NCBI GenBank assembly: GCA_020429185.1
Contig: JAGQLO010000007.1
Coordinates: 1-46,899, forward strand
Origin: Candidatus Doudnabacteria bacterium
GTDB taxonomy: Bacteria > Patescibacteriota > JABMPQ01 > JAGQLO01
Direction: 5' to 3'
Length of the DNA stretch: 46,899 bases
Below are positions 1-46,899 of this stretch, piece after piece. The translations under genes were made by a program, and so were the position numbers. The notes beneath the pieces are model-generated. The model worked only from the letters and a program-made list of their open reading frames with translations. It was not told the origin of the DNA and ran no database searches. Each line of letters starts with the position of its first letter. Position 1 is the first letter of the stretch.

Positions 1-582
1 CCTGTTGGAATCTTCTTAGTTCCTGCGCTGATTCTCGAGTACTTTGAACAGCGGGGCTGGAAAGCCTCGAAGACGAAGTGGGATGTGTTTGCCACGATCG
101 TTCCAGGAGCAGGACTGTTGGGATACATGGGCTACTTATGGGCTACCAAAGGGAATCCTCTCCTCTTTTTGTCGGGCCAGTCAGAATGGAGTCGTTCGAC
201 GTCGTTTCAGGTACCAGAATTCGCGCAGCAATTTTCTGAACATGCTGCTGACCTGCTCGCCTATCAGGGTGACAACATGGCGTTTGCTATTGCAAACAGC
301 ACAGACTTCTTGTTCCTCATCTTTGGGCTGATCATAGGGGCACTTGTCCTGATTCAGTACCGTGTGTCGTATGGAGTGTACGTACTGATTTCTGTCAGCT
401 TTGCCGCATTTACTGGATCGTTCCATAGCATTCCCCGCTTCCTACTCGTGTTATTCCCCATCTTCTTCTTACTTGCCCATTGGGGACGCAAGCCAGGCGT
501 TTGGGGAGGCCTCATCGCCATTTCTGCCGTTCTCTTCGCAATCTTTAGTATGATGGTCGCCAATTTATGGTGGGTCGCCTAA
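1..582 (+). CDS. C-terminal part of a multi-pass membrane glycosyltransferase-like protein (PIG-V/mannosyltransferase type)
   Basis: The reading frame is open from base 1, so the start lies outside the window; 193 residues remain. The visible part is mostly hydrophobic, with about four or five membrane helices and a periplasmic-looking loop between the first and second. A segment reading HSIPRFLLVLFPIFFLLA resembles the conserved Pro-Arg-(Phe/Tyr)-Leu-Leu helix of PIG-V-like mannosyltransferases, which transfer sugars from lipid carriers on the outer face of the membrane. That family assignment is pattern recognition only; the catalytic N-terminal loop is missing. The stop lies 9 bases before prmC, so the two are probably co-transcribed. 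Another polytopic GT-C protein is equally possible. Confidence 0.6.
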   Translation, partial: PVGIFLVPALILEYFEQRGWKASKTKWDVFATIVPGAGLLGYMGYLWATKGNPLLFLSGQSEWSRSTSFQVPEFAQQFSEHAADLLAYQGDNMAFAIANSTDFLFLIFGLIIGALVLIQYRVSYGVYVLISVSFAAFTGSFHSIPRFLLVLFPIFFLLAHWGRKPGVWGGLIAISAVLFAIFSMMVANLWWVA

Positions 583-591
583 GCTACACAC

Positions 592-1467
592 ATGACCGTA
601 CGCACAACAACTCGTACACTCGACGATGCACTTATACGCGCCACCGCGCTGCTTGCGTCCGTTTCTGAATCGCCTCGACTCGACGCGGAGGTTCTGCTTT
701 CACACACACTTAACGTTCCGCGTTCCTTCTTGCATGCACACGGAAAAGACAGCCTGGCAGATAACATGCGAGAAATCTTTGAGTCGTATGTAGAGCGCCG
801 TTTAGTGTCTGAACCGGTGGCGTATATCACGGGAACAAAGGAGTTTTATGGACGCATATTTCTGGTAGATCGTTCTACACTCATTCCACGACCAGACTCT
901 GAGCTACTGATCAATCGAGTACTGGACTATGTACGCACGTCTCGCGCCGTACCCGCGCGTATTGCTGACGTCGGAACCGGTTCTGGCATTCTTGGTATTA
1001 CACTTGCCCTTGAACTTCCATCACCGTTTGTGCGCCTGAGTGATGTTTCTGATGCTGCACTCCAGATTGCTGAACAAAATGTGAAGCAGTACCACCTTGC
1101 AGACACTGTTGTTCTTGAGAATGATTTTCTCTTGTCGAATCAAACGAAACCTCTTGATGTTGTTGTGGCGAATCTTCCGTACGTCACCGAAGATCGCTAC
1201 CGAGCAACAGCGCCCGATGTACGTGACTATGAACCCTACGGAGCCCTCGTCCCTTCCGAGCATGACGACGATGGCCTTTCCCTCTACCGAGCTCTTCTAG
1301 AACAACTCCCCGACCTCCTCGCAACACATGGCGCCGTATTCTTTGAAGCGGATCCCGAACAGATGCCTGCATTGCGCCTTGCTGTGACTCGCGTATTCCC
1401 TGGTGCATCTATTCATATTGCAAAGGACCTTTCTGGTCAGGAACGTGTGTTGAGTTTTTCCGTGTAA
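592..1467 (+). CDS. prmC: Peptide chain release factor N5-glutamine methyltransferase (PrmC/HemK)
   Basis: 291 residues, the usual PrmC length. It methylates the Gln of the GGQ motif in release factors RF1/RF2 with S-adenosylmethionine. The N-terminal helical domain (about residues 1-90) is followed by a Rossmann methyltransferase fold. The SAM motif reads DVGTGSGILGI (near residue 125). The substrate-binding tetrapeptide, normally NPPY, is NLPY here (near residue 194). That is a mild departure; the Asn, the second Pro and the Tyr are kept. It follows the upstream membrane gene by 9 bases with no SD sequence at the ATG. Two small hairpins lie just after the stop, before the convergent next gene. 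Confidence 0.93.
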   Translation: MTVRTTTRTLDDALIRATALLASVSESPRLDAEVLLSHTLNVPRSFLHAHGKDSLADNMREIFESYVERRLVSEPVAYITGTKEFYGRIFLVDRSTLIPRPDSELLINRVLDYVRTSRAVPARIADVGTGSGILGITLALELPSPFVRLSDVSDAALQIAEQNVKQYHLADTVVLENDFLLSNQTKPLDVVVANLPYVTEDRYRATAPDVRDYEPYGALVPSEHDDDGLSLYRALLEQLPDLLATHGAVFFEADPEQMPALRLAVTRVFPGASIHIAKDLSGQERVLSFSV

Positions 1468-1492
1468 AAGAAAAATCGGACGCTGTCGTCCG
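1466..1492 (-). terminator. Rho-independent terminator of the 1517-1909 gene
   Basis: On the minus strand, CGGACG-ACAG-CGTCCG (stem 1477-1482 with 1487-1492) is followed by ATTTTTCTTTT. The T-tract overlaps the prmC stop codon on the other strand. A second hairpin (GCCGGT/ACCGGC, 1494-1508) sits beside it without a T-run. The T5-C-T4 tail recurs at other terminators in this window. Confidence 0.75.
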
Positions 1493-1516
1493 AGCCGGTT
1501 TCACCGGCAACAAGGT

Positions 1517-1909
1517 TCAGGGATGGGCTACGCCTTTGCCGTTCGCCGGCGCATAGCTGATCTGCCCTGCGCGAGCGCTAGACAGCAGTCGGCGCGATGA
1601 GGCCAACACTCGCATGAGAAGCTGATCTCCCCGATGTCGCTCGGTTGCGATATTCAACTTCTCTACACATCCCTCCAACAGATGTGCCGCCACCTCGAGG
1701 GCATCTTCCCTCGATTCTCCGGACAGACTCACTCGGAGAGGCTGACGATCAAGAAGGTACGTCATGACCAAGAATGCCATGTCGATTCTTGTCCCTAACG
1801 TCGCAGCTGCTTGAACCGCGAGATGCCTGTCCTCGTACCCCGCCACTCTTTCGGCATCTTGATGCAGAACACCGAAGGTTTGCAGGGCCAGATTTCGTAC
1901 TGCGCTCAC
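1517..1909 (-). CDS. Orphan protein of unknown function, 130 aa
   Basis: No family recognised. The predicted protein is soluble, largely helical, Arg/Ala/Leu-rich, and lacks a signal peptide or membrane helix. The GTG start at 1909 is the only option: an in-frame stop lies 18 bases upstream. It is preceded by GGGGAG at 10 bases spacing, a real SD, which most genes here lack. The gene is more GC-rich than its neighbours (about 63% in a sampled 60-base line). It has its own promoter (1967-1995) and terminator. With the 2098-2715, 17945-18145 and 42606-42974 genes it forms a set of minus-strand, SD-led, GC-rich small genes, which suggests separate origin or constraint. Coding status is supported by these signals, not by homology. 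Confidence 0.6.
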   Translation of the reverse strand: MSAVRNLALQTFGVLHQDAERVAGYEDRHLAVQAAATLGTRIDMAFLVMTYLLDRQPLRVSLSGESREDALEVAAHLLEGCVEKLNIATERHRGDQLLMRVLASSRRLLSSARAGQISYAPANGKGVAHP

Positions 1910-1966
1910 TGACCTATTTCTCCCCTAGGTCGTTGATCGCCCGCCATCCTCAGCGAGCGGCCGAGT

Positions 1967-1995
1967 AGTATTGCTGACATTCTGACAAATGTCAA
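1967..1995 (-). promoter_or_regulatory. Promoter with overlapping inverted repeat for the 1517-1909 gene
   Basis: On the minus strand a perfect -35 TTGACA (1990-1995) and a -10 AATACT (1967-1972) are separated by 17 bases. A perfect inverted repeat TGACATT-N6-AATGTCA (1975-1994) covers most of the -35 and the spacer, where an operator for a dimeric repressor would sit. The regulator is not identifiable from this window. Confidence 0.55.
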
Positions 1996-2005
1996 CCCTT
2001 TTCAG

Positions 2006-2048
2006 ACAAAAGAAAAAGGCGTGCTGTTCACAGAGCTGAACAGCCGCC
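2006..2048 (-). terminator. Rho-independent terminator of the 2098-2715 gene
   Basis: Minus-strand hairpin of 12 pairs with one bulged base (2018-2030 with 2037-2048, loop of six) followed by TTTTTCTTTTGT. The stem is strong and the tail is the same T5-C-T4-GT seen at 17865. Confidence 0.85.
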
Positions 2049-2097
2049 TGAAGTACAAAATCCGCTGACTTCCCCAGATCAAGCCCCGAGGAGCGCG

Positions 2098-2715
2098 CTA
2101 CTTCTTCGGCAAGTAGAGCGTGAAGCCGAAGGTCGGGCGCTGGTCGTCTCCACCCGTCCGCAGTTCGCCGACCCGCAAACCGTCCCGTGCGGCCATCCCG
2201 ACGACGATCGCCCGTAGCACCTCCTTGGTGACGGCACGGCTGAGCGACAGCGGGAGCTCTTCCGATCCGTTCTGCATCTGCAGACGGATCCCGCCTCGCG
2301 TGGTCTCCACCCAGCAGGACACCAGCTCGTCGAGCTGATCGGGCCCCTTCGCGACCCACTTGATCGTGACGACATCGCCATCACGCAGGCCGTTGGTGAG
2401 GCTTCGGAGCCGCTGGGTGATGCGGGTCCTCGCCGTGTCGAGCACGTCGAGCAACTGCTTCAGGTTCTCCGCATACTGGGATCCACGTCCGCTCGCGCCC
2501 CGCATGGCCTCCGTGAGCTGACCACCGATCTGCTCATAGCCCGCTTGCAACTCTTCCAAGTCCTCGTCGTCGAGCTGCACAATGAGCGCGTTCACGAGAA
2601 TGGCACGTTTGATCTCCGCCACGCGCACGGCATCGAGGCTTCCGCCGATCACCGTATCGACTCCCGTCCTGAGCAGCATCAGGTTGGCCGCGACGAGCTC
2701 TGAAAACTTCCCCAT
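2098..2715 (-). CDS. Orphan soluble protein of unknown function, 205 aa
   Basis: No confident family. The N-terminal half is strongly helical and acidic, with a DDEDLEEL stretch. The second half has alternating beta-like segments with a Gly/Asp-rich stretch and ends in a hydrophobic strand (TFGFTLYLPKK). The layout of a helical, possibly dimerising part followed by a C-terminal alpha/beta part loosely recalls histidine kinase DHp plus ATPase halves, but I see neither a phospho-acceptor His nor N/G boxes, so I do not claim it. The start at 2715 is chosen because GGAGGA lies 8 bases upstream; a longer frame from 2769 has no such site. G+C is clearly raised (about 65% in a sampled line). No TM helix or signal peptide. 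Confidence 0.68.
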   Translation of the reverse strand: MGKFSELVAANLMLLRTGVDTVIGGSLDAVRVAEIKRAILVNALIVQLDDEDLEELQAGYEQIGGQLTEAMRGASGRGSQYAENLKQLLDVLDTARTRITQRLRSLTNGLRDGDVVTIKWVAKGPDQLDELVSCWVETTRGGIRLQMQNGSEELPLSLSRAVTKEVLRAIVVGMAARDGLRVGELRTGGDDQRPTFGFTLYLPKK

Positions 2716-2723
2716 ATCTTGGA

Positions 2724-2729
2724 TCCTCC
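2724..2729 (-). promoter_or_regulatory. Strong Shine-Dalgarno site fixing the 2715 start
   Basis: GGAGGA on the minus strand, 8 bases before the ATG at 2715. A near-perfect SD is exceptional in this window, where core genes such as atpB, dnaE and the giant proteins have none. Confidence 0.75.
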
Positions 2730-2814
2730 GCAGACCACACTTCGCAACAATCCTCGTGTGATCTTTCAAACGGTGCTAAGTTCCGACGGCACAAAAAAAA
2801 CACCTGCCGCCACT

Positions 2815-2849
2815 ACAAAACGTACAAACACGCTCGATGAGCGTGTTTG
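2815..2849 (-). terminator. Terminator of the DUF3048 gene pair
   Basis: A perfect 11-bp stem (CAAACACGCTC with GAGCGTGTTTG, 2825-2835 and 2839-2849, loop of three). On the minus strand it is followed by TACGTTTTG. The T-run is modest, but the position just after the stop at 2877 fits. Confidence 0.65.
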
Positions 2850-2876
2850 CAGATTCTACCCTATTTTTTTGTTTCG

Positions 2877-4385
2877 TCAACTCTCCTGTTTGCGGATTGT
2901 AATGTCGTACGGCTCTGGGACCACGATCACCCACGTGTTTCCTCGAGTGAGGTGAAGCTCTTCTTTGAGGTTTGTAGATCCATCAGCATTCTTTTCGTAC
3001 CACAGTGTTCGCCGCTCTCGTGATTCCTTTTTCCAACGACCTTCTGTACACAGGCCGTCGTGACAGGTCCACGCCTGACCTTCACCCGTTACGTTCATAA
3101 TCACACGCCCCTTTTCTGACTCAAGCCCAACCGGTGGAACGCGCTGCACAATCACGTTTGTTGCTGTGATCTGTTCTCCTGTGTTTTTGTCGATATGCTC
3201 GCGCCCCCCATTCCAGCGCATCCACACGTTCCGTTCTGGGTCATATTCAAACCGAACAGCATACGCACCTCCAAATCCTACTTCGATCACATCAGAGTCC
3301 GCCTTTACCGGAAGCTTCTTAGCAGGCTCCGTGATCTTGCGAATCTCACGGTCTTCAAGATCGGCAGGGTCGTCGTCGAATTGCCAAGACTTGTACTCGA
3401 TTCGCGGTCCATTCCAGTCATTATCTCGTAATGCCAACGCCAACTTTTCGGAAGACGTGTAGAGATTGTGTGGCGCAGCACCTGCACCTCGCCAGAAGAA
3501 GCGAGCCGCGAGACCGAGCGCATTCATATCTTTGTAGTCGAATGCTGAAATCGTACGCAATGCATTTGGACTTCCGCCCGCGTGCGCATACACAGCATCG
3601 ACTTCAGCAGCCCATTCCAGATAGTACGGACGTGCCGATCGCACCGGTCGAATCTCTGGCTCATCTCCCGCACCTGCATAGACAGCCATGAATCGAGTAA
3701 TACCTGCTTCCGCAACAGTTTCGTACACAACAGAAGCCCCTTGAAGCCCGCTGTGCGGACGTACACTCGAGAGATTTTCAACCATCACCGCAACAGGTTG
3801 TGGGTTTTCTTGCCCGTTCGGAACAATGACGCCATCCAAATGCCGTGGGACAAGCGACTGCACTACTGGTGCCGGCTCATCGACATTCATTCCGTGTACA
3901 TTGTTGTTGAGCGCCCCCGTTCCCGTTCCAAGGTCGTCTCCGTCATCTGTTCCACCTGCAAAGCCCTGATATCCCATGTATCCAAATGCTACGAGGAATA
4001 ACAAGAGGATAATCAGTCCCACAACGTTTTTTGGCTTTCCTTGCTTGAGCCCCGCAAGCCATTGTGCGCCAGACTGCGATGGTTGCCGATCAGCACTCTG
4101 CTTCGATGTTCTCGCGCCAGCCCCTAAGGATTCCGTTTTTTGACGCATGTTTGGTGATCCAGTTGTTGCCTGCGGACGCTTCGAAGCAACTACTCCCGAA
4201 GCAACAGCATGCTGCTTTGCGTTCGCTGCATTCTGCTTCTTTTGTGCCCGCGCTGCTGCCACGGTAGAAGATGCCTGCGTACTGTGCGTTGGTCGTTTTG
4301 ACACCTGAGACGAAGAATACCCGCGTTTGGACGCAGGTGTATTCTTCTTCTTTGGCGTTGCGCCCATATCCATATTCCGAGCCAT
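2877..4385 (-). CDS. DUF3048 (YerB-like) membrane-anchored protein, 502 aa
   Basis: DUF3048 proteins (B. subtilis YerB type) are extracytoplasmic and of unknown biochemical role. The first about 115 residues are a basic, Ser/Thr/Ala/Gln-rich disordered cytoplasmic tail. A single TM helix follows (VVGLIILLLFLVAFGYMGY, near 120-140). The two-part DUF3048 region then runs to the C-terminus. Family marks include PVAVMVENLSSVRPHSGL, VVYETVAEAGITRFMAV, IRPVRSARPYYLEWA and the Gly-Gly-Ser-Pro loop AHAGGSPNALRTI. It lies 36 bases after the stop of a paralogue with the same domain order, so the pair is an operon by duplication. The long basic tail distinguishes it from its partner and could bind nucleic acid or a cytoplasmic partner; that is inference. 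Confidence 0.88.
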   Translation of the reverse strand: MARNMDMGATPKKKNTPASKRGYSSSQVSKRPTHSTQASSTVAAARAQKKQNAANAKQHAVASGVVASKRPQATTGSPNMRQKTESLGAGARTSKQSADRQPSQSGAQWLAGLKQGKPKNVVGLIILLLFLVAFGYMGYQGFAGGTDDGDDLGTGTGALNNNVHGMNVDEPAPVVQSLVPRHLDGVIVPNGQENPQPVAVMVENLSSVRPHSGLQGASVVYETVAEAGITRFMAVYAGAGDEPEIRPVRSARPYYLEWAAEVDAVYAHAGGSPNALRTISAFDYKDMNALGLAARFFWRGAGAAPHNLYTSSEKLALALRDNDWNGPRIEYKSWQFDDDPADLEDREIRKITEPAKKLPVKADSDVIEVGFGGAYAVRFEYDPERNVWMRWNGGREHIDKNTGEQITATNVIVQRVPPVGLESEKGRVIMNVTGEGQAWTCHDGLCTEGRWKKESRERRTLWYEKNADGSTNLKEELHLTRGNTWVIVVPEPYDITIRKQES

Positions 4386-4421
4386 GTTGTTGTTTGTGTG
4401 TGCGCCGAGATGCGCTTCTTA

Positions 4422-5594
4422 CTAGTTAAATGTCACGTCGCGATCACTTGGAACGACTTCTACCCATGTCGTTCCTCGGACGAATGATACCTCTTCTCCT
4501 GATTCATCCATGAAACGCGTACGTTCTGTACGTGATGTCTTTTCCCATGTTCCCGAGATCATCTCTCCGTTCTGGAGAACGTATGCTTGACCAGATCCTG
4601 TTAGGTCCATCTGCAAGCGCCCCTTTGCGTCTAGCACCTTCACAGGCGGAACAATCTGGATAGCCACGTTCATGGCAGAGAGTTGTTCATTGGTGTTGCC
4701 GTCGCGATGCACCTCTCCACCGTTCTTTCGGAGGTACTCGTTGCTTGGAGCGTCGTATTCCCAATCTACGCTGTAGGCAGCGGTTGAGAAGTCGATTGTG
4801 ACACCAGCGCCTTCTCCACGGTCGTTTGGTGCAGCACTGTCCTGGAAGTTCCATGGTTCGTACACGGCTGGAAGCTTGTCGAGGTCTCGGTCTCGCAAGG
4901 CGAACTGCACCTTTTCTCCTGACGTAAACAAGTTGTGCGGCGCTGCGATCGAACGGTCTCGTTCGTAGTACTGTGATCCAACATACATTCCATCAAGGTC
5001 CTTGATGCCAAGTCCACTGATCGCTTCAAGTGCCTGCGGACTTCCGCCCATGTGCCCGTAGAGCGCGTCGTATTCTGAAACAAACTCGAGGTAGTAGTCA
5101 CGAGATGAACGGATTGGACCAATCTTCTCGGCTTCAATCTCACCGCTGAACATTGCTACGAATCGCGTAATGCCTCCTTCTGCAAGGGTTTCGTACACAA
5201 TTCCTGCATCACCGAGTCCTGGCTGAGGGCGCACACTATCACTTGCAAGGTTTTCGATCATGAGCGCTGTCACCCATGCATCTTCACCTTCTTCTGTGGT
5301 TAGCTCACCATTAAGACGCGAGTAGGAGTTGAGATCCTGAGACTGAGAATTTGATCCAAACAACGTGTTACTTAGATCTGAAGCATTTTCCCCCTTCTTT
5401 ACTACAACTACTGCCACCACAACTATAACTACAAGTAGCAACACCACAGCCGCAACGATCCCCTGCGTCTTTTTATCGGACTTTAACCTTTCCATAAACG
5501 ATTCTCCAGACTTTGGAGTATTTGGTTGTTTTGGAACACCCATTGGTGCACCACCAGGCGTACGTGGCATCTTCGGCATGGAATTATCTGCCAT
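4422..5594 (-). CDS. DUF3048 (YerB-like) membrane-anchored protein, 390 aa
   Basis: Paralogue of the 2877-4385 product. It has a short Pro/Met-rich cytoplasmic tail, then one TM helix near residues 48-70 (IVAAVVLLLVVIVVVAVVVV), then DUF3048. Typical blocks are ALMIENLASDSVRPQPGLGD, IVYETLAEGGITRFVAMFSG, IGPIRSSRDYYLEFVSEYDA and GHMGGSPQALEAI. The start at 5594 (Met-Ala-Asp-Asn) is preferred. The frame is open further upstream to 5807, but that extension runs into the terminator of the ATPase operon and encodes a Trp/Cys-rich sequence unlike the family. Both domains are predicted outside the membrane. No SD sequence is seen. Confidence 0.88.
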   Translation of the reverse strand: MADNSMPKMPRTPGGAPMGVPKQPNTPKSGESFMERLKSDKKTQGIVAAVVLLLVVIVVVAVVVVKKGENASDLSNTLFGSNSQSQDLNSYSRLNGELTTEEGEDAWVTALMIENLASDSVRPQPGLGDAGIVYETLAEGGITRFVAMFSGEIEAEKIGPIRSSRDYYLEFVSEYDALYGHMGGSPQALEAISGLGIKDLDGMYVGSQYYERDRSIAAPHNLFTSGEKVQFALRDRDLDKLPAVYEPWNFQDSAAPNDRGEGAGVTIDFSTAAYSVDWEYDAPSNEYLRKNGGEVHRDGNTNEQLSAMNVAIQIVPPVKVLDAKGRLQMDLTGSGQAYVLQNGEMISGTWEKTSRTERTRFMDESGEEVSFVRGTTWVEVVPSDRDVTFN

Positions 5595-5766
5595 AGTCGT
5601 TTCTACACAAAAAAAGAGACAAAAGCTATTTGTTCGATGATACCATACCTGACTCCTCTCTTCTTTTCCTATACACAACCGCATTTTCCTCTTCTTCATA
5701 GAACACATAGGACACACATCTGCCGTAGTACCCGCTCCTATCAGAAGATTCGCGTGCGGACCACCA

Positions 5767-5823
5767 ACAAAAGAAGGCCACCACCAGAGAGATTTTCTCA
5801 ACCTCACTCTGGAAGTGGCCTTC
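5767..5823 (-). terminator. Terminator of the rplY-V-ATPase operon
   Basis: Minus-strand hairpin with a 9-bp base stem (GAAGGCCAC with GTGGCCTTC, 5773-5781 and 5815-5823) and an inner CCAGAG/CTCTGG stem (5784-5789 and 5807-5812). The tail is TTCTTTTGT. It lies 10 bases after the atpD stop. The remaining spacer to 5595 holds the DUF3048 leader, in which I see no clear promoter. Confidence 0.8.
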
Positions 5824-5833
5824 TGTTTGCGTA

Positions 5834-6454
5834 CTATCCTGCCACGATTTCCTTCACGCGCATGAGTGTTGCGATAGTGGCGCGCTCTTGTTCTGCGAGC
5901 TTCATTGTGATCATCTTCACAGCTGACTCCTGCTCAGGAATCAACACGTGCTCGAGCGCATTCACACGACGCCGCGTCTTCTCGATTTCGACTGCCATCA
6001 ACTTCGCACTATGCTCGATCTCTGCAAGCTTCAGCATTTTCTCCATCACATCGCCGAATACTTCAAGCACTTGGTCGAGCTCTCCGCTTGTACCAAGAAG
6101 ACCGTAGGCGTATGGCGTTCCCTCTACAGACGATTGGAATTTTGGAACACGTACCGACATCACATTCTTTGTTTCGGCTTCGAGTGTTACGCGCTGCGAT
6201 GGAACCATCACCGCTTCTTCGAATGAAGTTCCATCCATAGCAGCAGAAACCAGAAGCGCCTTCTTAAAGGCATCTCCCAAGTCTTGCTCCACTTCAACGC
6301 GAAGTTTGCGCGCATCGCGCACGATTTGCATAAAGGCTTTCATGAGCCCATCACGCTTTTCTTTCAGCAACTTGTGCCCACGCTTTGCCGTCTTCACCCG
6401 ACGTCGAAGTCGGAGAAGTTCCATGCGCGTTGGATTGATTGTGGTTCCTGCCAT
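5834..6454 (-). CDS. atpD: V-type ATP synthase subunit D (central stalk)
   Basis: 206 residues, normal for the family. Subunit D forms the rotor coiled coil that turns inside the A3B3 head. The N-terminal block NPTRMELLRLRRRVKTAKRGHKLLKEKRD is diagnostic, and a long C-terminal helix completes the antiparallel coiled coil. Two ATGs are possible, at 6460 and 6454. AGGA lies 6 bases before the second and directly abuts the first, so 6454 is chosen. It is the last gene of the operon, 8 bases after the preceding membrane protein, and is separated from atpB by two inserted genes, unlike the usual A-B-D order. Confidence 0.95.
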   Translation of the reverse strand: MAGTTINPTRMELLRLRRRVKTAKRGHKLLKEKRDGLMKAFMQIVRDARKLRVEVEQDLGDAFKKALLVSAAMDGTSFEEAVMVPSQRVTLEAETKNVMSVRVPKFQSSVEGTPYAYGLLGTSGELDQVLEVFGDVMEKMLKLAEIEHSAKLMAVEIEKTRRRVNALEHVLIPEQESAVKMITMKLAEQERATIATLMRVKEIVAG

Positions 6455-6462
6455 ACACATTC

Positions 6463-7365
6463 CTAATGACGTTCAGAATACAGTTGATAATTCCCCGCTT
6501 CAGACCATGTCGCAATGAGTGCCTGCACTGCTGTCCAGAAGATTAGGCTCACAATGAACAGCGCGATGCCTAACACGAGCACCTCACTTTCGTTCAAAAT
6601 CTTCTCGATGATGAGATTAAATGGCAGCGAGACAATGTCTAAGACATATCCTGCACCAATCCCAATCAAGAAAAAAATTGTATTGAGACCCAGTACCGAT
6701 GCCATCCGCTTGGACAAGAATCGGAATCCTCGAACGAATGGAGTCCATCCATACGCACGCGGATCTTCGTACGCCTCATACGCACCAAATGCCGCAGAGA
6801 ACGAGATGGTAATTTGCGCTAACCAATACGCAAATACCGCTGGGATTCCATAGAGAGCGAGCCGTACATACACGACTAGATCACCACTCGCGATCCCACT
6901 CAGTCCGCCCAGTGCCCATACAAGAGCTATGCTGAACGTACCAAGCAGAATAACGAGTCCTACGGTACATGTCCATGCGGAAATGTGTGCTCGCAACACG
7001 ATCCGGAAATCACGTCGCGCACGGCGCATAAACAATGCAATACCCGTACGATCCCCTCTATTTCGATGACGTAGCGTACTAATAAGTCCCGCCCGAAAGA
7101 ACGTAATAGCCAACATCGACACAAAGGCAAATGCGATTGCCCATAGCATCATCGTTCCTCCAATCGCGATTGTTAGTACGGCTGTCTGTGCTGGATGAAT
7201 CCAGTCCAACAGATACAGACCACCTGTAACCGCAATCGCTGCCGTCGCCACCAAGAGAAAGGCTGTAAAGAGCTGTACTAACCATACCCACACTACGAGC
7301 CGCCAGTCTTCGCGTAAGATGCGCGTCGTCTGCCGAACAATGCCGGTAACGGAAGTCATCGGCAT
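6463..7365 (-). CDS. Polytopic membrane protein, paralogue 2 of a pair inside the V-ATPase operon (300 aa)
   Basis: Function unknown. About six hydrophobic segments are visible. Near the N-terminus is ILREDWRLVVWVW, matching VIREDWRVALWTA in the next protein, and the two align along their length: a Phe/Leu-Arg-Ala-Gly block after TM3, an FR...RAH block, a GAY...P...GW block in a loop, and a final (A/S)AVQ helix followed by a short charged tail. A stretch YEAYEDPRAYGWTPFVRGFRF resembles loops in DUF4013-like or glycerophosphoryl-diester phosphodiesterase membrane domains, but I cannot assign it. It is 12 bases after its paralogue and 8 bases before atpD, so it is co-transcribed with the ATPase. 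A role in ATPase assembly or regulation is conjecture. Confidence 0.8.
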   Translation of the reverse strand: MPMTSVTGIVRQTTRILREDWRLVVWVWLVQLFTAFLLVATAAIAVTGGLYLLDWIHPAQTAVLTIAIGGTMMLWAIAFAFVSMLAITFFRAGLISTLRHRNRGDRTGIALFMRRARRDFRIVLRAHISAWTCTVGLVILLGTFSIALVWALGGLSGIASGDLVVYVRLALYGIPAVFAYWLAQITISFSAAFGAYEAYEDPRAYGWTPFVRGFRFLSKRMASVLGLNTIFFLIGIGAGYVLDIVSLPFNLIIEKILNESEVLVLGIALFIVSLIFWTAVQALIATWSEAGNYQLYSERH

Positions 7366-7377
7366 AGAAAGATACTT

Positions 7378-8289
7378 CTACATCGCTTGCTTTCGGTCGT
7401 CGTAGAGATTCAGGCTTGCCTGCTCTTCCCACACCAGAACAACCGACTGCACGGCGGCTGAAATCAGAACGAGTCCCAACGAAATGGGAATGCTAAGAAT
7501 TGCTCCAATCAGTGGAATGGCTCCCAGCAACGAAGCAGGAATCGACACCACCTGTACCGCAACTGAAATGCCGAAGTAGACAAGCAAGAACAAGAGTGAC
7601 AATCCCACTACCGCCCAAAAGTTCTTTGCGGCGAACCTCAGTCCCTTTCGGAATGCTGCCCATCCACCCTGCGATGGATTGTCGTGCATGACATACGCTC
7701 CGTATTTCGTTCCGTACGTAATTACTAACTGCAGTGGAAGCAGTAGGAGCGACATACCAAAGAACCCGATCATCATAAGGACTACCGCAACCACCCCTTC
7801 GTCTCCCTGACGTTCGAATGCTTCAGCACCTCCAGACAAGAAGAAGATCGCTGCTAATACACCAAACAATACGAGGAAGTATGGGATCCAGAGAACCCAT
7901 CCTGGAGCATGCGCTCGGAACTGTGTCTTAAACCCAGTTCGCGCGTAGGCCCAGTAGGTTCCAAAGTCGGTTACCATGCCTGGCTTTCGCGCTCGCAACA
8001 CCCCAATGACGCCTGCACGCAGCACTGACTGCACGGCAATACCAACTCCAAACAGTGCAATCAGGAACGTTCCCCCAAGAATGACTCCCATTGCAACCGT
8101 CAGCGCCATTGATTCTGCCGTGCTAATCGCTCCCACGGCTGCAAACCCAATCGTAATCATCGGCACGAGCACGATTGCGGATGCCAGCGAGGCAATTCCT
8201 GCCACGACAGCTGTCCAAAGAGCGACCCGCCAATCCTCGCGGATCACAGACCAACCATTGGTGAGATGTTGTGGAACAGGAATGTGCAT
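7378..8289 (-). CDS. Polytopic membrane protein, paralogue 1 of a pair inside the V-ATPase operon (303 aa)
   Basis: Function unknown. About six TM segments are visible, with the shared REDWR motif at residues 17-21 before TM1. Other shared blocks are RAGVIGVLRARKPG (cytoplasmic loop), FRAHAPGW and KYGAYVMHDNPSQGGWAAF. The protein ends in a hydrophobic helix plus NLYDDRK, matching NYQLYSERH in the paralogue. It lies 40 bases after atpB. The Pro/Gly pattern of TM5-6 (IPASLLGAIPLIGAILSIP) suggests re-entrant or kinked helices. No homology to known ATPase subunits is seen; subunit I and K genes are already present elsewhere in the operon. Confidence 0.8.
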   Translation of the reverse strand: MHIPVPQHLTNGWSVIREDWRVALWTAVVAGIASLASAIVLVPMITIGFAAVGAISTAESMALTVAMGVILGGTFLIALFGVGIAVQSVLRAGVIGVLRARKPGMVTDFGTYWAYARTGFKTQFRAHAPGWVLWIPYFLVLFGVLAAIFFLSGGAEAFERQGDEGVVAVVLMMIGFFGMSLLLLPLQLVITYGTKYGAYVMHDNPSQGGWAAFRKGLRFAAKNFWAVVGLSLLFLLVYFGISVAVQVVSIPASLLGAIPLIGAILSIPISLGLVLISAAVQSVVLVWEEQASLNLYDDRKQAM

Positions 8290-8329
8290 AGGTAGATGTG
8301 TGTTCGCTAATAGCGTGACACTACCACGA

Positions 8330-9739
8330 TTACGCTGTTTCGTCAGCCTTCTCTTCTGCGTTCTGTTCTTTCTTCTTTGGGAGGAATTCTTCGATGTGCT
8401 GCTCCTTCACACGCTTCAATTCAGAAACTGGAAGGATTGTGAAGAGTTCCCATGCCAACGCAATTGTATCGTCGAGCGAGCGGTCTTCATCTTCTCCCTG
8501 ACGAACGAATCGGTTTTCGAACGCTTCCGCAAACTCTGCGTATTTCTTGTCTGCATCAGACAACGCTTCTTCACCAAGCACGATCGCCAACTCTTTCGCC
8601 TGCTTTCCACGAGCGTATGAGGCGAACAACTGTGATGCTACACCAGAGTGGTCCTCACGTGTGCTCTTTCCTGCCACCTTCCCCATCAAACGCGAAAGCG
8701 ATCCAAGTACGTCCACCGCTGGGTAGATGTCCTTTCCGTGCAACTCACGTGACAACGTGAACTGTCCCTCGGTGATGTACCCCGTAAGGTCTGGCACTGG
8801 GTGTGTCTTGTCGTCTTCAGGCATGGTGAGAATAGGAATCTGCGTCACCGTTCCCTTGGATCCACGTACAATTCCAGCGCGCTCGTAGATCGTGGAGAGG
8901 TCAGTATAGAGGTATCCAGGGTATCCACGACGCCCAGGAATCTCCTTACGTGCAGCAGACACCTCACGCAATGCTTCTGCGTAGTTGGTCATGTCCGTGA
9001 GAATCACGAGAACGTGCATGTCCTTCTCGAAGGCCAAGTATTCAGCTGTTGTGAGCGCCATTCGAGGAGTCGCAATACGTTCAACCACTGGGTCGTTTGC
9101 GAGGTTCAAGAAGAGCACCGCGTTTTCAATCGCACCAGTTGAGCGGAACTGCTCCTGGAAGTATTCAGCCTCTTCAAAGGTGATACCCATGGCAGCGAAT
9201 ACCACAGCAAATGGCTCGTCAGAACCGACCACCTTTGCCTGGCGCGCGATCTGGGCCGCCAAACGGGAGTGTGGAAGACCAGCACCCGAGAAGATCGGAA
9301 GTTTCTGTCCACGCACCAACGTGTTCATTCCGTCGATTGTGGAGATTCCTGTCTGGATGAACGAGTTTGGGAACTCACGTGAGTACGGGTTGATCGGAGC
9401 TCCGTTAATGTCCACCTTCTTTTCAGGAATAATGTCTGCTCCTCCGTCGATTGGGTCAGCGGTCCCATTGAACACACGTCCAAGCATGTCTGTAGAGACA
9501 CCGAGCTCCAAGGTTTTCCCTAAGAACTTCGCAGAAGCTCCATCAACACCAACACCCTGTGTAGATTCGAACATCTGGAGCACGGCCTTGTCGCCGTCGA
9601 CTTCCAATACTTTTCCACGACGCTCACTTCCGTCTGGAAGCTTCACGTCTACAATTTCTTCATAGCTCGCGCCGTCCACTCCGTCGACAAAGACGAGTGG
9701 CCCCTTAATCTCGCGAACGGTCTTGTATTCTTTTTGCAT
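8330..9739 (-). CDS. atpB: V-type ATP synthase subunit B (non-catalytic nucleotide-binding subunit)
   Basis: 469 residues, the standard length. Subunit B alternates with A in the head ring. It shows the beta-barrel start ([14 protein letters not shown]), the degenerate P-loop region [21 protein letters not shown] in place of a true Walker A, and the [34 protein letters not shown] block. A C-terminal Glu/Lys tail of about 15 residues is extra. It lies 22 bases after atpA. No SD sequence is seen before the ATG. Confidence 0.97.
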
Positions 9740-9761
9740 ACGCTTGATCGTTTACACAAGA

Positions 9762-11531
9762 TTATTCAGTAGCTTGTAACGCGTCGATTGCCGCTCCGAT
9801 CTTGTCGGCTACCGTCTTCAACTCTTCCAACTTCGTCTCTTCCACGCCCTTCATGCGTGCAATTTCTTGCCGTACTTCGATTTCGAATACGTCTTTTGGA
9901 GCCACTCCACGTTCGATCGCCTTCGTTCCGTTCACGTAGAACGTGTCGATGGCGCGCATCATTTCGTACTGCTTTGCGTGGGAGGTGAATGCGTCGATAT
10001 CGTCGAAGGCGTTCTGCTGCAGGAAGTCTTCACGAATGGTTCGAGCTGTTTCAAGAATGTGCTGCTCTTCTCCTGAAAGCGCATCGAATCCAACCAGACG
10101 AACAATTTCCTGGAGCTGACCTTCTTTCTGAAGCAAGTCCATCATGCGGTTTCGCATCTCAGACCAGTCTGATCCTACGTTCTCGTTCATCCAGCCCTCG
10201 AGCTGCTTGGAGTACAACGAATACGAGTTCAACCAGTTGATCGATGGATAGTGACGTGCGGCTGCAAGGTCAGCGTCTAGCGCCCAGAAGACCTTTACCA
10301 CACGAAGGGTGTTCTGCGTAACCGGCTCAGAGAAGTCACCTCCTGGAGGCGATACAGCACCTACCAGCGCGAGCGATCCTTGACGGTCGTCAGATCCAAG
10401 ACACGTCACAATTCCTCCACGTTCGTAGAAGGCAGCCGTTCGAGAACCAAGGTAGGCAGGGTACCCTTCTTCACCAGGCATTTCTTCAAGACGTCCAGAC
10501 ATTTCACGAAGCGCCTCTGCCCAACGAGATGTTGAGTCAGCCATCAATGCCACGGAGTACCCCATGTCTCGGTAGTACTCAGCAATCGTGATTCCTGTGT
10601 AAATAGAAGCTTCACGCGCAGCCACAGGCATGTTCGACGTGTTGGCGATCATCACCGTTCGCTGCATCAGCGGCTTTCCTGTTTCTGGGTCTTCCAGTTC
10701 TGGAAGCTCAATAAGCATGTCGGTCATCTCGTTTCCACGCTCTCCACATCCGATGTACACGATCACCTGTGCGTCCATGTACTTTGCCAATGCCTGCTGT
10801 GTCACAGACTTTCCAGCACCGAATGGTCCAGGAATTGCTCCCACACCACCCTTCGCAATTGGGAAGAGCGTGTCGAGCACGCGCCATCCTGTTGCGTGTG
10901 GCACTGTAGGGACCTGCTTGTTTTGTACGGGACGTGGACGACGAATTGGCCAGTACTGAAGCATCTGTACTTCCTTCTCGCCTTTCTCTGTAGCGATCAC
11001 AGCAACCGTTTCCTCGATGGTGAATTCACCTGCCTTCAACGACTTCACTGTTCCAGCCATTCCTGGCGGAACCATGACCTTGTGCTGAATCAACTCTGTT
11101 TCTTGAACCGTTCCAAGGATGTCACCTTCTTTCACTTCGTCCCCTTCCTGTGCCACTGGTTCGAATGACCACTTCTTTGAACGGTCCAACTTTGGCACCT
11201 CAAGACCTCGGGTAATGAATGGTCCGCCCGCTGCTTTTTCGATTTCCTGCAATGGTCGCTGAATACCGTCGTAAATCGAGTCCAAAAGACCAGGCCCAAG
11301 CTCCACAGAAAGTGGAAGTCCAGTGGACACCACAGGCTGCCCCGGTGTCAGTCCAGACGTTTCTTCGTACACCTGAATAGAGGCAACGTCCCCTTCAAGT
11401 TCGATAATTTCACCAATCAACTTCTGATCGGCCACTTGGACCACGTCGAAGATCTTGGCGTCCTTCATGCCGGTTGCCACAACGAGTGGACCGGAGACCT
11501 TTCGGATCTTTCCTGTAACGGTTTCTGACAT
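9762..11531 (-). CDS. atpA: V-type ATP synthase catalytic subunit A
   Basis: 589 residues. This is the catalytic subunit, hydrolysing or making ATP in the A3B3 head. The order is: N-terminal barrel; the long V/A-specific non-homologous insert (about 110-190); Walker [10 protein letters not shown] near 231-239; GCGERGNEM; Walker B region [21 protein letters not shown]; and [13 protein letters not shown]. The Walker A reads Ala-Gly-Lys-Ser where many homologues have Ser-Gly-Lys-Thr, a conservative change. The ATG at 11531 (Met-Ser-Glu-Thr) is preferred to a GTG four codons upstream. It is 20 bases after atpF. Confidence 0.97.
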
Positions 11532-11551
11532 AAAAATATTCACTAAGTACG

Positions 11552-11896
11552 TTAGGATGCGTCGCCTCCGAGAATGTCGGAACCAACGGCTCGTTCTACG
11601 ATCTTCGAAAGCTCTGCGAGCCCGCGAGATTCTTCGCCCGAGTCGAACGAAGGAATCACCACAACGGCTGGCAGTGCATCTTGACCAAGGGCACGAACCT
11701 CATCTTCAACACCAATCGTCACATCTTCGGTGATGTAGATGACGCCCGCCTCCCCTTCGTTCTTGAGACGCTTGAGCTCTTCGATCGTTGCGTCTGCTCC
11801 TTCTACAGCTACCGCCTGTACGCCAAGTGCCCGAAACGGCAAGATCGCTTGCTTTCGGCCAATCATGGCAACAGTTTTCGTTTGAAGTTCTGCCAT
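11552..11896 (-). CDS. atpF: V-type ATP synthase subunit F
   Basis: 114 residues. Subunit F (NtpG) caps the D-F rotor stalk and is a small CheY-like alpha/beta fold. The N-terminus [18 protein letters not shown] matches the family's nucleotide-free Rossmann-like start, and GVIYITEDV is the typical central strand-helix turn. The gene sits between C and A, where ntpG lies in the enterococcal operon. The spacer to atpC is 10 bases. Confidence 0.93.
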
Positions 11897-11906
11897 AGAA
11901 GTCTTC

Positions 11907-12935
11907 TTAATAGAGGTCGCGCAAACGCTCTACAATCTGTTCACGCTTCATACCAAACTGCTTTCCTGTCAGGGCAATACGTAAGTTTGTAAGTTCACGT
12001 TCCTTACCCAGGAAGTATCCGAGCGTAGGCAGCACACCAAACATTTCCGAACGCCCTGCTTTTACATAGCTCATCAACGCATCGTCGATTGCCTTTTCCA
12101 GCAGACCGAACTCTCGCGACTGTAATGCCTGCTCCACTCCATCCTGTAATTGCTCTGCGTCTGGTAGCAAACGCATGCGTTCCTTCAATGTTTCTACACG
12201 ATCACCTTCATACTCGTCTGAGACGAGCGGAAGAAGTACCTCACGTGACATCATTGGCGCGTCTACAAGTGCCTGTTCTGCAATCGATGCACCGTTTGGC
12301 ATGGCAAAGAGACGCAAGATCGAACGCACGTTTTGTAGTTCGAGTGTTCGCTCTACAAACTGACGAACGGGCTTACTCTTTGCTGCACGTGCCAATCGCT
12401 TCCAGTCTTGAGCGAGTGCCGCATCTGCAAGCAGATCGATGGATCGTGGATCGGTTGCTCCCGCCTCTTTTGACCGGCGCAATACATCCACCACCTCTTG
12501 TCGCAGCGCGATATCTGCAGGCACATCCTCGTTTTCGAGCACTGCCTGCATGTCTTCTACAGACCAACTTCCCAGACTGGAAAGAGGGGCCTCTTCAACA
12601 GAACGACCAGCAAGGACAGCCTTCGCAACACTCTTGACGTTGTGCCATTCAAACCGCGCACGAAGCAACTCAACGAGCACGTTGTCTGGCGCCGATTCTT
12701 CAATGACACGAAACGCTTCGTCGAGATGTGCCTCGAACGCTGGCTCCACATCTGCCTGAGTAAATGGCTTTGTCACATCAAAGTGTTCTGCCACGTCCAG
12801 GTCTGCGATCACGCGCATTACATGCTCCATGTCTGGAGAATCAATAATGCGTTCCAAGTCGGAATCCGAAACAAGCTCGCTTTCACGAACTTTGATTCGA
12901 CCGTTGAGCGCTAGATAGTCAGATGCGGTGGCCAT
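11907..12935 (-). CDS. atpC: V-type ATP synthase subunit C
   Basis: 342 residues, all helical. Subunit C is the funnel-shaped adaptor joining the D-F stalk to the K ring. Its start SDYLALNGRIKVRESELVSDSDLERIID matches the family's Y-x-N-x-R-(V/I)-(K/R) opening followed by a helical repeat. The C-terminus (LGYFLGKERELTNLRIALTGKQFG) carries the conserved (Y/F)-x-x-x-(K/R)-x-x-E-x-x-N-(L/I)-R block. It is 9 bases after atpE. Confidence 0.93.
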   Translation of the reverse strand: MATASDYLALNGRIKVRESELVSDSDLERIIDSPDMEHVMRVIADLDVAEHFDVTKPFTQADVEPAFEAHLDEAFRVIEESAPDNVLVELLRARFEWHNVKSVAKAVLAGRSVEEAPLSSLGSWSVEDMQAVLENEDVPADIALRQEVVDVLRRSKEAGATDPRSIDLLADAALAQDWKRLARAAKSKPVRQFVERTLELQNVRSILRLFAMPNGASIAEQALVDAPMMSREVLLPLVSDEYEGDRVETLKERMRLLPDAEQLQDGVEQALQSREFGLLEKAIDDALMSYVKAGRSEMFGVLPTLGYFLGKERELTNLRIALTGKQFGMKREQIVERLRDLY

Positions 12936-12944
12936 GCGTATCGG

Positions 12945-13529
12945 TTAGTTGGCGTTCTGTTCTGTTGCGGGAAACAACTGTGATGCCACATCCGTTTCTC
13001 GACCTGCAAAGAATTCTGAAAGAAGCGCTTCGAGACTTGCATCGATCACAAGATCTCCGCGCACAAATCGGAATCCACCTTGCAACGAAGCGTCTTCTTC
13101 AATCACTTCGAATGCCTTTCCAGAAGCTTGGACAGCTGCTTCTGTTGCCGCCTTTCGTCGAGCAGCTGGAGTAATCTGTCCTTCGTTTCCTGGGAGCTCC
13201 GCAATGCGTGAACTCAAGAATTGCGTATACGCCGTGTCGTCGAGCGCCACGAGCTGTGCAAGTGCACGCTCTCGTACTTCTTGTACGAGCTGACGACGCT
13301 GCTGTAGTTCGTGACTTCGCAATTTCATCGCGGTTGTCACCCGTATAGACCGGCGAATACGCTCATTCTCTTGCTTGAGTACTGCAGACTTCCCTTCCTT
13401 CGAAGCTGCGAACTCTGACATCAATTCTTCACGTACGCTTGCTCCCTCTTTTTTTGCATCATCCAAAAGACGGTTCCGCTGTGCGGCAGCGTCTTCTGCG
13501 ATGCGCTGTGTGAGATCCTCGAGAGCCAT
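12945..13529 (-). CDS. atpE: V-type ATP synthase subunit E (peripheral stalk)
   Basis: 194 residues. Subunit E pairs with the G/H-type subunit (16185-16493) to form the peripheral stalk. The N-terminal half is a long charged coiled coil rich in Ala, Glu, Lys and Arg. The C-terminal globular part holds GGFRFVRGDLVIDASLEALLSE, the usual GG-(F/V)-x(6)-(I/V)-D-x-(S/T) signature. The spacers are 10 bases to atpK and 9 bases to atpC. Confidence 0.92.
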   Translation of the reverse strand: MALEDLTQRIAEDAAAQRNRLLDDAKKEGASVREELMSEFAASKEGKSAVLKQENERIRRSIRVTTAMKLRSHELQQRRQLVQEVRERALAQLVALDDTAYTQFLSSRIAELPGNEGQITPAARRKAATEAAVQASGKAFEVIEEDASLQGGFRFVRGDLVIDASLEALLSEFFAGRETDVASQLFPATEQNAN

Positions 13530-13539
13530 AGCTACGCCA

Positions 13540-14013
13540 CTATCCGAGCTTGAGGAAGAGTACCGAAAGGATAGATACCACCAATCCGAGGAGAGCGTAG
13601 GTTTCCACCATGGCGGAAAGAATCACAGCGTTACCAAACTTTTCTGGACGCTTTGCAAGGATGTTCAATCCTGACACTCCTACCTTTCCCTGGAACCAGC
13701 CTGAGAACAGACCTGTAAGTGCAATAGCGAGACAGATGAAGAAGACTTCCCATCCTTGTGCCATTGTTACTTCTACTGCTTCACCACCGATGATTCCTGT
13801 CTGTAGCAATACAATGAAGGCTACGAGGAATCCGTAGATACCCTGTGTTCCAGGAAGCACCTCAAGGAGAAGCACCTTTCCAAATAGTTCTGGCTTTTCA
13901 GCAAGAACGCCTGCACCACCGCGTCCTACGAGGGACACGCCGATCACAGACCCGATACTTGCGAGAACCACAGCGACTGCGGCACCCAGCAATGCAATTG
14001 CGAGTCCTGACAT
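13540..14013 (-). CDS. atpK: V-type ATP synthase subunit K (double-hairpin rotor ring subunit, sodium-site residues present)
   Basis: 157 residues and four TM helices, a fused pair of c-type hairpins as in NtpK. The ion site matches E. hirae NtpK residue for residue and in spacing: Leu53, Thr56, Gln57 and Tyr60 in LPGTQGIY (NtpK 61, 64, 65, 68); Gln108 in WFQGK (110); and Glu137 in MVETYA (139). Those residues coordinate sodium in the solved K ring, so this ATPase is probably sodium-coupled. Only the second hairpin has the carboxylate. The gene is separated from atpI by 103 bases that contain a long hairpin, unlike the tight spacing elsewhere in the operon. Confidence 0.96.
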   Translation of the reverse strand: MSGLAIALLGAAVAVVLASIGSVIGVSLVGRGGAGVLAEKPELFGKVLLLEVLPGTQGIYGFLVAFIVLLQTGIIGGEAVEVTMAQGWEVFFICLAIALTGLFSGWFQGKVGVSGLNILAKRPEKFGNAVILSAMVETYALLGLVVSILSVLFLKLG

Positions 14014-14070
14014 AGAAATGAATTAAGAACGTAAATTGTTCTAATGAATGCGGGAATGAGGATTCTCACC

Positions 14071-14105
14071 CCTCCCCTGAATGCTCTGAGAACATTCAGA
14101 GGAGG
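14071..14105 (-). other. Intercistronic hairpin between atpI and atpK
   Basis: CCTCC-C-CTGAATG (14071-14083) pairs with CATTCAG-A-GGAGG (14093-14105): 12 pairs with one mismatch and a 9-base loop. There is no T-tract on either strand, so it is unlikely to be a strong terminator. It sits in the only long gap (103 bases) between the ATPase head and stalk genes, directly upstream of the ring subunit gene, which must be made in excess. A role in mRNA processing or stability is inferred. Confidence 0.6.
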
Positions 14106-14116
14106 GTCGAGAAGCC

Positions 14117-16141
14117 CTAGGCTTCGACCACATCTACGTACGTCCCCTTTCGTACGAGCGGCTTCCATTCTTCTCCCCCGCCTTCCAAGAATTTCGGGAA
14201 GAACTCTACGAACTGCAGACGTCCAGAGTGAATGTAGGCACCGAGCACGTTGTTGACGATGTTGAAGGCGTGACCTCCAACCAACACAATGATTGCCAGT
14301 ACGATTCCAACACCTGGCACCATGTCTCGTACAAGTGCTGCGATAATGTTGATCGCGAGCGCCACAATTCCCGTAGAAAGTCCCAGCGCGAGAAGTCGTG
14401 AGTACGACAAAATGTCAGAGACATACCCAATGATTCCGTAGAGGCCCATTACTCCTGCAATTGCGCGAATTGGTGCAAGCAAGATCGACAACACAATGTA
14501 GAGCCCCTTCGACATCTTTTCCTTCTTACTTGCAAGCAAGTCTTTTCCAGAGAAGAACATCACAAAGAAGAGGAAGACGTACAATACCGGCAAGGTAATG
14601 CCAGAGATGTCTGTGTCGATCACGTACGGCAATCCAACATGTGCCGCTCCCGTAAGAAGTGCCAGTACCCATGCCAAGCTTCCCCATGCTTCTGGACCCT
14701 TGTCGCCATGCGTAAAGCGCCACACCATGTTAATGATCAGCGCTGCGATCAACTGTACAAATCCAAGTGCGGCCGCGATTCCCAAGAATGTCATCACATC
14801 TTCAAGCGGGTTGATCAGCGTCACATCTTGCAAGCCCTTTGGCAGCGCAGAAAGCTCAATACCGAACCAGCCCCCGAAGAAGATTCCAATCACCGATGTA
14901 AAGAGACCTCCAATCATGATGAGACGTACCAACTTCTTCGCCTCGTCACCCAATCGTACGAACTTTTGTACAAGGAATGTCAAAACGAACAAAATCATCC
15001 CGTAGGCAGCGTCTGTCAGACACAGTGCGAAGTACACAGCAAAGAACGGCGATAGATATGGTGTTGGGTCTGGCTCTCCGTTTTTTGGTAAACCATAAAT
15101 ACGTGTTACCGCCTCAAATGGTGCAAACAACGCATTGTTTTCGATTGTAACCGGCGGCTCTTCACCTTCCGCAAGCTCTAACGTATCGAGCACTGCTGGA
15201 GCGAACATCTTCTCCGTAAATTCTTTGAGCGACTCTACATCTCGCTCTCGTACGAATCCTTCCAACACGGCAACACGCTCAGTTGCCGCTGCGCGGTCTA
15301 GCGCTTCGAACTCTTCTGCGCGCCACGTTGCTTGGTCGTAGGCCACACGAAGAACGTCGACATATTGGACCTGATCCTGAATGCGTTCTTCAAGCTGAGC
15401 CTCTTCTGATTCGAGTGTCTTCAGCTCATCTTCCATCTTCTGAAGCAGTTCGCTGATCGTGCTCTGTTGTTCCGGAAGTTGCACCGTCTCTGCTCCTGCC
15501 TCATTGAGTAACGTATCAATGTCTCCCGTTGGAACCTCGCTTTTCACAAAGAACTGCCACGCCTCTTTTCCAATTCCTCCGACAGGCAAGAGTCGTGTCA
15601 ACGACGCATCTTCGCGTGCATTCAACTGCGCTGCTACTGCGTCCGCCTTTGAAAACGGTATGAGGATGGTGCGCGATGTGACTGCCGAGCGAGACGTATA
15701 GTCTGTCAGTACACCTGGAAGCTCTGCCCATGGAAGCAACCGCTCGGTTTCTGCTGCAATCTGCTCACGACGAGCGCGAATGCGCTGTTGTTCCACCTCA
15801 AGCTTTTCAATGGCAGCAATAAGCGAAGACACTTCGACTTCACTCAACATTTGTTCGATGTCTTGATCTGTCAACAACAGCTTTCCGCCCGTTTTTGCCT
15901 TTTCTGCGAGCGACACTTTTCGATTGTCGTATGGTGCCAAGAATCGCAATGCGAATTCTACCTCTGCCTGCGTGTATGCGAGCTGTGTTTCTTCTCCTTC
16001 GTGCAACTCATGCTCACATCCTTCACAGTCGATCACTTCACGCAACTCAATCACACCCTTTCGCTGAAGCGTGCGTACGAGCTCTTGCACCTTCGAGCGA
16101 AGGACAAGGATGCGGATTTTACTGATTGGTACAAGTGCCAT
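14117..16141 (-). CDS. atpI: V-type ATP synthase subunit I (a-subunit, ion channel half)
   Basis: 674 residues. Subunit I combines an N-terminal cytoplasmic stalk domain (about 1-340, two long coiled-coil arms) with a C-terminal membrane domain of seven or eight TM helices that passes ions to the K ring. It opens VPISKIRILVLRSKVQELVRTLQRKGVIEL, as in the family, and its membrane part contains YLSPFFAVYFALCLTDAAYG, a strongly conserved entry helix block. The unusual CEGCEHE stretch near residue 40 carries a Cys-x2-Cys-x-His pattern, not typical of the family. It follows the stalk subunit by 43 bases. Confidence 0.95.
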   Translation of the reverse strand: MALVPISKIRILVLRSKVQELVRTLQRKGVIELREVIDCEGCEHELHEGEETQLAYTQAEVEFALRFLAPYDNRKVSLAEKAKTGGKLLLTDQDIEQMLSEVEVSSLIAAIEKLEVEQQRIRARREQIAAETERLLPWAELPGVLTDYTSRSAVTSRTILIPFSKADAVAAQLNAREDASLTRLLPVGGIGKEAWQFFVKSEVPTGDIDTLLNEAGAETVQLPEQQSTISELLQKMEDELKTLESEEAQLEERIQDQVQYVDVLRVAYDQATWRAEEFEALDRAAATERVAVLEGFVRERDVESLKEFTEKMFAPAVLDTLELAEGEEPPVTIENNALFAPFEAVTRIYGLPKNGEPDPTPYLSPFFAVYFALCLTDAAYGMILFVLTFLVQKFVRLGDEAKKLVRLIMIGGLFTSVIGIFFGGWFGIELSALPKGLQDVTLINPLEDVMTFLGIAAALGFVQLIAALIINMVWRFTHGDKGPEAWGSLAWVLALLTGAAHVGLPYVIDTDISGITLPVLYVFLFFVMFFSGKDLLASKKEKMSKGLYIVLSILLAPIRAIAGVMGLYGIIGYVSDILSYSRLLALGLSTGIVALAINIIAALVRDMVPGVGIVLAIIVLVGGHAFNIVNNVLGAYIHSGRLQFVEFFPKFLEGGGEEWKPLVRKGTYVDVVEA

Positions 16142-16184
16142 GACGTCCGAATTCTAGAAACACAACAAGGAAGCGGATTACCAC

Positions 16185-16493
16185 TTACGCGGAGAGCTCA
16201 CCTACAACGAAGGAGACGGCGGAGTCGATACGCTCACGCGCCTGCGCCATACGCATTTCTACTTCTTGTTGGCGTTCTTTTACCTCCGCTTCTGCTTCCT
16301 GCATTGCCTCACGCTTTGTGCGGTCGAGATCTTCTGCAATAAACGTTTCAAGCTTTTCCGCTTCGTTCTGACGCTCCTGACGCGCCTCTTTTCCTGCCTT
16401 CTGTACGATCTGCTCCGCTTCTGCGCGAGCCTGCTCCACTACCTTTGCAGCAGCCTCTTCAGCTTCTCGAATTGATGTAAGTGCATCAGCCAT
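16185..16493 (-). CDS. atpH: V-type ATP synthase peripheral stalk subunit (G/H, NtpF-like)
   Basis: 102 residues, almost entirely one charged helix, as expected for the coiled-coil partner of subunit E. The start LTSIREAEEAAAKVVEQARAE matches the family's (I/V)-(R/K)-x-A-E-x-x-A pattern. It is the first ATPase gene, 9 bases after the rplY stop, in the place of ntpF in Enterococcus. A similar helix could occur in an F-type b subunit, but there is no membrane anchor, and the gene order decides. Confidence 0.88.
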   Translation of the reverse strand: MADALTSIREAEEAAAKVVEQARAEAEQIVQKAGKEARQERQNEAEKLETFIAEDLDRTKREAMQEAEAEVKERQQEVEMRMAQARERIDSAVSFVVGELSA

Positions 16494-16502
16494 AGACGTG
16501 CG

Positions 16503-17231
16503 CTATTCCTTGTCTCCTTCTCCAGCAGCTTCGGCAGCGTCATCTCCACCCTCCTTCTTCTCGTCACCTTCAGCTGCTCCTTCTTCACCTTCTTCCTTCT
16601 CTACCCCTTCAACAGAAGCGACGTCACCTTCAACAGCTTCATCAAGTGCCTCCATTTCTGCTTCGGTACGTGGAGCCTCTACGGTTGCCACGGTGTCATT
16701 TTCTCCATGTCCAATAATCTCCGCTCCTTCTGGAAGTACAATATCTCCCACCACGATTGCATCTTCAAAGGTCTTCAACGCAGAAATGTCTACCACAAGC
16801 TCGCGAGGAAGTGCAGTAGGTACAGCCTTGATCTCGAGCTCTGTAATCACACGCACAAGTGTTCCACCTTCATCACGAACCGCAGAAGATGTTCCCATAA
16901 ATGCAACGGGCACTGGAGCTGTAATCTCCTTCGTAAGGTCAATACGCCAAAAGTCCACGTGAATTGGTGCTTCGTTACGTGGGTCAAATGCGATTTCCTT
17001 AATAAGCACTGGGTGCTCTGCTCCGTTTAGTGTCAGCGTGACAACCTGCGCCTCTCCTGCGCGCTCGTAGGTTCGCTTGAAATCGAGAGAGTCTACAGAA
17101 AGGATGGTTGGCTCTGTACCAACGCCGTAAAGAACGCCTGCAACCCGTCCTTCCTCTCGGAGAGCCTGGTTCGCGCGACGCCCGGTTGCTTCACGTGGTG
17201 AAGCTTCGAGTGAGATGGTTGTTGCAGTCAT
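16503..17231 (-). CDS. rplY: 50S ribosomal protein L25 (long CTC form)
   Basis: 242 residues. L25/CTC binds 5S rRNA in the large subunit. The N-terminal L25 domain (about 5-95) begins LEASPREATGRRANQALREEGRVAGVLYG and contains APIHVDFWRIDL. A second beta domain (about 100-190) follows (PVPVAFMGTSSAVRDEGG; VDISALK; GDIVLPEGAEI). The last about 50 residues are a low-complexity Glu/Gly/Ala tail. The gene heads the V-ATPase operon, 9 bases before atpH, and has a clear promoter (17280-17307). Confidence 0.95.
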   Translation of the reverse strand: MTATTISLEASPREATGRRANQALREEGRVAGVLYGVGTEPTILSVDSLDFKRTYERAGEAQVVTLTLNGAEHPVLIKEIAFDPRNEAPIHVDFWRIDLTKEITAPVPVAFMGTSSAVRDEGGTLVRVITELEIKAVPTALPRELVVDISALKTFEDAIVVGDIVLPEGAEIIGHGENDTVATVEAPRTEAEMEALDEAVEGDVASVEGVEKEEGEEGAAEGDEKKEGGDDAAEAAGEGDKE

Positions 17232-17279
17232 ACCTTGTCGTACAAAAAAATATGGTCGTGTTCAGAATGAAACGCGGCG

Positions 17280-17307
17280 ATTATAACAGTGATACAGAAG
17301 GATGCAA
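17280..17307 (-). promoter_or_regulatory. Promoter of the rplY-V-ATPase operon
   Basis: On the minus strand TTGCAT (17302-17307), 16 bases, and a perfect TATAAT (17280-17285). It lies about 48 bases upstream of the rplY ATG. No other promoter of this quality was seen before the ATPase genes, so about 11.4 kb may depend on it. Confidence 0.75.
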
Positions 17308-17342
17308 GGCTTTTTTGAGCTTAATAACTTCCCCCTTAATAC

Positions 17343-17365
17343 AAAACTGACCCACGCGGGGTCAG
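17343..17365 (-). terminator. Terminator of the zinc-ribbon gene
   Basis: CTGACCC-loop of 5-GGGTCAG (17347-17353 with 17359-17365), followed on the minus strand by TTTTG. It sits between the stop at 17399 and the rplY promoter, separating the two units. Confidence 0.65.
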
Positions 17366-17398
17366 CTTTGCCTGATTCCTTCACGAATGGGTCTGCCT

Positions 17399-17764
17399 TC
17401 AATCTTGTGAAACATGCATCTTTGGACGCACAAGATCTTTCAATGAGACGTACACATCAAGAATATGGTCAGCGGTGATAGCTGTCCCGCTTCGGAAACG
17501 CGCTGCGTCGTAATAGGTCAGATCTGTAACAAGCCCAAGTGAGCTAATCCCGCCATTCTCCTCTACTAAGGTGGACACGATAGAGCTTCTGCAGCCGTTA
17601 CATTCATGAAACAAGAAGTAGCCCCCTTCTTTTTCCGCCACAATGCGAGCCTCAATTGGGCTGTATTCGGAACGACATCCTGGGCACGAAGCCGTCCAAC
17701 GTTGGGACTCTGCTCCATATGGACCTTCTATTGCTCCTTGCGAAGCTGGAAATGACGGTTGCAT
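17399..17764 (-). CDS. Small zinc-ribbon protein of unknown function, 121 aa
   Basis: Two Cys-x2-Cys knuckles, at residues 27/30 (SCPGC) and 55/58 (ECNGC), form a likely zinc ribbon, with a short beta hairpin (GGYFLFHE) between them. The C-terminal half has an acidic stretch and a helix ending KDLVRPKMHVSQD. No signal peptide or TM helix. The layout suits a small nucleic-acid or protein-binding adaptor; no specific family is claimed. It has its own promoter (17816-17844) and terminator, so it is a single-gene unit. The 5' untranslated region would be about 45 bases. Confidence 0.75.
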   Translation of the reverse strand: MQPSFPASQGAIEGPYGAESQRWTASCPGCRSEYSPIEARIVAEKEGGYFLFHECNGCRSSIVSTLVEENGGISSLGLVTDLTYYDAARFRSGTAITADHILDVYVSLKDLVRPKMHVSQD

Positions 17765-17815
17765 AGGCTCTGACTATGTATGTTGTGTTTTTGTGCGCTG
17801 TTCTAGCGTTTTTAT

Positions 17816-17844
17816 ATAATATCACAAATTGACGTTTATGTCCA
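17816..17844 (-). promoter_or_regulatory. Promoter of the zinc-ribbon gene
   Basis: On the minus strand TGGACA (17839-17844), 17 bases, TATTAT (17816-17821): one mismatch in each box and optimal spacing, in an AT-rich stretch. Confidence 0.7.
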
Positions 17845-17864
17845 TTTAGGGTGTGAACTTTTTT

Positions 17865-17900
17865 ACAAAAGAAAAAGCCGGTCGGGGAATCCCCTTCCGG
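17865..17900 (-). terminator. Terminator of the rodA/66-aa unit
   Basis: Minus-strand hairpin CCGG-2-GGGG-loop-CCCC-2-CCGG (17878-17900) followed by TTTTTCTTTTGT, the same tail as at 2006-2017. Confidence 0.8.
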
Positions 17901-17944
17901 TCTTGTGGCCACTTCTGGCCTAGGCTCGACGTGCGAGCGCGCGA

Positions 17945-18145
17945 TCAGATCTCGTCTTCGGGGTCGCCGCCGTTCGACTGGAACATGGCGCACACGTCGC
18001 AGTTCGGGTCGCTGCACCGGCCCCCGAGCGCGGCGAGCAGGCCGCCCGGGATCTGGATCGCGATCGTCCGCCGCGACACGCCCGCGTGCTGGGTGAGAAC
18101 GCCCATGGCCGCGGCGAGCTGCTCGTCGGTGATCTGCGACGCCAC
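17945..18145 (-). CDS. Tiny Cys-containing orphan protein downstream of rodA, 66 aa
   Basis: No family recognised. The GTG start at 18145 has GAGG 8 bases upstream. The protein has an N-terminal helix (ITDEQLAAAMGVLTQHAGV), a central hydrophobic part with a Pro-Gly turn (IQIPGGLLAALGG), and a Cys cluster C-x4-C-x2-C (CSDPNCDVC), then an acidic end. It lies 26 bases after the rodA stop and shares its terminator. G+C is about 65-77% in sampled 60-base lines, against about 45% in the adjacent end of rodA. An overlapping 83-codon frame starting right at the rodA stop is Arg/Ser/Ala-rich and looks like a GC-driven shadow. Coding status rests on the SD, the composition and the terminator. Confidence 0.5.
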   Translation of the reverse strand: MASQITDEQLAAAMGVLTQHAGVSRRTIAIQIPGGLLAALGGRCSDPNCDVCAMFQSNGGDPEDEI

Positions 18146-18171
18146 GAGGTGCGCCTCGAGAATTTCGTCAT

Positions 18172-19281
18172 TTAGCGGCCTAGCTTTTCTTTTGGTTTTC
18201 CCTCTTGCGCAACCAGCTGCAACACTCCAAGCAACAAGAATGTGGTGACCATCGATGTTCCTCCGTAAGACACGAGCGGAAGAGGCACACCCGTCACCGG
18301 AAACAGTCCCATATTCATACCTACGTTAATCACGAACTGATATGCGAGCATCACCACCACTCCAACGGCAAGCATGAGCCCGTACTCAGTACTTGCTCCT
18401 CGCGCGATCGCAATCCCCCTCCAAAGCAACACAAAGAAAATACCGAGTAACAGTCCCGCACCAATAAACCCGAGCTCCTCTGCAATCACAGCAAAAATAA
18501 AGTCGGTGTGCTGCTCAGGCAAAAAGCGCAGCTGACTTTGTGATCCGTGCCCAAGTCCTCTTCCTAGAAATTGTCCTGACCCCACAGCGATTTTCGACTG
18601 AATGAGGTTATACCCTTGCCCAAGAGGATCCGCTTCCGGATTCAAGAAGCTCACAATACGCGCCTTCTGATAGTCTTGAAGCACAAACGCCCACGCTCCG
18701 CCCGCCACCACCGCGGCTGAGAGAAACAGACCAACAACAAATCGCTTCTTCAACCCAGACAATAAGAGCAGCGCGCCCCAACACACCACATACACAAGTG
18801 CCGTTCCAAGGTCTGGCTGCAACAACATGAGCGCCACAGGCAGGAGCACTAACAGTCCCGACACCCATACGAATTGAAACCGAGATGGCTTTGCTGCCAC
18901 CGCTGCAAAATACTTTGCCAAGATGAGTAAGATGATCACCTTTCCTACCTCTGCAGGCTGAAACTGGAAGCTTCCAAGTGAGAACCATCCTCGTGTTCCT
19001 CGAATCGGCGCTGTAAACAACACGGCTGTCAGAACAACGAGCAGTCCTCCATAGAGCGGATAGGCATAGCGCTTTAGCACCTCGGTCGAAAATGACATCG
19101 AGATGAAAAAGAGGATGACCCCAATTCCAATCGCAATAAGCTGCGTGGAGACAAGACCCGCATCTACCGCTCCGCGCGCGGTCGTCGAAGCAATTCCAAT
19201 CACGCCAAGCGTCACCAACAATGCCGTGCACGTAGCGAGCACTGGATCGATCTTTTTGAGGCGGCGAAGAAAGCGAAACAT
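18172..19281 (-). CDS. rodA: Rod-shape peptidoglycan glycosyltransferase RodA (SEDS family)
   Basis: 369 residues, about ten TM helices. SEDS proteins polymerise lipid II glycan chains during elongation, paired with a class B PBP (none lies in this window). Family marks include RGTRGWFSLGSFQFQPAEVGK, the catalytic-Asp block LLQPDLGTAL, QSKIAVGSGQFLGRGLGHGSQSQLRFLPEQHTDFIFAVIAEELGF in the large extracytoplasmic loop, and the final GVPLPLVSYGGTSM motif. The GLGHGSQSQL...HTDFIF pattern favours RodA over FtsW. It is divergent from the SPFH gene. Confidence 0.95.
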   Translation of the reverse strand: MFRFLRRLKKIDPVLATCTALLVTLGVIGIASTTARGAVDAGLVSTQLIAIGIGVILFFISMSFSTEVLKRYAYPLYGGLLVVLTAVLFTAPIRGTRGWFSLGSFQFQPAEVGKVIILLILAKYFAAVAAKPSRFQFVWVSGLLVLLPVALMLLQPDLGTALVYVVCWGALLLLSGLKKRFVVGLFLSAAVVAGGAWAFVLQDYQKARIVSFLNPEADPLGQGYNLIQSKIAVGSGQFLGRGLGHGSQSQLRFLPEQHTDFIFAVIAEELGFIGAGLLLGIFFVLLWRGIAIARGASTEYGLMLAVGVVVMLAYQFVINVGMNMGLFPVTGVPLPLVSYGGTSMVTTFLLLGVLQLVAQEGKPKEKLGR

Positions 19282-19340
19282 ATTCCTCTAGTTTGGTATG
19301 AGATGAAGCCCCTGTCTAGCATGCCGCTAGCAGCGTCTGT

Positions 19341-19370
19341 TTGAATTTACTACAGTACAAGCACTATCTT
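19341..19370 (+). promoter_or_regulatory. Probable promoter of the SPFH gene
   Basis: TTGAAT (19341-19346), 18 bases, TATCTT (19365-19370), 12 bases before the ATG at 19383. The boxes are moderate; a short leader without an SD matches the other genes. Confidence 0.45.
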
Positions 19371-19382
19371 TCTTTCTCGCGT

Positions 19383-20150
19383 ATGTCATTTCTTCTCGTA
19401 CCACTCCTGATCCTGGGGTTCATCCTGCTCATCAGTATTAAGCAGGTCAACGAATTCCAGCGCGGCGTGAAGTTTACCTTTGGAAGGTTTTCCAAAATAG
19501 CGCAGCCAGGTTGGCGCATTGTCCTTCCTGTCTTCCAGCAAATGGTTCGTGTCGACATTCGCGTGAAGACTGTGGACGTCCCTCTTCAGGAAGCCATCAC
19601 CAAAGACAACGTGTCGGCAAAGATCAATGCGGTGATCTATTACAAGGTGCAAGATGCGGCAAAGGCTTTTCTTGAAGTTGAAAACTTTCAGTTTGCTGTA
19701 AGTCAGTTGGCACAGACCACCATGCGTAACGTGTCGGGTGAATTCGACCTCGACCAGCTCTTGGCAAACCGAGATGCTGCCGCTGAGCGCATTCGTGAAA
19801 TTGTCGACAAGCAGACGGATCCATGGGGCATCAAAGTGGAAAGCGTGGAGCTGAAGGACATCACGCTTCCTGAAGACATGCAGCGCGTGATTGCCAAGCA
19901 AGCGGAAGCGGAACGAGAAAAGCGTGCCGTGATCATTAAGTCAGAGGGTGAGTTCACTGCTTCGCAGAAATTGGCAGAAGCCGCTGAGAAGCTAAACAAG
20001 CAGCCTGGTGCCCTTCACCTTCGTACACTGAACACCTTGAATGATTTGTCTTCGGACCAGTCGAACACCGTGATCTTCGCTGTTCCACTCGAGATCTTAC
20101 GCGCCTTCGAAGCGTTTGGTGACTCATTTGGAAACAAGAATCGACAGTAG
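19383..20150 (+). CDS. SPFH/Band 7 membrane protein (slipin/stomatin-like), 255 aa
   Basis: One N-terminal hydrophobic anchor (MSFLLVPLLILGFILLISI) is followed by the SPFH domain: VNEFQRGVKFTFGRFSKIAQPGWRI, then VRVDIRVKTVDVPLQEAITKDNVSAKINAVIYYKV, then the flotillin-like helical arm (EAEREKRAVIIKSEGEFTASQKLAEAAEKL). Such proteins assemble into large oligomers and organise membrane proteases or microdomains. Slipins often neighbour an NfeD protease partner; none is seen here. The ATG at 19383 is preferred because the open frame upstream runs through the promoter. Confidence 0.92.
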   Translation: MSFLLVPLLILGFILLISIKQVNEFQRGVKFTFGRFSKIAQPGWRIVLPVFQQMVRVDIRVKTVDVPLQEAITKDNVSAKINAVIYYKVQDAAKAFLEVENFQFAVSQLAQTTMRNVSGEFDLDQLLANRDAAAERIREIVDKQTDPWGIKVESVELKDITLPEDMQRVIAKQAEAEREKRAVIIKSEGEFTASQKLAEAAEKLNKQPGALHLRTLNTLNDLSSDQSNTVIFAVPLEILRAFEAFGDSFGNKNRQ

Positions 20151-20162
20151 CTTCGACTGAGA

Positions 20163-20197
20163 TAAAAAAAACGACCGGCTCAAGCCGGCGTTTTTTT
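20163..20197. terminator. Bidirectional terminator between the SPFH gene and the convergent gene
   Basis: CCGGC-TCAA-GCCGG (20175-20188) flanked by eight A on the left and seven T on the right, so it can end transcription from both sides. Confidence 0.88.
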
Positions 20198-20210
20198 GTT
20201 GCGCGTGCCC

Positions 20211-21098
20211 TTATTGAATATTCCCGAGAAGATTTTCCAGCTCAAACGGATTCACAAGCACCTCTACCTCTACACGCGTTACCCCTTGAAGACGTTCTTG
20301 CCAACGCACCTCAAAGGGTGATGTTCCGTTTGCGGGAACTCCGGATACCGTTGCTCCATTTAATCCCACAAGCGCTCCACTTGCATTGTACGCAGACACA
20401 ATAAGATCTGCTGTTGAAAGCTGAAACGACGAAGCGTTCCGCAATATTCCAGAAACGACGCTTCGTTGTTCGCCGTTTGCATCCGGCTCTAGTTCGTGGA
20501 GCACATCCTCTACTCCCGTCAGGATATCAATCTCTCGGTCGAATTGTTCAAATGCGACTGGCTCTAGTGAGATGCTTGCTTGCGCGGCCACATCGGTAGT
20601 ATCGATTTGAAATTCTACGATCCCTTGCTCTGTTTCTGGTGGAAGGAACGTTGTTCCTTTACGAGAACCAACGGTGACGCCAGCCGCATCGAGCAACACA
20701 AGCTCATAATCGAGCTCTGTGAGCCCCCAATCAGGATCTGTGTTTCGCACACGAGCAAGCACATCATATCGCTCTACAACCGTTGATGTTTCTGCGAGCG
20801 GAACCGCATTGCGAATCGGCTGAAGACTTACTACCTGTACTTCAAAATCAGCAGGCGGACCAACAGGCGTAACCGGCACCGGTTCTGGTGCTTGTGTGAA
20901 GAACCAATACGCACCCCAGCCCGCGAGGCCAACGATCACAAGAACCGAAAGACCCATGATCATCATGCGTGCATTCCCCTGCAAAAATCCCATGCGTCGC
21001 TCCAACTTAATCTTTCCCTCGAATTCTTTCTCGATGGCTTTTTGCTGCTCTTCGACTGTTGGGAGTGCTTTGTCGTCTGATCCTGGCAAGAGTGCCAT
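20211..21098 (-). CDS. Membrane-anchored beta-sandwich protein of unknown function, 295 aa
   Basis: The order is: a cytoplasmic N-terminal helix of about 45 residues rich in Lys/Glu; one TM helix near 49-66 (MIMGLSVLVIVGLAGWGAYWFF); a Pro-rich linker (PEPVPVTPVGPP); and about 215 extracytoplasmic residues. The latter hold two similar beta regions with phrases such as YDVLARVRNTDPDWGLTELDYELVLLDAAGVTVGS and RSVVSGILRNASSFQLSTADLIVSAYNASGALVG. Both resemble FxLYD/DUF3426-type domains describing comparison of extracytoplasmic strands, but I claim no function. The ATG at 21098 gives the balanced N-terminus. The extended -10 at 21125 lies 26 bases upstream. Confidence 0.78.
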   Translation of the reverse strand: MALLPGSDDKALPTVEEQQKAIEKEFEGKIKLERRMGFLQGNARMMIMGLSVLVIVGLAGWGAYWFFTQAPEPVPVTPVGPPADFEVQVVSLQPIRNAVPLAETSTVVERYDVLARVRNTDPDWGLTELDYELVLLDAAGVTVGSRKGTTFLPPETEQGIVEFQIDTTDVAAQASISLEPVAFEQFDREIDILTGVEDVLHELEPDANGEQRSVVSGILRNASSFQLSTADLIVSAYNASGALVGLNGATVSGVPANGTSPFEVRWQERLQGVTRVEVEVLVNPFELENLLGNIQ

Positions 21099-21124
21099 AC
21101 GTGTTTTGTGTTGAAGGTGTACAG

Positions 21125-21133
21125 AGTGTAGCA
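21125..21133 (-). promoter_or_regulatory. Extended -10 promoter element TGCTACACT for the 20211-21098 gene
   Basis: The minus strand reads TGC-TACACT, with TACACT at 21125-21130. The same nonamer precedes the 25704 gene and dnaE. No convincing -35 is seen at 17 bases. Confidence 0.5.
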
Positions 21134-21177
21134 GGTTTTTTTCTTCACAAGGCAGCGAGCGCCACAACGTACATCTC

Positions 21178-21206
21178 TTTACAATCACACATATTCGTGC
21201 TATTAT
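21178..21206 (+). promoter_or_regulatory. Promoter of the DUF948-like/YtxH pair
   Basis: TTTACA (21178-21183), 17 bases, TATTAT (21201-21206). One mismatch in each box and optimal spacing. The leader before the ATG at 21237 is about 25 bases. Confidence 0.75.
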
Positions 21207-21236
21207 TTATCCATCATTCAGATTGAACACACACGT

Positions 21237-21572
21237 ATGTTTGATGAAAGTAAAGACATTCTCTGGCTCGCAATCGCCATCTCGGTGATTGGCGTATCAG
21301 GATTTCTCTCCTATCTCTTGCTTCACACGGCCCATTTGGTGCGCGAAAGTAAGCGAACTGTTGAAGATGTGAATGGAAAACTGAAGCGCGTTGATCCTGC
21401 TCTCGACGCCATTACAAAGGCGCTCGAAGAAGCAAGCGTGGCCGTTACCTCACTTCGCGAAAACGTCATTGAGCCAATCGCGAGTATCGGAGGTGTCATC
21501 AAGAGTTTTTCCTCTATCAAAGGTGCGCTCGGTCGCTTTGGTAAGATGACCTCAGGAGATAATTCACAATAG
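21237..21572 (+). CDS. Single-pass DUF948-like protein, 111 aa
   Basis: An N-terminal TM helix (ILWLAIAISVIGVSGFLSYLLLH) is followed by a charged heptad-like helix (VRESKRTVEDVNGKLKRVDPALDAITKALEEA) and a short Gly/Ser tail. The arrangement matches DUF948 proteins, which often precede YtxH genes, as here. The function of these stress- or envelope-related small proteins is unknown. It is 23 bases before the YtxH gene and shares its promoter and terminator. Confidence 0.75.
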   Translation: MFDESKDILWLAIAISVIGVSGFLSYLLLHTAHLVRESKRTVEDVNGKLKRVDPALDAITKALEEASVAVTSLRENVIEPIASIGGVIKSFSSIKGALGRFGKMTSGDNSQ

Positions 21573-21595
21573 CTTTACGTATTAATCACCCTTTT

Positions 21596-21895
21596 ATGTC
21601 ACACAACTGTAACGGTAACGACGCTGGTTCATTCGCCATTGGAGCACTCGTTGGTGCGGTCATTGGTGGAGTCGCTGCCCTCTTGCTTGCCCCACAGTCT
21701 GGAGAAGAAACACGCAAGCAAATTAAGTCAAAAGCGCAGGAAGCGCGTGTACGAGCTGATCTCGCGATGATGGAAGGTCGCGATCTCGCAGAATACGCGG
21801 GAGACGCTGCTCGGGACATGAAGCGCAAGGCACACCACCTCAAGCATGAAGCAAAGCACAAGCTTGAAGACATGCGCGACGGCGACAACGCCTAA
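21596..21895 (+). CDS. YtxH-like protein, 99 aa
   Basis: The family mark is a Gly-rich single TM helix, FAIGALVGAVIGGVAALLLAP, followed by QSGEETRKQIKSKAQEA. A long amphipathic Lys/Arg/Glu-rich helix then runs to the C-terminus with several His. YtxH proteins are associated with stress in Bacillus but have no established biochemical role. It forms a two-gene unit with the DUF948-like gene. Confidence 0.88.
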   Translation: MSHNCNGNDAGSFAIGALVGAVIGGVAALLLAPQSGEETRKQIKSKAQEARVRADLAMMEGRDLAEYAGDAARDMKRKAHHLKHEAKHKLEDMRDGDNA

Positions 21896-21904
21896 CCACA
21901 CACA

Positions 21905-21932
21905 ACAGCCGCGGAATGCGGCTGTTTGTTTT
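21905..21932 (+). terminator. Terminator of the DUF948-like/YtxH unit
   Basis: ACAGCCGC-GGAAT-GCGGCTGT (21905-21925) followed by TTGTTTT. An 8-bp stem with a clear T-tract. Confidence 0.88.
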
Positions 21933-21947
21933 GCGGGCAACACACCT

Positions 21948-21975
21948 TTGCTGTGGGCATCGACACTGATATGAT
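21948..21975 (+). promoter_or_regulatory. Promoter of giant gene 1
   Basis: TTGCTG (21948-21953), 16 bases, TATGAT (21970-21975). The start at 22024 is about 42 bases past the probable transcription start, with a pyrimidine-rich rather than SD-like leader. Confidence 0.55.
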
Positions 21976-22023
21976 GATGTGACTGACTACTTCGTTTGTT
22001 CGCTATTTCGTTAGCCCTCCCCT

Positions 22024-25000
22024 ATGCCGGAGCCACGACCGTATCAAACAACCACAAAACAACGCACAACCAGCAAAGCAGGTGTCGCGACGCTCATTGT
22101 TGCCCTCGTTGCGATTGCAGGAGGTGTAGCCGGATGGCTCGCCCTGAATGCGGTTTCACCATTGCGCGAACTTTCCGAGGATGAAGTTGCAGAATCATGG
22201 ACCGACATACCTGGAACCATTTGGGAACATCGTATTGATATTGACGGTAGCGTCTCACCTTCCGACGTGTTTACGCGTGTTGACGCCTCTTCTGGAAATC
22301 TAATTGCTGAAAACACACTTGCGATTTCACCCTGGGATGCCCCCTATCTTTCTGGTGTAGTCGGAGATACGAGCCCATCTCCTGATCAAGAAGACTCAAC
22401 TCAGGCCTTTCGTGACGGAGGCGAAGCATTCCCACACGGATCTGTCACGTCCGGTTCTCGTCCAGCATCAGAAATAGATGATCTCTCTTTCTGTCCCGTC
22501 GAGATTCGTGAAGCTCTTAGTGGAGAAGAGCGGCCCCAAGCCCGCATTGCCTTTTGGGAACAAGATGAAGAAATGTCGTTTGATCGTGTACCTAGCCTAG
22601 GATCATACGGACTGACTGGGGGTCGCCGAAGTAGCTTTAATGCAGATGCGCGCACAGGCTCCGCCTACAGTATGTCGCTTTTCGCTCCGGAATCTGGTGT
22701 GCCATTTAATGACCAAAAGAGTGTTTCACTCTCGTATTTTGCAAACATCGTATTCTTTAACGATGAAGGTCGTCGTATTCCTATCGATACCACCGTGGAT
22801 GATCGATTTGAACCTGTCTGGCGAGCAACCAACCCAAGATCACTCCTCCTGAACAACAACCCAGACAGAGCCAATGATCAAAACTGGTTCGAGTTCGTTC
22901 CGATGCGTCCTGGAGTTGTGAAAATTTCGGCTGAAATTTGTGGTTTGACCGTCTGGCGCGAGATCAACATTACACGTCAGTGGTCCGGGCTCGACAACCT
23001 TTCAGGGTGGCCAGCTACCAACGTGCCCGCATTTGACCCAGAGATCATGACGCGTCGCGTCTTTGAGCCTTCCATCTCGGAAGATCTCGTTGAGAACATG
23101 CAAGAAGGTGTGAATGACGAACGTGGATTGTCTACATTCCCGTTCCAATATCAACTTTCTCTCCCCTCTGACCAATATCGAGGTACAGGGCAAGTTGGTG
23201 CCTATCTTGGCGATCCTGACTATCTCGAGCACCTCGAGAGTGATTATCTCGTTGAGGGCTGCACAAGCATGGATGGTGGAATCACATGGGACTGGTGTGA
23301 TGAAGCAACTGTGTCTGAGCTCGCGGGAGAACAACGTATCAGCCTCTTCACACTTGAAGGAGAGTTTATACGTCCAGAGACTATTGAAACTATCGATCCC
23401 GTTCTCCGTCTTTCTATTTCGGTACGAAAGCCTGATCGTGTGACCTATCAATCACATGAAACGAATGAGCATATTCTTCCGGGAGGTCGACGTGCACTTA
23501 CTCTCGATCACCTCTCCCCTCACCCATACCTCAAGGGAACCTTTCGAGGTGGTCCTCCGGAGGCTGATGACGCAAGTAAGGTTTGGGGTACAGAACACGG
23601 CCTCGATGGCAACGAATCTGCCATCCGAGATCTAAAGGATCGTTACCTCTCGGTTTCGAGTCGCCCTGAACAGCCAGGAGCAAACAAAGTGGTGTACTGG
23701 AATGGTCTTGATGCACCATTTACAGACGAGGATCGCGCACGTGCTGAATACAGCATTTCGGTTCCTGCCGGATACGAAATCCCAGACTCACTCGAGGAAA
23801 ACGATGCGTACATGCGCAAAGTCGGAACAAGCCTGACGATCGCGTATGGTGCACGTGAAGGCGATGTTGTCATTGAGGAATGTCGCGGGTATCCAAACGA
23901 AAACCCAGACCTCCGTCCAGAGACCTACTCCATCCTCGATACGCTCGGCCAAGGTGCAAATCCATTTGAACCACGCCAGATTCGAACCTACTGTGAGAAG
24001 CTCGAAGCGAACGAGCCCGGTGCTGTTGCCGCCTCTACGGTCGTCACTGTTATTCGACCCGCACAAGATCAACGAGATCCATCGAACTGCGTTGAAGAAA
24101 ATGATATATCTGCTGGATGTGCGCGCTATGGACGCAAGCCAAGTGCCGATGGTTTTGAGAATGCCGACACCGACATGACGACAGCCCTCATCCTTCCTGC
24201 AAACTCGCTCGATGTCCAAACAACAACGCTACAGGTGTTAATTCCAGATCGGGATATCTCCGACCAAGGAGAAATCGATGACCTTATTGACGATGTTGAA
24301 GACGACAATGCTGCAGATGATCTCGCCGACGAGTTTCCTGGGTTCGTTGACCCACTTAATCCCCCAGGACAGCCTGGTATTGACCCTGTGAATCCTGGAC
24401 TCGATCTTCCAGACTTTGATCCAAACCTCGTACCTGGTGGCATCCTTAACCCAGGCGATATGGATTTGAATGCGGAAATCATTCATCGAGGTGCAACGCG
24501 CGCCATCGTTCGGTTCGATGATCCCCGAACAACGCCCGAACAACAAGCAGAAGACTTGACCTTCTTGTACGCTCCGACAATTCCCGGAGTTGAGCCAGGT
24601 GCAGAAGGACACCAGTCTGCAACGATCTACTCAGATGATCAGGGTTTCTATGTTGTCCTCGAAGGGCTCGAAGGCGGTGGGTTTGACGACGTGGATGAAG
24701 TTGCAGGATCTGAAGATGAACTCGTCAATGGGCGTAAAGACTACTACTTCCAGGTGCGTGCTGGAGAGTTTACAACGCAGATCTTGAGCTTCTTCACCCT
24801 CAATCGTCGACAAGCCATCTTGTACATCTACGGCCTCGTATTTGGAGACGAGTTCTCTGCAGGATTTGAAGAAGAAATCGCGGATGGCTTTGACTACACA
24901 GCACTCCGTGGTGGTGGCCCCGCCTTCTTCTACGATCCACCAGCACAGGAGCCGCTCTCACTCGCAGGTGTGAAATATGCCCTCATGAATGACCCACTTC

Positions 25001-25566
25001 GTGAGTTTGATATTCGACTCTTCTTCACCGCACGTGCAACGTCTGTAGAAGAGTCGGTGGAGCAGCTGTATCGCGTGATCTTTGACCGTATCTATCCAGA
25101 AGATCTTACACAGATCTGTGATGCCACCGGTTGCGCCTTCTGGGCAGAACAGGTTGAACAGAACAATGCAGACCGCATTACCCTCTCCGGTGTGAAATTT
25201 GCTCTCTTCAACAGTACGGAGTACCGCAATAGCGTTCGTGCAACCTCTTCGAACGAAGAACTTACAAATGCCGAACTTGCCTACCAATATGTCCTCCGTC
25301 GTGGCGCAGACCTAGCGGGACGTGAAAACCTTGCAGAACAAGGTGATAACGTGAACGAGCTACGACTCTTACTTGCGCAGAGTGATGAATTTGAAGAACG
25401 TCTTGGAGACACAGAAGAAGACGAGGGTCGTCGTGCCGCGATCAACGAGCTCTATGAAGGTGTCTTCGGTCGTGCCTCCGATGTAGAGGGTCTGGACTAC
25501 TGGACCTCGACACGAAGCGATCTCGAAGTGCTCGAAATACGTGACCTGTTCTTGAAGGGTGAATAA
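22024..25566 (+). CDS. Giant single-pass surface protein 1 with DUF4214-like C-terminus, 1180 aa
   Basis: The basic cytoplasmic tail (RPYQTTTKQRTTSK) precedes one TM helix (about 22-41), leaving about 1140 extracytoplasmic residues. An Ig-like region ends near 320 (FVPMRPGVVKISAEICGL). Near 415 is an Asp-box motif, SMDGGITW, flanked by two Cys. An Asp/Pro-rich linker (about 745-815) runs into an FN3-like domain (IIHRGATRAIVRFDD, then YVVLEGLEGGG and YYFQVRAG). The last about 220 residues are helical DUF4214-like units: GVKYALMNDPLREFDIRLFF, LYRVIFDRIY, and a canonical NELYEGVFGRASDVEGLDYW. Its last two units lack the Cys residues of proteins 2 and 3. DUF4214 is best known in S-layer and secreted proteins; attachment or surface-layer function is inference. 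It has its own promoter and terminator. Confidence 0.82.
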   Translation: MPEPRPYQTTTKQRTTSKAGVATLIVALVAIAGGVAGWLALNAVSPLRELSEDEVAESWTDIPGTIWEHRIDIDGSVSPSDVFTRVDASSGNLIAENTLAISPWDAPYLSGVVGDTSPSPDQEDSTQAFRDGGEAFPHGSVTSGSRPASEIDDLSFCPVEIREALSGEERPQARIAFWEQDEEMSFDRVPSLGSYGLTGGRRSSFNADARTGSAYSMSLFAPESGVPFNDQKSVSLSYFANIVFFNDEGRRIPIDTTVDDRFEPVWRATNPRSLLLNNNPDRANDQNWFEFVPMRPGVVKISAEICGLTVWREINITRQWSGLDNLSGWPATNVPAFDPEIMTRRVFEPSISEDLVENMQEGVNDERGLSTFPFQYQLSLPSDQYRGTGQVGAYLGDPDYLEHLESDYLVEGCTSMDGGITWDWCDEATVSELAGEQRISLFTLEGEFIRPETIETIDPVLRLSISVRKPDRVTYQSHETNEHILPGGRRALTLDHLSPHPYLKGTFRGGPPEADDASKVWGTEHGLDGNESAIRDLKDRYLSVSSRPEQPGANKVVYWNGLDAPFTDEDRARAEYSISVPAGYEIPDSLEENDAYMRKVGTSLTIAYGAREGDVVIEECRGYPNENPDLRPETYSILDTLGQGANPFEPRQIRTYCEKLEANEPGAVAASTVVTVIRPAQDQRDPSNCVEENDISAGCARYGRKPSADGFENADTDMTTALILPANSLDVQTTTLQVLIPDRDISDQGEIDDLIDDVEDDNAADDLADEFPGFVDPLNPPGQPGIDPVNPGLDLPDFDPNLVPGGILNPGDMDLNAEIIHRGATRAIVRFDDPRTTPEQQAEDLTFLYAPTIPGVEPGAEGHQSATIYSDDQGFYVVLEGLEGGGFDDVDEVAGSEDELVNGRKDYYFQVRAGEFTTQILSFFTLNRRQAILYIYGLVFGDEFSAGFEEEIADGFDYTALRGGGPAFFYDPPAQEPLSLAGVKYALMNDPLREFDIRLFFTARATSVEESVEQLYRVIFDRIYPEDLTQICDATGCAFWAEQVEQNNADRITLSGVKFALFNSTEYRNSVRATSSNEELTNAELAYQYVLRRGADLAGRENLAEQGDNVNELRLLLAQSDEFEERLGDTEEDEGRRAAINELYEGVFGRASDVEGLDYWTSTRSDLEVLEIRDLFLKGE

Positions 25567-25611
25567 GCAATCGTTTCCCATTTAGAGCGGGTACAGATCC
25601 GAGCTCGACAT

Positions 25612-25635
25612 AACCGCCCATCCTGGGCGGTTATT
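25612..25635 (+). terminator. Terminator of giant gene 1
   Basis: AACCGCCC-ATCCT-GGGCGGTT (25612-25632) followed by ATTCGTT. A strong 8-bp stem with a weak T-tract. Confidence 0.7.
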
Positions 25636-25637
25636 CG

Positions 25638-25666
25638 TTGGTCGAACACTATGTGCATGCTACACT
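25638..25666 (+). promoter_or_regulatory. Promoter of giant gene 2
   Basis: TTGGTC (25638-25643), 17 bases, TACACT (25661-25666) with TGC immediately before the -10. It begins six bases after the previous terminator stem. Confidence 0.65.
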
Positions 25667-25703
25667 TCTGTGTCCGTCTATTTGTGTTTTCTTCTTGGTT
25701 CGT

Positions 25704-28700
25704 ATGGCAAAACAAACTCTTGCCCCGACCGCAACGCGGTCACGCTCTCGTACCGGCGCGATTGTCGGCGTCGTTGCCCTCGTTGCGCTTGGCGCGGGTG
25801 GATTCGCACTTCTCAACGCTCTTAATCCTGGTCTGTTTAATTTAGACCGAGCCACTGGAGAAGGAATGCAAACCATCGAGGTGACGTTTGACGAAAACAC
25901 GTTCCCCTCAACCGACCAATCCCTTCAACTCGCAGACGGAGAGCTCACACTTCTGACGGACTCATCTCCCGACGGACCTTCTGCTGTTTACACTGCTTCT
26001 CGCACCGGCGAACCTATTCAAGTCAACGAAGTCGACTTCTGTGATGGTGATGCACAACCTGTAGAACTTCTCGTGTACCACAACAACGAAGACGTCACGA
26101 ACATTCGAGACGAAGGCGGCTCCATTGAAATCCAAGTGCCATTTGGAGAAGACGTGGTTCCCTTTTCTGACTACGATCAAGATATCTTGGACGCCCGTTC
26201 ATTCTCTGTGGTTGTTATCAACGCGGATGGTAGCAAAGTCGAAAGTCCTTACGCGTACCGGGGCCGCTCCACACACCCAAACAATGCTCTGCTCTATCAA
26301 GATCTCGGGGCGTCTTCAGGCCGCTTTGTTGTACAGCCGATCAGTCACACCATTTTACAAGGAGGCAATGTTCAACTTCACTTCTCCGCTTGTGGCCTTT
26401 CAGCGGTCATTCCATTGGATGTTTCGTTTGACTTCCTCATTGAAGATTTGAATAACGTTCAACACGCGTTCGACACACACAATCCGTCTCGCTATCTCGA
26501 CACACGATTCCTGACGGGAGCGCTGTCTTCTGTAACGATCACAGATTATCCAAATGATCGTGCCATTACTGGAGTTGAGGCGGAAGTTGTGATCCCCGCA
26601 GAAATGATTAATGAAGACGATCAGCTGTACGGAGAGGTTGAGTTCTGTGCTTCCCACAATGCAGGTGGAACCTGGCAATGCCGGACGCTTGGCGAAGAAG
26701 ATCGTGACGCCCGTAACCGGGACCGATTCCTTGTTGATCTTTCCTTCCGCTCCGACGCAGAAAATGCAGACAACCGCCTGATGATCGGTCTTCGTCTTAC
26801 ACAGGACGATAACCTGTCACGCTTTGGTGTCGCGGCACCACTCATGTCTTCGAGCTCCGGCATTCGTTCACTCTTTGCTTCTGCCGTAAACGAAACAACC
26901 ACCCTCGAACCCGTTGAAAAGCAGTTTGTGAAGGCGCAAACGACCGCAGCAACGGCTGGTGCCTACGCAGATGCCCTGGAGGCACAGAAAGTGTTGTTAC
27001 AAGCAGCTCTCCCGGACGAGTCAGACTCATTGAACGTTATTACGCAAAACATCGATAGCGCTGTTCAACAACTGGGCATCATTGAGGGCGTCTACGGCGG
27101 ATACGCGGAAGGCTACATCACCGAAACAAAGCTTTCAGCTACTGAAATCACCAAGGACTTGCCAGAGCTCGAGCTGATACAAGCAGAAGAACCTGCGCTC
27201 ATTGATTCGTACAATAACCTCACTACGGCCACAGATCTCGTACAAGGCAACGCGAAAGAGCTTCAGCTCCTTGCATCTGACAACTTCGTAAGCGACTCAG
27301 AACTCACGACATCGCTCCTCAAGTCTCTTGAAGTCTCAACCGGTATAACATCTATTTCCCTCACTACCACAGCAGATTCAATTCAAGATCTTAACGGTGT
27401 CTCGGACCAGCCAAATGTGAAGGGTGTCTACATCGAGGACGTCCTGAAAGATACATCAGCACTCTTTACCTCGATTACCTCAGACACGGAGAATGTTCTG
27501 AAGTCACTCTCGGTTGTGACAGACGCCGGTGAACAAAACATCTTCACTGGACCAACAACGTCTCCATCTAACGAACTCATTCAGGATGCCGTTTCTTCGC
27601 TTCAAGAAGTACAGGACGCATCTGCTGAACTCCGAAGCCTCTTCTCACCTAACGGGATTCGCGTTGTAGATGCTCAAGACATCACATTTGATGCCCCACT
27701 CGGAGATGTGGGCATTGGAGAAGATGTTGGCATTGTTTCCGTAAACGACCTCAATGACCAACTGTCGGGAAGTCTTGGAATTATTGCAACAACTGTGAGC
27801 GATCCAGCTTTCTCAGGTGAAGTTCTCACCGTATCGGAAGCCCTACAGGGTCTCAATGCAGAAATCTCTGGATCTACCTCAAATCTCGCGATCGCAGATG
27901 GCAACATTAACTTCGGCAGTGTAGAAATCGGTGGAAATGCCCTTCAACGAAATCGTCTCGTCGGAATGATTGCTGACACGAGACAGAATTCTCTACAGCT
28001 TCTGAACAACTTTGAAGGGTTCTTGTTCGCGACACTCACAGACCTCAACCCAACTGATACACCTGCTCGCATGGTGTTCTACAAGAATGATTTCCAGCCC
28101 TTTGAAGACGAGCTGACGCTTGCTGACTGGGAATGGTCGCTCCAAGGAAGTGCCCATACGCTCAATCCTGCCACACATCTCTCTGGAGAAGAGCCACTTA
28201 CCGGAATCATGCGCATCTTTGGTGCAGACGACTTCGTTCGTGACACCGCAGGACCTGGTGTTGATCTCCTGCGAAATGATGATGCGCCCGTTGCCAGCAT
28301 GGACTGGCTCGATGTTACCTATACGACGAGCGAAGGCATGACTGCAGCGCTCTCCCCTCTTCGTCTTGTTACGCTTCCCACCTCACGCGTGGGTGTAGAA
28401 TCGGTCACACTTACTGTCCGCACCCAGGAACCTGCAGAGCCAATCGAGGAAGAAGTCGTTGTTCCGGACCCAGATCCCTTGCCAATCCCACCCACCTGTC
28501 ACGAGCGCAACTTAGAGTTTGGTCAAAGTCCGACAGGCCCTCCATTCGTTGTCTGTGGTGATACCTGTGAAGAGCGAAACGCCTACCGCCTTGAGTACGC
28601 AGACGAACTCGCTCCACAAGATCGCGTAGCAGAAGTCTGTGACGAAGAGGTGCCTGCAGACCCTGAGGTTCCTGAGGACACGGTTGACATTATCGAAGAT

Positions 28701-30053
28701 CTCGAAGAAGAGGCGCAGACGTGTGAGCAAGAACGAAGCCAACGACTCGAAGCCGGAGAGGACCCAAATAACATTCCACTCTGCACACCGGTTGATATTC
28801 CAGAGCACGTACAAAATACAGAAGACGACTTCCTTGTGTCGTACACACTGGAACACCGTGACTACCATCGAGTAATTGTCGGTCTTGAGTTTGGAGCACC
28901 ATACGTAGACGCCTGTGAAGAAAATCCTTCCGCTATTGCCTTCCGTTGGGGCGAAGCTGGAAGCACCCTCTCTGAAACAGCGACCGTTCACTACGACGCC
29001 AAGAACCGCCCAGACCAGCGCTGCTATGCCGTTCTGCGTGGGCTAAAAGGTGGTCTCCCAGAAGGAACTGACGAGGGCAACGTGAAGAATGGTCGCGGTC
29101 GCTACGAGTTTGCCGTTGCGCTCGACAATAACACCTCGAGACGCCAGGAGATCCGCACACTAAACCGCACCATGTCTGTTTTGTACTACCACTGTCTCGT
29201 ATATGGAGAACTCTGTGCGGAAGTCACGAATCACGGAACACTTGAAAGTGTGAAGAGTGCCAACCTCCCTCGCACGAGCGGCGTGGAGTGGTGGACGAAT
29301 CCGCAGGCGTTTAATGCAAACGTAAATCCTGTACACCCATCTGGCATCAAGTTTGCCATGATGACGGACCGACGCTTTAACGAGTTCTCTGATCGTCTCT
29401 TCTTTGCGGGACAAGAAGGCAAAGCAGCTGGCCTCGAGGGACTCTCGGATGACACGCTTAAGAAGGTCATTGCGCAAGCCTATATTCCTGTTTTTGACCG
29501 CTTATTCGACGACTGTATTCGCCGAGCCGATTGTTCGTCTGACCAGGGTGGAGTGAACTTCTGGTTTGACCAGATGCGTACCATTCCTGAGGTTCACCGC
29601 ATCGACCAAGACGGTGTGATCTACGCCATGTTCATCTCTGAAGAAGGACAAGGAAACTACCTGGCGCTCGCGGGCGGTGGACAAGATCAGTGTGAAGCCC
29701 TGGGAAGCTACAGCTACCTACGTGGATTGCGACGCGCTGCTGAATCTGGAGGTGCGCAAAACATCGCAAACCAAGAATGTGGCCAGCACGGTAGCGCACA
29801 AGCTGATCTCGACGCCATGATTCGAGCGCTTGCCCAAAGCGACGAGAAGGAAAACAACCTGCAAGAGATTGAGCAGAAGTTCAGCTCAGAGGCAGACGCC
29901 TGCTCAGGTCGTCGCGCTGCTGTGACGGAGATCTACCAGAGCTGTTTCGGACGAGCCTCTGACACAGAGGGAGTTGATTACTGGGCTTGTTCGCAGACTG
30001 ACATTCCAGTTCTGGAGCTCAATGCTCGATTCTGCGCCGAAGGAGAGCGCTAG
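25704..30053 (+). CDS. Giant single-pass surface protein 2 with helical insert and Cys-rich linker, 1449 aa
   Basis: It starts at MAKQ (25704); an open frame to 25638 runs into the promoter. The basic tail TATRSRSRTG precedes a TM helix at about 18-38. An Ig-like region comes next, then the shared module with RYLDTRFLTG, an Asp-box SHNAGGTW (near 318) and LRLTQDDNLSRF. Residues about 395-760 form a Ser/Thr/Leu/Gln-rich helical insert absent from the other three. A beta region ends VGVESVTLTVRTQEP. A Cys-rich acidic linker (about 930-1030) carries CGDTCEERNAY and a Cys pair ending NIPLC. The FN3-like domain begins LEHRDYHRVIVGLEFG, with VLRGLKGG. The rest (about 1157-1449) is DUF4214-like, ending in EIYQSCFGRASDTEGVDYWAC. 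Largest of the four. Function unknown; surface location inferred from topology and domains. Confidence 0.82.
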   Translation: MAKQTLAPTATRSRSRTGAIVGVVALVALGAGGFALLNALNPGLFNLDRATGEGMQTIEVTFDENTFPSTDQSLQLADGELTLLTDSSPDGPSAVYTASRTGEPIQVNEVDFCDGDAQPVELLVYHNNEDVTNIRDEGGSIEIQVPFGEDVVPFSDYDQDILDARSFSVVVINADGSKVESPYAYRGRSTHPNNALLYQDLGASSGRFVVQPISHTILQGGNVQLHFSACGLSAVIPLDVSFDFLIEDLNNVQHAFDTHNPSRYLDTRFLTGALSSVTITDYPNDRAITGVEAEVVIPAEMINEDDQLYGEVEFCASHNAGGTWQCRTLGEEDRDARNRDRFLVDLSFRSDAENADNRLMIGLRLTQDDNLSRFGVAAPLMSSSSGIRSLFASAVNETTTLEPVEKQFVKAQTTAATAGAYADALEAQKVLLQAALPDESDSLNVITQNIDSAVQQLGIIEGVYGGYAEGYITETKLSATEITKDLPELELIQAEEPALIDSYNNLTTATDLVQGNAKELQLLASDNFVSDSELTTSLLKSLEVSTGITSISLTTTADSIQDLNGVSDQPNVKGVYIEDVLKDTSALFTSITSDTENVLKSLSVVTDAGEQNIFTGPTTSPSNELIQDAVSSLQEVQDASAELRSLFSPNGIRVVDAQDITFDAPLGDVGIGEDVGIVSVNDLNDQLSGSLGIIATTVSDPAFSGEVLTVSEALQGLNAEISGSTSNLAIADGNINFGSVEIGGNALQRNRLVGMIADTRQNSLQLLNNFEGFLFATLTDLNPTDTPARMVFYKNDFQPFEDELTLADWEWSLQGSAHTLNPATHLSGEEPLTGIMRIFGADDFVRDTAGPGVDLLRNDDAPVASMDWLDVTYTTSEGMTAALSPLRLVTLPTSRVGVESVTLTVRTQEPAEPIEEEVVVPDPDPLPIPPTCHERNLEFGQSPTGPPFVVCGDTCEERNAYRLEYADELAPQDRVAEVCDEEVPADPEVPEDTVDIIEDLEEEAQTCEQERSQRLEAGEDPNNIPLCTPVDIPEHVQNTEDDFLVSYTLEHRDYHRVIVGLEFGAPYVDACEENPSAIAFRWGEAGSTLSETATVHYDAKNRPDQRCYAVLRGLKGGLPEGTDEGNVKNGRGRYEFAVALDNNTSRRQEIRTLNRTMSVLYYHCLVYGELCAEVTNHGTLESVKSANLPRTSGVEWWTNPQAFNANVNPVHPSGIKFAMMTDRRFNEFSDRLFFAGQEGKAAGLEGLSDDTLKKVIAQAYIPVFDRLFDDCIRRADCSSDQGGVNFWFDQMRTIPEVHRIDQDGVIYAMFISEEGQGNYLALAGGGQDQCEALGSYSYLRGLRRAAESGGAQNIANQECGQHGSAQADLDAMIRALAQSDEKENNLQEIEQKFSSEADACSGRRAAVTEIYQSCFGRASDTEGVDYWACSQTDIPVLELNARFCAEGER

Positions 30054-30070
30054 GATTTCCGAGCCGTTCA

Positions 30071-30099
30071 CAAAAACGCCGCACACTGCGGCGTTTTTG
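30071..30099 (+). terminator. Terminator of giant gene 2
   Basis: A perfect 13-bp stem (30071-30083 with 30087-30099, loop CAC) whose outer part is A5/T5. The T-tract coincides with the possible -35 of the next promoter. Confidence 0.85.
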
Positions 30100-30122
30100 T
30101 TTCCACTGACGTGTAGTATACT
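30094..30122 (+). promoter_or_regulatory. Promoter of giant gene 3, overlapping the preceding terminator
   Basis: TATACT (30117-30122) with TTTTTG (30094-30099) at 17 bases. The -35 lies wholly inside the terminator T-tract. The -10 is good; the -35 is weak on its own. Confidence 0.55.
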
Positions 30123-30175
30123 TGCCTTACTTTATCTGCATGGGCGTTGCCCAGCATCGATTTACACATGCCTGT

Positions 30176-33100
30176 ATGGCGGAAGATCTTCAACCTTCTC
30201 GAATCACGCCACCAGTAACACCAACACAAACACGCTCTCGTGCAGGAATCGGCATTGCAATTGCCGTTCTTGTTGCTGTTGGACTTGGTGGTCTCATCTA
30301 CCTTAATGCTATTGGACGCCTCCCCGGCTTTCCCGCTACCGGACAAGACCAACTTGTCGAAGACTTCGAGGCAGATGCGCAATTTACTGCCCAAGATGCA
30401 CATGTCATCCAAGAGAATGGAGTCCTGTGGCTTAATACCTCAAGTGATCCCTCCCTACCAACAAGTCGCTACGTGACTCGTCCAGATGTCGCATTAGACA
30501 CACCCGCAACATTTGACGCCGTTCCTCTTCCTGTAGATCTGTGTACGTACACTGACTCGGACATCGAGAATGCGACTATTTTTGTTGAACGCAATGGAGT
30601 ACGTATTGAAGACGGAGATGTTGTGGAGGTCCGCATTCCATTTGGAGACTCCCCAGCCCAGTACCATGAACTCACAGACGCACAACGTGCGGAACTAGAG
30701 CTGACAGCCACACTTGGCGGAGATGCCGCAGGAAATGTGCTGTTTGAACAGCCTGCACTACGCTTTGAGACAGCCTCATCGCAAATCGCTCTCCTTGCCC
30801 AAGTTGATACAGATGATCTCGACACGACACAGCAAGGCATGATTCAACCTGTTACAGACGGTCTTACGCAGGCACGCATTTCGGGCTGTGGAGATGTACT
30901 GGAGTTCACGCTTCAGATTGTGTTTGAAGATGGCCCAAATGGTGAACGCGGTTCCAAGGCGTACGCAAACACCACGAATCTTGATACGCGCTACCTAGAA
31001 GGCTGGGTGGTATCTGATGTGATTACGACTGACTACGCCGCAGCAGGACGCACCTTTACCGACGTTGGTGTCACGCTTACGTTGCCAGAAGAGATGCTTG
31101 GACCTCAGGCACTTGATGGACCTATCGCTCTTGGTCTTCGAGGCACGATTGAAATGCTCGCCTCTGCTGACGGAGGTCAAACATGGAAGCGACCACGCCG
31201 TGCAACTTCATACGTAATTGGAGATGTTCGTGAGGAACGAGAACTTGAATATGATCTCGCCTTCAAGTTCGATGAACCAGGAACTGAGCTTGTGTACGCA
31301 GTACGCCTTGTACAAGACGACAACCTTTCCCGATTTAGCGATAACCCTCTCGCTATCTTCCAGTGTGACGACGGGTCCCAGGTGGATGATCTTGCCGACT
31401 GTCCAGAAGTGGTTCCTGTTGTGTTTGAATGTGAAAATGGACAGCAGGTTGCATCACCAGAAGACTGTGTTGATACAGCCCCCCCTGCCAACGCCATTGG
31501 ACAGAACCCGGACTCTGCCCTATCAGGCTTCTCGATTACTCGTTCAGACAACGTCTTTTCAATTCTCGATCGTGAACCAGGCATCATTCAGGTTGCGTCA
31601 CGCCCCGTTGATGTAATCGACATGCGACTGAACGAGCCACTTTTAACGCCGCTTGAGATTGTTGAATCGACCGTCATCGACTTGAACTCTGAGAGCGCAT
31701 TCGAATTTGCCCTTTCGAGTCCATCACAAGGCATTGAGGCCGATGCAGAAGCTGTTTTCTGGGCAATCGCTGAGCATGGAAACCCAGCACAACTCGTTGT
31801 TGATCCTGCAAACGAAAATGAAGATGGATTCTCACCAACCGAGGTCCTCTTTGAAGACATCGAGACAGGATTGCAGAGTATTCAACCGGGTCGATCCACC
31901 ACCCTCTCTGCCCTCCAAGACTTCGAAGATCGCAAGGCAGGTCTGTACACGCTCTTAGGTTCCGGCGCGCGCTTTGGCATTCAGTCTGTTCGCTCAGACG
32001 ATCTCACCATCCTTGCGAACCCACCCACACGCGTTGGAATCGATGACATTCGGTTCACCCTTAAAACACAGGAAGAGGACGTTCCGGACCAACAAATCGG
32101 TGAGCTGACATGCGAAGAAGAGAACCAGCAAATCATTGATAACGGTGGTGTTCCTGGGTTCCCTTGTGGCGACACGTGTGAAGAGCGCAACCAGTACCGC
32201 GAAGACTTCAATCTTGGAGGACGCCCTGAGATCTGTGCTGCGCTGAGTTGTGAGGAGCGTAATGACTATATTTCAGAATATGGCATTGATGCCTTCCCCT
32301 CTCCTTGCGGAAACACCTGCGAGGAGCGCAATGCATCGCGCATAGAACTTGGTATTGAAGACGTTGACCCTCTTGAACAGTGTGATGAGCCGATAATAGA
32401 CACTACCTGCCTCACTGAGCGTGCTCGTCGTATTGAAGCCGGTGCAGATCCAAATGATATTCCTCTCTGTGACCCACAGGACGACGATATCGTTGTCGAC
32501 ACTGGAGATGATGAATTGTTAATCGACGTTCGATTCCAGCACCGCGACTATCACCGAACCATTGTTGGAATGACGTTCAGTGAAGGTCATGCGGACGCTT
32601 GTACAACACCAGAGAACATTACGTTCACATGGGGAGAAGCAGGAGGGGCACGTGAAAACACACGCGAAGTGTATTACCTCGAAGACAATCCTGAAGGCTT
32701 CCAATGTTACACCGTTCTACGAGGATTGAATGGTGGGATGCCCGAAGGCACAAACAGTGAAAACTACGACAACGGTCGTGGTGGATATGAGGTCCAAGTT
32801 GCGACAGCTAACGCCACTTCGGATGTCTATCCATTCGAAACATTGAACCGCACACAGAGCATCCAGTACTCCCACTGCCTCGTCTATGGAGAGATGTGTG
32901 ACACCTACGCAACTGTCGAAAACATGGAAGACTACCTGGCACGCGAACAAGCGGGTCGAAAAGAAGGACTCGCCTTTTGGAATGCTCCAGAGCGCCAGAA
33001 CGACTCACTCGAACCTGTACACCCAGCTGGTGTTCGTTACGCCATGATGACGGACGAGCGTTTCCGCGAGTTCTCAGAACGATTCTTTGCAACTGTTGAA

Positions 33101-33748
33101 TCAGAGGGAGATGACTTGAGTGTCGGTATCGCCCGTTCCTACCGCCCAATTCACGACCGACTCCCAGATGTCCCTTACCCAGACGGAAAGACTCGTCCAT
33201 GTATTACAGGCTGTTTCTACGACGACGCGGGTGTTGAGTTCTGGCGTGAACAAGTGGAATCTATTGCAGAAGTCGACCGTATCGATGTGCCGGGCTACAT
33301 CTACGCGGCGTACATCTCCGAAGAAGGAAAGGCAAACTACCTCAACCTGTCTCAAGACTCCGATGTTGCACTTAGCTCGCCAGGAAAATGTGTTCCGGCA
33401 GCAAACTATGCCTACCTTCGAGCCCTCCGCCGTGCTGCAGACACTCCAGGCGCATTGAACATTGCTCAGCAGGAATGTGATCAATACGCCTCGTCGGAGC
33501 TTGAGCTCGATGCCATGATTCGACGCTTGTCACAGAGTCAAGAAAAGGCGGACAGACTTGATGAGGTCGTGAACAAGTACAAGGACACACCAGGGTCCTG
33601 TGATGGACGCGCCCAGGCCGTCTCTGAGATCTACCAAAGCTGCTTTGGTCGCGCTCCAGACGTGGAAGGCGTAAACTACTGGGCTTGTAGCCAGCGCCAG
33701 CTGAGCGTACATGATCTGAACGCTCAGTTCTGTGCCGAGGGCGAGTAA
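30176..33748 (+). CDS. Giant single-pass surface protein 3 with tandem Cys repeats, 1190 aa
   Basis: It starts at MAED (30176), with basic tail TQTRSRAG and TM at about 22-42. The shared module shows NLDTRYLEGW, an Asp-box SADGGQTW (near 332) and VRLVQDDNLSRF. Two tandem short repeats of type F-x-C-(D/E)-x-G-x-Q-V-x(4)-D-C follow (about 394-432). A beta region ends RVGIDDIRFTLKTQEE. A Cys-rich acidic stretch (about 643-768) holds four CEE/TCEERN-type units and one ending DIPLC. The FN3-like domain starts FQHRDYHRTIVGMTF and has VLRGLNGG. The C-terminal about 300 residues are DUF4214-like with a Cys-rich last unit (EIYQSCFGRAPDVEGVNYWAC). Closest to protein 2 in the C-terminal half. Function unknown. 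Confidence 0.82.
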   Translation: MAEDLQPSRITPPVTPTQTRSRAGIGIAIAVLVAVGLGGLIYLNAIGRLPGFPATGQDQLVEDFEADAQFTAQDAHVIQENGVLWLNTSSDPSLPTSRYVTRPDVALDTPATFDAVPLPVDLCTYTDSDIENATIFVERNGVRIEDGDVVEVRIPFGDSPAQYHELTDAQRAELELTATLGGDAAGNVLFEQPALRFETASSQIALLAQVDTDDLDTTQQGMIQPVTDGLTQARISGCGDVLEFTLQIVFEDGPNGERGSKAYANTTNLDTRYLEGWVVSDVITTDYAAAGRTFTDVGVTLTLPEEMLGPQALDGPIALGLRGTIEMLASADGGQTWKRPRRATSYVIGDVREERELEYDLAFKFDEPGTELVYAVRLVQDDNLSRFSDNPLAIFQCDDGSQVDDLADCPEVVPVVFECENGQQVASPEDCVDTAPPANAIGQNPDSALSGFSITRSDNVFSILDREPGIIQVASRPVDVIDMRLNEPLLTPLEIVESTVIDLNSESAFEFALSSPSQGIEADAEAVFWAIAEHGNPAQLVVDPANENEDGFSPTEVLFEDIETGLQSIQPGRSTTLSALQDFEDRKAGLYTLLGSGARFGIQSVRSDDLTILANPPTRVGIDDIRFTLKTQEEDVPDQQIGELTCEEENQQIIDNGGVPGFPCGDTCEERNQYREDFNLGGRPEICAALSCEERNDYISEYGIDAFPSPCGNTCEERNASRIELGIEDVDPLEQCDEPIIDTTCLTERARRIEAGADPNDIPLCDPQDDDIVVDTGDDELLIDVRFQHRDYHRTIVGMTFSEGHADACTTPENITFTWGEAGGARENTREVYYLEDNPEGFQCYTVLRGLNGGMPEGTNSENYDNGRGGYEVQVATANATSDVYPFETLNRTQSIQYSHCLVYGEMCDTYATVENMEDYLAREQAGRKEGLAFWNAPERQNDSLEPVHPAGVRYAMMTDERFREFSERFFATVESEGDDLSVGIARSYRPIHDRLPDVPYPDGKTRPCITGCFYDDAGVEFWREQVESIAEVDRIDVPGYIYAAYISEEGKANYLNLSQDSDVALSSPGKCVPAANYAYLRALRRAADTPGALNIAQQECDQYASSELELDAMIRRLSQSQEKADRLDEVVNKYKDTPGSCDGRAQAVSEIYQSCFGRAPDVEGVNYWACSQRQLSVHDLNAQFCAEGE

Positions 33749-33761
33749 GATGTCACTCTCA

Positions 33762-33791
33762 AAAAGACACCTCCTTCGAGAGGTGTCTTTT
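33762..33791 (+). terminator. Terminator of giant gene 3
   Basis: AAAA-GACACCTC-six-base loop-GAGGTGTC-TTTT (33762-33791). A 12-pair stem including the A/T part. Confidence 0.87.
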
Positions 33792-33816
33792 CGTTTTGCC
33801 TTATTTCTGGTATAAT
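33788..33816 (+). promoter_or_regulatory. Promoter of giant gene 4, overlapping the preceding terminator
   Basis: A perfect TATAAT (33811-33816) with TTTTCG (33788-33793) at 17 bases, the -35 again starting on the terminator T-tract. Confidence 0.62.
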
Positions 33817-33849
33817 CCAGACACTACAAACTTCTTTTTCGCACTTCGT

Positions 33850-36800
33850 ATGGCGGACGAACTCCTTTCTTCCACACAAACACTCACCCCAACACGGACC
33901 CGTTCGCGTACGCGTGCTGTTGTGGGAACTATTGCAGGACTCGCCCTGTTCTCAGGACTTGCTTTTGCTCTCGTTCGATTTGGTATTCAAGGTGACACCT
34001 ACACCGTCGTTGAGAACTTTGAATATACGAACGAACAACTAACTGCCTTCGAGTCGCCACTAGGTGACCACGATGGCTCTATCACCGCGACCGCCGAGGG
34101 CCAGCTTGTTCTCGCGACTACACCTGAGCGCCCTGAGCAACTTGCCCAGCTTCCTTTTCGCGAAAACCCAGATCTCGCGACCACACGACGCTTACCGTTC
34201 AGCCGTTCTGATCTCGATATACACTCGATCTGTACCGATAGCGAAAGAGATATCGCCCGTGGATTCCGTATTGGATTCGATAACGAAGCTATCCCTCAGG
34301 GTGGAGCAACCACTGTGTTGGCCGAAGCAGAGCCAATCGACAATCTCGGGATCAATAACCTACGTGTTCGCGCAGGAGTTGGCGCGCGAGCTATTCTTCA
34401 CCAGGTAAACTGGGAAGTATATGGACCCGGAGGTGACGTTGCCATCCAAAGTGCCCCTATTGTTGAAGGCGTTCCTTTCCCACGCCAAGTCACGTTTACT
34501 TCCACCGATCCCTCCGTCGCAATTGTATATCCGAACGGTCAGATTCTTCCTATCTCACCTGGAACGACACGTATTAGCGCGAAATTCTGTGACACGATCT
34601 CTGCCACATCGATTGTATTGACCGTGAATGAAACAAACGGTGAAGACTTCACATGGCACGCAGCAAACGCGCTCGACACTCGCTTCCTCGATGGATCAAT
34701 TACTTCAGGACCACTTTCCGCAGATCTCCCAGAAGGGCGTATTATTGAGGGCGTGGACGCAGATATCGTTGTGAACACCAGAGATTTTGATCTGTTCACA
34801 GAAGACGGCACACCAAAAGGAACCTACACGCTCTATCTCTCCGCAAATGGAGGAACAAACTGGGCAGGTCCGTATGACATTACGTCTCAGCTGACACCAA
34901 ATAACAACGTTGCGAATGTCAGCATCAACTTCCCAGAAGGTGGACAAGGCAACGACCTGCGCTATGCACTCCGCATGACGCAAGACGAGACGCTCGCACG
35001 AGTTGAAGATTCACCTATCTGGAGCGGTGTTGGTGCAGCGGTACCTACAAACTCCTCCCTTGCATCTTTGTGGGATGTGTTTGTCACACCGTTTGCCCAT
35101 GCTCAGCAAGGAATTGAACCGCGCGCCATCATCTTCGAGAACGAAGAGGAGCTCTTGGCCCTAGGACAAGGAGATCCTACTGACGTCTTGAATCTTGATA
35201 GTCTTGCCCATGTTGCTCGCACATTCGACATTACAACCTCTCAAGAAGCACTCGAATTAAGCCTAAAGGAACAGAACACACCTGAGCTCTTCACGCGAGC
35301 AACATTCGTTCCAGTCGGCACATCTCGAGATCTTGGTGTCTTCTTTGCTGCGTCGCAGAGCATTGTAAATGGTCATGAAGTCCGCAATATTGACCCAACC
35401 TGGCAGTTCACTGGAAACGGTATCGCAGCAAACATCACCACCGTTTCTTCGCGTGAAACTCTAACTCCTGTTGCAATCATCCCTACCGACGCCGTGCAAC
35501 CAGAGAACTTCCCAGAGGCGCAACTTAATGACCTCGCAAGAATTCTCCCAACACTTGAGGTAACCGGTGAACGCGTTGGATTTGCAGAGCTACGCCCCAC
35601 GATCAATTACGAAGATTTCCGAATCTCACTTAATGAGCCATCCTTCCGTCAGGTCACGGCTCCAGATGTTCGTCTCGTTGCACTCCCGGAGACAACATTA
35701 AACGTAGAGAGTATTTCCTTCTCTGCCCGCTTGACTCCAGGAGAGATTCCTCCAGCTGACGAACCAGGCGATGAACCGGTTGATCCCTGTGTTGCTGAAG
35801 TTGAAGAGCTTCGTGAACAAGGTGTCCCAGAAGAAGATCTCCCACTTTGTGAACCAGAAGAGATTGATGAAGAGTTAGAAGGAGATCTCGAAATTGACCC
35901 ACGTATCATCCATCGTGGTGAGTCAGGAGGCGGACAACGTGTCATTGTGAAGTGGAGCTACACAGATGCTGCAAAACAAGAAGAGCTTGTAGCAGCAGCT
36001 GTTGCTGGTGAGCCACTCGACGACTACGCATTCGCGTATAAGTCACAAGATGGTCCAGACGCCCTGAAGAACGTAGATGTCTACTATGATGCGCAAGATG
36101 AAGAAACGCCGTTCTACGCAGTTCTTACAGGACTGAACGGCGGGCAGACCTGTGTTGACTCTGACTTTGTACGCTGTGGTCGTGGAACGTATCTCTATCG
36201 CATCACTACAAACGGTGTTGAGTCTGACGATCTTACGTTTGAAACCCTCAACCGTTTGCAGACGATCATGTACGACTATGAGTTGATCTTTGGTGATCAG
36301 CTGCGCTCGCAGGGATTGGACGTAACAGAAATCGAAACACTCGAAGAGCTTGCAGCCGTGCAAAATGCCAACGCCGACTTGCGTGGACGTATTGAAGGAA
36401 TGCAGTTCTTCCATGACCCACGTAACCTCGATGCAGACGCTGCTTCGACCCCAATGTCTCTCTCAGGTGTGAAGTTCGCAATCATGAACGACCGACGCTT
36501 TAACGAGCACAGCTCTCGCCTCCTCGCCACAGAACAGCGTCGTGGCGTTGCACGTGCGGTAGAACACATTTACAGCGCCGTTCACGACCGTATCTACGTA
36601 GAAGACCTCTACAAGATCTGTGACGAAGTTGGTTGTGCCTTCTGGGCAGATCAGGTCACCCAAGATAACGAGGACCGCATCGATCTTGATGGTGTTGCCC
36701 TCGCTGTACTCCTTTCTGAAGAATATTCAGGAGTACAGGCTGCGATTGCTGCTGATGTCAACAAGTTCAATGCCGACTACGCCTACCAAACTGTTTTGAA

Positions 36801-37098
36801 GCGTGGTGGTGACGAAGGCGGGGTTGCAAATCTTGCGCAACAATATGGACAGTCCGACGATCCGCTCACGCAAATGCGCTACGCGCTCGCGCTCTCTGAC
36901 GAGTTCAAGAGTCGAATCAGTACAATTAGTACGGATCTCGGTCGCTCGGAAGCCATTACAGAACTGTACGAATCCTGTTTCTTCCGCGCTTCAGACGTAG
37001 AAGGTGTCGCCTACTGGTCAGAAGAACGTAGTGATCTCACCGTAGATGAGCTCCGCGTCAACTTCTGTGAAGAAGGCGAAGGAACCGGCTCCCTCTAG
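33850..37098 (+). CDS. Giant single-pass surface protein 4 with BIG2-like and DUF4214-like domains, 1082 aa
   Basis: It starts at MADE (33850), with basic tail TPTRTRSRTR and TM at about 22-43. A BIG2-like Ig domain (about 195-260) is clear: FTSTDPSVAIVYPNGQILPI followed by SPGTTRISAKFC. The shared module has ALDTRFLDG, a degenerate Asp-box SANGGTNW (near 332) and LRYALRMTQDETLARV. Next come a beta region (LNVESISFSARL), a single Cys pair in an acidic linker (about 646-668, ending DLPLC), the FN3-like domain (RIIHRGESGGGQRVIVKWSY; AVLTGLNGG), and DUF4214-like units ending in ITELYESCFFRASDVEGVAYW. Intermediate in Cys content between proteins 1 and 2/3. Surface anchoring is inferred. Confidence 0.82.
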   Translation: MADELLSSTQTLTPTRTRSRTRAVVGTIAGLALFSGLAFALVRFGIQGDTYTVVENFEYTNEQLTAFESPLGDHDGSITATAEGQLVLATTPERPEQLAQLPFRENPDLATTRRLPFSRSDLDIHSICTDSERDIARGFRIGFDNEAIPQGGATTVLAEAEPIDNLGINNLRVRAGVGARAILHQVNWEVYGPGGDVAIQSAPIVEGVPFPRQVTFTSTDPSVAIVYPNGQILPISPGTTRISAKFCDTISATSIVLTVNETNGEDFTWHAANALDTRFLDGSITSGPLSADLPEGRIIEGVDADIVVNTRDFDLFTEDGTPKGTYTLYLSANGGTNWAGPYDITSQLTPNNNVANVSINFPEGGQGNDLRYALRMTQDETLARVEDSPIWSGVGAAVPTNSSLASLWDVFVTPFAHAQQGIEPRAIIFENEEELLALGQGDPTDVLNLDSLAHVARTFDITTSQEALELSLKEQNTPELFTRATFVPVGTSRDLGVFFAASQSIVNGHEVRNIDPTWQFTGNGIAANITTVSSRETLTPVAIIPTDAVQPENFPEAQLNDLARILPTLEVTGERVGFAELRPTINYEDFRISLNEPSFRQVTAPDVRLVALPETTLNVESISFSARLTPGEIPPADEPGDEPVDPCVAEVEELREQGVPEEDLPLCEPEEIDEELEGDLEIDPRIIHRGESGGGQRVIVKWSYTDAAKQEELVAAAVAGEPLDDYAFAYKSQDGPDALKNVDVYYDAQDEETPFYAVLTGLNGGQTCVDSDFVRCGRGTYLYRITTNGVESDDLTFETLNRLQTIMYDYELIFGDQLRSQGLDVTEIETLEELAAVQNANADLRGRIEGMQFFHDPRNLDADAASTPMSLSGVKFAIMNDRRFNEHSSRLLATEQRRGVARAVEHIYSAVHDRIYVEDLYKICDEVGCAFWADQVTQDNEDRIDLDGVALAVLLSEEYSGVQAAIAADVNKFNADYAYQTVLKRGGDEGGVANLAQQYGQSDDPLTQMRYALALSDEFKSRISTISTDLGRSEAITELYESCFFRASDVEGVAYWSEERSDLTVDELRVNFCEEGEGTGSL

Positions 37099-37118
37099 AG
37101 CCTCCTCTCCCCTCTGTG

Positions 37119-37144
37119 AAAAACAGCCCTTATGGGCTGTTTTT
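37119..37144 (+). terminator. Terminator of giant gene 4
   Basis: AAAAACAGCCC-TTAT-GGGCTGTTTTT (37119-37144), a perfect 11-bp stem including A5/T5. Confidence 0.9.
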
Positions 37145-37147
37145 CTA

Positions 37148-37156
37148 TGCTACACT
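37148..37156 (+). promoter_or_regulatory. Extended -10 promoter of dnaE, predicting a leaderless mRNA
   Basis: TGC-TACACT ends 8 bases before the dnaE ATG at 37165, so transcription should begin at or within a base or two of the start codon. The element lies four bases after the terminator T-tract. No good -35. Confidence 0.55.
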
Positions 37157-37164
37157 GCGACGTC

Positions 37165-40100
37165 ATGACTTCATCTTCGACACCACTTTCAGACACTCCA
37201 ACCCAAGCGGACCCGTCTCCGTTTGTTCATTTGCATGTCCATAGCCACTACAGCCTTCTTTCGGGTCTTTCAAAGATGGATCCCCTCCTTGATGCCGTCC
37301 AAGAACACGGTATGGATACCGTTGCCCTCACAGACTACGGCTCTATGTACGGCGCCATCGAGTTTTACAAAGCCTGCCAGAAACGTGAGATCAAACCCAT
37401 CATGGGCCTAGAGGTATACGTCGCGCCATTCAAGTACACACAAAAACGTCCAAAGATCGACACGCACCCAAGTATGCTCGTGCTGTTGGCGCGAAATATG
37501 ACGGGCTATAAGAACCTCATCCAACTCACAACGAAGGCACACATGGAGGGATTCTATTACAAACCCCGTGTCGACGAAGATCTCCTTGAGGAGCACAAAG
37601 AAGGACTTATCGCACTCTCAGGCGGACTTGGTGGAAACATTCCACGACTCCTTATTACCGGAGAGTACGACAAAGCAAAGGAAACAGCGTTGCAGTATCA
37701 GAAGCGCTACGGCGAGGGCCATTTCTATTTAGAGCTTCAAATCCACCCAACACTCGACAACCAAGCTGTTGTGAATGAAGGTCTTTTGAAGATTGCAGAT
37801 GAAACCGGCATTCCCCTGGTTGCCACCAATGATGTCCACTATCTCGTCAAAGAAGACGCGGAGGCTCAGGACATTGTGACCTGCATTCAGCAACAGCGCA
37901 TGCTGAATGACCCAAAGCGTCGTTCGTTCGCAGAAGAAAACTACGCACTACGTTCGATCGATGAAATGGTCGAGCTCTTTACAGACTACCCAGAAGCGAT
38001 TGCCAATACCCGCAAGATCGCTGACATGTGTACTGTGGAAATTACTCTCGGCGAAACTCAACTTCCCTACTTCCCTGTTCCAGAAGGTTCTTCTGAAGAT
38101 GCAGAGTTGCGCACACTTTGTGAAAATGGCTATCAGGATCGTTATGGCGTTCCCTATTCTGAGGCCCCAGACGAACACAAGGAACGTCTCGACTACGAGC
38201 TCGACATTATTAAGCAAACAGGTTTCCCTGCCTACTTCTTAATCGTGCAGGACTTCGTGAACTGGGCGAAGGAACAAGGCATCATTGTAGGTCCAGGTCG
38301 TGGTTCTGCTGCAGGAAGTTTTGCGTCGTATCTCCTGAAGATCGTTGACCTTGACCCTATCAAGTACGACCTCCTCTTTGAGCGATTCTTGAACCCAGAA
38401 CGTGTCCAGATGCCCGACATCGACCTCGACTTTGCAGATACACGGCGTGATGACGTGATTCAGTATGTGACCGAAAAATACGGTGCTGACCGCGTAGCTC
38501 ACATCATTACGTTCGGAACCATGGCTGCAAAAGGTTCCGTGCGAGACGTAGGTCGCGTGATGGGCTTCCCATACGAAACCTGCGACCGGATCTCAAAGAT
38601 GATCCCAATGTTTACGTCGCTCAGCGACTCCATGGAACAGGTGCCAGAACTTAAGACCATGGTAGAGAGCGATCCACAGATTAAGCGTCTTACAGACGCT
38701 GCGCTAAAAGTAGAAGGAAATGCGCGTCATGCCTCTACCCATGCCTGCGCCATGGTGATTACAAAGGACCCACTCACTGAGAGTGTTCCACTACAGCACG
38801 GCTCCCATGAGGGTGACATCGTGACACAGTTCTCCATGAAGCCCATTGAAGATTTGGGCATCCTGAAGATTGACTTCCTTGGACTGAAGAACCTTTCGAT
38901 CATTGAGCGCTGTATCGATATTGTGCATGCCACACACGAAGAGCGCATCGACCTCAAGGCGATCCCCATGGATGACGCAAAGACATTTGAACTCCTTCAA
39001 GCCGGAGGAACAACAGGTGTCTTCCAGCTCGAGTCTTCTGGAATGAAGCGTTATCTCAAACAGCTGAAACCGACCGAGTTTGAAGACATTATCGCTATGG
39101 TGTCGCTGTATCGCCCAGGTCCAATGGAGTGGATTCCTGACTATATCGCAGGCAAGCACGGCACCAAGAAGGTGAAGTATGTTCATCCTGTTCTTGAGCC
39201 AATTCTAAAGGACACATACGGCGTTGCAATTTATCAGGAACAGGTCATGCGTATTGCACGTGACCTCGCCGGGTTTACCCTTGGTGAAGCCGATGTGCTC
39301 CGAAAGGCCATGGGTAAGAAGATTAAGGAGCTTCTCGACGAACAAAAAGAAAAGTTCATTCAGGGTTGTGTCGATAATCGCGTTGATAAAGCGATTGCTG
39401 AAAAAGTTTTCTCATTTATTGAGCCGTTTGCCGGATATGGATTCAACCGTTCCCACGCGGCGTGTTATGCCATGATCTCCTACCAAACGGCGTACCTGAA
39501 GGCCCACTACCCTTCTGAGTTCATGGCTGCCCTTCTCGCAGCCGACCAGGAAAACATGGACCGCGTGACGATTGAGATCACCGAGTGCGAGGCCATGGGC
39601 ATTAACGTACTCGCTCCAGACGTGAATGAGTCTTTCAAGGATTTTGCGGTAGTTCCCCGCGAAGGCGAAGGCGCATGGCCAATCCGTTTTGGACTTGCTG
39701 GTATTAAAAACCTTGGTTCAGACACCATCGATGCCCTTATCGGAGCACGTAAAGAAGGCGGCCCTTTTGCCGATTTCGAAGATTTTGCACGCCGCGTCCC
39801 TATCGCATCGTTCAACAAACGCGGTCTCGAGTCGCTCGCCAAGTCTGGAGCCCTCGATGCCTTTGCAGAACGTGCACAAATTCTCGCGTCGATGGACACC
39901 ATCTTGACGTACATGAAGCAGGTCCAAAAAGCTGCGAACACTGGCCAAAAAGACCTCTTCGCCGCACTAGGAGACGAAAGTGCCACTCCACAACTCAAGC
40001 TCACTTCTGTTACGCCAGCTCTCAAGGCAGAGCGACTTGCCTGGGAAAAAGAGTTGCTCGGTCTGTATGTTTCCGCACATCCTGCTGATGAATATAAGCC

Positions 40101-40791
40101 GTTCCTTCGGGCATTTACTGTTCCACTCAACGAATTGAGTACAGAAAAAGCTGGCATTGTTGTGCGCACTGGCGGACTCATCATGGACTCACGGCAAATT
40201 CTGACAAAGTCTGGAAAGCGCATGGCCTTCATTAAGCTTGAAGACCTTACGTCGCATGCCGAGGTTGTTGTCTTCCCGAAGTTGTTTGAAGAAACGGCAC
40301 AGATTTGGGAGGAAGGTGAACTTGTTATTCTCGAGACGAAGATTGATGATCGCGACGGTGAACTCAAGCTTCTTGCTGAAAAAGTGAAACGACTCGATGT
40401 GGAGAAGGTCACAGAATGGCAAGAACAAACACCAGAAGAAGAACAAGCAAAAAAGGCACAAGAAACACTCACTGCCTTTCAAGCGATGTCCGCCTCACAA
40501 CCAGTCAGTGAAGATGGAGCGCCCACAGATGAGCAATCTCCGCAGAAGAAGCATTCCACACCTCCAGCAGAACCGCTTTCAATCACCATGACGCACTCCA
40601 CTACAGCGGAACTCATGGAAAAAGTACGCGATATTCTTGCCACCCACCCAGGAAAGAGAGCTGTTCGTATCGTCATCCCTCATCCAAATGGGAAGAACGA
40701 TGAGATTATGGCCCCTCAGACAGTTGCAGACACAGAAGACCTGCACACAAAACTCGAAGGACTTCTCGGTGAAGGCAGTGTTGTGAGGTAG
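37165..40791 (+). CDS. dnaE: DNA polymerase III alpha subunit (DnaE)
   Basis: 1208 residues. The replicative polymerase. The N-terminal PHP domain opens FVHLHVHSHYSLLSG. The family C polymerase core contains the PDIDLDF metal-binding motif, GPGRGSAAGSFASYLL and YQEQVMRIARDLAGFTLGEADVLRKAMGKK. A tandem helix-hairpin-helix region follows, then an OB fold (VVRTGGLIMDSRQI...VVVFPKLFEE) and a C-terminal low-complexity linker with a final small domain. In the PHP domain the usual TDHG reads TDYG, replacing a likely metal-ligand His. The start at 37165 is chosen because the upstream frame lies in the promoter and terminator. Confidence 0.97.
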   Translation: MTSSSTPLSDTPTQADPSPFVHLHVHSHYSLLSGLSKMDPLLDAVQEHGMDTVALTDYGSMYGAIEFYKACQKREIKPIMGLEVYVAPFKYTQKRPKIDTHPSMLVLLARNMTGYKNLIQLTTKAHMEGFYYKPRVDEDLLEEHKEGLIALSGGLGGNIPRLLITGEYDKAKETALQYQKRYGEGHFYLELQIHPTLDNQAVVNEGLLKIADETGIPLVATNDVHYLVKEDAEAQDIVTCIQQQRMLNDPKRRSFAEENYALRSIDEMVELFTDYPEAIANTRKIADMCTVEITLGETQLPYFPVPEGSSEDAELRTLCENGYQDRYGVPYSEAPDEHKERLDYELDIIKQTGFPAYFLIVQDFVNWAKEQGIIVGPGRGSAAGSFASYLLKIVDLDPIKYDLLFERFLNPERVQMPDIDLDFADTRRDDVIQYVTEKYGADRVAHIITFGTMAAKGSVRDVGRVMGFPYETCDRISKMIPMFTSLSDSMEQVPELKTMVESDPQIKRLTDAALKVEGNARHASTHACAMVITKDPLTESVPLQHGSHEGDIVTQFSMKPIEDLGILKIDFLGLKNLSIIERCIDIVHATHEERIDLKAIPMDDAKTFELLQAGGTTGVFQLESSGMKRYLKQLKPTEFEDIIAMVSLYRPGPMEWIPDYIAGKHGTKKVKYVHPVLEPILKDTYGVAIYQEQVMRIARDLAGFTLGEADVLRKAMGKKIKELLDEQKEKFIQGCVDNRVDKAIAEKVFSFIEPFAGYGFNRSHAACYAMISYQTAYLKAHYPSEFMAALLAADQENMDRVTIEITECEAMGINVLAPDVNESFKDFAVVPREGEGAWPIRFGLAGIKNLGSDTIDALIGARKEGGPFADFEDFARRVPIASFNKRGLESLAKSGALDAFAERAQILASMDTILTYMKQVQKAANTGQKDLFAALGDESATPQLKLTSVTPALKAERLAWEKELLGLYVSAHPADEYKPFLRAFTVPLNELSTEKAGIVVRTGGLIMDSRQILTKSGKRMAFIKLEDLTSHAEVVVFPKLFEETAQIWEEGELVILETKIDDRDGELKLLAEKVKRLDVEKVTEWQEQTPEEEQAKKAQETLTAFQAMSASQPVSEDGAPTDEQSPQKKHSTPPAEPLSITMTHSTTAELMEKVRDILATHPGKRAVRIVIPHPNGKNDEIMAPQTVADTEDLHTKLEGLLGEGSVVR

Positions 40792-40821
40792 TCAGTACAT
40801 ATAGCCACAATGCACTTGGTG

Positions 40822-40830
40822 TGGCATACT
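40822..40830 (+). promoter_or_regulatory. Extended -10 promoter for the 40837 gene, predicting a leaderless mRNA
   Basis: TGG-CATACT ends 6 bases before the ATG at 40837. A possible -35 at 17 bases is poor. Placement again suggests transcription starting at the start codon. Confidence 0.4.
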
Positions 40831-40836
40831 TTTTCT

Positions 40837-42210
40837 ATGGCGGCGAACAAACGAACAACAAAACGAACGGATCGGACCTCTGCAAAACGCACTTCCCCCA
40901 GGAAGTCTTCTTCGAGTTCTACGCGTGCTCCCTCCTCAAAAAAGAAGCGTAAGCGCACTTCTTCTTTCCCTTGGCGTGTCGTCTTGATCGCCTTTCTTTC
41001 CGTACTGGTTGTCTTTGGAGGTATTGTGGCCGCTATCTATCTTTCTCTCGCGCAAGCTGTCATTACACTTGTTCCCGTACAGCAACAAGTGACTACAACC
41101 TTTCAGCTCGATCTTGGAGAAGACACGGTCGTTGAAGAGGGACAGACCGTACGACTCGCAGGCACCCTGTTCGATCGACAAATTGAAGAGACAAAAACCA
41201 TCGAGCAGATCGACAAGCAAGAAATTGAATCTCAAGCTCGCGGTACTGTCCGCTTTGTGAACAACAAGAACGGACCCGTGCGACTCATTGCCGGAACACA
41301 ACTCAAACCAGAAGGACGGGATCTCATTTTCCGCACACAAGATGTTGTTGTGATCCCCACAGAAGGCACCGTTGAAGCCGAAATTGTCGCTGACGATATT
41401 GGTGAAATTGGACAAGTGCCCGCTTCGAAGTGGGAAATCATCAAACTCGCAGAAGCTTGGAAAGTTGATGTCTATGCCAAATCTGATGACGCCATGAAGG
41501 GCGGTCGCGTTACCACGGAAGTTCTCACAGAACCGCAAATCGAGGTCTTCCGTGAACAGTTTACGAATGAACTTCGTGATCGCGTACTACGTGAACTTGT
41601 GAGTGAACACCCAGGTCTCACCTTCCCCGAAAATGGCGCCATTGTTGAGGTTGGACAAGTCGACGCCAATGTTCCCGCCGGAGTACGCGCTACAGACGTA
41701 ACACTCACGGCAAACATTCGTCTTGTTGCCTTTGCCTTTTATGAGCATGCTCTCTTAGACGTTGCACTTCAGCGTCTTAAGCAGAAAGTGCAAGATGGCT
41801 ATGTCTTCCAAGGTGTAACACCAGACTCCTTCTCGTATGTCATCGATGCGTACAACGTAGAGGCGGGCACAGCAACGGTCACTGTTTCTATCGCAGGTAC
41901 CGCGATTGCAGATGTAAATCCTTCTTCATTTGATCGTGAAACACTCGTGGGACGCGACGCGCTCGAGGCAGCAAACTATTTTGAACAGTTTGAAACGATC
42001 GAATCGGCAGATGTGTACTTCACTCCATTCTGGACGGATACGGTTCCCCGGCTGAACTCCCACACCGAGATTGTGGTAGACGAACCGGATCCAACACTTG
42101 AACCTGGGCCTGAAGCCGTTGAACCTGATCCACTCCCCCTCCCAGCGAGCGCAATCGAAGAAGATTCCTCTACTCCACCTAACGAAGAAACGCTTCCCTC
42201 GACAGAGTAA
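40837..42210 (+). CDS. Membrane-anchored protein with baseplate J-like region, 457 aa
   Basis: A Lys/Arg/Ser/Thr-rich cytoplasmic tail of about 45 residues leads into one TM helix (WRVVLIAFLSVLVVFGGIVAAIYLSL). The extracytoplasmic part has QARGTVRFVNNKNGPVRLIAGTQL...FRTQDVVVIPTEGTVEAEIVADDIGEIGQVPASKW, which matches the strand pattern of baseplate J/gp47-like domains found in anchored proteins of Patescibacteria. A Pro/Glu-rich C-terminal tail follows. No phage genes are nearby, so the resemblance need not mean a contractile system. The start at 40837 removes nine residues that would lie in the promoter. It is followed at 4 bases by the YbjQ-like gene. Confidence 0.7.
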   Translation: MAANKRTTKRTDRTSAKRTSPRKSSSSSTRAPSSKKKRKRTSSFPWRVVLIAFLSVLVVFGGIVAAIYLSLAQAVITLVPVQQQVTTTFQLDLGEDTVVEEGQTVRLAGTLFDRQIEETKTIEQIDKQEIESQARGTVRFVNNKNGPVRLIAGTQLKPEGRDLIFRTQDVVVIPTEGTVEAEIVADDIGEIGQVPASKWEIIKLAEAWKVDVYAKSDDAMKGGRVTTEVLTEPQIEVFREQFTNELRDRVLRELVSEHPGLTFPENGAIVEVGQVDANVPAGVRATDVTLTANIRLVAFAFYEHALLDVALQRLKQKVQDGYVFQGVTPDSFSYVIDAYNVEAGTATVTVSIAGTAIADVNPSSFDRETLVGRDALEAANYFEQFETIESADVYFTPFWTDTVPRLNSHTEIVVDEPDPTLEPGPEAVEPDPLPLPASAIEEDSSTPPNEETLPSTE

Positions 42211-42214
42211 GCCT

Positions 42215-42529
42215 ATGCTGATTACCACCACAGAACAGATTGCAGGACGTGACGTAGCCGAGACACTTGGCGTTGTTCAAGGCAGCATTATTCGTTCGCG
42301 CAGTGTTGTTACAGACGTCGGTGCTGGACTGAAAAGTATTGTTGGTGGAGAGATTCGCGGCTACTCGCAACTCATCCAAGACGCACGTAAAGAAGCGCTG
42401 GAACGTATGACTGCAGAAGCAACCGAGCTCGATGCAGACGCTGTTGTTGGACTTCGTTTTACCACCTCAACAGTGATGCAGGGCGCCTCTGAGATCTTGG
42501 CGTTTGGAACAGCGGTGAAACTTCGCTGA
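42215..42529 (+). CDS. YbjQ-like (UPF0145, heavy-metal-binding-like) protein, 104 aa
   Basis: It matches the YbjQ family: the N-terminal TTEQIAGRDVAETLGVVQGS, then IRGYSQLIQDARKEALERMTAEATELDADAVVGLRF, and a final beta strand FGTAVKLR. These proteins form homo-oligomeric rings; the metal-binding claim in the family name is weakly supported. The start at 42215 follows the previous stop by 4 bases. It ends in TGA, which shows UGA is a stop in this genome. Confidence 0.92.
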   Translation: MLITTTEQIAGRDVAETLGVVQGSIIRSRSVVTDVGAGLKSIVGGEIRGYSQLIQDARKEALERMTAEATELDADAVVGLRFTTSTVMQGASEILAFGTAVKLR

Positions 42530-42537
42530 GTTGTTAT

Positions 42538-42581
42538 GCAACAAAAGAAAATGGCTCCCTCGGGGGAGCTTCTTTTGTTGC
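42538..42581. terminator. Bidirectional terminator between the YbjQ-like gene and the convergent membrane gene
   Basis: GCAACAAAAGAA pairs with TTCTTTTGTTGC around an inner GCTCCC/GGGAGC stem (42538-42549, 42554-42559, 42564-42569, 42570-42581). Both strands end in TTCTTTTGT. Confidence 0.88.
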
Positions 42582-42605
42582 CTACTACGTGCTAGTGCGG
42601 TGTTG

Positions 42606-42974
42606 CTAGTCTGCGCGACGCGGAGATGCTTGCGGTACCCAGCGGAATGGATCCCAGTCGAAGACCCTCTTCCACATGTTCGCGGGTCGGTAGATCACCG
42701 ACCAGAGCACCACGCTCGACATGAGGACTTGAACGCCCTGCATGCCCACGATCGCCCACGAACGAAATGGGTCGACGTCAAAGCCGAGCACCTTCTTCGT
42801 AAGAACGATCACTCCACACGAATACAAGAACTGAAGCACACCGTGTGCCATCAGTGCCCTTGCTCGCGCTCGTCTCTCTCGCCACGCTCGAGTGTGGCGC
42901 ATTCGTACGAGCCACACTCCATAGACAATCGCTAATGCCACCGGCATCAGCGGGATCACGTACCAGAGGACCAT
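42606..42974 (-). CDS. Small orphan membrane protein, 122 aa
   Basis: No family recognised. Three TM segments: about 2-24 (VIPLMPVALAIVYGVWLV), about 43-60 (GVLQFLYSCGVIVLT) and about 71-92 (WAIVGMQGVQVLMSSVVLWSV). An Arg-rich loop (RHTRAWRERRARARA) lies between the first two, giving a positive-inside cue. The tail has WDPFRWVPQ. GGGAG lies 7 bases before the ATG. G+C is near 60% in a sampled line. It belongs to the set of minus-strand, SD-led orphan genes. Confidence 0.7.
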   Translation of the reverse strand: MVLWYVIPLMPVALAIVYGVWLVRMRHTRAWRERRARARALMAHGVLQFLYSCGVIVLTKKVLGFDVDPFRSWAIVGMQGVQVLMSSVVLWSVIYRPANMWKRVFDWDPFRWVPQASPRRAD

Positions 42975-42981
42975 GTGGCCA

Positions 42982-42986
42982 CTCCC
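42982..42986 (-). promoter_or_regulatory. Shine-Dalgarno site of the 42606-42974 gene
   Basis: GGGAG on the minus strand, 7 bases before the ATG at 42974. Confidence 0.65.
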
Positions 42987-43093
42987 TTCGTTGATCCCCC
43001 GGGTTGGTTAATGTTCTCGCCTCTGTGCGCTCCCTAACGCACCACCATCTTCTTCACTATAACGTTCCTGTCGGTTGTTGCACAACCCCACAC

Positions 43094-43122
43094 TTGCTGA
43101 TTCCCGCAAGCGTGGCTATACT
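43094..43122 (+). promoter_or_regulatory. Promoter of the thrS-folC operon
   Basis: TTGCTG (43094-43099), 17 bases, TATACT (43117-43122). It stands just upstream of the T-box leader, with a probable transcription start near 43129. Between 42987 and 43093 I see nothing further. Confidence 0.75.
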
Positions 43123-43128
43123 CCCCCA

Positions 43129-43385
43129 GTCGTCGAAGACGCGCCTAAACGGACCCATGTTACAGAGAAGATGAGCCATCGGCTGAAAGCTCGTCGAACA
43201 TATCCCAAAGGACACCACTTCACTCACACGACAGACAATCTCTAAAGCGTTTCATTGAGCCTGACTCAATGAAGAACTTGGATGGAACCGCGATTCGTAT
43301 TCAACCGGGTCGTTCCAAGGCATTCATCTCCGGACGGAGGTGCGGCCTGGGAACGGCCCATTTTCGTCCTTTATCTCTTTCCCCT
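43129..43385 (+). promoter_or_regulatory. T-box riboswitch controlling thrS (threonine specifier)
   Basis: A 257-base leader. The T-box sequence proper, GGATGGAACCGCG, is at 43280-43292 and contains the TGGAACC that reads the tRNA acceptor end. Stem I upstream has a distal loop with CAGAGA and GGCTGAAA, flanked by ATGTT/AACAT and GATGAGC/GCTCGTC helices. A specifier candidate ACC (threonine) is at 43214-43216, followed by A. A 9-bp stem III lies at 43251-43273. Antiterminator: CTTGGA (43277-43282) with TTCCAAG (43313-43319). Competing terminator: 43311-43321 with 43345-43355, then a short T-run at 43361. Uncharged tRNA-Thr would allow readthrough into thrS. Confidence 0.85.
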
Positions 43386-45203
43386 ATGGCTCACAACTCA
43401 TCCTCCGACGTATCTGCTACGACCACACCACTCGAACGCAAGCGTCATTCCTTGGCGCATATTCTCGCTTCCGCCCTGCGAGAGAAGTATCCAGACGTGA
43501 AGCTCGCCATCGGACCAGCCGTCGACAATGGCTTTTACTATGACATCGAGTGTTCGACTCCTCTTTCTTCTGGCGACTTGCCAGCGATTGAGGCGCGCAT
43601 GAAGGAACTTGTGCAAGAGCACCTCGGGTTTGAGCGCTCGGAATTACCAATCGACGATGCGATTTCACACATGAAGGAAGCCGGTGCGACGTACAAGGTC
43701 GAAATCCTCGAAGACTTACAATCTGAAGGTGAAGAAACGGTTTCGTTTTACCAGACGGGCGACTTTGTCGACCTCTGTCGTGGTGGTCATGTAGAGAACA
43801 CGAAAGACATTCATCCAGAAAGCTTCATGCTCGATCGTATTGCGGGTGCCTACTGGCGCGGTGATGAATCTCGTGAGCAACTTCAGCGCATATACGGCCT
43901 TGCGTTCGATTCCAAGAAGGAACTCAAGCAGTACCTTGCCATGCGCGAAGAGGCGAAGAAGCGAGATCACCGCAAGATTGGCCCAGCCATGGACTTATTC
44001 CGCATTTCTCCCGAAGTGGGGCCTGGTCTTCCTATCATCATGAAAAATGGAATGGTGCTGTGGAATGGTATGGCGAATCACCTTCGTAAGATGATGCGCA
44101 AGTACTACCGCGGGAACGTGCACGAATTGCATACAGCACATATCGGAAGCCAGAAATTGTACGAGATCTCGGGTCACTGGGAGAAGTACAAAGACGACAA
44201 CTTCCCTCCGATGCAACTCGATGACCGTGCGTACATGATGAAGCCGATGAACTGCCCGCATCACATTCAGGCCTTTACACACAAGCCTCTTAGCTACCGC
44301 GACCTTCCGTTCCGTACATTTGAGATCGGAACAGCGTATCGTCTAGAACAGTCTGGTGAGCTTTCCGGTCTTACACGTGTTCGCTCCCTGTCGATTGATG
44401 ACGCACATCTGTTTGTAGCGAATGAAGAGCAACTCAAAGAGGAAATTCGTCTGCTTCTCCTTATTGTGAAGGAAACGTATGACAAGCTTGGCCTCAATGA
44501 TTACCGAGCCACCCTTTCAGTGCGTGATCCAAAGACTCCTGAGAAGTACATTGGAAATCCAAAAGACTGGGACCGTGCTGAACAAGCACTCGCTGATGCC
44601 CTTGAGGAAAATGATGCTCTTCTTCCGGGAAATGGGTACGACCGTGAAGAAGGTGAAGCTGCGTTTTATGGACCAAAGATCGACTTGAAATTCCGTGATG
44701 CACTCGGACGAGAACATCAGCTTTCCACGATTCAAGTCGACTACAACTTCCCAGAGCGATTTGATCTCACGTACGTAGGCGAAGATGGCGACCACCACCG
44801 TCCGATCATGATTCACCGTGCCCTGTTGGGAAGCATGGAACGTTTCATGGGAATTTACATCGAGCACACGGGCGGTGCGTTCCCAACGTGGCTTGCTCCT
44901 ACCCAAGTGCTTCTCCTTCCCGTGAGCGATGAATCTGTTGACTATGCGCGTGCCATCGAAGCACAGCTCTTTGATGCAGGTGTTCGTGTCGAAATCGATG
45001 ACTCCAAGGAAAGTGTTGGTAAGAAGATCCGCAACGGAGTCTCGAAAAAAGCTCCGTACATGATCGTCATCGGTGAACAGGAGAAAGAATCGGGTATCTT
45101 CCCTATTCGTGTTCGTGGCTCACAAGAGACTGAAGACATGTCTATGGACGCATTTGTGAGTCGTCTTGCAGAAGAAGATGACTCCATTCGCCCTTCGCTG
45201 TAG
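43386..45203 (+). CDS. thrS: Threonyl-tRNA synthetase (TGS domain absent)
   Basis: 605 residues. It charges tRNA-Thr. The editing domain opens RKRHSLAHILASALREKYPDVKLAIGPAVDNGFYYDIE and has the GGHVENT block. The class II catalytic core shows MNCPHHIQAF (motif 2 region), RTFEIGTAYRLEQSGELSGLTRVRSLSIDDAHLF, FYGPKID and HRALLGSMERF. The anticodon-binding domain closes the protein. The usual N-terminal TGS domain is missing: the start at 43386 gives only about 15 residues before the editing domain. An open frame back to 43269 is inside the T-box terminator and is not coding. Confidence 0.95.
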   Translation: MAHNSSSDVSATTTPLERKRHSLAHILASALREKYPDVKLAIGPAVDNGFYYDIECSTPLSSGDLPAIEARMKELVQEHLGFERSELPIDDAISHMKEAGATYKVEILEDLQSEGEETVSFYQTGDFVDLCRGGHVENTKDIHPESFMLDRIAGAYWRGDESREQLQRIYGLAFDSKKELKQYLAMREEAKKRDHRKIGPAMDLFRISPEVGPGLPIIMKNGMVLWNGMANHLRKMMRKYYRGNVHELHTAHIGSQKLYEISGHWEKYKDDNFPPMQLDDRAYMMKPMNCPHHIQAFTHKPLSYRDLPFRTFEIGTAYRLEQSGELSGLTRVRSLSIDDAHLFVANEEQLKEEIRLLLLIVKETYDKLGLNDYRATLSVRDPKTPEKYIGNPKDWDRAEQALADALEENDALLPGNGYDREEGEAAFYGPKIDLKFRDALGREHQLSTIQVDYNFPERFDLTYVGEDGDHHRPIMIHRALLGSMERFMGIYIEHTGGAFPTWLAPTQVLLLPVSDESVDYARAIEAQLFDAGVRVEIDDSKESVGKKIRNGVSKKAPYMIVIGEQEKESGIFPIRVRGSQETEDMSMDAFVSRLAEEDDSIRPSL

Positions 45204-45206
45204 CGC

Positions 45207-46601
45207 ATGAACGTTCATACCCTTCAGAGGCGGTATCAGTCGTGGTACCGAACGTTCCCGAAATACAGCAAAGCCTCTCTTAAGCTTCATCGCATGAAGC
45301 GACTATTGGAGTTGCTTGGACGCCCAGAGCGAGGCATGCCTACTCGCATCCAGATTGTTGGAACAAACGGAAAGGGATCTACTACTGCCTTCATGGAATC
45401 GATATTGAGTGCCGCAGGATACCGGGTTGGCGTATTCTCCTCCCCTGCGTTTGTAACGGAGTCGGAGCAGATTCGCCTTGGCACACAATTCTTGGAACAT
45501 GAGGTGTTTGAAGAGCAGCTTCAGCTCCTGAAACCGTACCTTGACCGCGTAGAAGCAGAGTTCCAGGAACGTCCTACACGGTTCGAGGTAGTCAATGCCC
45601 TCATGCTCTTGCTGTTTCGGGAGTGGAAGGTAGATGTCGCACTCTTTGAGGCAGGTCTTGGAGGCGCGTTTGATGCGACTTCTGCACATGCTGCGCAGAT
45701 TGTTGCCTTGACGAATATCTCTCTTGATCATACCCATGTACTAGGCGACACGATTCATGCGATTGCGAGCGATAAATCCCAGGCCGCACGCGAAGGAACA
45801 CGTGTTGTAACGACCACAGCAGTGGGAGAAGCACGAGGAATACTTGCTGAGCGTGTTCGTACGCTTGGTTTGACGCTGGCAGAGCCGCGAGCGGCATTTA
45901 GCGACTCCGTTTCTTACGAAGGAACACTCGCTCAGATCAGTACTCCATCAAAGACCTATCACGATCTTGAACTTGGCCTCACAGGACTCCACCAAGTTCA
46001 AAATGCCGCTCTCGCGCTCACCACACTCGAAGAAGCAGCCCGTCTCGGAAGTCTTTCAATCTCCGAAGCTGCCATACGAGAAGGTTGTGCAACCGTTGTT
46101 CATCCCGGGCGGTTCCAAGTTGTTACTCCCGAACAATTTGCAGAACCGCTCCCACAGCCAGCACATACCGTGCTCGACGGGGCCCATAATGCGGAGGGTA
46201 TGCACGTGTTGTTAGGAACTATGTTTGCCTTACATCCCGCTCCCCCGATTGCGATCTTCGGCACGAAGAACTCTTCGAGAGACGGGTTTATTGAGCTTCT
46301 AAAGCGCTCTGAACACGTTTATTTGCCGCGTATTGCCTTTGCCCCATTCTTCACCCATCCAGAACGCCTAAAGACGTTTGTACTCCCCATATACAAAGAT
46401 CGGGTAACAGTCACCCAAACGCTTCAGGAGGCGCTGTTTATGGCCAGCAGACATGCAGAAGACGAGGCCCGCGACCTCGTCATTACTGGATCACTCTATT
46501 TCCTTGGAGTGCTCTTTGCCGCAGAGCCAGGCCTTCTCCCTCGATCGTATCGACCTGAAACACTCCCAACACTTAGTGCTGCATCACTCCCGTCGCTGTA
46601 A
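45207..46601 (+). CDS. folC: Folylpolyglutamate synthase / dihydrofolate synthase (FolC)
   Basis: 464 residues. A Mur-ligase family enzyme that adds glutamate to dihydropteroate or folates. The P-loop VGTNGKGSTTAF is near residue 50. FSSPAFVTESEQIRLG and LTNISLDHTHVLGDTIHAIASDKS follow. The C-terminal domain has VLDGAHNAEGMHVLL with the DGAHN signature. It starts 3 bases after the thrS stop, so it is probably under the same T-box control. The 3' end overlaps the next convergent gene by 29 bases. No other folate gene is visible here, so dihydropteroate supply cannot be judged. Confidence 0.93.
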   Translation: MNVHTLQRRYQSWYRTFPKYSKASLKLHRMKRLLELLGRPERGMPTRIQIVGTNGKGSTTAFMESILSAAGYRVGVFSSPAFVTESEQIRLGTQFLEHEVFEEQLQLLKPYLDRVEAEFQERPTRFEVVNALMLLLFREWKVDVALFEAGLGGAFDATSAHAAQIVALTNISLDHTHVLGDTIHAIASDKSQAAREGTRVVTTTAVGEARGILAERVRTLGLTLAEPRAAFSDSVSYEGTLAQISTPSKTYHDLELGLTGLHQVQNAALALTTLEEAARLGSLSISEAAIREGCATVVHPGRFQVVTPEQFAEPLPQPAHTVLDGAHNAEGMHVLLGTMFALHPAPPIAIFGTKNSSRDGFIELLKRSEHVYLPRIAFAPFFTHPERLKTFVLPIYKDRVTVTQTLQEALFMASRHAEDEARDLVITGSLYFLGVLFAAEPGLLPRSYRPETLPTLSAASLPSL

Positions 46602-46899
46602 ACGGGTCTGTTCCTGTGCGCACTTCGATTGCATTAATGATACCGTCTCCGTCCGAATCGTAGGTCGCGTCTGCAATATCAAGTGGATTCATACCTACCA
46701 ATACCTCGACCCCGTCGGGGAGCTTGTCGCCGTCGGTATCTGCATTCGAGGCATTTGTACCCACTTCTAACTCGACTCCATTCAGAAGCCCGTCGTTATC
46801 GTCGTCCCGAAGGAGATAGGCATTCAATTCTGATTCGAGAGCAGCCTGTCGACCCGTATCCCCCGTTGCGACATACGCTTGCCCTCCAATACTCACCAC
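46573..46899 (-). CDS. C-terminal fragment of a TSP3-type calcium-repeat protein
   Basis: The frame is open to the right edge, so this is only the last about 109 residues of a longer protein. It contains tandem thrombospondin type 3-like repeats with D-x-D-x-D-G loops: DDDNDGLLNGVELEVGTN, NADTDGDKLPDGVEVLVGMN and YDSDGDGIINAIEVRTGTDPF. These bind calcium and act as stiff spacers in secreted or surface proteins, which fits the surface-protein content of the window. It ends inside the 3' end of folC on the opposite strand. Confidence 0.88.
   Translation of the reverse strand: MVSIGGQAYVATGDTGRQAALESELNAYLLRDDDNDGLLNGVELEVGTNASNADTDGDKLPDGVEVLVGMNPLDIADATYDSDGDGIINAIEVRTGTDPFTATGVMQH

Follow-up and report, generated by a model that had tools for sequence, protein, structure and literature searches.

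What do four very long, related proteins, encoded one after another just ahead of dnaE, do for a bacterium with less than a megabase of DNA? The window that we analyzed is a stretch of 46,899 nucleotides, the whole of contig C42 in a Candidatus Doudnabacteria assembly (G000; 908 kb in 44 contigs, ∼96% complete). Sampled members of the phylum have genome sizes of 0.5–2.0 Mb, with G000 at ∼0.9 Mb, and the organism is probably host-dependent with a small genome. Four complete genes lie head to tail on the forward strand between a small YtxH-like gene (21596..21895, +, 99 aa), which forms the left border of the array, and dnaE (37165..40791, +, DNA polymerase III alpha), which forms the right border. 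The products are referred to as p1 (22024..25566, 1180 aa), p2 (25704..30053, 1449 aa), p3 (30176..33748, 1190 aa), and p4 (33850..37098, 1082 aa), and the four lengths given in the first-pass annotation were exact. Upstream TTG extensions of p2–p4 in the raw ORF list, which overlap promoter or leader sequence, were left out. The array spans 15.1 kb, or ∼1.7% of the genome.

The four proteins had been described as paralogous surface proteins of one architecture, and this was supported by BLASTP and by their shared layout. The C-terminal ∼400 residues are conserved (p1–p3 are 36–43% identical to p4) and form a module of an FN3-like sandwich and at least three DUF4214 helical units, encoded on the forward strand at 24460-25563 (p1), 28830-30050 (p2), 32516-33745 (p3), and 35887..37095 (p4). 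Pairwise E-values for this part were 1e-35 to 1e-137. The N-terminal parts are far less conserved, at 21–27% identity, with E = 5e-24 for p2/p3, 1e-8 to 1e-10 for p3/p4 and p2/p4, and just 0.008 for p1/p4. Judged by these alignments, the homology of p1–p4 goes far beyond chance, and the paralogue pairs appear to be p2/p3 (43% over 600 aa) and p1/p4 (37% over 456 residues). In p1 a basic tail and a membrane helix (residues ∼15–47) are followed by an Ig-like part (∼290–374), a Pro/Asp-rich linker, the FN3-like domain (813–925), and DUF4214 units to the C-terminus. The p2 protein follows the p1 layout with an extra stretch (∼420–830) and a Cys-rich linker, and its sister p3 has a Cys-rich linker with repeated CEERN-type units; cysteines number 22 in p2, 28 in p3, and 10 each in p1 and p4, where this linker is largely missing. 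In p4, whose nearest relative is p1, a BIG-like domain (213–258, by Pfam), an FN3-like domain (682–798), and DUF4214 units (∼900–1077) were assigned.

The domain map proposed earlier stood in outline, although a fourth DUF4214 unit and the entire stalk are still tentative. Against the Pfam cut-off of 23.2 bits for DUF4214 (PF13946), p1 (37.4) and p4 (32.6) scored above and p2 (19.2) and p3 (19.5) just below, yet the latter two are homologous to p1 and p4. Family searches located three units apiece in p1 and p4, some with weak scores, and a further first unit was seen by predicted helices only. By hhalign (probability 97.8%, E 1e-12), the p1–p4 module aligned over about three units with C-terminal DUF4214 blocks from two sources, a Campylobacterales MAG and a different genome of the phylum. 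The FN3-like domain had no Pfam match, but it was borne out by fold: the model of the C-terminal module (pLDDT 56) is a beta sandwich followed by an all-helical block, and the best PDB match of the sandwich was the FN3 domain sDscam FNIII3 (probability 1.00, E 0.004), with other FN3/Ig-type domains among the top matches. The Ig-like part passed a Pfam cut-off in p4 only (PF22359, BIG-like, 27.1 vs. 27.0). A further module placed between the Ig-like part and the linker of all four proteins had no clear copy in p1 by pairwise search. The AlphaFold model of full-length p4 (mean pLDDT 37.5) was interpretable at the C-terminus only.

In agreement with the membrane helix of the first-pass annotation, each protein has a single strong hydrophobic helix near its N-terminus, which we place at residues ∼15–47. 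A C-terminal anchor is absent, and p2 has one further marginal hydrophobic stretch at 227. Since no signal-peptidase motif was seen after the helix in p1–p4, we infer that it is an uncleaved anchor, oriented N-in/C-out by the positive-inside rule. The short positive tail and the uncleaved-looking helix in this orientation strongly support a predicted ∼1000–1400 residues per protein outside the membrane. The Thr/Arg tail ascribed to three of the four was confirmed in p2 (TATRSRSR), p3 (TPTQTRSR), and p4 (TPTRTRSR), and p1 has a weaker form, TTTKQRTTSK. We rejected the idea that this tail is an array-specific sorting signal, because it recurs on two unrelated proteins elsewhere in G000. Both are single-helix proteins with similar Thr/Arg/Ser tails: one on contig C4 (13239-14702) has EQTRSGSR, and one on contig C39 (31803-33788) has TQTRTGSR and two copies of a 'GRILLQVEENGEAWYV...RYYMGRPADAFALMR' domain. 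Lysine depletion in p1–p4 (∼1.0–1.6% K) is marked, but it was dismissed as a special trait, at least 21 other proteins of this Arg-rich genome being more extreme.

Each gene had also been called a separate transcription unit. RNA folding against shuffled sequences gave a terminator-type hairpin 3′ of p1 (25610..25634, +, z −3.5) and intrinsic terminators 3′ of p2 (30070..30100, +, z −3.8), p3 (33762..33791, +, z −3.6), and p4 (37118..37145, +, z −5.9). Upstream of p1–p4, −10-like boxes were picked out by eye (TATGAT, TACACT, TATACT, and TATAAT, respectively); these were not among the listings of a consensus promoter scan. With hairpins after all four genes and boxes seen by eye, independent transcription is well supported on the termination side and suggested on the initiation side. 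The p4 terminator hairpin covers the ATG with which dnaE begins in the ORF list, and the dnaE start was therefore put, probably, at 37165.

The C-terminal module was searched as a profile in 380 genomes of the phylum, only seven of which belong to the class. One other genome was positive, G004, of the same order and a different family; the module was not found in the 378 other sampled genomes, and within the class it is missing from 5 of 7. The same profile matched one distant Campylobacterales locus and nothing else in the whole genome-contig collection. It gave no match in viral contigs, which leaves a phage origin of the array unsupported. When the C-terminal model was searched against virus structures, the single match at E < 0.001 was to a tail protein of a Colwellia phage; its rmsd was 44, and we took it as meaningless.

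The first-pass annotation would have been undermined by the lack of such an array in every related genome; G004, however, has array genes upstream of dnaE. On its contig C88 the module ends just 5′ of a 214-aa two-helix gene, followed by dnaE. Contig C73 carries, in this order, the C-terminus of one module protein, a 203-aa gene (beginning with MPRTKTKAKAK plus a helix), and the N-terminus of another such protein (beginning with MQTKAKTKLSTRTRT plus a helix). The gene order on C73, together with the module on C88, indicates that tail, helix, and module occur together in tandem genes in this second family, the two contigs being unlinked in a fragmented assembly (170 contigs, 76% complete). The five other class genomes have FtsW, a 300-aa gene, a DUF948-like and a YtxH-like gene, and then directly the 214-aa gene and dnaE. 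Because the YtxH-like gene adjoins the 214-aa gene and dnaE in these relatives, the array appears to occupy one site near dnaE that is empty in them. A search of G000 for the 214-aa gene gave no copy. A common origin of the G000 and G004 arrays was not demonstrable from a dnaE tree, in which the two are not neighbors and the deep branches are unresolved, so that either one gain followed by losses or two gains may account for them.

DUF4214 itself is uncommon in the phylum (14/380 genomes). On contig C48 of genome G025, three tandem signal-peptide proteins (3243-11747) each end in a very similar four-unit DUF4214 block, and a recombinase-like ORF (2078-3109) adjoins these genes. The Campylobacterales MAG has two tandem proteins in which an LVIVD propeller or a subtilase precedes a DUF4214 block like that of G025. 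Since the tandem proteins of these two genomes carry different passengers, it appears that tandem DUF4214 proteins recur and that the block travels with unrelated partners. One of the Campylobacterales blocks also matches the phycobilisome linker family PF00427 (31.0 bits, above cut-off), and the p1–p4 profile weakly matches ApcE (E 0.24), which gives a hint that the DUF4214 fold may be a docking fold. The array has no pigment proteins, and the similarity is far too weak for membership in the linker family.

What the array is for was considered first in terms of abundance, since a surface lattice was one of the functions put forward in the first-pass annotation. Subunits of an S-layer-like lattice could well be large, acidic, extracellular, and present as several paralogues, as p1–p4 are, and the BIG-like domain of p4 weakly matches an S-layer protein in the PDB (4uid, E 0.009). 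Codon usage speaks, if indirectly, against it. With the ribosomal protein and elongation factor genes of G000 as the reference, codon adaptation in this genome is real: CAI is 0.63–0.81 for those genes, ∼0.73 for V-ATPase A and B, and 0.74–0.75 for two long ORFs that presumably encode RNA polymerase subunits, against a mean of 0.59 (695 ORFs of at least 150 aa). The values of p1 (0.614), p2 (0.614), p3 (0.634), and p4 (0.629) lie at the 59th–73rd percentile, near the genome average. A dominant S-layer protein should rank close to the top, which makes p1–p4 improbable candidates for the most abundant proteins. Neither SLH nor another known S-layer anchoring domain was found in p1–p4 by Pfam or NCBIfam, the stalk lengths differ among the four, and the array is absent from five of the seven class genomes and nearly all sampled genomes of the phylum. 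We consider the lattice quite improbable. Codon adaptation is very low in a 972-aa Cys-rich protein with CDGxDDDCDGxxDE motifs and 0.3% Lys (contig C7, 18310-21225), whose contig seems to be foreign to the bin.

Host attachment or polymer binding is the most likely use of p1–p4, and we put the chances at about even that they are long single-pass adhesins, that is, attachment fibers whose stalks differ but whose distal head is shared. Each protein would be inserted by Sec; the stalk, made of divergent beta domains of variable length and linkers, would carry the head through peptidoglycan and any surface layer; and the FN3-like and DUF4214 head would bind a partner, which could be a second cell, a surface polymer, or some other protein. 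The four would thus provide one head type on different stalks at moderate, separately set levels. The adhesin reading draws support from the architecture and homology, the FN3-like fold, the DUF4214 matches, the separate units, and the fixed locus, as well as from the average CAI, which does not suggest bulk protein, and from precedent in Patescibacteria. It sits less well with the position of the head as the conserved end; in adhesins exposed to pressure from a host, it is often the end binding the ligand that varies. In addition, FN3 and Ig-like domains are generic, and AlphaFold confidence for the modeled stalks is very poor.

Conservation of the head, the most conserved part of p1–p4, would be natural in the main rival to the adhesin reading, a set of membrane-to-envelope tethers. 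Here the N-terminal helix would be fixed in the membrane and the distal DUF4214 block would attach to the outer layer of the same cell, be it peptidoglycan, surface polysaccharide, or S-layer, and the four proteins would both span and space the envelope. In segmented filamentous bacteria, DUF4214 is described as a likely surface-anchoring domain (PMC12780176), and a C-terminal four-unit block common to different passengers (subtilase, LVIVD propeller, BNR repeats) in signal-peptide proteins elsewhere is what one expects of an anchoring module. However, the distance from helix to head varies between ∼640 and 1000 residues, which fits poorly with an envelope of constant thickness, searches of p1–p4 gave no known envelope-binding domain, and the other DUF4214 proteins examined carry the module without a membrane anchor. 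Such tethers are possible but doubtful. A narrower version, in which lineage-specific tethers would dock on the cell's own outer layer in the manner of phycobilisome linkers and the length of the stalk would determine spacing or contact type, strikes us as unlikely. It is very improbable that p1–p4 are receptors or depolymerases, whose stalk part with weak sialidase similarity would bind or cut a surface glycan while the head mediates assembly: the N-terminal profile did weakly match sialidase A in the PDB (E ∼0.2), but these matches, the only ones obtained, are at chance level, and no catalytic family was found in p1–p4 by Pfam or NCBIfam.

The attachment-fiber reading has close company in the literature. 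For Vampirococcus lugosii (PMC8080830) and the Absconditicoccaceae epibiont S. methylophilicida (PMC13059738), giant membrane proteins that bear FN3 among other adhesion domains have been described and proposed to act in host recognition. In the parts of these reports considered here, such proteins are, like p1–p4, very long, membrane-localized or secreted, and equipped with FN3 and other adhesion domains; p1–p4 have 1082–1449 aa, one N-terminal helix each, a BIG-like domain (p4, Pfam), and an FN3-like domain by fold comparison only. The described giants are mostly larger (the ten longest of Vampirococcus have 1392–4163 aa), and the same parts mention neither DUF4214 nor a tandem array, whereas the head of p1–p4 is FN3 plus DUF4214 and the four-member array has a fixed site. 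DUF4214 likewise occurs in multiple surface proteins of segmented filamentous bacteria (PMC12780176), and in tandem genes of G025 and the Campylobacterales MAG. The DUF4214 proteins inspected elsewhere have a signal-peptide-like start and no FN3 match beside the block; p1–p4 additionally carry an N-terminal membrane anchor. Giant ORFs of Omnitrophota (PMC10066038) also encode large proposed adhesins of small host-dependent bacteria; they exceed 20 kb and often have many membrane helices and few annotated domains.

To call the array an undescribed system, as was done at first, is an overstatement, given what is already reported in these sources. A limited search of open-access full texts found no description of an N-terminal anchor, an FN3-like domain, and a DUF4214 block combined in a multi-gene array by dnaE. 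Therefore, the best reading is that p1–p4 are a variant, in a new combination, of a kind of giant membrane-anchored surface protein that Patescibacteria are already known to have. Little is settled about how small, probably host-dependent bacteria hold on to partners, and a recognizable, expressible binding module is missing from most of their surface proteins. The ∼400-residue FN3-DUF4214 head is a defined piece, common to four paralogues and to a second family with the same locus, that could serve as an expressed probe. Because p1–p4 already have a membrane anchor, they also offer a setting in which anchoring can be told apart from binding for DUF4214, a domain without a known function.

Other genes of the window were noted in passing. 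Downstream of dnaE, a basic-tailed single-helix protein (40810-42207) weakly matches Baseplate_J (PF04865, 22.9 bits); it lies near dnaE in several relatives, and the match is present in 7/7 class genomes. Divergent from the array is a 325-aa gene with an FxLYD domain (20211-21188; NF038353, 38.3 bits), and a gene of similar size adjoins FtsW in the class. Two tandem DUF3048 genes (2877-5807) stand beside the V/A-type ATPase operon (5834-16141), which is syntenic in the class.
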